A stretch of DNA of 41,571 nt, taken from the IMG/VR virus record IMGVR_UViG_3300033998_000451, positions 1 through 41,571 of that record, one strand, 5' to 3'. The first letter of the stretch is position 1. Every line of letters starts with the position of its first letter. The position numbers were made by a program, and so were the translations under genes. Below, piece by piece: positions 1-41,571 of the stretch. The stretch comes from a virus. The notes under the pieces were generated by a model, which saw only the letters and a program-made list of their open reading frames with translations, was not told the origin of the DNA and searched no databases.

Positions 1-342
1 ATGACCATTCGGGACCTGGCCGATGCAACCGGGTTGACCACTGCTACTATAAGCAGCCTCGAAGCCGGGAGGACAACCGCATCTCTCCCAAACCTGCGAA
101 AGCTGGCCCAGGTGCTGGGGGTGCCTATCGCTTATCTCGGGTGTTTTGAAACGCTACCTGAAAACACGTTGGGACAGCGCATTACGAAAGCTCGCTTGTT
201 TCACGGCCTCACGAAAGAAGAATTCGCCCAGATTATAGGCGTTGACGTTAAAACTCTACGGCACTGGGAGCAGGGGAAGCATGTACCCTTACCTCGATAT
301 TTTAACGTACTTAATCAGTATTTGAAAGTCCTGGAAGAATAA
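1..342 (+). CDS. Tandem helix-turn-helix (XRE-like) regulator, possibly 5' truncated
   Basis: A 113-residue protein made of two consecutive XRE/Cro-type helix-turn-helix units: residues about 1-46 (IRDLADATGLTTATISSLE) and about 58-110 (TKEEFAQIIGVDVKTLRHWE). It probably binds DNA as a regulator. The reading frame is open from the first base of the window. XRE domains usually have about ten residues before the first 'L-A' helix, so the true start is probably upstream and the gene may be partial. It is transcribed towards the late operon and ends just before a terminator shared with it. It may be the last host gene or a phage-edge gene; no attachment site could be identified. Confidence 0.75.
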   Translation: MTIRDLADATGLTTATISSLEAGRTTASLPNLRKLAQVLGVPIAYLGCFETLPENTLGQRITKARLFHGLTKEEFAQIIGVDVKTLRHWEQGKHVPLPRYFNVLNQYLKVLEE

Positions 343-368
343 AAAAGCCCCGGCCTCTTGACCGGGGC
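341..368 (-). terminator. Rho-independent terminator ending the late operon
   Basis: A perfect 7-bp GC stem (GCCCCGG at 347-353 with CCGGGGC at 362-368) has an 8-nt loop. On the minus strand it is followed directly by six T residues (AAAAAA at 341-346 on plus), the classic intrinsic terminator for transcription arriving from the holin gene. It could also stop plus-strand transcription of the HTH gene, although the T tract on that side is weak. Confidence 0.85.
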
Positions 369-375
369 GTAATCT

Positions 376-732
376 TTACTGTACCTGTTTGGCCCATTCG
401 TTCCCGAAAGCATCTTTGAGTTGGCGTAGGGCAGCTTCAATCAGGCCTTTAATCTCATCTGCCGTAAGCTTTAACCCGTGCTCCTGTGCTCTGGCTACCA
501 ACCACTCGGCGGCCTTTTGATACTTGTCGGGACCGTGCAGGTCCTTGTAGACCTGCTCCACGAAGCGTACGGCCAGGATTGCAAGTTCCTGCTTCGTTGC
601 CAGCTCTTCCTGAATGCGTTTGACCCTTTCGGTCCCCAACCGCCTGCGCAGATATTCCACCGCCAGGGCGGCCAAGGTAGGAATAAGAATAGCTAATAGG
701 TCATAGGCGAGTTGGACCAACTTATCTTCCAT
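376..732 (-). CDS. Phage holin, LLH family (probable)
   Basis: A 118-residue protein with one N-terminal hydrophobic helix (residues about 8-28, LAYDLLAILIPTLAALAVEY), then a basic stretch (RRRLG) and a long charged helical region. This fits the phage_holin_LLH family, which contributes to endolysin release through the membrane. It is the last gene of the late operon; its start codon abuts the stop of the amidase gene and a strong terminator follows. The single membrane segment is clear; the holin role is inferred from family resemblance and from position beside the endolysin. Confidence 0.65.
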   Translation of the reverse strand: MEDKLVQLAYDLLAILIPTLAALAVEYLRRRLGTERVKRIQEELATKQELAILAVRFVEQVYKDLHGPDKYQKAAEWLVARAQEHGLKLTADEIKGLIEAALRQLKDAFGNEWAKQVQ

Positions 733-1470
733 TTACTGCACCCCCAACAGTTTGGCGAATCGATGCAATACTGCTGCTGCTTCTTCCCGCGTGAGTGGTT
801 TACCCAATCCGAAGTTGCCTTGTCCATCTCCGCGCATCAGTCCCTTTTCCTTTACCCACTTAATATCTTCAATAGCCCAGTGGTGGTCGGGTACATCCCT
901 AAACACGCTGCCCATGGAAAGCATCTCCTGAATGATTTGAATGCCAGTTACTTTGCCTATAGCTTTGGCAATAGCGGCAGCACATTTTTCCTGATAAGCA
1001 GGGTCCGCTAATAGTCGCTCTTCTTCTGGGTTGTTGATAAATGCCAGCTCCGTCAACACTGCCGGCATGTTGGTCCGGCGCAAAACGTAGTAGTTGGCCG
1101 TTTTAACCCCGCGGTTAGCACGGCCTGTGGCTGCTATGAGCTCGGCTTGGATAGCTTTTGCGAGGACTTCTCCTTGGCCACCAAACTTATAGCAATAGGT
1201 TTCGGTGCCCTTTGCTTCCGGCGTTCCAGCGGAATTGCAGTGGATGCTCACGAAGTAGTCCGCACCAAAAGAATTTGCAATATTGCACCGAGGCTGGAGG
1301 TCAACAAAAACGTCGCTGGTGCGAGTAAGCTTCACCTCCACGCCGGCTTTGCGTAGCTTTTCGGCTATCTTCAGCGCCACCGCAAGGTTTACATGGGCCT
1401 CTTTGAGGCCATTAGGTCCGACCGCGCCAGGGTCAGAGCCACCATGGCCTGGGTCTATTACAATACGCAC
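733..1470 (-). CDS. Endolysin: N-acetylmuramoyl-L-alanine amidase (Amidase_3) with SLH domain
   Basis: Zinc-dependent amidase that cleaves the bond between N-acetylmuramic acid and L-alanine in peptidoglycan for host lysis. Residues 1-180 form the catalytic domain: DPGHGG with zinc ligand H9, E24, the SIHCNS motif with H77, and LTELAF with the catalytic E141. Residues about 188-243 look like one S-layer-homology domain (FRDVPDHHWA...KGLMRGDGQGNFG...TREEAAAVLHRF), which would anchor the enzyme to secondary cell-wall polymer. It starts at GTG 1470 behind AGGAGGTGG. There is no signal peptide, as expected for a holin-dependent endolysin. It lies in a lysis cassette with three small membrane proteins. 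Confidence 0.93.
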   Translation of the reverse strand: MRIVIDPGHGGSDPGAVGPNGLKEAHVNLAVALKIAEKLRKAGVEVKLTRTSDVFVDLQPRCNIANSFGADYFVSIHCNSAGTPEAKGTETYCYKFGGQGEVLAKAIQAELIAATGRANRGVKTANYYVLRRTNMPAVLTELAFINNPEEERLLADPAYQEKCAAAIAKAIGKVTGIQIIQEMLSMGSVFRDVPDHHWAIEDIKWVKEKGLMRGDGQGNFGLGKPLTREEAAAVLHRFAKLLGVQ

Positions 1471-1481
1471 GATACCACCTC

Positions 1482-1841
1482 CTAAATAGTCGGCTTCTCA
1501 GGAGCCCCGTCCGGTGCCACAGCTTCTGGGGCTACTTCCGGCGCCTGTATCGTGGGGCTCTGTTGTTCCTGGTAATAATAAGGTTGCTGATAATACCCCT
1601 GCTGGGCAACAGTAAAGCCGCTCCGCCTTGGCCAGGGAAGCGGCAGGTTACTAATAGCCTTGCCCCCAACCGCGATAAGGAGCGGGTAGGAGAGGACCAA
1701 AAAATAATCCACCTGGTTGCCAGAAAGGTCATGCGATAGCGCAAACTTTATCGCCACGTACATCCAGACAGGGAGCACCAGAACGGTTACCAGGTCCGCT
1801 AGGCTCCAGCCGTCCGGGTCGTTCCAAAAGCCTCTCATCAC
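1482..1841 (-). CDS. Small membrane protein of the lysis cassette (holin-like)
   Basis: A 119-residue protein of unrecognised family. Two hydrophobic segments (residues about 14-34, LADLVTVLVLPVWMYVAIKF, and about 45-62, DYFLVLSYPLLIAVGGKA) are followed by a Tyr/Gln-rich stretch (QQGYYQQPYYYQEQQ) and a Pro/Ala/Glu-rich tail. ATG 1838, just inside the listed start, has the better-spaced GAGGGG. It lies between another small membrane protein and the amidase, so a holin or holin-partner role is plausible but not shown. The low-complexity tail is unlike typical holins. Confidence 0.55.
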   Translation of the reverse strand: MMRGFWNDPDGWSLADLVTVLVLPVWMYVAIKFALSHDLSGNQVDYFLVLSYPLLIAVGGKAISNLPLPWPRRSGFTVAQQGYYQQPYYYQEQQSPTIQAPEVAPEAVAPDGAPEKPTI

Positions 1842-1844
1842 CCC

Positions 1845-2084
1845 TCACCGCCTTGCTCTTTCTAATAGCTCATCAATTTTAGCCTCCTGCCGGGTAAGGC
1901 TTATCTGAATAGCCTGGACCACAGCCGTCACTTGCTCCAAGGCTTTTGTATTGTTCTGCACTACCTCCGCCAGGTTTATCTCATCTCTGCGCTCAATCCA
2001 GCGACTAATAATATAGATAAGCCCAGCTACGGCGAAAAAAGCAATGCCGTACTGGGCGAGTTCAGGGCCGGGCATAGGCGTCAC
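1845..2084 (-). CDS. BhlA/XhlA-like holin-associated membrane protein
   Basis: A 79-residue protein with one membrane segment (residues about 10-27, YGIAFFAVAGLIYIISRW), a charged hinge (IERRDE) and an amphipathic, coiled-coil-like C-terminus (AEVVQNNTKALEQ...EAKIDELLERARR). This architecture matches small BhlA/XhlA-type lysis proteins of Gram-positive phages. It overlaps the end of the reverse transcriptase gene by 4 bp, so it is translationally linked to the retroelement although functionally part of the lysis cassette. Confidence 0.55.
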   Translation of the reverse strand: MTPMPGPELAQYGIAFFAVAGLIYIISRWIERRDEINLAEVVQNNTKALEQVTAVVQAIQISLTRQEAKIDELLERARR

Positions 2085-3154
2085 CTCCCGGGTTGGCGTT
2101 GTTTTTTCTCATCGGCATCCCCTCCTCTTGTTAATACAAAGTTTTCGAGCAGCTTTCGCCGCAAATTGTAGCTATTAGCATGGCTCACATGCCCGAGCCA
2201 GGATTGGATTGTCGCGTTAATCTTATCTAAGCTAATACGGCCTTCCCGAAACTTACGCTGGAAAGCCTTGAGCTTCCGCTTCATCCTTTTTATGCTGGAC
2301 TTCCTAACCAACCTATGTGTTGGCCAAATACGATACCCAAGAAAGTCAATTCCCTGGCTAATAGGCCATACTCCTGTTTTGTCATTGAGACGTAAGTCCA
2401 GTTTATCGGCCAGAAACCCTTCGATTTCCTTCTTGACTTCCCATAGGTGCCGTTTATCCCCTCCAATAATAACGAAGTCGTCCATATAGCGCACATAGTA
2501 CCTTTCCCGAAGGACCTCCTTTACGAAATGGTCAAGTTGGTCAAGATAAACATTGGCCCATAGCTGGGAAGTCAAATTCCCGATAGGGAGACCTCTGGGA
2601 CAGTCGCTGCCATCGCCGCCGCTGTCGATAATCTCATCAATCAGCCAAAGGGTATCAGGACAGGTAATCCGTTTCCTGATTATAGCCTTCAAGATGGCAT
2701 GATTAATGCTCGGGAAGTATTGGGCTATATCTCCTTTTAAGCAGTAAACACGCTCCCATTTACGCTGCGCTATACGAAGAAACTGCGTTACCCTATCCGC
2801 GCCGGCATGGGTACCTTTGCCAACCCTACAGGCGTAACTATCATAAATAAACCGGGACTCAAAAATTGGCTCAATGATGTTGCAAAGGGCATGTTGCACC
2901 ACTCGGTCCTTGAATGGCAATGCAGCGACTAATCTGGTCTTGGGGTCATGAACATAAAAGAACCGGTACGGTCCGGTTCTGTAGGTCTTCCAAATAAGCT
3001 CGTTTTGGATTTGCAGAAGGTTCTCTTCTAAGTTTGCCGTAAAGGCAAGGACCTCTTGTTGGTACCTTTTGTTACGCCTGGCTTTCAGGTATGCTCGGTA
3101 TAAGTTTTCAAAATCATAAATGAGCGGATAGAGGTTGTTATATGTTTTCGACAA
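2081..3154 (-). CDS. Diversity-generating retroelement reverse transcriptase
   Basis: A 357-residue reverse transcriptase. The visible motifs follow the retroelement order: palm Asp in CLKGDIAQYFPSI (about 139-150), RGLPIGNLTSQLWAN (about 187-201) and catalytic YMDDF (223-227), then LNDKTG and DFLGYRI. The IG-x3-SQ form of motif 4, in place of the QG-x3-SP of retroviral and group II intron enzymes, is characteristic of DGR reverse transcriptases and is linked to adenine infidelity. No maturase, RNase H or endonuclease domain is present. The start is TTG 3154 behind GGGGGTGAGG. It lies downstream of target, avd and TR, the BPP-1 order. It copies TR RNA into mutagenised cDNA that replaces VR. 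Confidence 0.96.
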   Translation of the reverse strand: MSKTYNNLYPLIYDFENLYRAYLKARRNKRYQQEVLAFTANLEENLLQIQNELIWKTYRTGPYRFFYVHDPKTRLVAALPFKDRVVQHALCNIIEPIFESRFIYDSYACRVGKGTHAGADRVTQFLRIAQRKWERVYCLKGDIAQYFPSINHAILKAIIRKRITCPDTLWLIDEIIDSGGDGSDCPRGLPIGNLTSQLWANVYLDQLDHFVKEVLRERYYVRYMDDFVIIGGDKRHLWEVKKEIEGFLADKLDLRLNDKTGVWPISQGIDFLGYRIWPTHRLVRKSSIKRMKRKLKAFQRKFREGRISLDKINATIQSWLGHVSHANSYNLRRKLLENFVLTRGGDADEKKQRQPGR

Positions 3155-3332
3155 TTCCTCACCCCCATTGAGGGCGGTAGCGGATGATTTTCACCTTGCA
3201 AGGTTACTTACCACCCGCTACCTGTTTATGTTTTTTGCCGGCCAGACAAGCTGGCGCGACAAGGAACCGGGTTCCTTTGCCTGCGCACTGGACGAAACCC
3301 CGTAGGGTTTCGACTTCTGGCTTGCCAGGCAG
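3155..3332 (-). ncRNA. Structured spacer between TR and reverse transcriptase, 3' part of the DGR template RNA
   Basis: This non-coding stretch follows TR in the template RNA. It contains nested short hairpins: CGAAACCC/GGGTTTCG with a 4-nt loop (3293-3312), AAGGAAC/GTTCCTT with a 3-nt loop (3271-3287) and GCCAG/CTGGC (3241-3255). In BPP-1 the comparable spacer, about 140 nt, is needed for cDNA priming and for Avd-RT binding. The equivalent role here is inferred from position and structure. The RT ribosome binding site lies at its 3' end. Confidence 0.65.
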
Positions 3333-3450
3333 AGCGGCGCGGAAGCCGATGTTGCCGTTCCAGTTGCCGACCGGATTGTTCAGGTTCAGAGCGAACGCAG
3401 CCCGAGCATTGGCCCCATTGTTCCAGTTCCCGCCACGGAGAGCGACCCGC
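3333..3450 (-). repeat. DGR template repeat (TR)
   Basis: A 118-bp near-copy of the end of the tail-protein gene, located between avd and the RT gene. Read in the same frame as VR it carries ten Asn codons (AAC/AAT): GGN-W-NN-GAN ... LN-L-NN ... GN-W-N-G-N. Against VR there are 12 mismatches, every one at a TR adenine on the minus strand, and about nine adenines remain unchanged. TR is the invariant donor of sequence information. AAY codons mutagenised at both adenines become NNY, which gives 15 amino acids and no stop codon. Confidence 0.97.
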
Positions 3451-3479
3451 GCATTGCAACCCGGCCCCTACAAAAAGCT

Positions 3480-3812
3480 TCAGCGCATGGATTTCATCCA
3501 TCCGCCAAGCATTTTGCCTATCTCGTTAAGCATTGCAGCCCAGTTTTCGTATTTCTTAAACGGTAGAAAGCCGAGCTGCATAGCCAACCGTATAAGCGAG
3601 CGCAGGTAATCGAGTTCCACGTCCATTTCTTGAAACGTGGTCTTTTTATAATACTTCTTGTTGGCAGCGATAATGAGGTTGAGGAGCCTATACATCGACT
3701 TTTTAATGTCAGCCGCCAAAGTATAACGCTCGCTTTTGGGGAACTGGCGAAGAGCGGTATAGCCGTAAGCAATCATGTCTTCGCACTTTTGTCTTATCTT
3801 TAACTCCTGCAT
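3480..3812 (-). CDS. avd: Avd-like accessory protein of the DGR (four-helix bundle)
   Basis: A 110-residue, mostly helical, basic protein (QKCEDMIAYGYTALRQFPKSERYTLA ... MYRLLNLIIAANKKYYKKT ... LDYLRSLIRLAMQLGFL ... WAAMLNEIGKMLGGW). This is the pattern of the Avd/23S-rRNA-intervening-sequence four-helix-bundle family. In BPP-1, Avd forms a pentameric barrel that binds reverse transcriptase and template RNA and is essential for mutagenic retrohoming. It lies between the target gene and TR; its 3' end is 29 bp from TR and probably forms the 5' part of the template RNA. The ribosome site is AGGAG, close to ATG 3812. Confidence 0.9.
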   Translation of the reverse strand: MQELKIRQKCEDMIAYGYTALRQFPKSERYTLAADIKKSMYRLLNLIIAANKKYYKKTTFQEMDVELDYLRSLIRLAMQLGFLPFKKYENWAAMLNEIGKMLGGWMKSMR

Positions 3813-3835
3813 TTCTCCTACCTCTAATTTCGGAT

Positions 3836-3863
3836 TGGGGGCTTCGCTATCGCTCCGCCCCCA
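3836..3863 (-). promoter_or_regulatory. GC-rich hairpin/cruciform downstream of VR (candidate DGR target-site element)
   Basis: A 7-bp stem (3836-3842 with 3857-3863, core GGGGGC/GCCCCC) encloses an inner GC/GC pair with a GATA tetraloop (3846-3853). Between the two helices lie purine stretches GGA and GAA that could stack as G-A mismatches. In BPP-1 a hairpin downstream of VR with a GRNA tetraloop is required for efficient retrohoming, and GATA fits that consensus. It lies about 38 bp past VR, in the gap between the target stop codon and avd. No T run follows on the minus strand, so a terminator is less likely. Confidence 0.6.
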
Positions 3864-3888
3864 GATTACCAGAATTTCAGATTTCAGA

Positions 3889-5436
3889 TTACAAACTTAA
3901 AGCGGCGCGGAAGCCGATGTAGCCGATCCAGAAGCCGACCGGAGAGCTCAGGTCCAGAGCGAACGCAGCCCGAGCACCGGCCCCATTGCTCCAGGTCCCG
4001 CCACGGAGAGCGACCCGCTGGCCTTTCCAACGCGCCCAGAAACCGTCTTTCCATTCCTCATTGCCACTGGAGTTTACAGTGGCTGGCAAGGCTAGGGCGG
4101 CCAACTCAAGCTCAGTACGCATTGTGAGAAACTTACCAAACTGCCAAGCTCCGTAGTTAGTGTCTGTCGAGGCTGCATCATTGTTACTCATCTGCGGCGA
4201 AATGCACGCAAACTTCACGCCCTGGGCATGGGCGGCAATAGTAGAACCGTTAGCTCCACGATTGACCGTCAGCTGATTACCGTTTACCGCCGTTACCGTC
4301 ATTTGTTCATTCTCAACTTGTAGTACATCCCCGACCGCAGGACCAGTCTTACCAGGCCCCAAGACTAGCTTCGAATATGTGAAAGTAGCGGGGTTAGTAG
4401 TATTGTTCAGGCCGCTATCCGCAATGACAGCACTATATCCACCCGGAATCAGGCAGTAGTCGGTCATCTGGATTACCTGTGCTCCGTTCCCGTGAGGGCC
4501 GGCGGTGGTGCCTTCTTGACCTCTCTGGCAGCCTGTTAGGGTATAGGTGCCGTTGCCGTTATTAACAAAATTACTATACCTTACGTACTCATCGGTGTTA
4601 GTTCCCTCAGCCTTAATTAACACCAAGCCATCGGTAGCGGGCCAGAGCTCCGGGTTCTGCACGTTAGCAATAACTATGGCGGTATCGGTGGCAGTTATGC
4701 CGTCTGCGTCCTGGATAACAGCGGTTTTCTTTGCTGTGTAAATGCCGGTATCTATGGTAAAGTCGATAAACTCCCAAACGTTACCTACCAGGTCAAATAC
4801 TCCATTAGCCATGCCATTGTGAGACCAGCTAATCGGACCCGTACCTGTTAGAACACGTGCAACCTGATTGCCGTAGTAAGGATAACCAGAGCTCCCCGGC
4901 GTACCGCCTATTGAAACGTCAGGTACCCCATAGTATTCAAAGCTGTTCGGGTCTCTAATATCACGGCCATAATAATTGTTACCGCGTACATCGTGTCCCA
5001 GGAGCCTGATGAGAAAGGCCAGGGTAGCCCATTCCTTCATAGTCATAAGGTGGCAGGATACACCATTGATTTTGCGGTTCTCGCACGCCTTCTTTGCATT
5101 GTCTAGAGTTATTTCCGTCCAGGGTACCTTGCCGGGTAAAGATACCGCCACATCCGTGGTAGACCCAGCAGTAATGGTCGGATTGGCACCGATACCCCTT
5201 GAAGTGCTGGTCGCATTCTTGTGGCTACATTGGTACTTGTCAACAAAGAATCCGCCTAAAAGCAAATCCTGGGGCGGGAACTGCCCATTATCCCAAATCC
5301 CGGCTGGGATGCGGAACTTGGGAATATAGACCATTTGGGTTAGGGCTCCATCATCGGTTTTAAAGGTTACCTCCCTGGTGCCTGCGTTAATCTGGTCACG
5401 TAACGCTGCTAAACTAAGCTTCGAGATATTGGGCAT
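3889..5436 (-). CDS. DGR target: tail-associated protein with C-type-lectin/FGE-sulfatase fold
   Basis: A 515-residue protein, probably the diversified receptor-binding tip of the phage tail. Its N-terminal half has formylglycine-generating-enzyme-like features (GGFFVDKYQCS, CHLMTMKEWATLAFL, GVFDLVGNVWEFID). The C-terminus (residues about 449-515; WARWKGQRVALRGG ... IGFRAALSL) is the lectin-fold core with the diversified residues at 473-512. Between these parts sit two beta-rich modules of similar pattern (about 255-325 and 365-425; VLIKAEG...EYVRYS and VLQVENEQMTV, each ending in G-x-H-G/AQG). It starts at ATG 5436 behind GGAGG. The FGE fold is used only as a scaffold in DGR targets, so no enzymatic role is proposed. 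Fibre genes lie immediately upstream. Confidence 0.92.
   Translation of the reverse strand: MPNISKLSLAALRDQINAGTREVTFKTDDGALTQMVYIPKFRIPAGIWDNGQFPPQDLLLGGFFVDKYQCSHKNATSTSRGIGANPTITAGSTTDVAVSLPGKVPWTEITLDNAKKACENRKINGVSCHLMTMKEWATLAFLIRLLGHDVRGNNYYGRDIRDPNSFEYYGVPDVSIGGTPGSSGYPYYGNQVARVLTGTGPISWSHNGMANGVFDLVGNVWEFIDFTIDTGIYTAKKTAVIQDADGITATDTAIVIANVQNPELWPATDGLVLIKAEGTNTDEYVRYSNFVNNGNGTYTLTGCQRGQEGTTAGPHGNGAQVIQMTDYCLIPGGYSAVIADSGLNNTTNPATFTYSKLVLGPGKTGPAVGDVLQVENEQMTVTAVNGNQLTVNRGANGSTIAAHAQGVKFACISPQMSNNDAASTDTNYGAWQFGKFLTMRTELELAALALPATVNSSGNEEWKDGFWARWKGQRVALRGGTWSNGAGARAAFALDLSSPVGFWIGYIGFRAALSL
3901..4018 (-). repeat. DGR variable repeat (VR) at the 3' end of the target gene
   Basis: The 118-bp region encodes residues 473-512 of the target. 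Compared with TR it has 12 substitutions, all at TR adenines: Asn becomes Thr, Ser, Gly, Asp, Ser, Ser, Phe, Ile and Tyr at nine codons, and one Asn codon stays AAT. C, G and T positions are all conserved. The invariant GC-rich end (3901-3919, reading GGCTTCCGCGCCGCT on the minus strand) is the likely initiation-of-mutagenic-homology segment, where cDNA integrates. Confidence 0.97.
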
Positions 5437-5835
5437 TTATACCACCTCCGGTAAGGGAAATACTATTACCTGCACATCGGCGGCCTCCAAATTAAGGGGC
5501 ACCGGCACCGATTTGTAGATGGTCGTGCCGTTCTGGTCAACTTCATTTGTGGGCACGCTCTCATATCGCTGTGGAGGCAGGATTACTTCTACAAGTAACC
5601 AAAAGTGGTCGCGGTTTATGTCAGTTGAACAAAAGTGGTCGCGGTTTATGTCAGTTGAAAGCGAACCGTCTTCTTCAAGGTAAAGCCTGAATGCCTTACC
5701 TTGATACGGCTCCAGGTCGAACGTGCCGCCGGCACAATTAATTGAGCCTGCCGAAAATGGAACTACAACCAACTTATTGGCCGCAAGTCTAATAGCCTCA
5801 TTGGGTTTGCTGGGGTCATGTTGAATAATCACCAT
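5437..5835 (-). CDS. Hypothetical tail protein with a 10-residue tandem duplication
   Basis: A 132-residue protein of unrecognised family lying between fibre genes and the DGR target. It has predicted beta structure throughout (KLVVVPFSAGS, FRLYLEEDGS, LLVEVILPPQRYES, DVQVIVFPLPEVV). The decapeptide STDINRDHF-C/W is present twice in a row, from an exact in-frame 30-bp tandem duplication. The gene ends one base from the start of the target gene, so the two are translated in tandem. It may be a fibre chaperone or a small connector for the target protein; this is inferred from position only. Confidence 0.7.
   Translation of the reverse strand: MVIIQHDPSKPNEAIRLAANKLVVVPFSAGSINCAGGTFDLEPYQGKAFRLYLEEDGSLSTDINRDHFCSTDINRDHFWLLVEVILPPQRYESVPTNEVDQNGTTIYKSVPVPLNLEAADVQVIVFPLPEVV
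5601..5660. repeat. Two tandem 30-bp direct repeats within a tail gene
   Basis: Units 5601-5630 and 5631-5660 match at 29 of 30 positions (AAAAGTGGTCGCGGTTTATG and following). Being 30 bp long they keep the frame and duplicate ten residues. The near identity implies a recent duplication or an active slippage site. Confidence 0.95.
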
Positions 5836-5849
5836 CTATCCCTCCTAAA

Positions 5850-6287
5850 TCAGGTAATCAGTTGATAACGGAATGCGCCGGTGAATCCACCTGTATTGTA
5901 AACAGTAAAGGCATTGGCAGCCTTCGAGACCCATACATCCCCTAAATCTCCTTTGGTGTCAGCCAGGGGAATGACGTTCACAATATAGTTCGTATGTCCC
6001 AGGTTATGCGTAATGGTGCGACCAGACGTGCTATTGAAAGTGCTCTCACCTTGCAGCGTTTGGGTCTCCAGGGCGTCCAGTCTCGCATCCAGATTTGCGT
6101 ACCCTCCGCGAGCGGTTGAAACTTCGCTTTGTAAGGCATCTAGCTGCTGTTTAAGATAGAGAGTACGGTTGGCGAGTTGCTTATGTGGGCGGTTATCAAT
6201 GCCGTCCGGGCCGCCTTGCACCGGGTCGGTCGCTTCAATCTGGTATATACCGCTTTCCCAGACTGCGCTTTCAGTGATATTTGCCAT
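5850..6287 (-). CDS. Tail fibre-like protein
   Basis: A 145-residue protein. The N-terminus (SGIYQIEATDPVQGGPDGIDNRPHKQLANRTLYLKQQ, cited here in part) has the 'N-x-PHKQLANRTLYLK' pattern frequent at the start of phage tail-fibre and collar proteins. A short coiled coil follows (LDALQSEVSTARGGYANLDARLDALE, residues about 51-75), then a beta-rich C-terminal head (ITHNLGHTNYIVNVIPLAD ... FTVYNTGGFTGAFRYQLI). The coiled coil suggests a trimer. It sits in the fibre cluster between baseplate genes and the DGR target. Confidence 0.7.
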   Translation of the reverse strand: MANITESAVWESGIYQIEATDPVQGGPDGIDNRPHKQLANRTLYLKQQLDALQSEVSTARGGYANLDARLDALETQTLQGESTFNSTSGRTITHNLGHTNYIVNVIPLADTKGDLGDVWVSKAANAFTVYNTGGFTGAFRYQLIT

Positions 6288-6300
6288 TAAAGGTCACCTC

Positions 6301-6747
6301 CTAAATGTAGATGGTCCAAGAGCCTTCTATTTCAACATCAGCATCTTTGACAATGGCCCCCGTCCTTGTGCGGCGGGCAAATAAGGTGCCGTCGGCAGCA
6401 ATGAGACCAAACTCTACGATGTTTTTCCCGTTTGCCTCGCTCTCCAAAATAATGAAATCGAAGCGTACTGTCTGCGGGTCAACATAGGTAAACCCGCTCA
6501 GCGGCTTCACAAAAGCGGATGTAATCTGCGTATCGCTGCCACTGGGAGGGGTTGAGTTAGTCCCTACTGCTATCTGTGTTATCTTTGGCAAGGACCCGGC
6601 TCCCTCGGCCAAAAGCTTTGCTATTCGCTGGCGCGGGAGGTTCACGATAAGGTTTTTATCCTGCCATTCTTCCACAACCTTCCCACGCCGGCGAACTACT
6701 ATTTTTAGCTCGCCTTGCAGCGGTATAACGTCAGTAGCCTTCTCCAT
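6301..6747 (-). CDS. Tail/baseplate fibre-associated protein
   Basis: A 148-residue beta-rich protein. It has the pattern seen in phage tail-collar fibre N-terminal regions: ITQIAVGTNSTPPSGSDT, VRFDFIILESEANG, NIVEFGLIAADGTLFARR and a terminal EGSWTIYI. It probably links fibres to the baseplate or forms part of the fibre base. It is placed between the gpI-like protein and the fibre gene, and its start ATG lies behind GGAGGTG. Family assignment is by recollection of the EFGL-x3-DG-x-LFARR pattern. Confidence 0.6.
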   Translation of the reverse strand: MEKATDVIPLQGELKIVVRRRGKVVEEWQDKNLIVNLPRQRIAKLLAEGAGSLPKITQIAVGTNSTPPSGSDTQITSAFVKPLSGFTYVDPQTVRFDFIILESEANGKNIVEFGLIAADGTLFARRTRTGAIVKDADVEIEGSWTIYI

Positions 6748-6759
6748 TTTTTCACCTCC

Positions 6760-7746
6760 TTAAGCCGCGAGCACTGGCTGGCGTTTCCTACGGACGGTAA
6801 GAGTCATGCCGTCACCGGCCACACCATGCTTAATAGTGCCATCGTGCGTCCTGGAGCCGCCATAAGCTATTGCTCCGTTATGGAGCAGGGCGCAATCGCC
6901 ATACCATGCCCAACCCATTTGCCTTAGTCCTACTCCGACATGGGTCTCACTGCCATCGTAAAAATATAAGGGTTGTCGTAACAAGCTGCCAGTGTGCCTA
7001 TACCTTTCCCCGCCGTGCGTTAATGGTGCGTATCCCTCTTCCCCAAAGGACCGGTCGGTTATCCTGCTTGCAAGCTCAAGTCTTGGTGGTGCATCGCCCT
7101 CGATAGCCGGACCATAGCTGCCGGTGCGAGCATCTCCGTTGTGCCATCTTCTGTCGCCAAGAAGAAGGTGTTGAATTTTTGTGCGAATATGACTTAATCC
7201 TATGCTTTCACTTAAATTCAACTTATCTTCGGTTGCCAATAACAACCCTATCGCGGCAAGGACCATGTGAGCGGGGGCAACCTCTTCTGTAATGGCAATA
7301 ATTTCTGCTTTATCCGTTGCAGTAAAAGAGCGCCATTCTTCTAAATCGGTCTTTATCTTGTAGTGCGCCCACCAGGCTGCCTCTCGAACGCCGTTATCGT
7401 GGTACTGGGTACCATCGTATAGTGGCCTTGGACTTTGCTTTATCATCTCTTCTACTTTCGCATTCACAAACCCCAGGACTTTTAAGGCATTGCTTAAGTC
7501 TTGTACAGTAATACCACCGGAAGCCCTGAGCCTTGAGAGCACTCGCGCTTTCCGAAGTTCCAATGGAGCTTCCGGCGTCGAAGACAACCCCACTTGCTGC
7601 TCCCAGAATTCTACCCCCCATGTCGAGGTTAACAAGAAAAGCTGAGATACCACATCGTCCAACGCCGCAAAAAGGTCTTCAATCTGCACATCTGCCGCTT
7701 CTAATAAGGGCAGTAACTTTTCATGCTCCCATGGAAATAGGGGCAT
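6760..7746 (-). CDS. Tail protein, YmfQ/gpI-like N-terminus with a C-terminal extension
   Basis: A 328-residue protein. Residues 1-110 match the baseplate-associated YmfQ (DUF2313)/phage tail protein I type (WGVEFWEQQVGLSS, RKARVLSRLRASGGITVQDLSNAL). The remaining 200 residues contain repeated short beta strands rich in Gly, His and Tyr (DRRWHNGDARTGSYGP, THGGERYRHTG, LHNGAIAYGGSRTHDG), suggesting a fibre-like or carbohydrate-facing extension fused to the baseplate module. It follows gpJ in the canonical gp25-J-I order. The length exceeds that of stand-alone gpI (about 180-200 residues). Confidence 0.75.
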   Translation of the reverse strand: MPLFPWEHEKLLPLLEAADVQIEDLFAALDDVVSQLFLLTSTWGVEFWEQQVGLSSTPEAPLELRKARVLSRLRASGGITVQDLSNALKVLGFVNAKVEEMIKQSPRPLYDGTQYHDNGVREAAWWAHYKIKTDLEEWRSFTATDKAEIIAITEEVAPAHMVLAAIGLLLATEDKLNLSESIGLSHIRTKIQHLLLGDRRWHNGDARTGSYGPAIEGDAPPRLELASRITDRSFGEEGYAPLTHGGERYRHTGSLLRQPLYFYDGSETHVGVGLRQMGWAWYGDCALLHNGAIAYGGSRTHDGTIKHGVAGDGMTLTVRRKRQPVLAA

Positions 7747-7759
7747 TTCTCATACCCCC

Positions 7760-8824
7760 TTAAGCAACTGTTATCTGTACTTGCCCTAGCTGGGCAATCT
7801 GGTCGGGCGCAAGCGTAATATTAGATGTTGGGGCAGCCAACGTGTAATCTTCCACACCCTGCACACCAAGAATGGTGCTGCCTATTGCTGTTGGCCTGAT
7901 TATTCCACCAATGGGAATTGAAGCGATATAAGCCGCCAGGGCACTATTGATGTTATTGATTACCTCGTACTGAGAGTAGCCAGAAGCTATCATCACTGTT
8001 GCCGTAATATTCACTTGCAGCACCTGTGGGGCGATTACCCGCACATCGGCTCCCAGAGGCCGGCGCTCTTCGATATACGCTTGTACCTGTTGCAGGAATT
8101 GCTCATCCGGTAAGCCGCTTTGGGTAATTACCAATACATCAACCGTTCCGGGACCACGTGCAGCCGGTATGCATTTTGCTACTTTTGCTCCGGCGGCCTG
8201 GGCCCACGTTTCATAATCACGTTTCGTACCACCGCGTATCGGATTCTTGATAGTGGCCATAATTCTTTGTCTCAGCTCCTCGTCGCTTTCTGGGTCAACC
8301 CCTCCAGTTATTCCCTCGGGGGCCACCCGCACGGTTTCAATTAGGCTTATCGCAACCCCAACCTGTTTCAACTCAACGCCGGCGGGCAGGTTATACGCTT
8401 TACCCACCGCCACAGCTTCCACTGGTACTGCTGCCTCGGTTGCTCCTTGAGGCAGTTCTGCATCCTGGGTGCTCTGGTAAACCAAATCACCATAGGCAAA
8501 CTGCGTTCCTTTGGGGATAAGTTGGCCGAATGGGGCCGGGGTGGAGCGGGACACTATCACGTTCCCTTTCGCCTTTGTACCAGGATTGCGGGTTAATCCC
8601 CACTCCCAAGCCCGCCTGTCCAGCCATTCGCCGGTGGCCTTATCAATAAAGAACTTATCAGGCACCTGGGAGATGGCATACCAGACTTCATCAAGTCCGT
8701 AGGCAAAGGCTTCTACCAACGTCCTGGCCACGGAACCGGGATTAAAATCAGTTATCCCTGCTGCTGTTAGCCGGGCAAATATCTCGTTCACTATCTGGTC
8801 AAACGTTTTGGTATTAAGCGGCAC
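7760..8824 (-). CDS. Baseplate J-like protein
   Basis: A 354-residue protein of the Baseplate_J family, a wedge component of contractile tails. Recognisable features are FNPGSVARTLVEAFAYGLDEV (in part) near the N-terminus, DKATGEWLDRRAWEWGL, then GGVDPESDEELRQRIMATIKNP with the following TKRDYETWAQA, and a C-terminal AYI-x-SIPIGGIIRPTAIG segment. It begins with GTG and overlaps the gp25-like gene by 11 bp. Length and order are typical of P2/PBSX-type baseplates. Confidence 0.93.
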   Translation of the reverse strand: MPLNTKTFDQIVNEIFARLTAAGITDFNPGSVARTLVEAFAYGLDEVWYAISQVPDKFFIDKATGEWLDRRAWEWGLTRNPGTKAKGNVIVSRSTPAPFGQLIPKGTQFAYGDLVYQSTQDAELPQGATEAAVPVEAVAVGKAYNLPAGVELKQVGVAISLIETVRVAPEGITGGVDPESDEELRQRIMATIKNPIRGGTKRDYETWAQAAGAKVAKCIPAARGPGTVDVLVITQSGLPDEQFLQQVQAYIEERRPLGADVRVIAPQVLQVNITATVMIASGYSQYEVINNINSALAAYIASIPIGGIIRPTAIGSTILGVQGVEDYTLAAPTSNITLAPDQIAQLGQVQITVA

Positions 8825-9185
8825 CGGTCGTCACCTCCCAGATAAGGTTTTCGGCCACCTGGCTTTCGATGGACACGAAGTAGATATAAAACCTGGCCGT
8901 TCTTGTTTCAGGAAAAAGCTCATAAGATACATCAACCCGCTGCACCCTCGGTTCCTGCTCCAAGCATTCCCTTATTGCTGCTACTACCCGCACGGCCCAA
9001 TCCTCGTTCATTTCCTCAGAGAGCAGGTCCCAGGCCGGGTTTCCGTAGTCAGGATGAGCAAAAAGCGCCCCTTTAGGTGTTTCCAACCGGCGTAAGATAG
9101 CGGCCTTGAGATTATCAAGCCCGTCGGTTAGCTCATAGTCTCCTTTGACCACCTCGCCGGTTAAATCTCTGCCATAAATGCTCAA
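8814..9185 (-). CDS. GpW/gp25-like baseplate wedge protein
   Basis: A 123-residue protein of the gp25-like family, which initiates sheath assembly at the baseplate. Visible features are the N-terminal DYELTDGLDNLKAAILRRLETPKGALF, the DYGNPAWDLLSEEMNE segment and EPRVQRVDVSYELFPE. The start is TTG 9185 behind GGTGGTGATG. It overlaps the downstream gpJ gene, indicating coupled translation. Confidence 0.9.
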   Translation of the reverse strand: MSIYGRDLTGEVVKGDYELTDGLDNLKAAILRRLETPKGALFAHPDYGNPAWDLLSEEMNEDWAVRVVAAIRECLEQEPRVQRVDVSYELFPETRTARFYIYFVSIESQVAENLIWEVTTGAA

Positions 9186-9206
9186 CTACATCACCACCTT
9201 AAAGCC

Positions 9207-9575
9207 TTAAAGCCGGGCAATGACCACGCCGCTGTTTATGTCGCCATTGAGGAAGACTACCACTACCTCGTCTCCGACCTTCAAGGTACCCCAATCTACT
9301 CGCTCTACAGTTCCAGTAGGTGCGCTCAATTGACTTGCAGTCCATGAACTAAAGGTACCAGGGCAAGGGATTGGAGCGGACACGCTTCCGTTTGTTGCCT
9401 CGGCATTCGATGTCGAAATAGAGGTCATCTTTGCCTTTATTTCATAGAGCAGACCTGTCGCTACCGGTATCCAGCTTGTTTCTACTCCCAAGAGCGGAAT
9501 AAAAACCTTAGCCTGGCCTTTTTGAACATCCAGCGACGTGATTATCCCAGCCTGCGGAAACGTCAACTGTGCCAT
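9207..9575 (-). CDS. Baseplate spike/assembly protein V-like (OB-fold)
   Basis: A 122-residue beta-rich protein. The repeated 'GIITSLDVQKGQAKVFIPLLGVETSWIPVAT' style (in part here) and the C-terminal VGDEVVVVFLNGDINSGVVIARL (in part) match the OB-fold of gpV/gp45-type spike and baseplate assembly proteins: functional pattern LKVGDEV-x-V-x-FLNGD. It lies between the hub gene and the gp25 gene, as in Mu- and PBSX-like tails. It is short, so any spike tip would have to be in another protein. Confidence 0.75.
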   Translation of the reverse strand: MAQLTFPQAGIITSLDVQKGQAKVFIPLLGVETSWIPVATGLLYEIKAKMTSISTSNAEATNGSVSAPIPCPGTFSSWTASQLSAPTGTVERVDWGTLKVGDEVVVVFLNGDINSGVVIARL

Positions 9576-9587
9576 AGCTTCACCATC

Positions 9588-10628
9588 CTACATCTTCTTG
9601 TTCTGATAGTTATAAAGGTCCTGGCGATACTGCTGGGCATCCTGCGGCCTTATGTTTGTCACCGAAAGGTCTACGGTATAGCCGCTAACACCAAAGCGGT
9701 GAATTGCCCGGTTAATGTAGTAGGTCCCCGAAAACCTACCAAAGCCCTCCAGGATAACCCTCTTTTCCGCCTCCAACGCAGGGTCGCCGACCACAGTCAG
9801 CTCGCCCGTGATTACCTGACGGGATAGCTCCTTCAGCCGTTTCTCGGCTTTCTCCTTTGCCTGGGCGTAGCTTTTAATCTGCGAATCGTAGATAACGCGC
9901 TCGACTACTCGGCCCATTTGCTGAATGAGGAAGTCGTCCTGGGCTGATGCTTCTATTCGCTGCTTCTTGGTCCAGTGCCGCACGGTAACCTTGTTGTATA
10001 CCCCCACGCTGGAATCGTCGAAATCAGCACTTACAACGTTCTTCTTCCAGACGTAGCGGCCCACTATCTCTGCTTCTTCGGCCCGAGGAGCGAAGACCAG
10101 TTTTTTCTCCTTCTTGACGTAGCAGACATAACCCTCACGCTCGGCGAGCTCCTGAAGCATTTTCCACTCAGTAGTATCATGAAAAATATCCCTCTCCAGG
10201 ATGTCGGTGGTCGGGGTCACCTGCGGGACCAGGCCGTGTTTTTGAGCCAGCATTTCCGCAATTTGCGATGCGGTACGTTCTGCATAGGCTATGCTGTACT
10301 CGGTATCTATCAGGTCCCGGCTAAAGTCCCGGCACATGAGGGTTACAGTTTCGCCCTCACCGGCGAAGCGGGGTTTAACCCCGTCTATTTTCCCTGCAAA
10401 GCAAAAGCGCAGTTCCTTCGCGCTCCAGCTTTGGGCGTCTTTAACGTAGCCGAGGTATAGTTTTGTCTCTTGATTTTTGCGCAGCCAATCAGAGAGCAAT
10501 TCCCGGTTGCAAAGCTCTACCTCTAACGAGTCGGCAGCAAGGTAAAGGGTGCTCTCCCAGGTCAGGCTGATGATGTCGCTCCAGCGCACCGGCACGCCGT
10601 CAATGGTGATGTAGGCTCTCGGTATCAC
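9588..10628 (-). CDS. Tail hub protein, gpD/XkdQ-like
   Basis: A 346-residue protein of the late-control D/XkdQ hub type, which forms the trimeric ring above the spike. Supporting motifs are LTWESTLYLAADSLEVEL near the N-terminus, a central AERTASQIAEMLAQKHGL, EWKMLQELAEREGYVCYVKK, and repeated beta strands to the end. It starts with GTG 10628 overlapping the LysM gene stop by 4 bp. The position between LysM protein and spike is canonical. Confidence 0.85.
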   Translation of the reverse strand: MIPRAYITIDGVPVRWSDIISLTWESTLYLAADSLEVELCNRELLSDWLRKNQETKLYLGYVKDAQSWSAKELRFCFAGKIDGVKPRFAGEGETVTLMCRDFSRDLIDTEYSIAYAERTASQIAEMLAQKHGLVPQVTPTTDILERDIFHDTTEWKMLQELAEREGYVCYVKKEKKLVFAPRAEEAEIVGRYVWKKNVVSADFDDSSVGVYNKVTVRHWTKKQRIEASAQDDFLIQQMGRVVERVIYDSQIKSYAQAKEKAEKRLKELSRQVITGELTVVGDPALEAEKRVILEGFGRFSGTYYINRAIHRFGVSGYTVDLSVTNIRPQDAQQYRQDLYNYQNKKM

Positions 10629-11215
10629 GCCGGAATCACCAGCCTTTGTCCAACCCGTAGCTTGCGCGGGTCAACTATGTTATTTGCCTCGGCTATCTCC
10701 CTCCACCTTGGCCCACTCCCAAGATACTGCTGGGCGATTGCCCACAGGGTATCACCGGGCTTGACGATATACTCCTTACTACCGCCCTGGCTTTTGGCCC
10801 CGCTCGCCTGCGTTCCGCCCCCGGTTTCTCCGGTTTGCTCCTGCACAGGCGGGGCTACTTTCGGGGGAGGCATTACTGCCAGCAGCTCAATGCTGTATTC
10901 CACTAATCCATGCCTCACGAGCTTCCAGGGAAAGTTGCGAATTATAACCTGTTTGCATAGCTCCGGGTACTCGCTTATGAAAAGCTGAACTGGCTTCCCG
11001 GCATCTTTCATGCTTTCAATCCTTATCGCCGTCTTATATGCGTTGTCGCCTACCAGGGCCCCTTCCCAACTGATGACCGTTTCCTCTTCGCCCATATCCT
11101 GATAAACAGGAGGTGCGCCAGGAATAGCGATAACAGCAACCCGCCTGGGGTTAGAAAAAGGAAGTTCCCGGCGGGGAGCAAGGGGGAACACTACATCGCC
11201 TAATGCCACTTTCAT
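10625..11215 (-). CDS. Tail protein with C-terminal LysM domain (XkdP-like)
   Basis: A 196-residue protein. Residues 1-115 are a beta-rich tail-connector domain (VAVIAIPGAPPVYQDMG, VQLFISEYPELCKQVIIRNF). A Pro/Gly/Gln linker (about 115-147) follows, then a LysM module (YIVKPGDTLWAIAQQYLGS ... LRVGQRLVIP). Proteins of this design link tube or baseplate to hub in PBSX-like tails; LysM probably serves assembly or cell-wall contact. It starts directly after the tape measure gene. Confidence 0.9.
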   Translation of the reverse strand: MKVALGDVVFPLAPRRELPFSNPRRVAVIAIPGAPPVYQDMGEEETVISWEGALVGDNAYKTAIRIESMKDAGKPVQLFISEYPELCKQVIIRNFPWKLVRHGLVEYSIELLAVMPPPKVAPPVQEQTGETGGGTQASGAKSQGGSKEYIVKPGDTLWAIAQQYLGSGPRWREIAEANNIVDPRKLRVGQRLVIPA

Positions 11216-11221
11216 CTCGCA

Positions 11222-13693
11222 TCACACTCCACGCGGACCACGGCTCTTCTTGTATTTGGCCCGCATCTCAAACCAACGCTCCAGCTCAGGTCCCAACCGC
11301 TCGGCCAGTCTTCTTGCATCGTAGTCGGGTTTACCGCTGCCTTCGATGGTGATGTTCTGTATGGTCACACTAAAATTAACCCGCTCGGACGCATTGAACA
11401 CCCCTGGGCCAACCGTTCCGCCTGCCGGCGTAAGCATCGGCCTCACCGTAGCCGCAGCCCCAGCCGCAGCCACTGCCAGGGTGGGAGAGAGCAGGGGAGC
11501 GGCGAAAGACCGAGTGATATAGTTCATTGCTGCCGCTATCTGCCCAGCCCCGGCCATGAGGCCAGAAGCATACATCCTGATAAAGTTAGGTGCCCAGCGG
11601 TCTGCGTAGCGGCCAGGGCCTTCTTCGGTTGGCGAAGAGAACCCGAGCCACGCCTTGATTTTTTCTGCTGCTCCTTTGAGAGCCTCGGGAATAGCGGCAA
11701 TGCGCTGCCTTATTCCTTCCGCAAAGCTATTGATAAGATTGCGCCCCCATTCGAGGGCCTTGCCCGGCAGCGAGCTTAGCCATCCCATTGCGGCAGCAGC
11801 AGCATCTCTGATACCATCCCAGGCTTTGCCTGCGCTTTCGCGAATAGTCTGCCAGACCCTAATCAGCCAATCACGGAAGCCCAGGAAGTTGGTCTTCCAC
11901 GCCGCTATAGCCCCAGCGATAATGGCTGTGACGCCAAGAATAATCCACCCCACGGGACCAAGGCCAATCAACCAGGCCATTGCCATGCGGGCCGCAGCAA
12001 TTAGAGCCTGGGCTGCAAGCCGTAGCAGCGTAAGCCCAAAACGCCCGGCTATCGTTATTCCCTGTAAAGCCCAGCGGCCAAATGTAGCCAATCCTTGGGC
12101 TGTGGCTCGGATTATGCTCAATCCTAACTGTCCCGCAAACCTGCCGGCGGTGATGAATGCGCTGCCCAGTCTACTTACCAATAAACCAATCCTTGTTAGC
12201 GTAGGATGCCCAAACGCAATCGCACCCCACAAGGCCCGGAAGATACCCGCTCCTTGCCGGAAGTAGTTGAAAGCATCCCAGAAGCCTTTCAGGCTGCGGC
12301 CTACTATCAGGCTTGTTTTAGCAAAGCTAAGCAACGGGCTGAAGAAAAAGCTAGCAAATATCTTTCCCATGCCCGTTAAAATTCTGAAGCCGCCCAAAGC
12401 GACGAGAACCTGGGCTATGCCTTTGGCCACTTGTGGGTTGGCTTTAATCCAGTCGGTTAAGACGTTTAGAATGTCGGTTATCCGGTCAATATAGCCCTTT
12501 ATCGCATTCATGAAGGGCGTGCCCGCTGCCGACATGAAGTTTTCCACGCTGCCCATCATGTTCTCGAATTTGGCCGCGAAGGTTTCCTGCATCATTCTGA
12601 TGCGCTCCATGAGCGGGATGGCCTTTTCGTATTGGCGGTTAATGTCCTCTATGCTACCTTCGCCTTCCTGGATAAGCGCAATGGCAGCGCGGGCCCCTTC
12701 AACGCCAAAGATATTCGTCAAAATATCCATCTTGACGTTCTCCGGTAGCCCTTGCAGATGCTTGCGTAAAACATTGATAATGTCCAGCAGTGGTTTGGCC
12801 TTTCCGCTGGCATCAAAGAAATCACGCTGAAAGTTTATGCCTATCTTTTCAAGAGCTTTGGCTGCCTCTTTTGAAGCTGGCGTAAGCCTCAACAGCATCT
12901 GGTTAAGGCTCGTACCTGCGATACTTCCTTCCATACCCCGGTTATTGAGCACCGCTAGGGCAGCTGCCGTTTCCTTTACGGTTAGCCCGAGCTGGGCCGC
13001 CGTGCCGGATACATACGTCATGCCGGCCAGGAGCGAAGGTACGGAAGCAGTGGAGGCTGCGTCAATGCGGCTCAGGATGTCGGCAACACCAACCATATCC
13101 TTGCCGGCGACTTTAAAGGCGTTCCCGATTTTGATTATCGCCTCAGCCGAAAACTCTGGCGGTATTTTAGCCGCTTGCGCGAGATACAGAGCCGCCTCAG
13201 CCCCGCCCTCCAGGACCGTTTGTAGGTTCATGCCGCCTTTTATCAGTGTGAGCATCGTCTGCCCCGCTTCCGCGCCACTGTAGCGGGTTGCTGCTCCGAG
13301 CTGCAACGCTTTCTCTTGCACTTGCTGCATGAGATTATTCAACTGGTCAGCCGGCATGGTAGTTTCGTAGATATTTGCCCTTATGTCCTGCAATACATCC
13401 TCAAGTTCTGCGGCTTTCCTGACTACCTGCTCCACCGGGGCAATCATAGCCATGCCCTCGGCTATGTCCGCCGTACCAGAGCTGCGCCACTTCTCCATCG
13501 TCTCTTGGGCCTGCTTCACGTTGTTGATAGCATTGTTAAACCACTGGTCAGAAAATAGCCCTCCGGAGACCTGCTGCTTTACATTCTGGATGGTCCTGCC
13601 CAGGCTTTCCACCTGCGCCGCAGCAGACCTTAATGCTCCGGCCATGTTATTATAGGCAGTCAGGATTAGAGCAACACTAAAGCTCGTATTCAC
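11222..13693 (-). CDS. Tape measure protein (TP901 family)
   Basis: An 823-residue tape measure protein that sets tail length and is ejected at infection. N-terminal helices (about 20-100) lead to the TP901 core (EKALQLGAATRYSGAEAGQT, ILSRIDAASTASVPSLLAGM, VLNNRGMEGSIAGTSLNQML). Several long hydrophobic stretches (about 400-600, including WLIGLGPVGWIILGVTAIIAG) follow, then GKALEWGRNLINSFAEGIRQ and an FSSPTEEGPGRYADRW motif. It starts at GTG 13693 behind AGGAGGTG. The preceding chaperone gene has a frameshift, the usual partner arrangement. Confidence 0.95.
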   Translation of the reverse strand: MNTSFSVALILTAYNNMAGALRSAAAQVESLGRTIQNVKQQVSGGLFSDQWFNNAINNVKQAQETMEKWRSSGTADIAEGMAMIAPVEQVVRKAAELEDVLQDIRANIYETTMPADQLNNLMQQVQEKALQLGAATRYSGAEAGQTMLTLIKGGMNLQTVLEGGAEAALYLAQAAKIPPEFSAEAIIKIGNAFKVAGKDMVGVADILSRIDAASTASVPSLLAGMTYVSGTAAQLGLTVKETAAALAVLNNRGMEGSIAGTSLNQMLLRLTPASKEAAKALEKIGINFQRDFFDASGKAKPLLDIINVLRKHLQGLPENVKMDILTNIFGVEGARAAIALIQEGEGSIEDINRQYEKAIPLMERIRMMQETFAAKFENMMGSVENFMSAAGTPFMNAIKGYIDRITDILNVLTDWIKANPQVAKGIAQVLVALGGFRILTGMGKIFASFFFSPLLSFAKTSLIVGRSLKGFWDAFNYFRQGAGIFRALWGAIAFGHPTLTRIGLLVSRLGSAFITAGRFAGQLGLSIIRATAQGLATFGRWALQGITIAGRFGLTLLRLAAQALIAAARMAMAWLIGLGPVGWIILGVTAIIAGAIAAWKTNFLGFRDWLIRVWQTIRESAGKAWDGIRDAAAAAMGWLSSLPGKALEWGRNLINSFAEGIRQRIAAIPEALKGAAEKIKAWLGFSSPTEEGPGRYADRWAPNFIRMYASGLMAGAGQIAAAMNYITRSFAAPLLSPTLAVAAAGAAATVRPMLTPAGGTVGPGVFNASERVNFSVTIQNITIEGSGKPDYDARRLAERLGPELERWFEMRAKYKKSRGPRGV

Positions 13694-13728
13694 GCCCGCA
13701 CCTCCTTTCTCCCGGCCTTCTTTTGCCT

Positions 13729-13748
13729 TATAATGGAATTAGGGGGTG
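13729..13748 (+). promoter_or_regulatory. Possible promoter -10 element and ribosome site of the opposite-strand gene
   Basis: A perfect TATAAT at 13729-13734 is followed by AGGGGGTG (13741-13748) six bases before ATG 13754. No convincing -35 hexamer is present 17 bp upstream (TTTCTC), so promoter strength is doubtful; the implied leader is very short. Confidence 0.35.
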
Positions 13749-13753
13749 TCTTT

Positions 13754-14047
13754 ATGTTTGAAATCATTCTCAAAGTCGTGTTGATATGTATCCTCGGCGT
13801 CGTAATATTAGCGGGCCTGGCAATTATCTTTGGCATTTCCCTCGGTATTGGCTGGATAATGGGGTCAATGCTCAACGCATTTTGGCACATTCCCATGTGG
13901 CTTGGCGTGAGCGCCATTACCATAATCGTTGCCGTGTCGATGATAGGGCCGCTTGTGGGGTGGTGGGAGGAAAAAGGCCGCCGCAGCTGGGCACCGATAC
14001 TGGCCACGCTCTGGATGTTCGACCGGATGACCAAAGGGAAGGATTGA
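13754..14047 (+). CDS. Small membrane protein on the opposite strand of the tail operon (moron-like)
   Basis: A 97-residue protein of unrecognised family with two hydrophobic segments: residues about 3-40 (IILKVVLICILGVVILAGLA, then a Gly-rich IFGISLGIGWIMG) and about 50-68 (MWLGVSAITIIVAVSMIGPL). The tail is WWEEKGRRSWAPILATLWMF. The start ATG 13754 has AGGGGGTG in front. It lies alone in the plus direction inside the minus-strand tail operon, between chaperone and tape measure, and ends at a strong terminator. That is the layout of a moron, a gene expressed independently, often in lysogens. Function unknown; membrane exclusion of other phages is one possibility. Confidence 0.7.
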   Translation: MFEIILKVVLICILGVVILAGLAIIFGISLGIGWIMGSMLNAFWHIPMWLGVSAITIIVAVSMIGPLVGWWEEKGRRSWAPILATLWMFDRMTKGKD

Positions 14048-14085
14048 ATAGGGCCGCAGATAGAAAGCGGCCCTATTCGTTTTCC
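14046..14085 (+). terminator. Rho-independent terminator after the moron-like gene
   Basis: A perfect 12-bp stem, GAATAGGGCCGC (14046-14057) with GCGGCCCTATTC (14067-14078), 9-nt loop, followed by GTTTTCC. It begins inside the stop codon region of the plus-strand gene. The same element covers the stop of the frameshifted chaperone extension (14073-14075), so it may partly attenuate minus-strand transcription ahead of the tape measure gene. Confidence 0.85.
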
Positions 14086-14554
14086 TCCTTCTCGGCCTCC
14101 AGAACCGCAGAAAATGCCTCCCACAACGCTGCCTTGACCTCTTCATCCAGCTCCAGCCACTCGTCTAGCTTTATCGCTCCAGTTACCCGCGCTATTGCGG
14201 CAAAGCGGTAGAGGTCAAGCTGTCCCGCAAAAAACGTGCAACTTCTCTGGCCTTCTCCTGCGTCTCCTGACTGCCCCCAAATAGCTCATTGAAGACCGCA
14301 GAATAAAAGTCAACGTCTTCCAGCGGCCAGCTATCGAAAAGGTAGCGGTAGTCCTCAGCAACCTTTTGCCCGTCGATTTCGACCACTACCTTGGCCTTGA
14401 GATACTGGTCAATTAAAAGCCCCGCACCAAGCAGGTTGTCTTGCGTCACCCTGAGCATACGGATAACGTCAAGCCTATCCTTGCCGGTAGGAGCACGGAA
14501 TTTAATCTTCCTCCCGCTGGGGAGCTCCAGCGGACCGTAAATTTTAGTCTCCAT
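14073..14554 (-). CDS. Tail assembly chaperone long form by programmed -1 frameshift (gpGT-like)
   Basis: Ribosomes slipping back one base at the heptamer T-TTT-TTG (14234-14228 on minus) after codon 109 would read 51 more codons to TAG 14075-14073, giving a 160-residue fusion. The extension continues with plausible protein (GQLDLYRFAAIARVTGAIKL, then DEWLELDEEVKAALWEAF) and has no start codon or ribosome site of its own. In lambda and most long-tailed phages the G/GT pair binds tape measure protein during tail assembly through exactly this kind of slip just before the tape measure gene. Confidence 0.8.
14192..14554 (-). CDS. Tail assembly chaperone short form (gpG-like)
   Basis: A 120-residue protein with the usual chaperone start (YGPLELPSGRKIKFRAPTGK) followed by a helical domain (RLDVIRMLRVTQDN ... 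DVDFYSAVFNELFGGSQETQ). It corresponds to the zero-frame product of the frameshift site and ends at TAG soon after it (SLTSTALPQ). It lies between tail tube and tape measure genes, as in other long-tailed phages. It is expected to be made in excess over the frameshifted form. Confidence 0.8.
   Translation of the reverse strand: METKIYGPLELPSGRKIKFRAPTGKDRLDVIRMLRVTQDNLLGAGLLIDQYLKAKVVVEIDGQKVAEDYRYLFDSWPLEDVDFYSAVFNELFGGSQETQEKAREVARFLRDSLTSTALPQ
14228..14234 (-). promoter_or_regulatory. -1 ribosomal frameshift slippery heptamer TTTTTTG
   Basis: Read in the chaperone frame as CG-T TTT TTG, this fits X-XXY-YYZ exactly. The downstream -1 frame stays open for 51 codons, and the zero frame stops after 11 more codons. 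Confidence 0.8.
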
Positions 14555-14567
14555 CTATTAACCCTCC

Positions 14568-14999
14568 TTAAGCCCCTTCAATACCTTCAGCTTTAAAGTC
14601 AATGTCCTCTTCCATGATGTCTTTACCTGCCTTGAGCTTTAGCCCCAGGTCGCTAATTTTGCAATTCAGTAAGCGATAACGACCGACAAAGCCCTTCTCC
14701 GGGGCATTGATGTTGACGATAATAGTAAACCTGGGCGACGGCGGAATACGGCTGCCTCGTTTCAAGGAAGACTGTCCCCAAATGCGCTTGATAATGTCGA
14801 GCAGCATATGCCCGCGCTTCAACTTGCCTTCGATTTTGATTTCGCCATCCAGAATGGCTGGGATACGCTCGCCGAGCTCCAGGTATTCTTCGGTGTCCTC
14901 CTTGATGGAGAACTCGGCTTCCTGGTAGTCTCCCACGAGCTCAGGTCCTTGGGGTCCGGTAATCAGCACCGATGCATCATAACCCTGGATTTTAGCCAC
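14568..14999 (-). CDS. Tail tube protein (XkdM-like)
   Basis: A 143-residue beta-rich protein following the sheath region. It has the typical start 'GYDASVLITGPQGPELVGDYQEAEFSIKE' (in part), GEIKIEGKLKRG, and a C-terminal RLLNCKISDLGLKLKAGKD then EEDIDFKAEGIEGA. This is the pattern of contractile tail-tube proteins. It starts at GTG 14999; its AAGGAGGTG lies within the last codons of the ferredoxin gene, with an 8-bp overlap. Confidence 0.85.
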   Translation of the reverse strand: MAKIQGYDASVLITGPQGPELVGDYQEAEFSIKEDTEEYLELGERIPAILDGEIKIEGKLKRGHMLLDIIKRIWGQSSLKRGSRIPPSPRFTIIVNINAPEKGFVGRYRLLNCKISDLGLKLKAGKDIMEEDIDFKAEGIEGA

Positions 15000-15204
15000 G
15001 CTTCTTCACCTCCTTGGTGGTTTCGGGCGGCTTAACTTCCTGTTCAATACTCAAAGCTTTGACCGGACAGGAGGCTATGCATAAACCGCACTCTACGCAT
15101 TCACCCGCTATCACCGCTTTCCCGTTCTCCAGCTTCAATGCCCCGGTGGGGCAGGCCGGGAGGCACAACCCACAGCCGGGGCAGGTATTCTTAATCTTCA
15201 GCAT
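14992..15204 (-). CDS. 2[4Fe-4S] ferredoxin encoded inside the tail operon
   Basis: A 70-residue protein with two complete C-x2-C-x2-C-x3-C-P clusters: CPGCGLCLPACP (residues 8-19) and CVECGLCIASCP (residues about 36-47), the bacterial 2[4Fe-4S] ferredoxin fold with internal two-fold repeat. The tail is a charged linker (EQEVKPPETTKEVKKRG). It begins 13 bp after the sheath stop, behind AGAGGTGAT, and its 3' end supplies the ribosome site of the tube gene, so it is fully built into the late operon. Ferredoxins carry low-potential electrons in anaerobes; in this setting either electron transfer or a structural Fe-S part of the tail is possible. Confidence 0.92.
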   Translation of the reverse strand: MLKIKNTCPGCGLCLPACPTGALKLENGKAVIAGECVECGLCIASCPVKALSIEQEVKPPETTKEVKKRG

Positions 15205-15217
15205 CGCTCATCACCTC

Positions 15218-16621
15218 TTACGCCGTGGTCAGGAGCCGCTGTACGGCCACGTCGATGTAGTCGGAAGCATAAACTGGCCGCACGCGCACCTTGACGTTCA
15301 GTATGCGGGCCGCAATGGTCTCAGGAGTATTGTTGGTATCGTCGCAGATTGTGGGCTTGTAATCGTAAATCTCGCCCTTGCGCTTCTTGTTCTCCAAGTG
15401 GGCATCAATCTGGGCAGCTACCGCCATCCTGAGCTCCGGAGTGTTCTCCTCCGAAATGGCCCACTGGAGGGCATCATAAATCTCCATCTCCAGCTGGTCG
15501 AACTGCCGCCTGATGTTTGTCTGATTCCATGCCGGGTCAGAAGAGAGTGTCAAGCCGTTCCTAATGCGATAACCCCGCCCGGGCACCAAGGTGATAGGAG
15601 AAATGCGGGCCAGGGTAAGAGCCTTTACCTCGGCGTCGGTAAAGTAACGCTCTGTCCCTGTAATGCCCACGATTTCCTTGTTGCTCGGGCTTTGCTGTGA
15701 AGCCAATACCGCAAGCCTGCCGGCATAGTATCCGTCGGGAGCAACGTAAGTTCCAGCTTCTTCAAGCGGCTCCAGCCACGGATAAGTCATGATGGCCCTC
15801 ATGCTGTCCAGCTCTGTAGTTACCTGGGTGGCCGCATCAACCGTGAGCCCGGGAGCGGTATTAAGTACCGCCATGCGCAAGCCCTGCCCGATAGTGGCCG
15901 CCGCGCAGTGGGCGATTAACGCCGCATAAATCTGCTCCGAATACTGCTGGGCGCAGACCACGATTGCTACCCGAACCGGCTCCAAAGCCTTAAGCCCGGT
16001 CCTGTTGCCCTGTGCGTCGATGGTGCCAATGTAATCGCTGTCGGTGGTATCAGCACCGTCATTGCCACCGGAAAGTGGAGTGGCAGTGATATTGGCTGGG
16101 ATGTTAGTGGCTCCCGTGGCTTTGCTCAGTTTCACCAGATTAGACTTAACACTGCCCAGGTTATCCAGAGTAAGGTTATCGTGTGTTTCGGAAACCTTGC
16201 CGTAGGTCACAACGAGCTTAAAGGTCCCGGTCTGGGTCCCGCTTGCTACGGCTACTTTGATGTCGTTGCCCCAAGTCCCAGGTGTGACAGCCTCTACCAA
16301 TACGCTCTCGCCATTGGTGCCGTCCTTTAAGACCAGGCTGGCCGCCTTAAGGTTGGGGCTGCCGATTCGCACAACTTTTAAGTCATTTGCCCCTTGGTGG
16401 AAAGCCCCACGGGCCGTCAAATACCCAGTCAGGCCGGGCTTGTGTTCCCCAAAAACTTCAATCAGTTGCTCCAGGCTCCCAATGGTCACCGGTGTATTAA
16501 CCGGACCCTTAGAAAAAGTCCCCACGATACCGATGGACGCAAGACTCACCGATGGAGTAGGGCGAGGGCCCACATCCGATTCGTCCACGGCTACGCGGGG
16601 GACGATGTACTCAAGCGCCAT
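15218..16621 (-). CDS. Contractile tail sheath protein
   Basis: A 467-residue sheath protein. It has the typical N-terminus (VSLASIGIVGTFSKGPVNTP, then VTIGSLEQLIEVFGE), the domain GRLAVLASQQSPSNKEIVG near 325, a PISPITLVPGRGYRIRNGLTL-like segment, and the C-terminal INAR-type region (AQIDAHLENKKRKGEIYDY). The sheath contracts to drive the tube into the cell and shows this is a myovirus-type tail. An inserted beta domain (about 90-190; GTWGNDIKVAVASGTQTG) is similar to those common in clostridial phage sheaths. Confidence 0.95.
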   Translation of the reverse strand: MALEYIVPRVAVDESDVGPRPTPSVSLASIGIVGTFSKGPVNTPVTIGSLEQLIEVFGEHKPGLTGYLTARGAFHQGANDLKVVRIGSPNLKAASLVLKDGTNGESVLVEAVTPGTWGNDIKVAVASGTQTGTFKLVVTYGKVSETHDNLTLDNLGSVKSNLVKLSKATGATNIPANITATPLSGGNDGADTTDSDYIGTIDAQGNRTGLKALEPVRVAIVVCAQQYSEQIYAALIAHCAAATIGQGLRMAVLNTAPGLTVDAATQVTTELDSMRAIMTYPWLEPLEEAGTYVAPDGYYAGRLAVLASQQSPSNKEIVGITGTERYFTDAEVKALTLARISPITLVPGRGYRIRNGLTLSSDPAWNQTNIRRQFDQLEMEIYDALQWAISEENTPELRMAVAAQIDAHLENKKRKGEIYDYKPTICDDTNNTPETIAARILNVKVRVRPVYASDYIDVAVQRLLTTA

Positions 16622-16635
16622 TTATCCATACCCCC

Positions 16636-17100
16636 TTATTGTCCGATTTCAGCATTCACGCTACCCACAGTCGGGTAAGTTTCTTTTCTCACCCGCTCAG
16701 CCGAATAATCAACCTCATAGGTTATTTCAGCCAGGTGCAAAAGCAGCCCCTGGTTTGCCTCAGCGGTCAAGTATTCGATTTGGCTGATGAAACCGCCGTC
16801 CACCAAACCACCGAGAGTGCGGTTTTCGTTAAGGCAATAGCGGACAGTATGGGCAAGTTCACGCACCGCAGCCTCGCCGGCGGCAGGGTCTTTGTCCCTG
16901 GTCCAGACCACTATTTTTAATGTTGCGGATGCCGCGTCCACAGACCTGGTGTCCGGCGCAAACACTTCCTTTTCGATTCCCACGCTCACGCCAGGTGCTT
17001 TCAGGGTTATAAGGCCGTTCACCGGCTGCCATTCCTGAATTTGGGCTAAAGCAGGGTCGTTTTTGAGCACGGTAAGCACGGCATTCGCAATGTCTATCAT
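16636..17100 (-). CDS. Mu gp37-like neck/tail terminator candidate
   Basis: A 154-residue protein with alternating strands (APGVSVGIEKEVFAPDTRSV, TLKIVVWTRDKDPAAGEAAV) and a helix RELAHTVRYCLNENRTLGG, then EITYEVDYSAERVR. The shape and position (after the virion morphogenesis protein, before the sheath) fit tail terminator or Mu gp37-type proteins that close the tail tube. Family assignment is by gene order and general pattern. Confidence 0.6.
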   Translation of the reverse strand: MIDIANAVLTVLKNDPALAQIQEWQPVNGLITLKAPGVSVGIEKEVFAPDTRSVDAASATLKIVVWTRDKDPAAGEAAVRELAHTVRYCLNENRTLGGLVDGGFISQIEYLTAEANQGLLLHLAEITYEVDYSAERVRKETYPTVGSVNAEIGQ

Positions 17101-17693
17101 GGCAATTTCCCCTCAAGTAAATAGTCACGGGTGGCCAATATGATAGCCCGCTTATCCTCGTCCTGGACCAGCAAGAATGGCCGTGCCGGTATACGGGCCT
17201 CGCGCAGTCTTAAAAATCCGCCAGCAGTGGGGACGAAAAGGAAGCGATACCGCTTCGGCCTTACCACTCCGCCGAGCTGGTGAATGCGAGCATATGGCAA
17301 AGATGAACCTATTTCAACGTAGGTATCGCCAATCCGGCCTATCTCAATACTTTTCTTCAGGTCACCCGAGCGTTGTAGGATTTTACCCCCTGCTACATAC
17401 CGCTGGACATAACGCTGTTCAATGGACCTGCGTCCTCTCTCACCAGCCCGCTGCCAAGCCTTGGTGCTTTGGGCCCTTGCTATCGCCTGCCCCTCATATA
17501 TTGCCTTGGTGAGCTCACTCCACGGCTTCCACCTTGGACGGCCCTGTTCCTCAAAGTTGCGGGCAACGCTTTGGAGGAGGATGTTTCCGGCTGCCCGCAT
17601 TAGCGGCCTGGTCTTTATTCCCCGCTGGGCCATGCTGTCTATTACGTTCATAGCTGCTTCTAAGCCCTTTACCTCAATCTCAACCTTTACCAC
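17097..17693 (-). CDS. Phage virion morphogenesis protein (Mu gpG/P2 gpS-like)
   Basis: A 198-residue protein of the virion morphogenesis family involved in tail completion or head-tail joining. Visible features: PLMRAAGNILLQSVARNFEE, the aromatic PRWKPWSELTKAIYEGQ, ILQRSGDLKKSIEIG and PYARIHQLGGVVRPKRYRFL, ending ARIPARPFLLV. It starts at GTG 17693 with a 7-bp overlap with the preceding gene. Confidence 0.88.
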   Translation of the reverse strand: MVKVEIEVKGLEAAMNVIDSMAQRGIKTRPLMRAAGNILLQSVARNFEEQGRPRWKPWSELTKAIYEGQAIARAQSTKAWQRAGERGRRSIEQRYVQRYVAGGKILQRSGDLKKSIEIGRIGDTYVEIGSSLPYARIHQLGGVVRPKRYRFLFVPTAGGFLRLREARIPARPFLLVQDEDKRAIILATRDYLLEGKLP

Positions 17694-18106
17694 TGGCCCA
17701 GCACCTCCTCTAACGGGCTGGGACCTTTCGCTGTTGAAGCGATGCAGGGTCTCATGCCCGGGCTTACGCCTTCCGCCAGCACTACGCCAGGGTAGTTGTC
17801 CAGCAGTCCATCCGTCACCACACGCTCTAGGTCCTGTTGTGCCCGCTTGAACAAGACCTCCCCATAGGTGGTCTGGTCCTTAAACCGCTCCGTGGTGTGC
17901 TCATCGAGAATGAAGCTGGCCGCCATATCCGCCGCAATGGAAGCAATAATCGGCGGGGTAGAAGCGAGGGGCACCACATAGCGCTTGGAAAGGTATGCGT
18001 CTATGCGTGCCCCTGCCTTTTCGATATACGGGATTATCGCCTCATCCGGTTCGTTGGCCAATAGCTGCGTCAGCTTTCGCACGTTATCTGGCGAGCAGTA
18101 CATCAT
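17687..18106 (-). CDS. Mu gp36-like protein (DUF1320), head-tail connector
   Basis: A 139-residue helical protein of the DUF1320/gp36 type. Characteristic features are the N-terminal YCSPDNVRKLTQLLANEPDE, KAGARIDAYLSKRYVVPLA and ASFILDEHTTERFKD. Proteins of this fold act as head-completion adaptors below the portal. The order capsid, gp36, gpG is the same as in Mu. Confidence 0.88.
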   Translation of the reverse strand: MMYCSPDNVRKLTQLLANEPDEAIIPYIEKAGARIDAYLSKRYVVPLASTPPIIASIAADMAASFILDEHTTERFKDQTTYGEVLFKRAQQDLERVVTDGLLDNYPGVVLAEGVSPGMRPCIASTAKGPSPLEEVLGQW

Positions 18107-18117
18107 TGCTCACCACC

Positions 18118-19434
18118 TTAAGCCGCAACGGTAGCCACCACAATCCACTCAGGATACCTTACGTAAGGCAGTCCAGCACGGCCCACCTGCAAGAGCACGC
18201 CGGGCGGATTGGGCGGCACGGTCTCAACCGAGCGGCTCCAAATACCCGGCTGGCCAGCGGGATGCTCGCCAATCACGAAGTCGGTGCGGCCAAGAGGCTC
18301 GCCAGCAGCTGCTTTGCAGCAGATGATTACCTTGTTGTCTGGAATCATCTTCTTGACAGTCCTAACAAGCCCCTGTCCGGTAATTACAATGGGCGAACCG
18401 GTAATGGTAGCGCTGATATTGCCGCTCTTGGTAACCTCAATGCTTTGGTCCTTCTTTGGCTCTTTCGGGGTCAGGGTGATGGTATCACTGGACACTGTTG
18501 CCCTCACTGGCATGAATGGATTGCCGTTGATAAAGTTAGCTAACGCAATGGCTACTTTACTCTTGGTATCCCCGGCCACCGCAGTATAGACCCCGCTGCT
18601 CACGCCACCGATAATGAGCTCGATGGTGTCGCCTTCATTGATGGTCGTTGCGGTTACCTTCACGGTTGCAGTTGGCACAGTAGCAGGAGTTAGTTCCTCG
18701 TAAACTGCGTCCTGAACAACAATTTCAAGCCCGGCAATCCTGGCAAGTTCCCCGTTCTGGAATACCACGAAGCCGGTATCTCTTGCCGATTCACCGCGAG
18801 CAATCACCTGTGCATTGCGGCTTAGTTTAGAACGCATTACGGAAGTCATGATTATATGGGTTGGCTGGACCTTACCGTTATTGTAGATGAGCTGCTTCCA
18901 ATCCTCGATGTCGTCGATGGGCTTAGCATTGGCCAGGTCGGTCCAGGCGGTAGAAGCATTCACAAAGTGTTCCGCCGGAATGCCTGCCGAGACGTTGACC
19001 GTTTGCTCGGTCCTCGGGTCAGTGTAGTTGATGCCTCCCAAAAGCATCTGGCTGCGCAGGAAGTCAAAGAGCAAATCGTTCCTGGCCACCAGGCGCTTCA
19101 TGGTATCGGCCACAATTTGTTTGCCATACTTCTCGTTTAAGGTCCCCGGCTGGCGCAGGTTGTTAATAGTGTTCTGGTCTAAGTAGTCGGACTCACGGCT
19201 GTAGACCGGAGACACGTCCATGGATTGAACAGTAGCCCTGTCAGCGAAGGTATCGGGCTTTTTCGGGTCTACGATAGGAGCAATGCCCACTCCGTTGTAG
19301 ACTCTCTCAATCTTCACGCTGTAGTTAGGCACGTTGCGGCTGGGGAAAAACTGTCCAATCGTGGTATCGAAGTTCTCGAAAGTCTTTGCAAGCTCGGTTA
19401 AGACAGTAAACTCAAGAGCAGTAAGTTCGGGCAT
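18118..19434 (-). CDS. Major capsid protein (HK97 fold) with inserted beta domain
   Basis: A 438-residue protein. Flanking regions are HK97-type (N-terminal SVKIERVYNGVGIAPIVDP, central GKQIVADTMKRLVARNDLLF, C-terminal AGLPYVRYPEWIVVATVAA), resembling capsid protein E-type subunits. Between residues about 250 and 350 there is a beta-sandwich-like insertion (VKVTATTINEGDTIELIIGG, AVAGDTKSKVAIALANFING, VSSDTITLTPKEP) of a type also seen in phage tail and surface domains, which probably projects from the capsid. The stop of the upstream gene overlaps the start (TAATG). Confidence 0.85.
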   Translation of the reverse strand: MPELTALEFTVLTELAKTFENFDTTIGQFFPSRNVPNYSVKIERVYNGVGIAPIVDPKKPDTFADRATVQSMDVSPVYSRESDYLDQNTINNLRQPGTLNEKYGKQIVADTMKRLVARNDLLFDFLRSQMLLGGINYTDPRTEQTVNVSAGIPAEHFVNASTAWTDLANAKPIDDIEDWKQLIYNNGKVQPTHIIMTSVMRSKLSRNAQVIARGESARDTGFVVFQNGELARIAGLEIVVQDAVYEELTPATVPTATVKVTATTINEGDTIELIIGGVSSGVYTAVAGDTKSKVAIALANFINGNPFMPVRATVSSDTITLTPKEPKKDQSIEVTKSGNISATITGSPIVITGQGLVRTVKKMIPDNKVIICCKAAAGEPLGRTDFVIGEHPAGQPGIWSRSVETVPPNPPGVLLQVGRAGLPYVRYPEWIVVATVAA

Positions 19435-20762
19435 TACTTATCAGCTCCTTTCTTCAGTTCTGGAACTACATCGCCGTAGATTTCGGCAGCGCTACCAGGT
19501 TTTACGCTCTCCTGAGCGCCTAACTGGGCAAACTTAATCCTGCTACCCTCCGGCAAAGCCTCCAGTAGCTCAAAGATGAGGCCAGAGAGTTTAGCGGTCT
19601 TGTCTTCAGCAAGCTTAATGGTCTCGTCAGCCGGCAAGGCGAGCAGTATCTCCTTAGCCTTGTTGCACATCACGGGTGGGATACCCTTAGCCACAAGCTC
19701 GGAAAGGCGCTTTTCGATTTCCACCTTTCTGGTCTGGGCCTCGGCAGCCTTCAACCTCGCCTCGGTTTCGGCCAGTTTCTGCTTCATGGCCTCGATTTCC
19801 GCAAGGTTAACTTTCACATCGTCCTGCAAATTCTTATCCTCCTTTTTGCCGCCAAACAGTTTACCAATCTGCTCAGCGAGCTGCCTCAAAAGGCTGTTGT
19901 TCTCCTGTAAAAGCTCTTTAGTTTCCACTTCGTTATCCACCTCCGCATAGTCAAGGTAAATAGTGTCAGGCGGGTCGGATAGAACCCTCGCCTCGGGTAA
20001 TCTCGTCAAAAATGGCTCATTGGTCAGGGCTATCGCAGTAAGCACCGGGCCCTTACGCTCCCCAGTCTCCTTGTCCACATAGTCCGGGGTATATTCGGCG
20101 CTGGCAAAGCGGTAGCGGCCAGTCTTGACCATCTCCAGCACTTCCGGCGAAGTGGGCTCGGCTATGGCGTACAGCACGCCATTTTCTTCTACAATGTCCT
20201 TAACCCAGGCTTCCGCTGGCGCATCTCCAAAAGTAGCCTTGTGCCCAGCATCGTGCCCAAGCCGCACGAATACGGGGCGTCCAAGCACCCCTTCTTTGAA
20301 GTTCTTGACCATCTGAGCAAAAAGCTGCCTATCGGCTTTTATCTCGCCGTAGATAGGATGTTTCCACCTGCCAAGGCGGAAGAAGGGTATCTTCAATAAC
20401 CCCTGTTCGGCCAGCTTTTTACCCTCATCATCAACCCGGAGAACTTTGCCGTTTTTGTACTCGTACTTGCCACCGAGCAATCGCGATGCCGCAGCAGCTA
20501 TACGCTTGCCGATGATAGCCCATTCTTCGGGTGTGTACCCACCGGCTTCCCTCTGGCCTTCGTGGTTAAAGTAAGCAACCGCTGGCCTGATGTGGTCCTC
20601 ATCTATCGGATAAGCGTAGTTAACAGGGTCGCCATATTGCTCCGGGTTACTCGGGTAGTCTTTGGGTGGCGTAAGGTGGCCTTTGCCCTCCTTGAAGGAG
20701 ATGCCGTATTTTTTGGCCCGGACCTCGGCTTCCTTGCGCAGCTTTTCCCTCTCGTCGCTCAC
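19434..20762 (-). CDS. Prohead protease fused to scaffold (Mu gpI-like)
   Basis: A 442-residue protein. Residues 1-110 form a DUF6582-like segment (PPKDYPSNPEQYGDPVNYAYP, HIRPAVAYFNHEGQREAGGY). Residues about 120-270 resemble the Mu I-protein protease (GEIKADRQLFAQMVKNFKEG, RPVFVRLGHDAGHKATFGDA, RYRFASAEYTPDY, LTAIALTNEPFL) with the H and S expected of a herpes/Mu-type serine protease. Residues about 285-370 are a coiled coil (EVETKELLQENNSLLRQLAE, AEIEAMKQKLAETEARLKAA), the scaffold part. It starts with GTG. It directs procapsid assembly and maturation. Confidence 0.85.
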   Translation of the reverse strand: MSDEREKLRKEAEVRAKKYGISFKEGKGHLTPPKDYPSNPEQYGDPVNYAYPIDEDHIRPAVAYFNHEGQREAGGYTPEEWAIIGKRIAAAASRLLGGKYEYKNGKVLRVDDEGKKLAEQGLLKIPFFRLGRWKHPIYGEIKADRQLFAQMVKNFKEGVLGRPVFVRLGHDAGHKATFGDAPAEAWVKDIVEENGVLYAIAEPTSPEVLEMVKTGRYRFASAEYTPDYVDKETGERKGPVLTAIALTNEPFLTRLPEARVLSDPPDTIYLDYAEVDNEVETKELLQENNSLLRQLAEQIGKLFGGKKEDKNLQDDVKVNLAEIEAMKQKLAETEARLKAAEAQTRKVEIEKRLSELVAKGIPPVMCNKAKEILLALPADETIKLAEDKTAKLSGLIFELLEALPEGSRIKFAQLGAQESVKPGSAAEIYGDVVPELKKGADK

Positions 20763-20777
20763 TTACTTCACCTCCTT

Positions 20778-21587
20778 TCAGTCTAACCCGCCGGCCCGCC
20801 ATCCCTTGGGTAGCGGCACCACGTTGGACCAGTCCAAAGTTTCCGGCGTGATGTACTCCGGCTGGTAGCGCGAGTAAATTGGGGTTAACACTGACCTGCA
20901 TCTCCCGTGGAGCGGGGGAGTGTTGTAAGGCAGTGCCGGGTCGTCTATGGCCATCACCAGCCCGTGCCTGGAGCGGCACTGGGGCGAGGTGCGGGAATCC
21001 ATCACTGCCGAAAAGCGAACATAATCTACCTTGGCCTCTTTGAACGAAATCAGCCTTCCCCGGTTATAAGCGTAGGTCGTTTCAGTGGTCACGATAAGGC
21101 TTGCTCTATCCCTGGCGGAATCGAGCACTTTAGCGATTTCCTCCTCGGCTTCTTTGCGGGGTAAGCCACCAAGGTGGCTGATGAGCACCTTCTTTACGGC
21201 ATTGATTAGGTCGCTCTCAAATACACCGGATAGGACCAGTTGCCTTGCTTCCAAAGCACGCATGGCCTGGACCGGCATTACTTTGATGTCGCCTTCGTAG
21301 TTGAAGTTAAACTCCGGCAGCTCATAATCCGCCAGCTCTCTCCGTCTAGCAGCGGCGCATAACTTTTTCCCGTGTGCCCGGCCTGCAGCAAATACTTTCC
21401 CCACGTGCTCGGCCAGTATCTTGTAGAGCGATAGCCTTGTCGTAGGGTGCCACCTTTGTATCTCCTCCGCCTTACCCCAGGGCAAGCGGGCCAGAGCCTC
21501 GCTAAGCCAACGGGCTATTTTCTTCAGCACCTCTTCCTCGGCTTTATCCAGTTCCTTTGCAAACTTCAGCTCTAAGTCATCTCTCAT
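20778..21587 (-). CDS. Mu gpF-like head morphogenesis protein (SPP1 gp7 family)
   Basis: A 269-residue helical protein ending in the conserved cysteine/histidine region of the phage Mu F-like family: VMDSRTSPQCRSRHG, PALPYNTPPLHGRCRS. It is a minor head protein attached to the portal. It follows the portal gene with a 4-bp ATGA overlap and precedes the protease/scaffold gene, the Mu order. Confidence 0.92.
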   Translation of the reverse strand: MRDDLELKFAKELDKAEEEVLKKIARWLSEALARLPWGKAEEIQRWHPTTRLSLYKILAEHVGKVFAAGRAHGKKLCAAARRRELADYELPEFNFNYEGDIKVMPVQAMRALEARQLVLSGVFESDLINAVKKVLISHLGGLPRKEAEEEIAKVLDSARDRASLIVTTETTYAYNRGRLISFKEAKVDYVRFSAVMDSRTSPQCRSRHGLVMAIDDPALPYNTPPLHGRCRSVLTPIYSRYQPEYITPETLDWSNVVPLPKGWRAGGLD

Positions 21588-22837
21588 TCCTCACCACCTT
21601 CCGGTGCTCGCAGGTAGCGGGGGAATGCGTCTACCGCAGCCTGGGCTACTACCGAAGCAGGTTCCCGGTCAGGGAGCCCCAGTTTAGAGCGAGCCCACCG
21701 CAAATCCTCGGCCACCTGCGGGTCAAGGAAGCCAGCGTCCACAAGTTGGCGAAATGCTTCTGCATAAAGCTTCATGCTTTCCGCATCTGGCGGCTGCTCT
21801 GTAAAGGTGCCGTAGTCCGTCTGTGGACCAAAATTGTAGTCAATAAGCCTGCGGATAAGCTGCTCCAGCAGGTTCTCGGTGAGGTCCTGGTATATCGCTC
21901 TGGCCGCCAGGTAGAAAGCATCAAAATGCGATGCCCCCAGGGCATATGACCCAGTGCGCATACCCTCGTCTATGACCAGGCTGGGGATTAATAACCCCCG
22001 GCAAATCATCTTGTTGAGATACTGGATGGCTTGGCTAAAGGCTTCGCCAACTCCGGCTCCGCCGGTAGTGAGTGCCTTTATATCCGGTGCCTGGTCGGCG
22101 CTCTTTGCAAACGCCAGGGCAGTGCCGTTTTGGAGGTTTGCCAGCACCTTTACGGCGTAGTCAAGCTGATGAATATCCTCGCCGGTTTCCGGGTCTTTAA
22201 CTTCTGCGTCCGGGACCACAGCTACCACCAGAGGAGTGCCGAATTTGTCCAGGGCACGTCCCCACATCTTCAAGAAGGCGTCCTTAAGAAGCCAATTTTT
22301 TCGGATGCGCTTAAATAGGCTTTGGCCGTAGAGGTTCCCGAACCGTCCGCCTCTAACTAAAAGCACCGCCTTGTCTGGCGGTATAACGGCCTCCTGGGCT
22401 GCGAATAATCGCCTTTGCACTATCTCCTTCAGGTTGCCACTATCGTCTACCCGGAAGGAAATCGTAGCCGGGTGATAGGTGGCCAGTTTTTCGAGCTTTA
22501 CCGTTGTGCCTTCCGGGTTCCAGACTATCTCGGTAACCGAAAACCCTGCCCAAAGGTAAGAAAGCATATCCTCCAGCGTTCGTATAAATGACCCTTTCAT
22601 CTGCTCAAGGGCATCATGGACGAACTGGGCTATCTGCGGATTTTCGTGGTGGTACTCGCCCAACATGGTGAGCACCACAAGAACCAGAAAGTCAAACGCC
22701 GCACCCACGGTTTCGTCCGTGTCCAGCATCCGCTGATATTCTTGAACGCTGATGCTATCGGGGTTGTAAACAGTGCCGTCAAACCGAGATAGAACCCAGT
22801 TTAGCTGGTTGCCTAATTGACCTGATTGTACTCCCAT
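21584..22837 (-). CDS. Portal protein (Mu gp29-like, DUF935)
   Basis: A 417-residue portal of the Mu gp29/DUF935 type: YQRMLDTDETVGAAFDFLVL, MLSYLWAGFSVTEIVWNPEG, LFKRIRKNWLLKDAFLKMWG, then RALDKFGTPLVVAVVPDAEV and LEQLIRRLIDYNFGP. It forms the dodecameric vertex through which DNA is packaged and ejected. It lies between terminase large subunit and the gpF-like gene. Confidence 0.93.
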   Translation of the reverse strand: MGVQSGQLGNQLNWVLSRFDGTVYNPDSISVQEYQRMLDTDETVGAAFDFLVLVVLTMLGEYHHENPQIAQFVHDALEQMKGSFIRTLEDMLSYLWAGFSVTEIVWNPEGTTVKLEKLATYHPATISFRVDDSGNLKEIVQRRLFAAQEAVIPPDKAVLLVRGGRFGNLYGQSLFKRIRKNWLLKDAFLKMWGRALDKFGTPLVVAVVPDAEVKDPETGEDIHQLDYAVKVLANLQNGTALAFAKSADQAPDIKALTTGGAGVGEAFSQAIQYLNKMICRGLLIPSLVIDEGMRTGSYALGASHFDAFYLAARAIYQDLTENLLEQLIRRLIDYNFGPQTDYGTFTEQPPDAESMKLYAEAFRQLVDAGFLDPQVAEDLRWARSKLGLPDREPASVVAQAAVDAFPRYLRAPEGGEE

Positions 22838-22841
22838 AAAA

Positions 22842-24230
22842 TCACCACGCTATGCCGGCTATGCTGTTCCGGCCTATTATTCGAGGAGCCGCCTTCAAAG
22901 TGAGCGACTGGGTTGGCGCAAAAGCAAGCATAAGGGCATCGGCTTTATCGGGGCTGGGCAGCCCTCGCTTTCGCATATCTTCTTTGCTCTCAATCTGGAT
23001 GCGGCCCCTGCTGTCGAACTTATACTTCAAACTTGCGAGCTGAGAAGCCAGCTCATCATCCGGAGGGATGGCAATATCGCCAACCTGAAATCTTTCTCGT
23101 AAAGCCCAGTACCATTCTGCCCGCTTATTAACGAACCGCTCTTTATCTTGGGCTGCTTCGCCGGCATTCATTTCCTGAACCGGATAACGCTGCTCTTTTA
23201 GACGGTCTGCCACTCCAACCCCCAGGCCGACTACATCTACCTTGGCAACCTTGGCCTCGGTTTCTCTTAAAGCATTGATAACCGCGCCAGTGACCTCCAT
23301 CGTGTCCTGGCCGCGAAGCTGGGCAATAACTTCAGCTCTACTGCCCTGGCGCAATATGATAACTGTGGTATCCGTGCCATAGCGGGCCACGTCTACGCCG
23401 AGCTCTCCCGGTTCTCCGCGCGGCATCATTTGCCACCTCTGTTGTGCCGCTTCTATCCAGGCAAGTGGGATAAGCGTATCGTCGCCTTGTTCCGGGAATT
23501 CTCCCAGCACTCTGCTGTACCACAATGGGCTATCTTCTCCCCACTTGAGCCGCTTCTCTTCTACCCATTGCGGGGTAACTAAATAAGGCCGGATAATTTT
23601 CCCAGCCTTAAGATTAGGACTATCGAACGCACTAATGTGTATCTTGTGGTACAGGGGCGACCGAAAGGCATTGTAAAATTCACCGGAAAGCTGCGTCGGG
23701 TTCCCAATAAGCAGGAGCCTTGCTCCTGGGCTGGTAAGAAAACCCTCTGCTGCCTCGAATATGCGCTGGTCAACACCGCTGGCCTCGTCCACTATCAGCA
23801 GGATATACTCGGCGTGAAATCCTTGGAACCGCTCCGGCTTGTCGGTCGATAACCCCAGGGCAAACCACTGTTTTCCGAGTTCAATCTGCGTTTGTAGAAC
23901 CTTACCCCCAAGCGGATACTTTGAACCGGCATGTGCAGCTGCTATTTCTCGCCAGAGCAAGTTTTCCACCTGGTGCCATGTAGGAGCGGTTGTTATAACC
24001 TTGCTGTTTTTGTGGCAGTATAGAAACCACAAGGCCACCCAAGCAGCTACCCTGGTCTTTCCTACGCCATGGCAGGCCCGGACGGCCACACGTCGATGGT
24101 CTCTAACTGTCTTCAGGATTTCCTCCTGCTTTTCCCACGGGTCACCGCCAAGTACCTTGGTGACAAAGAATACTGGGTCCCTTTTTGCACGGTCGAGGAG
24201 AATTCTAGCTTCGGCTTTATTCATCTTCAT
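22842..24230 (-). CDS. Terminase large subunit
   Basis: A 462-residue packaging motor. The ATPase domain has Walker A ACHGVGKTR (about 52-60), followed by the TTAPTWHQVENLLW motif, Walker B YILLIVDEASG (about 143-153) and GNPTQLSGEFY (motif III). The nuclease domain contains ELGVDVARYGTDTTVI with metal-binding Asp residues, VDVVGLGVGVADRL and SPDKADALMLAF. The gene overlaps the small subunit gene by 14 bp. Confidence 0.95.
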   Translation of the reverse strand: MKMNKAEARILLDRAKRDPVFFVTKVLGGDPWEKQEEILKTVRDHRRVAVRACHGVGKTRVAAWVALWFLYCHKNSKVITTAPTWHQVENLLWREIAAAHAGSKYPLGGKVLQTQIELGKQWFALGLSTDKPERFQGFHAEYILLIVDEASGVDQRIFEAAEGFLTSPGARLLLIGNPTQLSGEFYNAFRSPLYHKIHISAFDSPNLKAGKIIRPYLVTPQWVEEKRLKWGEDSPLWYSRVLGEFPEQGDDTLIPLAWIEAAQQRWQMMPRGEPGELGVDVARYGTDTTVIILRQGSRAEVIAQLRGQDTMEVTGAVINALRETEAKVAKVDVVGLGVGVADRLKEQRYPVQEMNAGEAAQDKERFVNKRAEWYWALRERFQVGDIAIPPDDELASQLASLKYKFDSRGRIQIESKEDMRKRGLPSPDKADALMLAFAPTQSLTLKAAPRIIGRNSIAGIAW

Positions 24231-24735
24231 CCGATGCCGCTGCCTGCACCAGCTCCGCCCAAGTTGCTACACCATCGGCCAAACGGCTTACCGGGTCGTC
24301 ACCAAGGAGCTCGGCTTTCTGCTTCAATTGCTGACGGACTTCTGACGCAGTTACCGCAAGCAGCTCCACCAATACCCTGGGGATTTTGCCTCTCTCTTTT
24401 ATAAGGTCCGCCAGCCACGCCCTAACCGCCTGATGCAGCTCGTAGCTGTCCTGGACAATTGAATCCAGCATCTGGAGGTCGGATAAGCATTTTTTAACCG
24501 AAGTCTGCATTTGCTCTTGGCTTTTACGATATTGCTCCCGAGCCTCAGCCCTAATATCGAAGTGCTCTTGCATGTGCCTCCAGATGGTCACATGGGTTAT
24601 CTTTTCACCGTAACGTTCAAGCAATCTTGCAGCTGCGGCCCTCGGGCTTAGCCCTTCGTCTTTGCACCACTGTTCTATTTCCACCCGGTGCGGTGAGTTG
24701 CAGACCCGGCACCGGGCCGAATATCCCACCGGCAT
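24217..24735 (-). CDS. Terminase small subunit (probable)
   Basis: A 172-residue protein when begun at ATG 24735, which has AGGAGGTG at good spacing; the longer reading from GTG 24744 would begin inside that ribosome site. The N-terminus has a small Cys/His cluster (ARCRVCNSPHRVEIEQWC) and a helix-turn-helix (GLSPRAAAARLLERYGEKIT, HVTIWRHMQEHF). A helical domain with a coiled coil and an acidic end (ASDEDE) follows. It probably recognises packaging DNA; three palindromic repeats lie just upstream. Assignment depends on pairing with the large subunit. Confidence 0.75.
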   Translation of the reverse strand: MPVGYSARCRVCNSPHRVEIEQWCKDEGLSPRAAAARLLERYGEKITHVTIWRHMQEHFDIRAEAREQYRKSQEQMQTSVKKCLSDLQMLDSIVQDSYELHQAVRAWLADLIKERGKIPRVLVELLAVTASEVRQQLKQKAELLGDDPVSRLADGVATWAELVQAAASDEDE

Positions 24736-24755
24736 ACCGGGCACCTCCTGTTTCA

Positions 24756-24796
24756 GTTAACGTTAATTTTGTTAACGTTAATGCTGTTAACGTTAA
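24756..24796. repeat. Three 15-bp-spaced GTTAACGTTAA repeats, each with palindrome TTAACGTTAA
   Basis: Copies at 24756-24766, 24771-24781 and 24786-24796, exactly one per 15 bp with AT-rich or GC-poor 4-bp spacers. They fill the gap between the late-regulator gene stop and the terminase ribosome site. The regular spacing and perfect dyads point to protein binding: a packaging (pac/cos-type) site, an operator or the late promoter control region. See the findings. Confidence 0.9.
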
Positions 24797-24805
24797 AAAC
24801 TCCCT

Positions 24806-25288
24806 TCACCCTTTAGGTGCAGACCGTATGACACGCCGTGCAGTAATCTTTTCTTTTGCCCGCCTAACATATTCTTGAACCGTAGCCTTCTTAACTCCCA
24901 TGTACTTGGCAGTTTCCCCATACGACAATCCTTCTCCAACCACCATCAAAAATGCTTCCCGCTCTTTTTCGCTCAAAACATCCAGCGCCTCCAATATTTG
25001 CAGTCTAACTTTCTCTACTATCAATGTCGGCCCCGGTTGTGGCTGATAGCGAAACAATGTAATAGCCCTCTGCGGGTCAATCGGAATATAGCGGCGGGGG
25101 CGGCTCGGCTCTGGTGGATAGCCTGTCACCATATACTCAATCGTCCACTCTAGGTCACGCTCCATGCCACGGAGGAGCGATAAATCATGCTTACGACCTT
25201 CTTTCTCTGCCCTACGGATAGCTTTTCTTACCAACGCCAGTGATTGGCAATACTCTTCTATTAGCCCCCGGAGCTCTTCTCGCAACAT
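24806..25288 (-). CDS. Sigma-70 region 4-like late transcription regulator
   Basis: A 160-residue protein begun at ATG 25288, which lies behind GGAGGTGGG. The C-terminus (about 105-152) is a sigma-70 region 4-type helix-turn-helix: LDVLSEKEREAFLMVVGEGL, SYGETAKYMGVKKATVQEYV, RRAKEKI. The N-terminal half is helical with no sigma region 2. Small phage proteins of this kind (ArpU/RinA/Xpf-like) activate late operons, and this one stands first before the packaging genes and behind a terminator. Confidence 0.8.
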   Translation of the reverse strand: MLREELRGLIEEYCQSLALVRKAIRRAEKEGRKHDLSLLRGMERDLEWTIEYMVTGYPPEPSRPRRYIPIDPQRAITLFRYQPQPGPTLIVEKVRLQILEALDVLSEKEREAFLMVVGEGLSYGETAKYMGVKKATVQEYVRRAKEKITARRVIRSAPKG

Positions 25289-25305
25289 TCCCACCTCCAA
25301 TCAAT

Positions 25306-25348
25306 CAAAAAGGCCGACACTCTGGCACATAGCCAGAAATGTCGGCCT
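25306..25348 (-). terminator. Intrinsic terminator between early genes and the late operon
   Basis: Stem AGGCCGACA (25311-25319) with TGTCGGCCT (25340-25348), with an inner CTGGC/GCCAG helix (25322-25326 with 25332-25336). On the minus strand the stem is followed by TTTTTGATTGATTGG. It would stop transcription from the DUF2292-like gene before the sigma-like regulator, or act as an antitermination point. Confidence 0.8.
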
Positions 25349-25372
25349 CCCGATATTCGGGTCAGCCAAGAT

Positions 25373-25540
25373 TTACTTTTCTTTGGTCTCCTGTTTTTGC
25401 TCCGTTACCCAACCGTCCTGGATTTCCACCCTTACGAGCCTTCCTGCTTGGATAACGAAAGTGACTTTGCCGTAGCTCACGGCATCTATCTTATCGGGTC
25501 TCGCATTGACCTCAGAAATTATTTGTTTACTAACTTTCAT
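25373..25540 (-). CDS. Small DUF2292/YezD-like protein
   Basis: A 55-residue protein: start ATG 25540 overlaps the RusA stop as ATGA, end TAA at 25373. It contains the segment DAVSYGKVTFVIQAGRLVRV, the pattern of the small DUF2292 (YezD) proteins common in Firmicutes (SYG-x-V-T-hydrophobic-IQ-x-G-x-V), then a charged end (TEQKQETKEK). Function unknown. It is the last gene before the terminator. Confidence 0.75.
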   Translation of the reverse strand: MKVSKQIISEVNARPDKIDAVSYGKVTFVIQAGRLVRVEIQDGWVTEQKQETKEK

Positions 25541-25935
25541 GTCCATTCTCGAATAATCACCTCTGTTCTTGGGGCCTGCGGGTCAATTTTGAATTCCGGC
25601 TGCGGCAGCTTTAACACCTCAGCATTATCCTCGGCGATAATCCCAGCTTTTCTAAGTCCGTCAAGGATAAATTTGCCCACGTAGTTATCCGGGTCCCTGC
25701 GTCTCTTATCGCGGAAATAATACGTGAGTTTAACTTCCGCCTTCTCAAAGCGTGGTATGTTAAACGATAAGGCCAATAGTTTCAGGTTCCGTGCCATTTC
25801 CTCAACTTCCTGGTGCCTAATCCTCCAGTGCTTGCGGGTCCAAACGTTCAGGCTGGGCGGCAAGGTTGGAATTGAAATCCACACCTGGCGGGGCGGTCCC
25901 GGGTAAACCTTCGCGTCCCAGGTGTTACGCTCCAT
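25537..25935 (-). CDS. RusA-like Holliday junction resolvase
   Basis: A 132-residue protein when begun at ATG 25935, which follows GGAGG. It shows the RusA signature: IPTLPPSLNVWTRKHW near the N-terminus, VKLTYYFRDKRRRDPDNYVG, KFILDGLRKAGIIAEDNAEV, with acidic metal-binding residues D-x-DN and D in LDGL and EDN. It resolves branched recombination or replication intermediates before packaging, and belongs with the phage's own SbcCD and annealing-protein candidates. Confidence 0.88.
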   Translation of the reverse strand: MERNTWDAKVYPGPPRQVWISIPTLPPSLNVWTRKHWRIRHQEVEEMARNLKLLALSFNIPRFEKAEVKLTYYFRDKRRRDPDNYVGKFILDGLRKAGIIAEDNAEVLKLPQPEFKIDPQAPRTEVIIREWT

Positions 25936-26107
25936 GTTTAACCTCCGCATAGATTACCAACCTGCCCGGGCTTATGCCGTCATATCTTTCCTCGTAGCGC
26001 GGCCTTCTCACAAGTACCTTAATCTTTTTCGCTGCTTCACGTTCTCTGGCTCGCCTTATGCGTTCTTCTTTGGCCTTCCGGCCGGGTCGTTTATGCTGTG
26101 CCGGCAT
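25925..26107 (-). CDS. Small basic hypothetical protein
   Basis: A 60-residue protein begun at ATG 26107 behind AAGGAGGTGG. The N-terminal half is very Lys/Arg rich and helical (RPGRKAKEERIRRAREREAA), followed by a short strand (GRLVIYAEVKHGA). No family recognised; the charge suggests nucleic-acid binding. Its stop overlaps the RusA gene start. Confidence 0.6.
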   Translation of the reverse strand: MPAQHKRPGRKAKEERIRRAREREAAKKIKVLVRRPRYEERYDGISPGRLVIYAEVKHGA

Positions 26108-26109
26108 GT

Positions 26110-26532
26110 CTACCACCTCCTTGTCGGGTGATATTCGATAACGCCAATTGTGCAAAGCCCCACTTCCCGGACCACCTGGGCGATAACATCAAGGGGAATG
26201 CCGCGCACGCAGTCGTCCATCGCTTTGTAAAGATAGGCCAGGGCCATCCTGGCCCATTTAATCCTGTCTTTAGGCCGATTGAGGTTTACCCAGTTCTCGA
26301 TAATTTCCTCAAACTTTCCTGCCATGGCAGCAAGAATCATAAACTCTTCCCGCTCCGCTCGGTTCATGTAGTTCTTTCTGGTCGGTTGCTGAGGTTGTGG
26401 CCCCGCAGTTTTTTTCTTCTCCCGCTTTTCCTGCCGCTTAGCCGCAAGTATCTTCTCCAGCTTTTCCAGGTCTATCGGCCCTTCCAGTGCTATTTCGTTT
26501 CTCGCTTCAAGAATTTCCCGCAGCGTAGCCAC
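26110..26532 (-). CDS. Hypothetical early protein
   Basis: A 140-residue helical protein with a basic central segment (KLEKILAAKRQEKREKKKTA) and Gln/Pro linker, then a well-packed helical C-terminal region (RIKWARMALAYLYKAMDDCV, DVIAQVVREVGL). It starts with GTG 26532. No family recognised. Tightly packed between small early genes. Confidence 0.55.
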   Translation of the reverse strand: MATLREILEARNEIALEGPIDLEKLEKILAAKRQEKREKKKTAGPQPQQPTRKNYMNRAEREEFMILAAMAGKFEEIIENWVNLNRPKDRIKWARMALAYLYKAMDDCVRGIPLDVIAQVVREVGLCTIGVIEYHPTRRW

Positions 26533-26538
26533 CGCTTA

Positions 26539-26841
26539 TCACCTCAACCTCGGGTCGCCCGGACCGAGGTACGGCCCTCGGTCATTCCCCGTGGTAAGCA
26601 CCTCAAGAACCCGCCTGGCTATCGTGGCATCCCGTATCGTCTCATCCCATACTGGAATGCCCTTAATATGCTTTAAAAAAGCCAGGTCGCTTTCCACGTT
26701 TTCCACCTGTCTCTTAACCCACCCAAGTATGCCTTCCTGCCTGATTCTCCGCAGAAATAGGTGGGTATCGCAGTCATAGCCATAGCCATCCAGTATAATT
26801 TGCCAGAGCTGCCTTTCTAGGGTATTTTGCAAAGCTATCAA
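26539..26841 (-). CDS. Hypothetical early protein
   Basis: About 100 residues if begun at TTG 26841, which has GAGGTGG five bases upstream; the frame is open to 26877. Sequence includes TLERQLWQIILDGYGYDCDT and ATIARRVLEVLTTGNDRG. No family recognised. It overlaps the 3' end of the next gene by 68 bp in another frame, which is long for this compact phage, so either its start or the neighbour's end may be misjudged. Confidence 0.45.
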   Translation of the reverse strand: MIALQNTLERQLWQIILDGYGYDCDTHLFLRRIRQEGILGWVKRQVENVESDLAFLKHIKGIPVWDETIRDATIARRVLEVLTTGNDRGPYLGPGDPRLR

Positions 26842-27061
26842 GACTACCACCTCGCTTAATAAGCTCGATTGAAGCATCTCCGCAGCGCAGGTCTGCGGTC
26901 GAAACAGTCACGCGGTATTTTCCGGTATGGACCGTAATAAACCGCTCATGGACAAACTCGATTAAGCCAGTGTAAGTGGTCATGCCTTTTCCGGTGTAGC
27001 TCCGTATCTTTGCCCGGACCTTATCTCCGGGCTGAAAAAGCCCTATAACTTCTCCGCTCAC
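26774..27061 (-). CDS. Hypothetical small protein with beta-barrel-like N-terminus
   Basis: A 95-residue protein starting at GTG 27061, which overlaps the helicase-loader stop by one base. Residues 1-68 look folded (FQPGDKVRAKIRSYTGKG, YTGLIEFVHERFITVHTGKY), like a small SH3/OB-type barrel; the final stretch (AALANYTGWLWL) overlaps the following gene. No family recognised. Confidence 0.5.
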   Translation of the reverse strand: MSGEVIGLFQPGDKVRAKIRSYTGKGMTTYTGLIEFVHERFITVHTGKYRVTVSTADLRCGDASIELIKRGGSLDSFAKYPRKAALANYTGWLWL

Positions 27062-28011
27062 TATTTAACCCTCCTCAATCTGCGGTCCGGCCCACCAAGT
27101 TTAAGAAACTCGCAGAACCCGGCCAACCTGCTGGCTATAGCCGGACCAAAGTTATCAATCCCAAACCGCTCCTCTATCTCCGGCAGGTCAAAGTTTGAGC
27201 TTATCACAATTGGCTTACCAAGCCGCACCCTGGCGTCTATCACATAGTAAAACCGCTCCGGGCCCCACTCAGTGCGGAAACTTTCTTTTCCCATGTCGTC
27301 CCATAGCAGCACGGGCACATGGATATAACGGTCCAGCACCCGCCATTCACTCTCCTGGGTATTTTCGTCGTATGCCGCACGCAGCTCCATGAGGAAATCA
27401 ACCGTGCGAGCATACAGGCACCGGATACCCATGCGGCAAAGCCGATGAGTGAGGGCATGGAGGGCGTAAGACTTGCCTGTTCCGTTTCCCTGTGGGTTAT
27501 CAGGGCTCTTGTCGGCGGAAATGTATATTCCTCGCCCCTGTGTTGGGTCCCACTCCATAAGCCGTCGGTAAACCGCCCGGTTATGCTCATCTATCACTGC
27601 CGCCTCAAAGGTGTGCTCAAGCTCAATACCCACCAGCCCGCTCTTCTGGATAAGCTCGCGGTAGCGGACCTCCCGAAAGCAAGTGCTAACGTCGTAGATA
27701 ACGCGATGTGGCTTAGGTTCCCAACGTTCAACTGTCCTTTGCCCGTTTTTGCAGTCCTCGCACTTGCGGAAGTAGTCGTCTTTCCATGGGCATTCCTTGG
27801 GGTCGTGTATGGTCTTATTGACCACCGGAGCCCGCTCCATAATCTCGCGGCGGCGGGCTATTTCCTCCTGGATTTGCTTAAACCGCTCCTCAAAGTCATA
27901 ATCAGCCTTCGGTGTTCTGGTAGAGGGCCGCGAAGCGGTTCCTTCTGGCTTCGTCGAGTGACTTGGTAACCCCAGGCTTGATAAAGCTTTGCTGATATGT
28001 TCCATTGCCAC
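27061..28011 (-). CDS. DnaC-like replicative helicase loader (AAA+ ATPase)
   Basis: A 316-residue protein. A Cys cluster (CPWKDDYFRKCEDCKNG, residues about 74-90) precedes an AAA+ core with Walker A GNGTGKS, Walker B VPVLLWDDMG, sensor 1 VISSNFD and arginine-finger region ASRLAGF. It loads the host replicative helicase at the phage origin. The start is GTG 28011 (or ATG 28005) behind GGAGGTGA; the first 37 codons overlap the initiator gene in another frame. Initiator and loader adjacency is typical of phage replication modules. Confidence 0.88.
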   Translation of the reverse strand: MAMEHISKALSSLGLPSHSTKPEGTASRPSTRTPKADYDFEERFKQIQEEIARRREIMERAPVVNKTIHDPKECPWKDDYFRKCEDCKNGQRTVERWEPKPHRVIYDVSTCFREVRYRELIQKSGLVGIELEHTFEAAVIDEHNRAVYRRLMEWDPTQGRGIYISADKSPDNPQGNGTGKSYALHALTHRLCRMGIRCLYARTVDFLMELRAAYDENTQESEWRVLDRYIHVPVLLWDDMGKESFRTEWGPERFYYVIDARVRLGKPIVISSNFDLPEIEERFGIDNFGPAIASRLAGFCEFLKLGGPDRRLRRVK

Positions 28012-29224
28012 GGTTCACCTCCTCAGCTGGCGTATACTCATCTTCCCAGCCTTTCGCATTAAGCCATGTGGCGGGATAAGGGATATACTTACCCCCCTCT
28101 TTTTGCCAGTCGTAGCTGGCTTTAGCCCTCTCAAGGCCGGCGAGAATTGCCGCAAATAACTCATCATTTGGGCGCAGTCTGGCCCATACCCGCTCAGCCT
28201 GGCCTTTATTCTTTTTGCGCGGATACAGCTGCCAGAACTGGTCGAAAAGTTGTTCCTGTTTCTTGCTGGTAAAAGGGGGTCTGGGCTTATTTGGCTTTTC
28301 TCCTGCTACCTCCAATAGATTTTTGGCCTGCTGCTCGCCTGGCGTAGCAGTCACCATTTCGGCCTCTACGCTTCCGCCAGGGTCTTGGCCCGCTTCGTTG
28401 GTTAATTGCTCATCCGGTTGGACAGTCACCTTAACGGCCTCTACGTCATCAACCGGATTATTTACAGCAGGAGATTGGCCGTTGCCCGCACGCGCATCGT
28501 CGTCAGGCGATGCGCAAGTAAGTAAATTATTATTATCTGGTTTGGTATGGTTAGGTAAGGTAAGGTTAGGTAAGGTTATAGTAGATGCCGACTTGATTTT
28601 TGACAGATTTTGAGTAGATTTCTGTAGATATTCAGTAGGTGGTGGTAAAAGAACATATCCAGCCTCCTCTGGTGTTCGTTGGCCTTTCCCAGCATTACAA
28701 GCTCGGCACGCTACGACTACATTTTCTAGAGAAGTAGGACCGCTGGGGTCAACGTAATCATAAGTTGCCCCATCTGGGCCTTTGCGGTCTTTCCAATTAA
28801 CTGGCCGCCCGCAATAACGGCAACGGTCTTTATCTCTTTCCCGTATTGCTTGGATTAAGGCTTTATTGTTATAGAGCTCTCTATGGCGTCTTTTTTGTTC
28901 GGCTGCGTGTTGTCTTTGGTCTAAGAGCCGACCCGCGTAGTCATACCAATCATGTATAACGTAAGAGTCGCCTACCTGGTCTATAAAACCGGCCTGCAAT
29001 AAGGCATTTAAGAACTGTTGTGGGTCACCATCCCACTGAGCGGCTCGGGCAATTATTCTCGCAGAGATTCCTTTAAGGTTACCATCCGGAGCATTGTCCA
29101 ATGCCCAAAGCCAGAAACATATTAAATGCCCCATAAAATGTACCGGCGGTATATCTAGAATGTCTGATGCTACAAGTGTTTTCTTGTGGTTCGGTAGAGA
29201 TTGATGAACTTCTATCCATGCCAT
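27902..29224 (-). CDS. Replication initiator/organiser with embedded HNH-like domain
   Basis: A 440-residue protein begun at ATG 29224, six bases past AGGGGGT. Residues about 1-105 are a winged-helix region (WIEVHQSLPNHKKTLVASDI, FMGHLICFWLWALDNAPDGN). Residues about 127-190 form an HNH-like zinc domain (CRYCGRP, then NVVVACRACNAGKGQRTPEE) in which the usual His of 'DHV' is Tyr (YDYVDP). A low-complexity acidic linker follows, with two imperfect repeats (VEAVKVTVQPDEQL and VEAEMVTATPGEQQ). The C-terminal domain (about 325-400; FDQFWQLYPRKKNKGQAERV) matches phage replication proteins. A candidate origin lies inside the gene. Confidence 0.75.
   Translation of the reverse strand: MAWIEVHQSLPNHKKTLVASDILDIPPVHFMGHLICFWLWALDNAPDGNLKGISARIIARAAQWDGDPQQFLNALLQAGFIDQVGDSYVIHDWYDYAGRLLDQRQHAAEQKRRHRELYNNKALIQAIRERDKDRCRYCGRPVNWKDRKGPDGATYDYVDPSGPTSLENVVVACRACNAGKGQRTPEEAGYVLLPPPTEYLQKSTQNLSKIKSASTITLPNLTLPNHTKPDNNNLLTCASPDDDARAGNGQSPAVNNPVDDVEAVKVTVQPDEQLTNEAGQDPGGSVEAEMVTATPGEQQAKNLLEVAGEKPNKPRPPFTSKKQEQLFDQFWQLYPRKKNKGQAERVWARLRPNDELFAAILAGLERAKASYDWQKEGGKYIPYPATWLNAKGWEDEYTPAEEVNRGNGTYQQSFIKPGVTKSLDEARRNRFAALYQNTEG
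28517..28578. other. Candidate replication origin: AT-rich stretch plus tandem GGTTA/GGTAA pentamers
   Basis: Eight consecutive GGTNN pentamers run from 28539 to 28578 (GGTTT, GGTAT, GGTTA, GGTAA, GGTAA, GGTTA, GGTAA, GGTTA). They are flanked at 28517-28538 by an AT-rich run (AGTAAGTAAATTATTATTAT). They lie in the linker-coding part of the initiator gene, where many phages (lambda O and several lactococcal phages) carry iterons. The repeats also encode LPNLTLPN, so coding constraint cannot be excluded. Confidence 0.45.
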
Positions 29225-29235
29225 TCCCATACCCC

Positions 29236-30333
29236 CTACATTTGCGGGGGAATTGGTGTAGGAAACTGGTTCCATTCCCGACCGTCTAGTAATCGCCCTG
29301 CGCTCCGTTTGTCTACTTTTGCCATAGTAATACCGGCTCTTCCACAGATAGCTGCCCTAATTCCCCTGTCGCGCTTCATATCTTCTTCAGAGAGCCCGGA
29401 ATCGAGTATCAGGTATTTCTTTACTGGGGGTAACCCTTTTTCAATTCGCTCTGCATGGTCGATTACGAAAGGTTTACTCGGTGCCCACTCGCCCCAGCTC
29501 TTAAAGAAGAAACTTGTTTCGGTTTCAATACACTGGTCTCGCAAACTTCTCACCCAGGTCGGGTTCATGGGGCGAGCATCGGGACCCGTTTCTCCTCCTG
29601 CAATAACCCAATGAAGCAGACGTAATCTCTCAACCGGCCTTTTGCAGTACCTACATACGAGCTGGCCATTTTCCCAGGATACTCCTTCTTCACATAATTG
29701 CCCATGCCGCTCACAAAATCGTGCTTCTCCAAGCCATTGACGAAGGTCTACCGGACCTAGCATAGGCTCAACGCTTACAAACCGAACTACCGCCGGAATT
29801 TTAAGCAAAACAGGGATTCGCTCTTCAGCCCGAGCCTGGTTCTCAGCCGTAACGCCAATCCACACATTAGGAAGTGGCCACCTATCAGCTACTCCAATAA
29901 TGTATCCTTTGGTCCCGTTGTCACCTTTCTCGTGCCCAAAACGCATATAGCCTTCCCATTCGTAGCACCAAATTTTCTCGAACCACTCGGCCATTCTTTC
30001 TGGTCGTTTTGTCAGAATTATATAGGTATGGTGCGGTGAATACCGCATTGTACTCCACACCCTGGCAATAAAGTGGTCCGGTACGTCCGGGTGGAAAAGG
30101 TCACCCATTGAGCACACGAATACTCTTCTGGGCTTTCTCCATCGCAGCGGTTCCTCCAGTAACTCTGGATGAAGGGTTACTTTAAAAGGCTCATCATCTG
30201 GGTATCCAAACCTACCTCTCAATCTAAAGGCCAGCCTCCTGGCGTAGCAGTTCTCGCATCCTTCGCTTACAGGAGAACAACCCGTAACCGGGTTCCATGT
30301 TACATCCGTCCACTCAATTTTTGTCCTGTTCAT
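29236..30333 (-). CDS. Phage Gp37/Gp68 family protein (DUF5131)
   Basis: A 365-residue protein of the Gp37/Gp68 (DUF5131) family. Motifs: IEWTDVTWNPVTGCSPVSEG, CENCYARRLAFRL, RVFVCSMGDLFHPDVPDHFI, TYIILTKRPERM, PNVWIGVTAENQARAEERIP and HWVIAGGETGPDARPMNPTW. The CSPVSEGCENC cluster is radical-SAM-like but function is not established. An extra Cys/His insertion (CERHGQLC ... CRYCKRP, about 208-235) looks like a zinc ribbon. It sits between ASCH and initiator genes with a 4-bp overlap upstream. Confidence 0.88.
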   Translation of the reverse strand: MNRTKIEWTDVTWNPVTGCSPVSEGCENCYARRLAFRLRGRFGYPDDEPFKVTLHPELLEEPLRWRKPRRVFVCSMGDLFHPDVPDHFIARVWSTMRYSPHHTYIILTKRPERMAEWFEKIWCYEWEGYMRFGHEKGDNGTKGYIIGVADRWPLPNVWIGVTAENQARAEERIPVLLKIPAVVRFVSVEPMLGPVDLRQWLGEARFCERHGQLCEEGVSWENGQLVCRYCKRPVERLRLLHWVIAGGETGPDARPMNPTWVRSLRDQCIETETSFFFKSWGEWAPSKPFVIDHAERIEKGLPPVKKYLILDSGLSEEDMKRDRGIRAAICGRAGITMAKVDKRSAGRLLDGREWNQFPTPIPPQM

Positions 30334-30650
30334 GGTCTCACCACCTCAAAATCAACTACCCATACCAAGGCGTTTTCATCCCACCAACCATATATCCGCT
30401 TAAACACCTCTTTGTAAGCCGCCACAGAAGAGTAGCCTTCCTTCTTGGCATCATCCTCAGAAATGTCTCCCAGGCGCTCTTGGCGGACGGAAACAATGCG
30501 AAGCAAGGCAAAAGGCTTACTGCTCTTTTTGAAGTCTGTTTTAGCCTGATGAATGGACCCAGGGCGCCACCGGCATTTACCGATGCGCCGGGTCTGGGTC
30601 TTTTCTCCCCGGAGGATAGGCTCGACGTGCTCTGGCTTAAAAAGAATCAT
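30330..30650 (-). CDS. ASCH-domain protein
   Basis: A 106-residue protein with the ASCH start MILFKPEHVEPILRGEKTQT then RRIGKCRWRPGS, and a C-terminal ALVWVVDFEVV strand. ASCH domains are beta-barrel RNA- or nucleotide-binding modules often found in phages. It overlaps the SbcC gene and the DUF5131 gene by 4 bp each, so it is co-translated with both. Confidence 0.85.
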   Translation of the reverse strand: MILFKPEHVEPILRGEKTQTRRIGKCRWRPGSIHQAKTDFKKSSKPFALLRIVSVRQERLGDISEDDAKKEGYSSVAAYKEVFKRIYGWWDENALVWVVDFEVVRP

Positions 30651-32848
30651 GCTATCCTCACCTTGCTTCCATCGGGCCCTTTAGTTACCTCAATCCTCTG
30701 CGGCAGCGCATCTTGCAACTCGGCTATATGGGTAATCACCAGCACCTTCCCAAACTCCTGGGCCACGGCCTGGATGGCCTCCATGACCGCTTGACGATTG
30801 GCGGCGTCGCAGGCCCCCAGTCCTTCATCGAGTACGAACAGCTTTATTTCCGCTCCAGCCCGGTGGGCCAGAAACTTCGAGAGCGCTACTCGCAGGGCTA
30901 GGTCCACCATGAAACGTTCAGCGCCGGAATAGGTCTGATATGGCCGCTCCATACCGCCGTCCAGCACCGTAATCCGCAATACTTCCTGCATGGTGCCGGT
31001 GGTTTTGCCCTCGGCCTGGGTATCTAACCGTACTGCCAGCCTCCCGCCGGCCATGCGGGAGAGCATGTCGTTTGCCAACCGTTCAATCTCCGGAACTGCG
31101 TTTTCGACCACCAAGGCAGGAACGCCGCCTTTTTTGCCGCACGCCTGGTCAAGGACCTCGTAAACGGCCAACTCTTCTTTGAGTGCCCGGGATTTTTCCT
31201 CATGCTCGGCCAGCTCGACTTCTGCCTTAGCTACCTGTTCCAGGGAGCTTTCAATTCTCCCCAACTCAGTTCGGAGGGCTGCTTCCTGGCGGCGCAGGTC
31301 GTTGAGCTTGTTCTGCACTTGGGAGAGCTCCAAGGCTATTGGTTTTAGTGCCTCTATTTCTTGTGTAATGCCAGCTTCACGGGCTTTGAGGTTATCGACC
31401 TCAGCGGAAAGGTCCCGGTTCTTTTGCTCCAGGGCGGCAATCTGGTCCTGGAGCTCCGCTATCCTTCCCGTGAGAATCGCCACCTTTTCCGCAACGGCGT
31501 CCAATTTTGCTTTAAGCCGTGCCGTCTTCCGCACATCTTCTAAGGCAGCCCTGGCGGCTTTATGGGCTTCCTGGTCATACTCCAGCGATACTAAGGTTTG
31601 CTCCAGCTCCTGTCGCTGTTGGGTGCAGGGATTGGTCTGCGATTTTAGCCTGGACAACCTTTCTTTGACCTGGGCCAGGAGCTCCGATGCTTTCCTTGCC
31701 GAAGCCAATAAGGGGCAAGAGCTTTTGACCTCTCCCGAGCACGGTACGCTTCCGAGCAACCCAGCCTGTTTGGCTGCGCTTTCGGCCTGGGCCTCCAGCC
31801 TTGCCACTTCTGCCGCCACCTTCTGGTTCCACGCCGCTTCCTGCTGCTGAAGCTTTGCTATTTCTCCTTGGAGCTTCATGTATTCCTGGGCCTGGCGGTC
31901 GAATTCGGCCACGTCCTGAGCTATCTCTGCTTCCATTTCCACGGCAGCCTCAATCTCTTCCCTGCGTGCCAGGATAGTTTCAGCGGCTTTAATTTGTTGT
32001 TCGGCCTGGGCTATTTGCTGGCGGGCCTTTGTTATCTCCTGGTCGTTGGCCCGTATTTCCGCTAAAGCCTTTTGCATTGCCCTGCGGGTGTCGGCCAGAG
32101 TTTGCTCCAGGACGGGCTTTTGCTTCAGCTTAGCTTCCAGGTCCGTGACCCTGGAGGCTGCATTCTCGATTTGCCCTATCAGGGCGTTAAGCTCCTGACT
32201 GATAGCCGCCTGCCGGCTAACTAGCCCGTCCTTTTCGCTTACCAGCTCCATCAGCCGCTTACGGTTGAGTTCCAGAGCTTGAGCCTCTGCTTTAAGCTGC
32301 CGCACCTTCTCCCGGGCCCGCTCCTGCATCCGGTCCCAGAGGTCTAAACCCAGGATGCGTGCCAGAGCTTCCTTCCGCTCCTGGTCGGTCATATTGGCCG
32401 TGAATGCATCAGCCTGCCCCTGGAGCACCAGGGCGCTGGCGGTGAATGTTCGGTAGTCCATGCGAAGGGTTTCCTCGATAACCTTCTGTGTCTCGGCCAG
32501 GGTCTTACCGGATAGAGGCCGCCAGTTTTCGCCATCCAGGATGAAGAATTCCAGTGTGCTCTTGTTTCGTGATATACTCCTGCCCCGCACTACCTTGTAG
32601 GTGACTCCGTTAAGCCTGAACTGTACCTCAACGCGGGCCTCTTTTTCGCCTCGTGTGACGTAGTTATCGAGCTCTTTCGTCCCACCTCTTGTGCCCTGCC
32701 CGAAGAGTGCCCAGGTTATGGCGTCCAGCAGACTGCTTTTACCCGCGCCGTTTTCTCCTGTGAGTGCGGCGCAGGTAATGGGAGAGAGGTCCACAGTTTC
32801 ACGTCTGTAACTGAGGAAATTCTGTAGGTCCAGCAATACCGGTTCCAT
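30647..32848 (-). CDS. sbcC: SbcC/Rad50-like SMC ATPase
   Basis: A 733-residue SMC-type ATPase, partner of the adjacent SbcD nuclease in a DNA end-processing complex. Walker A ENGAGKSS is near residue 35; the QGQADAF region follows. Two long coiled coils flank a central hook at about 370 which has C-x7-C (PCSGEVKSSCPLL) in place of the usual C-x2-C zinc hook. The C-terminus has the signature YSGAERFMVDLALRVALSKF and Walker B FVLDEGLGACDAAN. It is shorter than E. coli SbcC (about 1050 residues), as in other phage relatives such as T4 gp46. Confidence 0.93.
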   Translation of the reverse strand: MEPVLLDLQNFLSYRRETVDLSPITCAALTGENGAGKSSLLDAITWALFGQGTRGGTKELDNYVTRGEKEARVEVQFRLNGVTYKVVRGRSISRNKSTLEFFILDGENWRPLSGKTLAETQKVIEETLRMDYRTFTASALVLQGQADAFTANMTDQERKEALARILGLDLWDRMQERAREKVRQLKAEAQALELNRKRLMELVSEKDGLVSRQAAISQELNALIGQIENAASRVTDLEAKLKQKPVLEQTLADTRRAMQKALAEIRANDQEITKARQQIAQAEQQIKAAETILARREEIEAAVEMEAEIAQDVAEFDRQAQEYMKLQGEIAKLQQQEAAWNQKVAAEVARLEAQAESAAKQAGLLGSVPCSGEVKSSCPLLASARKASELLAQVKERLSRLKSQTNPCTQQRQELEQTLVSLEYDQEAHKAARAALEDVRKTARLKAKLDAVAEKVAILTGRIAELQDQIAALEQKNRDLSAEVDNLKAREAGITQEIEALKPIALELSQVQNKLNDLRRQEAALRTELGRIESSLEQVAKAEVELAEHEEKSRALKEELAVYEVLDQACGKKGGVPALVVENAVPEIERLANDMLSRMAGGRLAVRLDTQAEGKTTGTMQEVLRITVLDGGMERPYQTYSGAERFMVDLALRVALSKFLAHRAGAEIKLFVLDEGLGACDAANRQAVMEAIQAVAQEFGKVLVITHIAELQDALPQRIEVTKGPDGSKVRIA

Positions 32849-34015
32849 CTACGCCACCTCCTTTATAAGGCCCTCGGCTGCGGCTATAACCTTGGCCTTT
32901 AGCTCTGGGCTGATGTCATCACGCAAAGCCAGCCACTTCTTCAAGGCTTCGATAGGAGATGTGTTTTCGTTGATGCTGGCCTCCCGGCTGCGCTCGGAAC
33001 GAATTATGTCAGGATAAATGCCGGCCAGCATGAACGCTCCGGCCTCGTTAATCTTCTGGGCTATCTTTGTGTGGTCCATGAACCTTGCATCTTCTTCGGT
33101 GCAGCGGTATTTCACCCGCACCACAGCATCCTTTACGAGCTCGGCCATACGCTTTTTATCGTCCAAGGTGTTTGGCGGTAAGTTGTTGAGGTCCAGGGTG
33201 ACGAATTTCCGGGCCGGCAGGGGAATAAATTCTGCTTCCTGGGTGTCAAGGTCGATGACGTAGCACCCCGGTTGGATGCCTTCTTCGCCGAAATCGTGAC
33301 GTTCAAAAGTCCCGGTGTGCAGCACCAGTGGGTTGGTAGCCAGCACCTGCGGGGTGTGGATGTGGCCCATTACCACAGCCTGAACCGGAAGGCTTTGCAG
33401 TTCTCCGAGCGGCAATGTTGGCTCAGTGGCAGCCAAGACATTCCCGGCGGCTAAACTGCACCCCGAAATCGCCCAGTGACCCATTAGTACAGTAGGTTGT
33501 GGTTTCCAATCCATGGCCTGGGCAACTAAGGCACGAGCTACCTTGATAAGTTCCTCGGATAGCTCCTGGGCGGCAGCAGCCGGGTCCCCGTTGGTCTGAG
33601 GGACCTTGACCGAAGGGAGCACCACCACGTTGAGCCCGTCGAGCTTAACCCAGCTTGGCTTAGTTATCCCCCAGCGCATTCCGTCAGGAGAGAAACGAGC
33701 CACCACATCCACTGGCGACGGCTGGCCAGGGCCAAGCAGGTCATGATTGCCGGCGCACCCCACGACGGAGATTCCGAGCTGCTCCAAGCGAGAGAATAAT
33801 TCGACCACTTCCAGCACCTGTGCTGGTGCCGGCCTCGAATTTGGGAAGAAGTCGCCCGGGAAGAGGGCGACGGCCACTCTATGGGCCATCGCCACATCCG
33901 CCAGGGCGCTGGCGGTCCTGCGCCAGTCGTCGAGCCGGGAGGGGGTGCCGTCTTCAAGGGTGCGGCTGTAATTCGGCCAGAAGCAATGGAGGTCGGGAGC
34001 TGCAAGGATTTTCAT
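32849..34015 (-). CDS. sbcD: SbcD/Mre11-like exonuclease
   Basis: A 388-residue metallophosphoesterase nuclease with the full motif set: APDLHCF (D, H), LFPGDFFPN (GD), CAGNHDLLG (GNHD), VLMGHWA and VVMGHIHTPQV (GH-x-H). It forms the nuclease subunit with SbcC and degrades or trims DNA ends and hairpins. Stop and start with the SbcC gene are immediately adjacent. The C-terminal helical region would contact SbcC coils. Confidence 0.94.
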   Translation of the reverse strand: MKILAAPDLHCFWPNYSRTLEDGTPSRLDDWRRTASALADVAMAHRVAVALFPGDFFPNSRPAPAQVLEVVELFSRLEQLGISVVGCAGNHDLLGPGQPSPVDVVARFSPDGMRWGITKPSWVKLDGLNVVVLPSVKVPQTNGDPAAAAQELSEELIKVARALVAQAMDWKPQPTVLMGHWAISGCSLAAGNVLAATEPTLPLGELQSLPVQAVVMGHIHTPQVLATNPLVLHTGTFERHDFGEEGIQPGCYVIDLDTQEAEFIPLPARKFVTLDLNNLPPNTLDDKKRMAELVKDAVVRVKYRCTEEDARFMDHTKIAQKINEAGAFMLAGIYPDIIRSERSREASINENTSPIEALKKWLALRDDISPELKAKVIAAAEGLIKEVA

Positions 34016-35154
34016 GCCTTAGCACCCCCGTTGCCTTGGCAGCGGTAGCACAAGGCCCTACCATACTTTTGCTGGCTGTATTGCAGGACTTTCTCAGTTA
34101 TGCCGTTTCCGCACACTTCGCAATAAGCCACTGCCTTGCCGTTCTTAGCTGTTGTCTTGGCAGCTGTAGGCGGAGAGGGCGCAGGAGCTCCCGGGAACAA
34201 TCCCATCTGTCCTTCGGCAATTTGTTCCTCCTGTTGCGGCTGTTCCTGAGCACTCGGCTGCTCCTCTTCTTGGAACTGCGAAGCTTCATCTTCAGCGAAG
34301 GCCGCATCCTCGACTGCATAAGGCATATCGTCATCAATGTCAGGCCCCGTCAGAGCAGGATGGGAGCCCGAGAAAGGCGAGCTACCACCACCTGGGCCGA
34401 GTGCCGGCGAAGTCGGTGCCGACTGGCCGAATAAAGTCGCCATCGCCTGGATGCCATTTTCAATGAGAGCCTTTCTAACCTCGGGGTCTGAGTAGTCAGG
34501 GGAAAAGTCTATGCGCGGCACAATGAAGGGCTTCTCAAGCTCTTCGCGGGTATACTGTGATTTCATGCCCAAAGCTGCACGAATGACCCTGAGCATAGCC
34601 CCGGTTTCCGCCCGCATGAGCTTGTTCTTGCGCCACTGTATCATTGCCGCCTTGGTTTGTGCCTGCGCCCACTGCTCGGGCGTCATACCCTTCAAGGCAG
34701 CCTGCTTCTTGGGGTCGGAAGCATATTCGAGGGCTTTCTTAAGGTTAGCTTCGTAGGTTTCTTCCTCAATAACGGTGAGGTCAATTTCTTTGGTGGCAAC
34801 AATGGGCTGCCATGAACCATCGGGGAGGCGCAGGGCCCCCACGGCCTTGTAAACCACATAGTCCTTCTGGATGACCTGGGGGCCGCTTTCCCTCCAGTTC
34901 CAAACGATGCCGGCAGCAGCAGCGATACGCATGAGAGCCGGTTTTCCGAGAGCGAAGATGTCTTCTGCAGCTTTCTTCTGTTCATTCCAGCGACTGCCGA
35001 CTTTATAAACGTCTCCATAATTGGGGTCTGGGTTAACGGTGACAATGGATGTTCTTGCAACGTGCCAAGGGGAAACTTGTTGAAGATATTGGGTCGGAAC
35101 AAGGACATTAGCTTTGCTGGCATCGATTTGCATGGTAGAATTGTTAACGGACAT
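34012..35154 (-). CDS. Candidate ssDNA-annealing/recombination protein with C-terminal zinc ribbon
   Basis: A 380-residue protein. Residues about 60-235 look like a compact domain (AEDIFALGKPALMRIAAAAG, NWRESGPQVIQKDYVVYKAV, WRKNKLMRAETGAMLRVIRA, ALGMKSQYTREELEKPFIVP). A Pro/Gln/Glu-rich acidic linker (about 245-335) follows, then a zinc ribbon (CEVCGNGITEKVLQYSQQKY, GRALCYRCQG). Similar C-terminal ribbons occur in phage single-strand annealing proteins, and the neighbours are SbcD and SbcC, so a recombination role is inferred. I did not recognise the core family with certainty. Confidence 0.5.
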   Translation of the reverse strand: MSVNNSTMQIDASKANVLVPTQYLQQVSPWHVARTSIVTVNPDPNYGDVYKVGSRWNEQKKAAEDIFALGKPALMRIAAAAGIVWNWRESGPQVIQKDYVVYKAVGALRLPDGSWQPIVATKEIDLTVIEEETYEANLKKALEYASDPKKQAALKGMTPEQWAQAQTKAAMIQWRKNKLMRAETGAMLRVIRAALGMKSQYTREELEKPFIVPRIDFSPDYSDPEVRKALIENGIQAMATLFGQSAPTSPALGPGGGSSPFSGSHPALTGPDIDDDMPYAVEDAAFAEDEASQFQEEEQPSAQEQPQQEEQIAEGQMGLFPGAPAPSPPTAAKTTAKNGKAVAYCEVCGNGITEKVLQYSQQKYGRALCYRCQGNGGAKA

Positions 35155-35374
35155 CTATACCGCCTCCTTGATTTTTCTCAATCCGCCTTAGTTCGTTTAT
35201 CTCGTCCTTTACGGCCCAGCCGAGGTAAAAGATGAGCGCCATAAGGGGAAGGAATAAGATTTCTCCTCCAACTGTGCCGTTTCGGCTGGCTAGCACCTGT
35301 AGGCTCATCAGGAAGAAGTGCCATACCAAAGCACCTGATAAAAAGGCAACTGCCAAATGGAATACTTTCCGCAT
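35144..35374 (-). CDS. Small membrane protein
   Basis: A 76-residue protein with two hydrophobic segments (about 6-28, HLAVAFLSGALVWHFFLMSL, and 36-55, GGEILFLPLMALIFYLGWAV) and a charged C-terminus (KDEINELRRIEKNQGGG). Family not recognised. It overlaps the recombination-protein gene by 11 bp. Confidence 0.6.
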   Translation of the reverse strand: MRKVFHLAVAFLSGALVWHFFLMSLQVLASRNGTVGGEILFLPLMALIFYLGWAVKDEINELRRIEKNQGGGIDVR

Positions 35375-35385
35375 CGCTGGTCCTC

Positions 35386-35853
35386 CTAACTCGCTTTTCT
35401 TGTGGCTTTCATGTATGCCCGGGCCACTTCTTTCCGTTCACGGTAGGCCATAGCCGTATAGGTTGGCCCGGCAGCAATTGCTTCCTTATAAGCAGCTCTA
35501 AGATTTCCGCTGCTGGCTATGATAATTTCCCGGTCACCTCGGGAGTCGTAAATTTTCCCATAAACCTCAAAAACTCCGTCGCGGTATCTTAAACTAACCC
35601 GCATATTTGCACTAAAGCCGTTGCCCAAGGGGTATTGCCAGTTAACGCCGAAATCAATTTCCCCGCCAGCTTTTAAGTGCTCTTCCCTGCGGGCCCATTC
35701 TTTGTCGTCGGCGTTTAAGTCACCATCAAATATCCCACCGCCGGCCTTCCTATAGCACACCGGCCCGAGACAGCGGACTATCGAATGCGGATTGCTTAAT
35801 GGGCGATTGCACCTCATGCAGCGCCCTGACCCTTGATTGAGAACCTGTTCCAT
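35386..35853 (-). CDS. DUF6011-type zinc-ribbon phage protein
   Basis: A 155-residue protein begun at ATG 35853, six bases past AAGGAGG. Residues 10-45 carry the pattern GRCMRCNRPLSNPHSIVRCL then GPVCYRKAGGG, with four Cys for zinc, typical of DUF6011 proteins in phages. The rest is beta-rich (NMRVSLRYRDGVFEVYGKIY) with a basic helical end. Probably nucleic-acid binding; function not established. Confidence 0.75.
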   Translation of the reverse strand: MEQVLNQGSGRCMRCNRPLSNPHSIVRCLGPVCYRKAGGGIFDGDLNADDKEWARREEHLKAGGEIDFGVNWQYPLGNGFSANMRVSLRYRDGVFEVYGKIYDSRGDREIIIASSGNLRAAYKEAIAAGPTYTAMAYRERKEVARAYMKATRKAS

Positions 35854-35977
35854 GGCCATCCTCCTTACCCTGTGGATTTTGTGGATTATAGTCCAGGAGC
35901 ACCCGCAGGGCCTGGACCATCCTGGCCATGTCAGGTTCATATTCAGCTTTGTAAACCAATCCTTTTGGCTGCTTCAT
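35750..35977 (-). CDS. Small hypothetical early protein
   Basis: A 75-residue frame starting at ATG 35977 (AGGGA and, further off, GGAGG upstream). The first 30 residues (KGLVYKAEYEPDMARMVQAL, RVLLDYNP) resemble small proteins that open many clostridial phage early operons. The remainder overlaps the zinc-ribbon gene by 104 bp and looks unstructured. The gene is plausible but its full length is uncertain. Confidence 0.5.
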   Translation of the reverse strand: MKQPKGLVYKAEYEPDMARMVQALRVLLDYNPQNPQGKEDGHGTGSQSRVRALHEVQSPIKQSAFDSPLSRAGVL

Positions 35978-36003
35978 TCCCTGCGAGCCTCCTTTCCGAC
36001 CGT

Positions 36004-36042
36004 GCCCCTTGCTTTTACCGCCAGATTGCGGTAAAATGGGGC
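36004..36042. repeat. Inverted repeat between early genes
   Basis: TTTTACCGC (36013-36021) and GCGGTAAAA (36028-36036) form a perfect 9-bp dyad with 6-nt loop, and GCCCC (36004-36008) with GGGGC (36038-36042) can extend it. It may be an operator or attenuator; no adequate T tract follows for a standard terminator. Confidence 0.6.
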
Positions 36043-36064
36043 TAAGGGAATTTTTCCAGCGGCT

Positions 36065-36607
36065 CTAGAAAGAGCCATTTCTTTTTTGCCGGGGTTTTAC
36101 GTAGCCCCGGCTTTCGAGTTTCCGGCGGTGCTCCTGGTAAACTTCCAGGATGCTGTAGCCGTACTCCTCGCATATTACCGCCACGTAGTGGTCGATAGCC
36201 ACTCGGGCATCGAGTACCTGCATTAAGCTGTCCCATACCAACTGCCGGTGGGCTTCGTCCGCCTTGCTCGGGGCGTTGATTACGTCCGCGCTGGACACCG
36301 CTTTGATAGCCTCGTTAAGCTCCTCGCAGGTTTTAGCCCATACGCTGGTCCGGTGAAGGTCCACCCCATCGCCATCGAGCCAAGGCGTGCAGTAGACCCC
36401 TCCAGTCACTTCTTCCGCTGCTTCCATGTAGAGCTTGGCGTAGTCCAGTGCCCTTGCCAGTGCAGCCCTGATTTCCTTTGACCCTTTCCTTCGCCCGTGC
36501 TCTATATCGCTGATTAGCGAATCACTTACGTAAGCTTCGCTGCCCAGGGCCTGCTGCGTAATGCCTCGCTTCAGCCTCGCCTCCCTTAGCGCCTGCCCAA
36601 AAGCCAC
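36065..36607 (-). CDS. HTH (XRE-family) early regulator
   Basis: A 180-residue protein begun at GTG 36607 behind AAGGGGGTG. The N-terminus is a Cro/CI-type helix-turn-helix (FGQALREARLKRGITQQALG, SEAYVSDSLISDIEHGRRKG). A helical C-terminal domain with HRTSVWAKTCEELNEAIKAV and DHYVAVICEEYGYSILEVYQ follows, of unrecognised type. It lies second in the early operon after the Cro-like gene, so it probably tunes early expression. Confidence 0.8.
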   Translation of the reverse strand: MAFGQALREARLKRGITQQALGSEAYVSDSLISDIEHGRRKGSKEIRAALARALDYAKLYMEAAEEVTGGVYCTPWLDGDGVDLHRTSVWAKTCEELNEAIKAVSSADVINAPSKADEAHRQLVWDSLMQVLDARVAIDHYVAVICEEYGYSILEVYQEHRRKLESRGYVKPRQKRNGSF

Positions 36608-36670
36608 GTCTTCACCCCCTTTCTTTGCGGAATTTGCCCTGCTGTAACTTCGCATCCACTTGAGTTAGGA

Positions 36671-37018
36671 TTAAAGTGAAGGTTGTTGTCTGAATGCAAG
36701 CCCTGCGGCTATCAAATGCCTTACGGCTGCGGCTAAGGTGGTGGCGTCAACCTTGTTCTCTATGCCTACGTAATCCATGATGTCGTATACGGTGCAGTCT
36801 TCCGGGACGTGGCCGCAGCGGTTGTAGTTAGTGACCGCTACCAGGTAGCCCCGGTCGGTCTCGATGAGGTAGGTATCAAGGCGGGTGTATCTGCCGCTGA
36901 TAATGAACTGGTCCCCTAGCAACTCGATTTTGACCGGCCAGGTGCCGTATTCGTCCCGGGCCTCCACCGTGCCGAGAAACTGTTTTTGCTTTGTGAGGGC
37001 TTGGGCCGGAAGGGACAT
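36671..37018 (-). CDS. Hypothetical early protein
   Basis: A 115-residue protein begun at ATG 37018 behind GGAGGTGATA. The first part is beta-rich (FLGTVEARDEYGTWPVKIEL, DTYLIETDRGYLVAVTNYNR); the C-terminal helix is ATTLAAAVRHLIAAGL. It resembles small phage proteins of unknown function. It follows the Cro-like gene directly. Confidence 0.65.
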   Translation of the reverse strand: MSLPAQALTKQKQFLGTVEARDEYGTWPVKIELLGDQFIISGRYTRLDTYLIETDRGYLVAVTNYNRCGHVPEDCTVYDIMDYVGIENKVDATTLAAAVRHLIAAGLAFRQQPSL

Positions 37019-37031
37019 GGGTATCACCTCC

Positions 37032-37277
37032 TTATTCGTTGATGGCGGGGCTATCTACCATATTGGTAGGCTCATTGGTATACAAATCATCGACGTTTAC
37101 ACCCAAAATGGTTGCTATATCTGCAAGCCTTTCAGCAGTAATACGACGCTTACCGGTTTCTAAATAGTGATAACCGATGGCAGTCATATATCCTAAGGCT
37201 TGCGCCATGTCCTCTTGAGTAAGGCCTTTTTGCTTGCGAAGTGCTCTGATTTTAGCAAGGTCTATATACCGTTTCAT
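37032..37277 (-). CDS. Cro-like HTH repressor
   Basis: An 81-residue protein begun at ATG 37277 behind AAGGGGGTC. It is almost entirely an XRE helix-turn-helix (KIRALRKQKGLTQEDMAQAL, GYMTAIGYHYLETGKRRITA, ERLADIATILGVNVDDLY). Divergently transcribed from the CI-like repressor across a shared operator region, the Cro position. A further operator-like site (TACCATATTGGTA) lies within its last codons. Confidence 0.88.
   Translation of the reverse strand: MKRYIDLAKIRALRKQKGLTQEDMAQALGYMTAIGYHYLETGKRRITAERLADIATILGVNVDDLYTNEPTNMVDSPAINE
37056..37068. promoter_or_regulatory. Operator-like site inside the cro-like gene (TACCATATTGGTA)
   Basis: A 13-bp dyad with the same TACCA-x3-TGGTA arms as the intergenic operators, about 230 bp downstream, encoding T-N-M-V of the Cro-like protein. 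Could be an auxiliary repressor site for looping. Confidence 0.6.
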
Positions 37278-37295
37278 GCTTATCGACCCCCTTCC

Positions 37296-37308
37296 TACCA
37301 ATCTGGTA
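37296..37308. promoter_or_regulatory. Operator-like site (TACCAATCTGGTA)
   Basis: A 13-bp dyad between the early transcription start and the cro-like ribosome site. Confidence 0.75.
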
Positions 37309-37321
37309 GCTTTCACTTCTG

Positions 37322-37350
37322 ATTATAAACTACCGATATGGTAGTGTCAA
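37322..37350 (-). promoter_or_regulatory. Early promoter for the minus-strand operon: TTGACA-17-TATAAT
   Basis: Minus-strand consensus: -35 TTGACA (37350-37345), 17-bp spacer, -10 TATAAT (37327-37322). Both hexamers are perfect. The operator at 37331-37343 fills most of the spacer, so repressor binding would block RNA polymerase. It drives cro and the early genes. Confidence 0.92.
37331..37343. promoter_or_regulatory. Operator-like site within the early promoter (TACCGATATGGTA)
   Basis: A 13-bp dyad placed between the -35 and -10 hexamers of the early promoter, the best position for direct repression. Confidence 0.85.
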
Positions 37351-37359
37351 GAGGAAAAT

Positions 37360-37372
37360 TACCATGTTGGTA
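37360..37372. promoter_or_regulatory. Operator-like site (TACCATGTTGGTA)
   Basis: A 13-bp dyad upstream of both promoters, about midway in the divergent region. Confidence 0.8.
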
Positions 37373-37380
37373 GAAATATT

Positions 37381-37408
37381 TTGTTTCCCCTTGCTCTTGT
37401 GGTAGAAT
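37381..37408 (+). promoter_or_regulatory. Repressor-gene promoter: TTGTTT-16-TAGAAT
   Basis: Moderate sigma-A-like promoter in front of the CI-like gene, -35 at 37381-37386 and -10 at 37403-37408. Predicted transcription start lies at the operator 37414-37426, allowing autorepression. Confidence 0.6.
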
Positions 37409-37413
37409 AAAAT

Positions 37414-37426
37414 TACCAAGTTGGTA
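37414..37426. promoter_or_regulatory. Operator-like site at the repressor transcription start (TACCAAGTTGGTA)
   Basis: A 13-bp dyad with arms identical to the consensus, overlapping the predicted start of the repressor transcript; TGGTA half-sites flank it at 37400-37404 and 37430-37434. Confidence 0.85.
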
Positions 37427-37439
37427 AGGTGGTATGAGT

Positions 37440-37775
37440 ATGGGTTTTGGAGAAAGACTAAAAAAGGCCCGCCAAAGGAAGGGGCTTACACAGGCTCAAT
37501 TAGGCAAGCTATTAAATGTCTCCGATGCTACAATTAATAGGTACGAACGCGAGCAAAGAAAACCAGACCCCGAGATGCTCCGTAAACTCGCCGAGGTACT
37601 GGACGTATCGCTTGATTACTTGTTGAATGGGCCTAAAGCATCAGTTCATGACTTTGAAACCCTTGCCGCCCACCGTACCGACGACCCGTTGAATGAGCTC
37701 CCCGAAGAGGCGCGACGAAGCTTGGAAGAATTTCAGGAGTACATTCTCCGCAAATACGGCAAAAAGAAAGATTAA
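37440..37775 (+). CDS. CI-like repressor (XRE helix-turn-helix)
   Basis: A 111-residue protein. The N-terminal HTH is complete (ERLKKARQRKGLTQAQLGKL, LNVSDATINRYEREQRKPDP) and the linker and C-terminal helix (LPEEARRSLEEFQEYILRKY) resemble small ImmA-sensitive repressors of Gram-positive phages. ATG 37440 has AAGGTGG at good spacing; ATG 37434 is also possible. It faces the cro-like gene across the operator array and precedes an ImmA protease gene, as in ICEBs1- and phi105-type switches. It should keep the early promoter silent in the lysogen. Confidence 0.88.
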   Translation: MGFGERLKKARQRKGLTQAQLGKLLNVSDATINRYEREQRKPDPEMLRKLAEVLDVSLDYLLNGPKASVHDFETLAAHRTDDPLNELPEEARRSLEEFQEYILRKYGKKKD

Positions 37776-37778
37776 CGG

Positions 37779-37815
37779 ACCTGCTACTTCGGCCAAGGGG
37801 TAGCAGGTTTCGGCT
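37779..37815 (+). terminator. Possible weak terminator after the repressor gene
   Basis: Stem ACCTGCTAC (37779-37787) with GTAGCAGGT (37800-37808), 12-nt loop, followed by TTCGGCTTATTTT. The T tract is interrupted, so partial termination between repressor and ImmA genes is more likely than full stop. Confidence 0.55.
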
Positions 37816-37868
37816 TATTTTAGGGCTTTCGACATTTTTCGCCATATTGTAAACGGGCAGGTGATGCT

Positions 37869-38312
37869 ATGCCGATGGAGTTGTTTCAGCTTGCGGAACG
37901 GGAGGGGATAATCATTGAATGGTGGGATTTTGAACCCCCGCTGGAAGCTGTCTACTGGGCGGTCCCTGGTTTGCCGCCGGTGATTGGGCTGGCTAACTCC
38001 CTCGACTATGCACCCAGGGCGTATTTCAGGTGTGTGTTGGCAGAGGAGTTGGGTCACCATTTTACCACTGTAGGTTGCCGTATACCTCGCACATATTTCC
38101 ACTACCGGGACCGTATGGAGGTGAGCAGAGCAGAGTATAGGGCTTTAAGGTGGGCGGCGCAATGGTTAATACCCTTGGACAAGCTTGCACAAGCGTTTAA
38201 ATGGGGCATTTTTGAGGTGTGGGAGTTGGCGGAGTGTTTCGATGTGACGGAGGATATGGTGAGGTTTAGGTTAAGCCTACCGGATATGCTGGAACTCCGG
38301 TTGGCGGGATAG
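37869..38312 (+). CDS. ImmA/IrrE-type metallopeptidase (DUF955), variant active site
   Basis: A 147-residue protein of the ImmA/IrrE family, which in ICEBs1 and phage phi105 cleaves the partner repressor upon DNA damage. The active-site region reads VLAEELGHHFTT (about 56-67), so the first His of the HExxH motif is Glu (E59), while catalytic Glu (E60) and His63 remain. The remaining fold (SRAEYRALRWAAQWLIPLDK, WELAECFDVTEDMVRFRL) is standard. It lies directly after the repressor and probably derepresses the early promoter. Confidence 0.85.
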   Translation: MPMELFQLAEREGIIIEWWDFEPPLEAVYWAVPGLPPVIGLANSLDYAPRAYFRCVLAEELGHHFTTVGCRIPRTYFHYRDRMEVSRAEYRALRWAAQWLIPLDKLAQAFKWGIFEVWELAECFDVTEDMVRFRLSLPDMLELRLAG

Positions 38313-38339
38313 GAAAACTAAGAAAGGAGGAAGGGTAAA

Positions 38340-38948
38340 GTGAAAAGATTCTTTGCTTTAGTTGCGGTCTTAACCTTAACGGCAATGTTAATGGTTGGCT
38401 GTGGAGGAGAGAAAAAAGAGACTGCTCAGAGTAACGATAAGTCAAACGTTAAAGCAACAGTACCCTATGAAATTCATTCCGTTAAAGAAGACATGAACAC
38501 TTCTTATGGTACGAAATATGGCGGTCAGACCTACCAGGTTTATGTTGTGGTCAAAGAGCCGGCAAATACCGAGCAACTGAAAGCAGTGTGCCAGGCGGTG
38601 GCTGATGAGGTGAAAAAGAGCTACAAAAAGCAGGTTGACGCCATCCTTATCTTTCCTTTCGATTATCCTGAATACATAGGGTCAGGATTACCATTAGGTG
38701 AAGCTGTTTTAATTTCCGACGGCTCATGGAAATGGGAACTAAAAGAAAAGGATTGGTCAAAGCGCCTTACTCCAGAGGAAGTAAAGATATGGGCTGCTTG
38801 GCAAAAACTTTGGAAAGAAAAGAACGCTGCAAACCCAGGTGCAAGTGTAGATGAAAAGGTCATTACAGCAGAAGTTGCTAAACAGTTTGGCATTCAGCCA
38901 GCTAAGGTAGAAGAAATACTTTCCAAGCAGCTTTCCTGGAGCTTCTAA
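38340..38948 (+). CDS. Lipoprotein of unknown function
   Basis: A 202-residue protein with a type II signal peptide: MKRFFALVAVLTLTAMLMVG followed by the lipobox cysteine, Cys21 (MVGC). The start is GTG 38340 behind AAGGAGG. The mature part (TYQVYVVVKEPANTEQLKAV, DAILIFPFDYPEYIGSGL) looks like a small alpha/beta domain, followed by a helical end. It would be anchored on the outer face of the membrane. It lies between ImmA and a membrane-bound nuclease on the side of the genome expressed in lysogens, so it may be cargo rather than a phage-cycle gene. Confidence 0.75.
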   Translation: MKRFFALVAVLTLTAMLMVGCGGEKKETAQSNDKSNVKATVPYEIHSVKEDMNTSYGTKYGGQTYQVYVVVKEPANTEQLKAVCQAVADEVKKSYKKQVDAILIFPFDYPEYIGSGLPLGEAVLISDGSWKWELKEKDWSKRLTPEEVKIWAAWQKLWKEKNAANPGASVDEKVITAEVAKQFGIQPAKVEEILSKQLSWSF

Positions 38949-38961
38949 GGGGGTAATCGCC

Positions 38962-39963
38962 ATGTGGGATGCCATAGGCATGATTACCCTCTTTCTCGCA
39001 CTTCCAATAGCACTAATAGGAACGATTGTTTCAGCTATCAAGCGTAAGCCGGCATGGAAAAAGTGGCTGGCCGGAACCGGGGTAGCTCTTGTCCTGGTGA
39101 TGGTCAGCGCAGTTAATGCTTCGCATTCAGATAGAGCTACTTACCCCTCTCCGACGGTCCAAACTGCCCAGGTTGCTCCGTCTAAGGTCCAGCAGGCAAC
39201 AGAGCCCCAGGCACAACCGCCAGGTCCTTCTGTTCAGGAGCAGGCCCAAAGCTCTACCCAGTCTGAGCAAAAAACTCAGGTCTCCTTGATAACTGCAAAG
39301 GTCACGAGAGTAGTTGATGGCGATACCATCCATGTAAGTATAGACGGAAAAGATGAAACGGTCCGGCTTATCGGGGTTGATACGCCAGAAACCCATCACC
39401 CAAACCAACCGGTGGAGCCATATGGCCCCGAGGCCGAGAGTTTTACCCGTTCCCAGCTTGACGGTAAAACGGTCTACCTCGAAAAGGATGTACAAGAGCG
39501 AGACAAGTACGGGCGATTATTGGCCTACGTGTGGGTAGACAAACCTACCGAGTTCAATGACCAGGAAGTTCGAGCTAAGATGTTTAATGCCCGGCTCCTG
39601 CTGGACGGCTACGCTCAGCTATTGACCATACCCCCAAACGTCAAGTACGTAGACTACTTTCGCCAGTATCAAACCGAAGCCCGCGAAGGAAATAAAGGGC
39701 TGTGGGCGTTAGGGCCGGTGCCGAATGCTCCGCCTGCTTCTTCTGGCCAAAGTGTACAGGCTTCTGCAAGCACCACCCAGGTTGCTCCCGCCGGCGACCA
39801 GGTTCAGGATAAAAAAGAAATTACGGTTTACGTCACCAGGACGGGAAAGAAATACCACCGTGACGGCTGCCGATACCTGACGAAGAGTAAAATTCCCATG
39901 AGCCTCAGTGATGCAAAAGCCGCTGGATATGAGCCTTGCAGCGTTTGTAATCCCCCGCGTTGA
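38962..39963 (+). CDS. Membrane-anchored thermonuclease (SNase family) with Cys/His tail
   Basis: A 333-residue protein. Two N-terminal hydrophobic segments (about 5-26 and 34-52) anchor it, and a Gln/Pro/Ala-rich linker (to about 108) follows. Residues about 110-248 form a staphylococcal nuclease domain (VTRVVDGDTIHVSI, VRLIGVDTPETHHP, QERDKYGRLLAYVWV, GLWAL) with the metal Asp, Arg135 and Arg185 expected for calcium-dependent DNA/RNA hydrolysis. A second linker leads to a C-terminal cap (about 295-333; KKYHRDGCRYLTKSKIPMSL, YEPCSVCNPP) with Cys and His for a metal site. It may act outside the cell; likely lysogenic cargo. Confidence 0.88.
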   Translation: MWDAIGMITLFLALPIALIGTIVSAIKRKPAWKKWLAGTGVALVLVMVSAVNASHSDRATYPSPTVQTAQVAPSKVQQATEPQAQPPGPSVQEQAQSSTQSEQKTQVSLITAKVTRVVDGDTIHVSIDGKDETVRLIGVDTPETHHPNQPVEPYGPEAESFTRSQLDGKTVYLEKDVQERDKYGRLLAYVWVDKPTEFNDQEVRAKMFNARLLLDGYAQLLTIPPNVKYVDYFRQYQTEAREGNKGLWALGPVPNAPPASSGQSVQASASTTQVAPAGDQVQDKKEITVYVTRTGKKYHRDGCRYLTKSKIPMSLSDAKAAGYEPCSVCNPPR

Positions 39964-39975
39964 GGTGATGTGGTA

Positions 39976-41571
39976 ATGAACCGAGTAGCAGTCTATGCCC
40001 GCGTCTCGTCAGAGGACCAGGCAGAACGCGGAACGATTGAAAATCAAATAGAATTTGCGGCCAAATATTGCGACCTCCACCAGCTGGAAATAGTGGAATG
40101 GTACAAGGATGACGGGATAACCGGCACCATCCCATTGGAGCAGCGACCGGAGGGCAAGAGGTTGCTGGAGGATGCAAAAAAGAAGAGATTCGACCTCCTT
40201 CTTATCTATCGTCTCGACCGATTGGGACGTTCCGCAAGAATAATCTTGAACGCCGTGTACGAGCTGGAACAGCACGGCGTGAAAATTCGTAGCATGACGG
40301 AACCCTTCGACACTGGCGACCCTAACGGTCGCTTTTTACTTACGGTCTTGGCTGGTGTAGCCGACCTTGAACGTGAAACAATTCTTGAACGGATGTGGCA
40401 CGGGGCTAATAGGGCCGCCCGGGCTGGAAAGTGGCTAGGCGGAATTGTACCCTATGGGTACCGGGTGAACGAGGACGGCTATCTTGAAATTAACGAAGAC
40501 CCTCTCCCAGGTATGGATATGAGCGAGGCCGATGTTATCAGGCTTATTTACCGCCTTGTCGCAGAAGAAGGGTATTCCACTATCAAAGTGGCCGATTACC
40601 TTAATGCCCTTGGGGTGCCGCCGGCCTACGTCAAGGATGGAAGGCAGGTAAAGCGTGGCAAGCGCAAGGTGAATACTGCCGGCATATGGAGGCCCGCGCG
40701 GGTGAGGAATATGATTGTTAACCCCACCTATAAGGGGATACACTACTATGGCCGCAGGACTAATAAGAAGCGCGAGCTCATTCCTCGCAAAGTGCCGGCT
40801 ATAGTGTCTGAAGAAATTTGGGAAAAAGCTCAACAGGTACTCAGAGAAAATCAGCTGGAGGCAGTAAAAAACAGCAAGCACCGTCAGTATTTGCTTCGCG
40901 GGCTCATCAAATGTGGGATATGCGGCCTGACCTATCATGGAACGGCCTTCGGTGGTCCCGGTGGTAAGCCAAAGGTATACTATGTTTGCGGTGGAAAAAC
41001 GGCTTACAGAGGTCCGCTCCAAGGGAGGTGTACGTCTAAAAACGTGCCGGCAGAGTGGATAGAGGACCTTGTATGGCAGGAGTGTGTCAATTTCATCGAA
41101 AACCCAGGGGAAGCTATCCAGGAGCTAGCGGCTACGATGGAGGTCAGAAAGTCGCAACGGGCAGCACTGGAAGCCGAGAAGCAAAAGGCACTTATGGCCC
41201 TAAACGAAAAAGAGGCCGAGAAGCAAAGCATTCTCGACCTCTACCGCAAAAGGATTATCAGCAGTCTGGACGTAGAGCAACAGCTCCAGAAAATCACCCA
41301 GGAAAGAAAAGCTCTGGAAGAGCGAGTGCGGGAGCTCGACCGGCAGATTGCCGCAGAGGAGACGTTGATTAATCAGTTTAACACCGCCGAGGAGCTCCTG
41401 GCGGACCTGCGGGCTAAACTCCATTCCGACCCTCCCTTTGAAGTCCGCAGGGAAATTGTCCGGGCCCTAGTGAAGGAAATTATCGTTGATACCAAACCCG
41501 CAGAAAATGGGCGTCCAATTGCCGTAGTTACCGCCAGATATACTTTTTCCAAGGATGTTATACGAACCGCC
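39976..41571 (+). CDS. Large serine recombinase (integrase), 3' end outside the window
   Basis: At least 532 residues from ATG 39976 (GAGGTGAT upstream), still open at the window end. The N-terminal resolvase domain shows YARVSSEDQ (catalytic Ser11), LLLIYRLDRLGRS and LAGVADLERETILERM. A recombinase domain follows (GGIVPYGYRVNEDGYLEINE, TAGIWRPARVRNMIVNPTYK), then a zinc ribbon (IKCGICGLTYHG ... YYVCGG ... GRCTSK) and a coiled coil (about 390-480). Such enzymes integrate phages at attP/attB without host factors. Its location at the edge places attP probably just past the window. Confidence 0.95.
   Translation, partial: MNRVAVYARVSSEDQAERGTIENQIEFAAKYCDLHQLEIVEWYKDDGITGTIPLEQRPEGKRLLEDAKKKRFDLLLIYRLDRLGRSARIILNAVYELEQHGVKIRSMTEPFDTGDPNGRFLLTVLAGVADLERETILERMWHGANRAARAGKWLGGIVPYGYRVNEDGYLEINEDPLPGMDMSEADVIRLIYRLVAEEGYSTIKVADYLNALGVPPAYVKDGRQVKRGKRKVNTAGIWRPARVRNMIVNPTYKGIHYYGRRTNKKRELIPRKVPAIVSEEIWEKAQQVLRENQLEAVKNSKHRQYLLRGLIKCGICGLTYHGTAFGGPGGKPKVYYVCGGKTAYRGPLQGRCTSKNVPAEWIEDLVWQECVNFIENPGEAIQELAATMEVRKSQRAALEAEKQKALMALNEKEAEKQSILDLYRKRIISSLDVEQQLQKITQERKALEERVRELDRQIAAEETLINQFNTAEELLADLRAKLHSDPPFEVRREIVRALVKEIIVDTKPAENGRPIAVVTARYTFSKDVIRTA

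Follow-up and report, generated by a model that had tools for sequence, protein, structure and literature searches.

The stretch of DNA considered here (the window) comprises the 41,571 nucleotides of IMG/VR virus record IMGVR_UViG_3300033998_000451. When positions 2081-5436 are read on both strands, all the parts of a diversity-generating retroelement (DGR) are found on the minus strand, in the order: target gene with its variable repeat (VR), target hairpin, avd, template repeat (TR), spacer, and reverse transcriptase (RT). An earlier note, made from the sequence alone, had claimed a full DGR in this interval, and every component was found where it had been placed. The RT (3154-2081, minus strand; 357 amino acids) has a TTG start codon preceded by the Shine-Dalgarno-like sequence GGGGGTGAGG. 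It contains the motif IGNLTSQ and the catalytic YMDD, in agreement with the (I/V/L)GxxxSQ and YxDD signatures of the DGR clade, and it matches RVT_1 (5.9e-21), phrog_1423 (4.4e-156), and the BPP-1 bRT structure 8ub7 (E 4.7e-76). The accessory protein, which can be Avd or HRDC in this class of elements, is here an accessory variability determinant (Avd) of 110 amino acids (3812-3480, minus strand), recognized by PF22296 bAvd (1.3e-35), phrog_3206 Avd protein of DGR (2e-41), and NF033474 DivGenRetAVD (130.5 bits, with a cut-off of 80). The search with RT and Avd profiles that had been proposed as a check is thus positive for both proteins.

The surrounding genes are those of a phage with a contractile tail. 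Upstream of the target lie tail fibre and baseplate-distal genes (5437..7746, minus strand; tail fibre phrog_3100/4209 and a Mu gp48-like protein), and beyond them the contractile tail module (7760..16621, minus strand), which encodes baseplate J, a gp25 of the sheath initiator type, hub, LysM, tape measure, and sheath proteins. The window also contains a Mu-type portal, CI-like regulators, and a large serine recombinase, i.e., an integrase (39976..41571, plus strand), truncated at the right-hand edge of the record and composed of Resolvase (1.6e-35), Recombinase (2e-20), and Zn_ribbon_recom (1.8e-13) domains. With sheath, baseplate, and integrase all present, the phage is temperate and contractile-tailed. 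A megablast of positions 1-25000 of the window against public phages gave no match. The sister prophage, L002 (IMGVR_UViG_2515154092_000001), is colinear with the window through most of its extent, with an identity of about 91-98% (98.9% in the RT), and it belongs to genome G075, which came from a search within the class of Desulfofundulus. L002 is integrated in a 175-kb bacterial contig, where it interrupts a ComM/Mg-chelatase-like ORF (a name assigned by eye). The earlier description of the window as a contractile-tailed prophage therefore holds, and the host would be a Desulfotomaculia-like member of the Firmicutes.

The sole long direct repeat in the 2081-5436 stretch is a pair of 118 nucleotides formed by the TR (3450-3333, minus strand) and the VR (4018-3901, minus strand), the latter occupying the final codons of the target gene, close to its stop codon. 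The two copies are 89.8% identical. The TR, whose in-frame translation is RVALRGGNWNNGANARAAFALNLNNPVGNWNGNIGFRAA, contains 21 adenines and 10 AAY codons. All 12 mismatches fall on these adenines (hypergeometric p 3.4e-11), while none of the 97 non-adenine sites differs, just as had been noticed before. Nine of the ten AAY codons are altered in the VR and no stop codon is created. The final 20 nucleotides of TR and VR are identical, and the following base is T after the VR and C after the TR (the IMH/IMH* comparison), a difference that recurs in many relatives. A second VR was found neither in the window nor in the host genome of the sister phage.

The spacer, which had been described as structured, corresponds to a full-length match of the Rfam RT-14 RNA (RF02921) at 3334-3176 on the minus strand (78.1 bits, E 2.7e-10; the gathering score is 48.1). 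This match lies precisely in the interval that separates the TR from the RT, and the fold of TR plus spacer has a z of -2.9. Among 35 related loci scanned, RT-14 lies between TR and RT in 20 and RT-17 in two, both of another clade. Rfam lists RT-14 as an sRNA; in the window, the match places it as the DGR spacer RNA of the clade, and the probable function of RT-14, as well as of RT-17 in the other clade, is that of DGR spacer RNAs.

Homing in BPP-1 depends on a GC-rich hairpin that follows the VR and bears a GRNA loop; such hairpins are found 4-34 bp after the VR in phage DGRs, and disruption of the BPP-1 stem causes a more than 1000-fold loss in tropism switching (PMC3240598). In the window, a hairpin or cruciform is located 38 nucleotides past the VR (3837-3862, minus strand; GGGGGC-GGA-GC(GATA)GC-GAA-GCCCCC). 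Its GATA loop fits the GRNA consensus, and its stem is broken by a GGA/GAA 3x3 internal loop. Most relatives have a perfect stem of 7-9 bp with a GATA, GGTA, or GAAA loop (usually GATA), 32-41 nucleotides past the VR. The internal loop is common to the window, L002, and the Desulfofundulus element L005, and the last two have mutated VRs. Since tandem G-A mismatches can be stable, this loop is taken as a caution about activity and not as its refutation.

The target (5436-3889, minus strand) is a protein of 515 amino acids with the VR at its C-terminus. A profile built from 24 homologues matches TaqVP (PDB 5vf4, E 7e-85) in two stretches, separated by a beta insert of about 190 amino acids (about residues 227-418), and the protein also matches phrog_2889. 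In the AF2 model (mean pLDDT 72), the insert is confident and the C-type-lectin core is poor, and Foldseek with this model gave no match at E<0.001; for these reasons, the assignment of the fold rests on the 5vf4 profile match. According to this match and to the terminal position of the VR in the gene, the target is a DGR variable protein with the C-type-lectin fold. Since such a protein is encoded in the tail-fibre region, the natural reading is that its diversification would alter binding to the host receptor.

Between the window and L002, 352 of 356 amino acids of the RT (dN 0.005, dS 0.045) and 108 of 110 of Avd (dN 0.008, dS 0.21) are identical; the changes are mostly synonymous. Both proteins are intact and under purifying selection. 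NCBIfam models of group II maturases and of DRTs or retrons also match the RT weakly, as would be expected if the enzyme came from one of these systems (retron, DRT, or group II intron) and the repeat were incidental. However, these matches fall far under their cut-offs (e.g., 151 vs 300 bits), the best matches are phrog_1423 and the BPP-1 bRT, and the IGNLTSQ motif accompanies Avd and the adenine-only mismatches. The chance of a non-DGR identity is practically nil, ruled out by the TR/VR pattern together with Avd.

A different concern is that the element could be a fossil, formerly active and then stalled by the imperfect target hairpin or by missing host conditions. The internal loop shared by the window, L002, and L005, as well as the degraded template of the sister phage, would be in line with it. 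Against it, TR and VR have not decayed apart at sites other than adenines, the RT and Avd have accumulated few amino-acid changes, and the VR follows its own TR in both phages: within the 118-nucleotide repeat, neither VR departs from its TR outside the adenines, despite a divergence of 11% in the target DNA upstream of the VR (the VR end itself has a dN of 0.19 and a dS of 0.16). The relatives point in the same direction. A single script, with a threshold of at least 90 nucleotides, obtained a TR/VR pair at 313 of 390 related DGR loci (some contigs are present twice in the 390). Between elements with RTs at least 95% identical, 1190 of 1367 VR differences (87%) are found at TR adenines and the TR differences total only 155, both counts being descriptive because the pairs overlap. 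TR and VR also evolve together: where the TRs of two elements differ at a non-adenine site, the VRs of both nearly always follow (6794 of 7062 cases). Given VR differences concentrated at TR adenines and near-constant TRs across relatives, these patterns indicate that the class of related DGRs is active. A fossil is accordingly quite improbable for the window, whose own element is very probably active now or was until recently; the claim of the earlier note that it is still active thus receives indirect support from the intact RT and Avd, the absence of non-adenine mismatches, and a VR that tracks its TR.

The best explanation of the locus, with a probability of roughly 95%, is that of a complete DGR of a temperate contractile-tailed phage, which would rewrite the VR of a tail protein and thereby change receptor specificity. 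By analogy with BPP-1, from which the biochemical steps are taken over, the avd-TR-spacer region would be transcribed and the spacer would fold as an RT-14-type RNA. The RT and Avd would then copy the TR to cDNA, with random bases opposite the adenines, and this cDNA would take the place of the VR in the 3′-terminal part of the target gene, helped by the hairpin 38 nucleotides downstream. Up to 10 codons on the ligand-binding face of the C-type lectin would be rewritten in this way, and the receptor specificity would change.

The template of L002 differs from that of the window. It has changed at 13 of 118 sites, namely 8 of the 21 adenines and 5 of the 97 other positions (p 0.0002), and all 13 changes are also present in the VR of L002 itself. 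Since other relatives mostly retain AAC or AAT at the codons concerned, the adenine state of the window is regarded as ancestral. The adenine fraction of the L002 TR (0.107) is the lowest of the set (median 0.227, sd 0.032). This loss of many template adenines was not visible to the reader who wrote the earlier note. No comparable change is seen in the flanks (4/178 in the spacer and 15/1074 in the RT). In the 5′ part of the TR, the non-adenine divergence (5/52) is like that of the target gene (40/300) and unlike the rest of the TR-RT region, although the 5′/3′ split was chosen after viewing the data and its p value of 0.007 is only a guide. The simplest account is that the TR was altered by a VR-to-TR conversion, or by mutated cDNA entering the TR, and that normal homing followed at the remaining adenines. 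The adenines retained in this TR are mutated in the VR, which suggests that the diversification of L002 went on afterwards. A chimera of TR and VR reads in the assembly, or a TR derived from an unrelated lineage, would also leave an adenine-poor template. The TR and VR of L002 are 93% identical and a single assembly is available (the IMG/VR record and G075 are the same sequence), which would suit a chimera. Nevertheless, the exact words shared at the junctions of such a chimera have about 10-22 nucleotides, probably below the usual assembly k-mers, no TR of this type is found in any of the 313 relatives, and the flanking RT and spacer share 98-99% identity with those of the window. An artifact or a foreign TR is, for these reasons, rather unlikely.

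Smaller losses of TR adenines are found in L172 (five, all A to G), L204 (three), L175 (three), and L422 (two). In L175, two of the three lost adenines lack the same change in its VR, so this TR was changed without the VR as a present source. Adjacent AA-to-NN changes occur in the TRs of four lineages (L002, L172, L175, and L422), and such doubles are found at 7/364 in the TR vs 3/3055 in the control (p 1e-5), or at 4/354 in the TR without L002 (p 0.003). However, the ratio of A to non-A changes pooled over 35 independent pairs is 2.6 in the TR and 2.3 in the control (spacer plus RT), a similarity by which single-base counts show no A-directed editing of the TR. That the DGR template is mutable and takes RT-type AA-to-NN changes, clearest in L002 and smaller in L172, L175, and L422, is therefore a tentative proposal, to which we would give somewhat less than an even chance; as a general process it is plausible, not established, and the pooled single-base counts do not prove it. 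The route might be VR-to-TR conversion or a mutagenic cDNA landing in the TR. If real, this editing would be rare, since published hankyphage TRs show no substitutions (PMC6199706) and the reconstituted system of BPP-1 seldom recombines TR with VR (PMC12875486). No paper describing VR-to-TR transfer was found in a search of mostly open-access literature.

If templates can be overwritten, the DGR machinery itself could shrink or fix repertoires. Each event would remove template adenines and partly freeze the binding repertoire (from 4^21 to 4^13 sequences in L002), which would explain the locking-in of a successful binding variant, and the TR would erode continually, with selection as the counterweight. 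The unusual part lies outside the window, in the sister phage; the DGR of the window is ordinary in kind and probably working. Complete and well conserved, it comes from Firmicutes phages of the thermophile type, and together with L002 it forms a sharp comparative pair.

Regarding known systems, the element is a true and complete DGR, i.e., a further example of an already known class. The organization of BPP-1 (mtd-avd-TR-brt; AY029185) presents the same target/VR-avd-TR-RT order, as the earlier note had stated, and the same restriction of TR/VR differences to adenines, and the two RTs are homologous over their full length with 42.9% identity. In both elements, the target gene carries its VR at the very 3′ terminus and a hairpin with a GRNA loop comes after it, with an interrupted stem in the window, but the VR of BPP-1 has 134 bp with the hairpin 4 nucleotides beyond, while that of the window has 118 nucleotides with the hairpin at 38. 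The target of BPP-1 is Mtd, whereas that of the window is a different C-type-lectin protein, TaqVP-like and with an insert; moreover, BPP-1 is short-tailed, unlike the contractile-tailed phage of the window. TaqVP, from the DGR of a Thermus aquaticus prophage (PDB 5vf4, PMC6328139), shares the FGE-type C-type-lectin fold and the C-terminal VR, with a shorter insert where the target of the window has its beta-domain. Also close are the DGRs of Desulfotomaculia phages, a group in which those of D. reducens and D. acetoxidans had already been named (PMC3240598). In Desulfofundulus L083, Desulfotruncus L085, and L002, the RT is 67-99% identical to that of the window and the targets have the same architecture with 59-94% identity; most of these phage DGRs carry the same spacer RNA, and their hairpins are placed 32-41 nucleotides past the VR.

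The template repeat (TR) of the sister prophage L002 (5705-5825) has lost 8 of its 21 adenines, which leaves it with the lowest TR adenine content among the 313 loci that yielded a TR/VR pair, and every change is also present in the prophage's own variable repeat (VR, 5136-5256). On a smaller scale, TR adenines have been lost independently in four related loci (L175, L172, L204, and L422), where several of the losses are adjacent AA-to-NN doubles; the VR of L175 still carries A at two positions where its TR has lost the adenine. Two other loci, L039 and L092, have reverse transcriptases (RT) that are 98.4% identical, but 19 of the 113 positions of their TRs differ and just one of these differences is an adenine loss, a pattern which suggests that recombination may have exchanged the TR/target module.

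The sister prophage lies at about 100404-140479 of G075:C9 (loci L158-L160), where its insertion splits an ORF that, named by eye, looks like ComM/Mg-chelatase. Near the target gene, the window contains a perfect 30-bp tandem duplication (5600-5659, within ORF 5437-5835) that repeats STDINRDHF; alignment with L002 indicates that the latter has a single copy of the unit. Among the neighbours of related DGRs are a group II intron domain match in the Desulfofundulus prophage (L005, 7060-7130) and three CRISPR repeat copies (CRISPR-DR2) adjoining the DGR of a viral contig (L024, 22-183).

In two DGR clades, the spacer between TR and RT coincides with an Rfam family, RT-14 or RT-17 (window 3176-3334; related loci L063 679-766 and L065 3330-3420), an overlap which makes a role likely for both RNA families. 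The GATA-loop target-site hairpin of the window (3837-3862), L002, and L005 has a stem broken by a GGA/GAA internal loop, whereas that of most relatives has a perfect stem.
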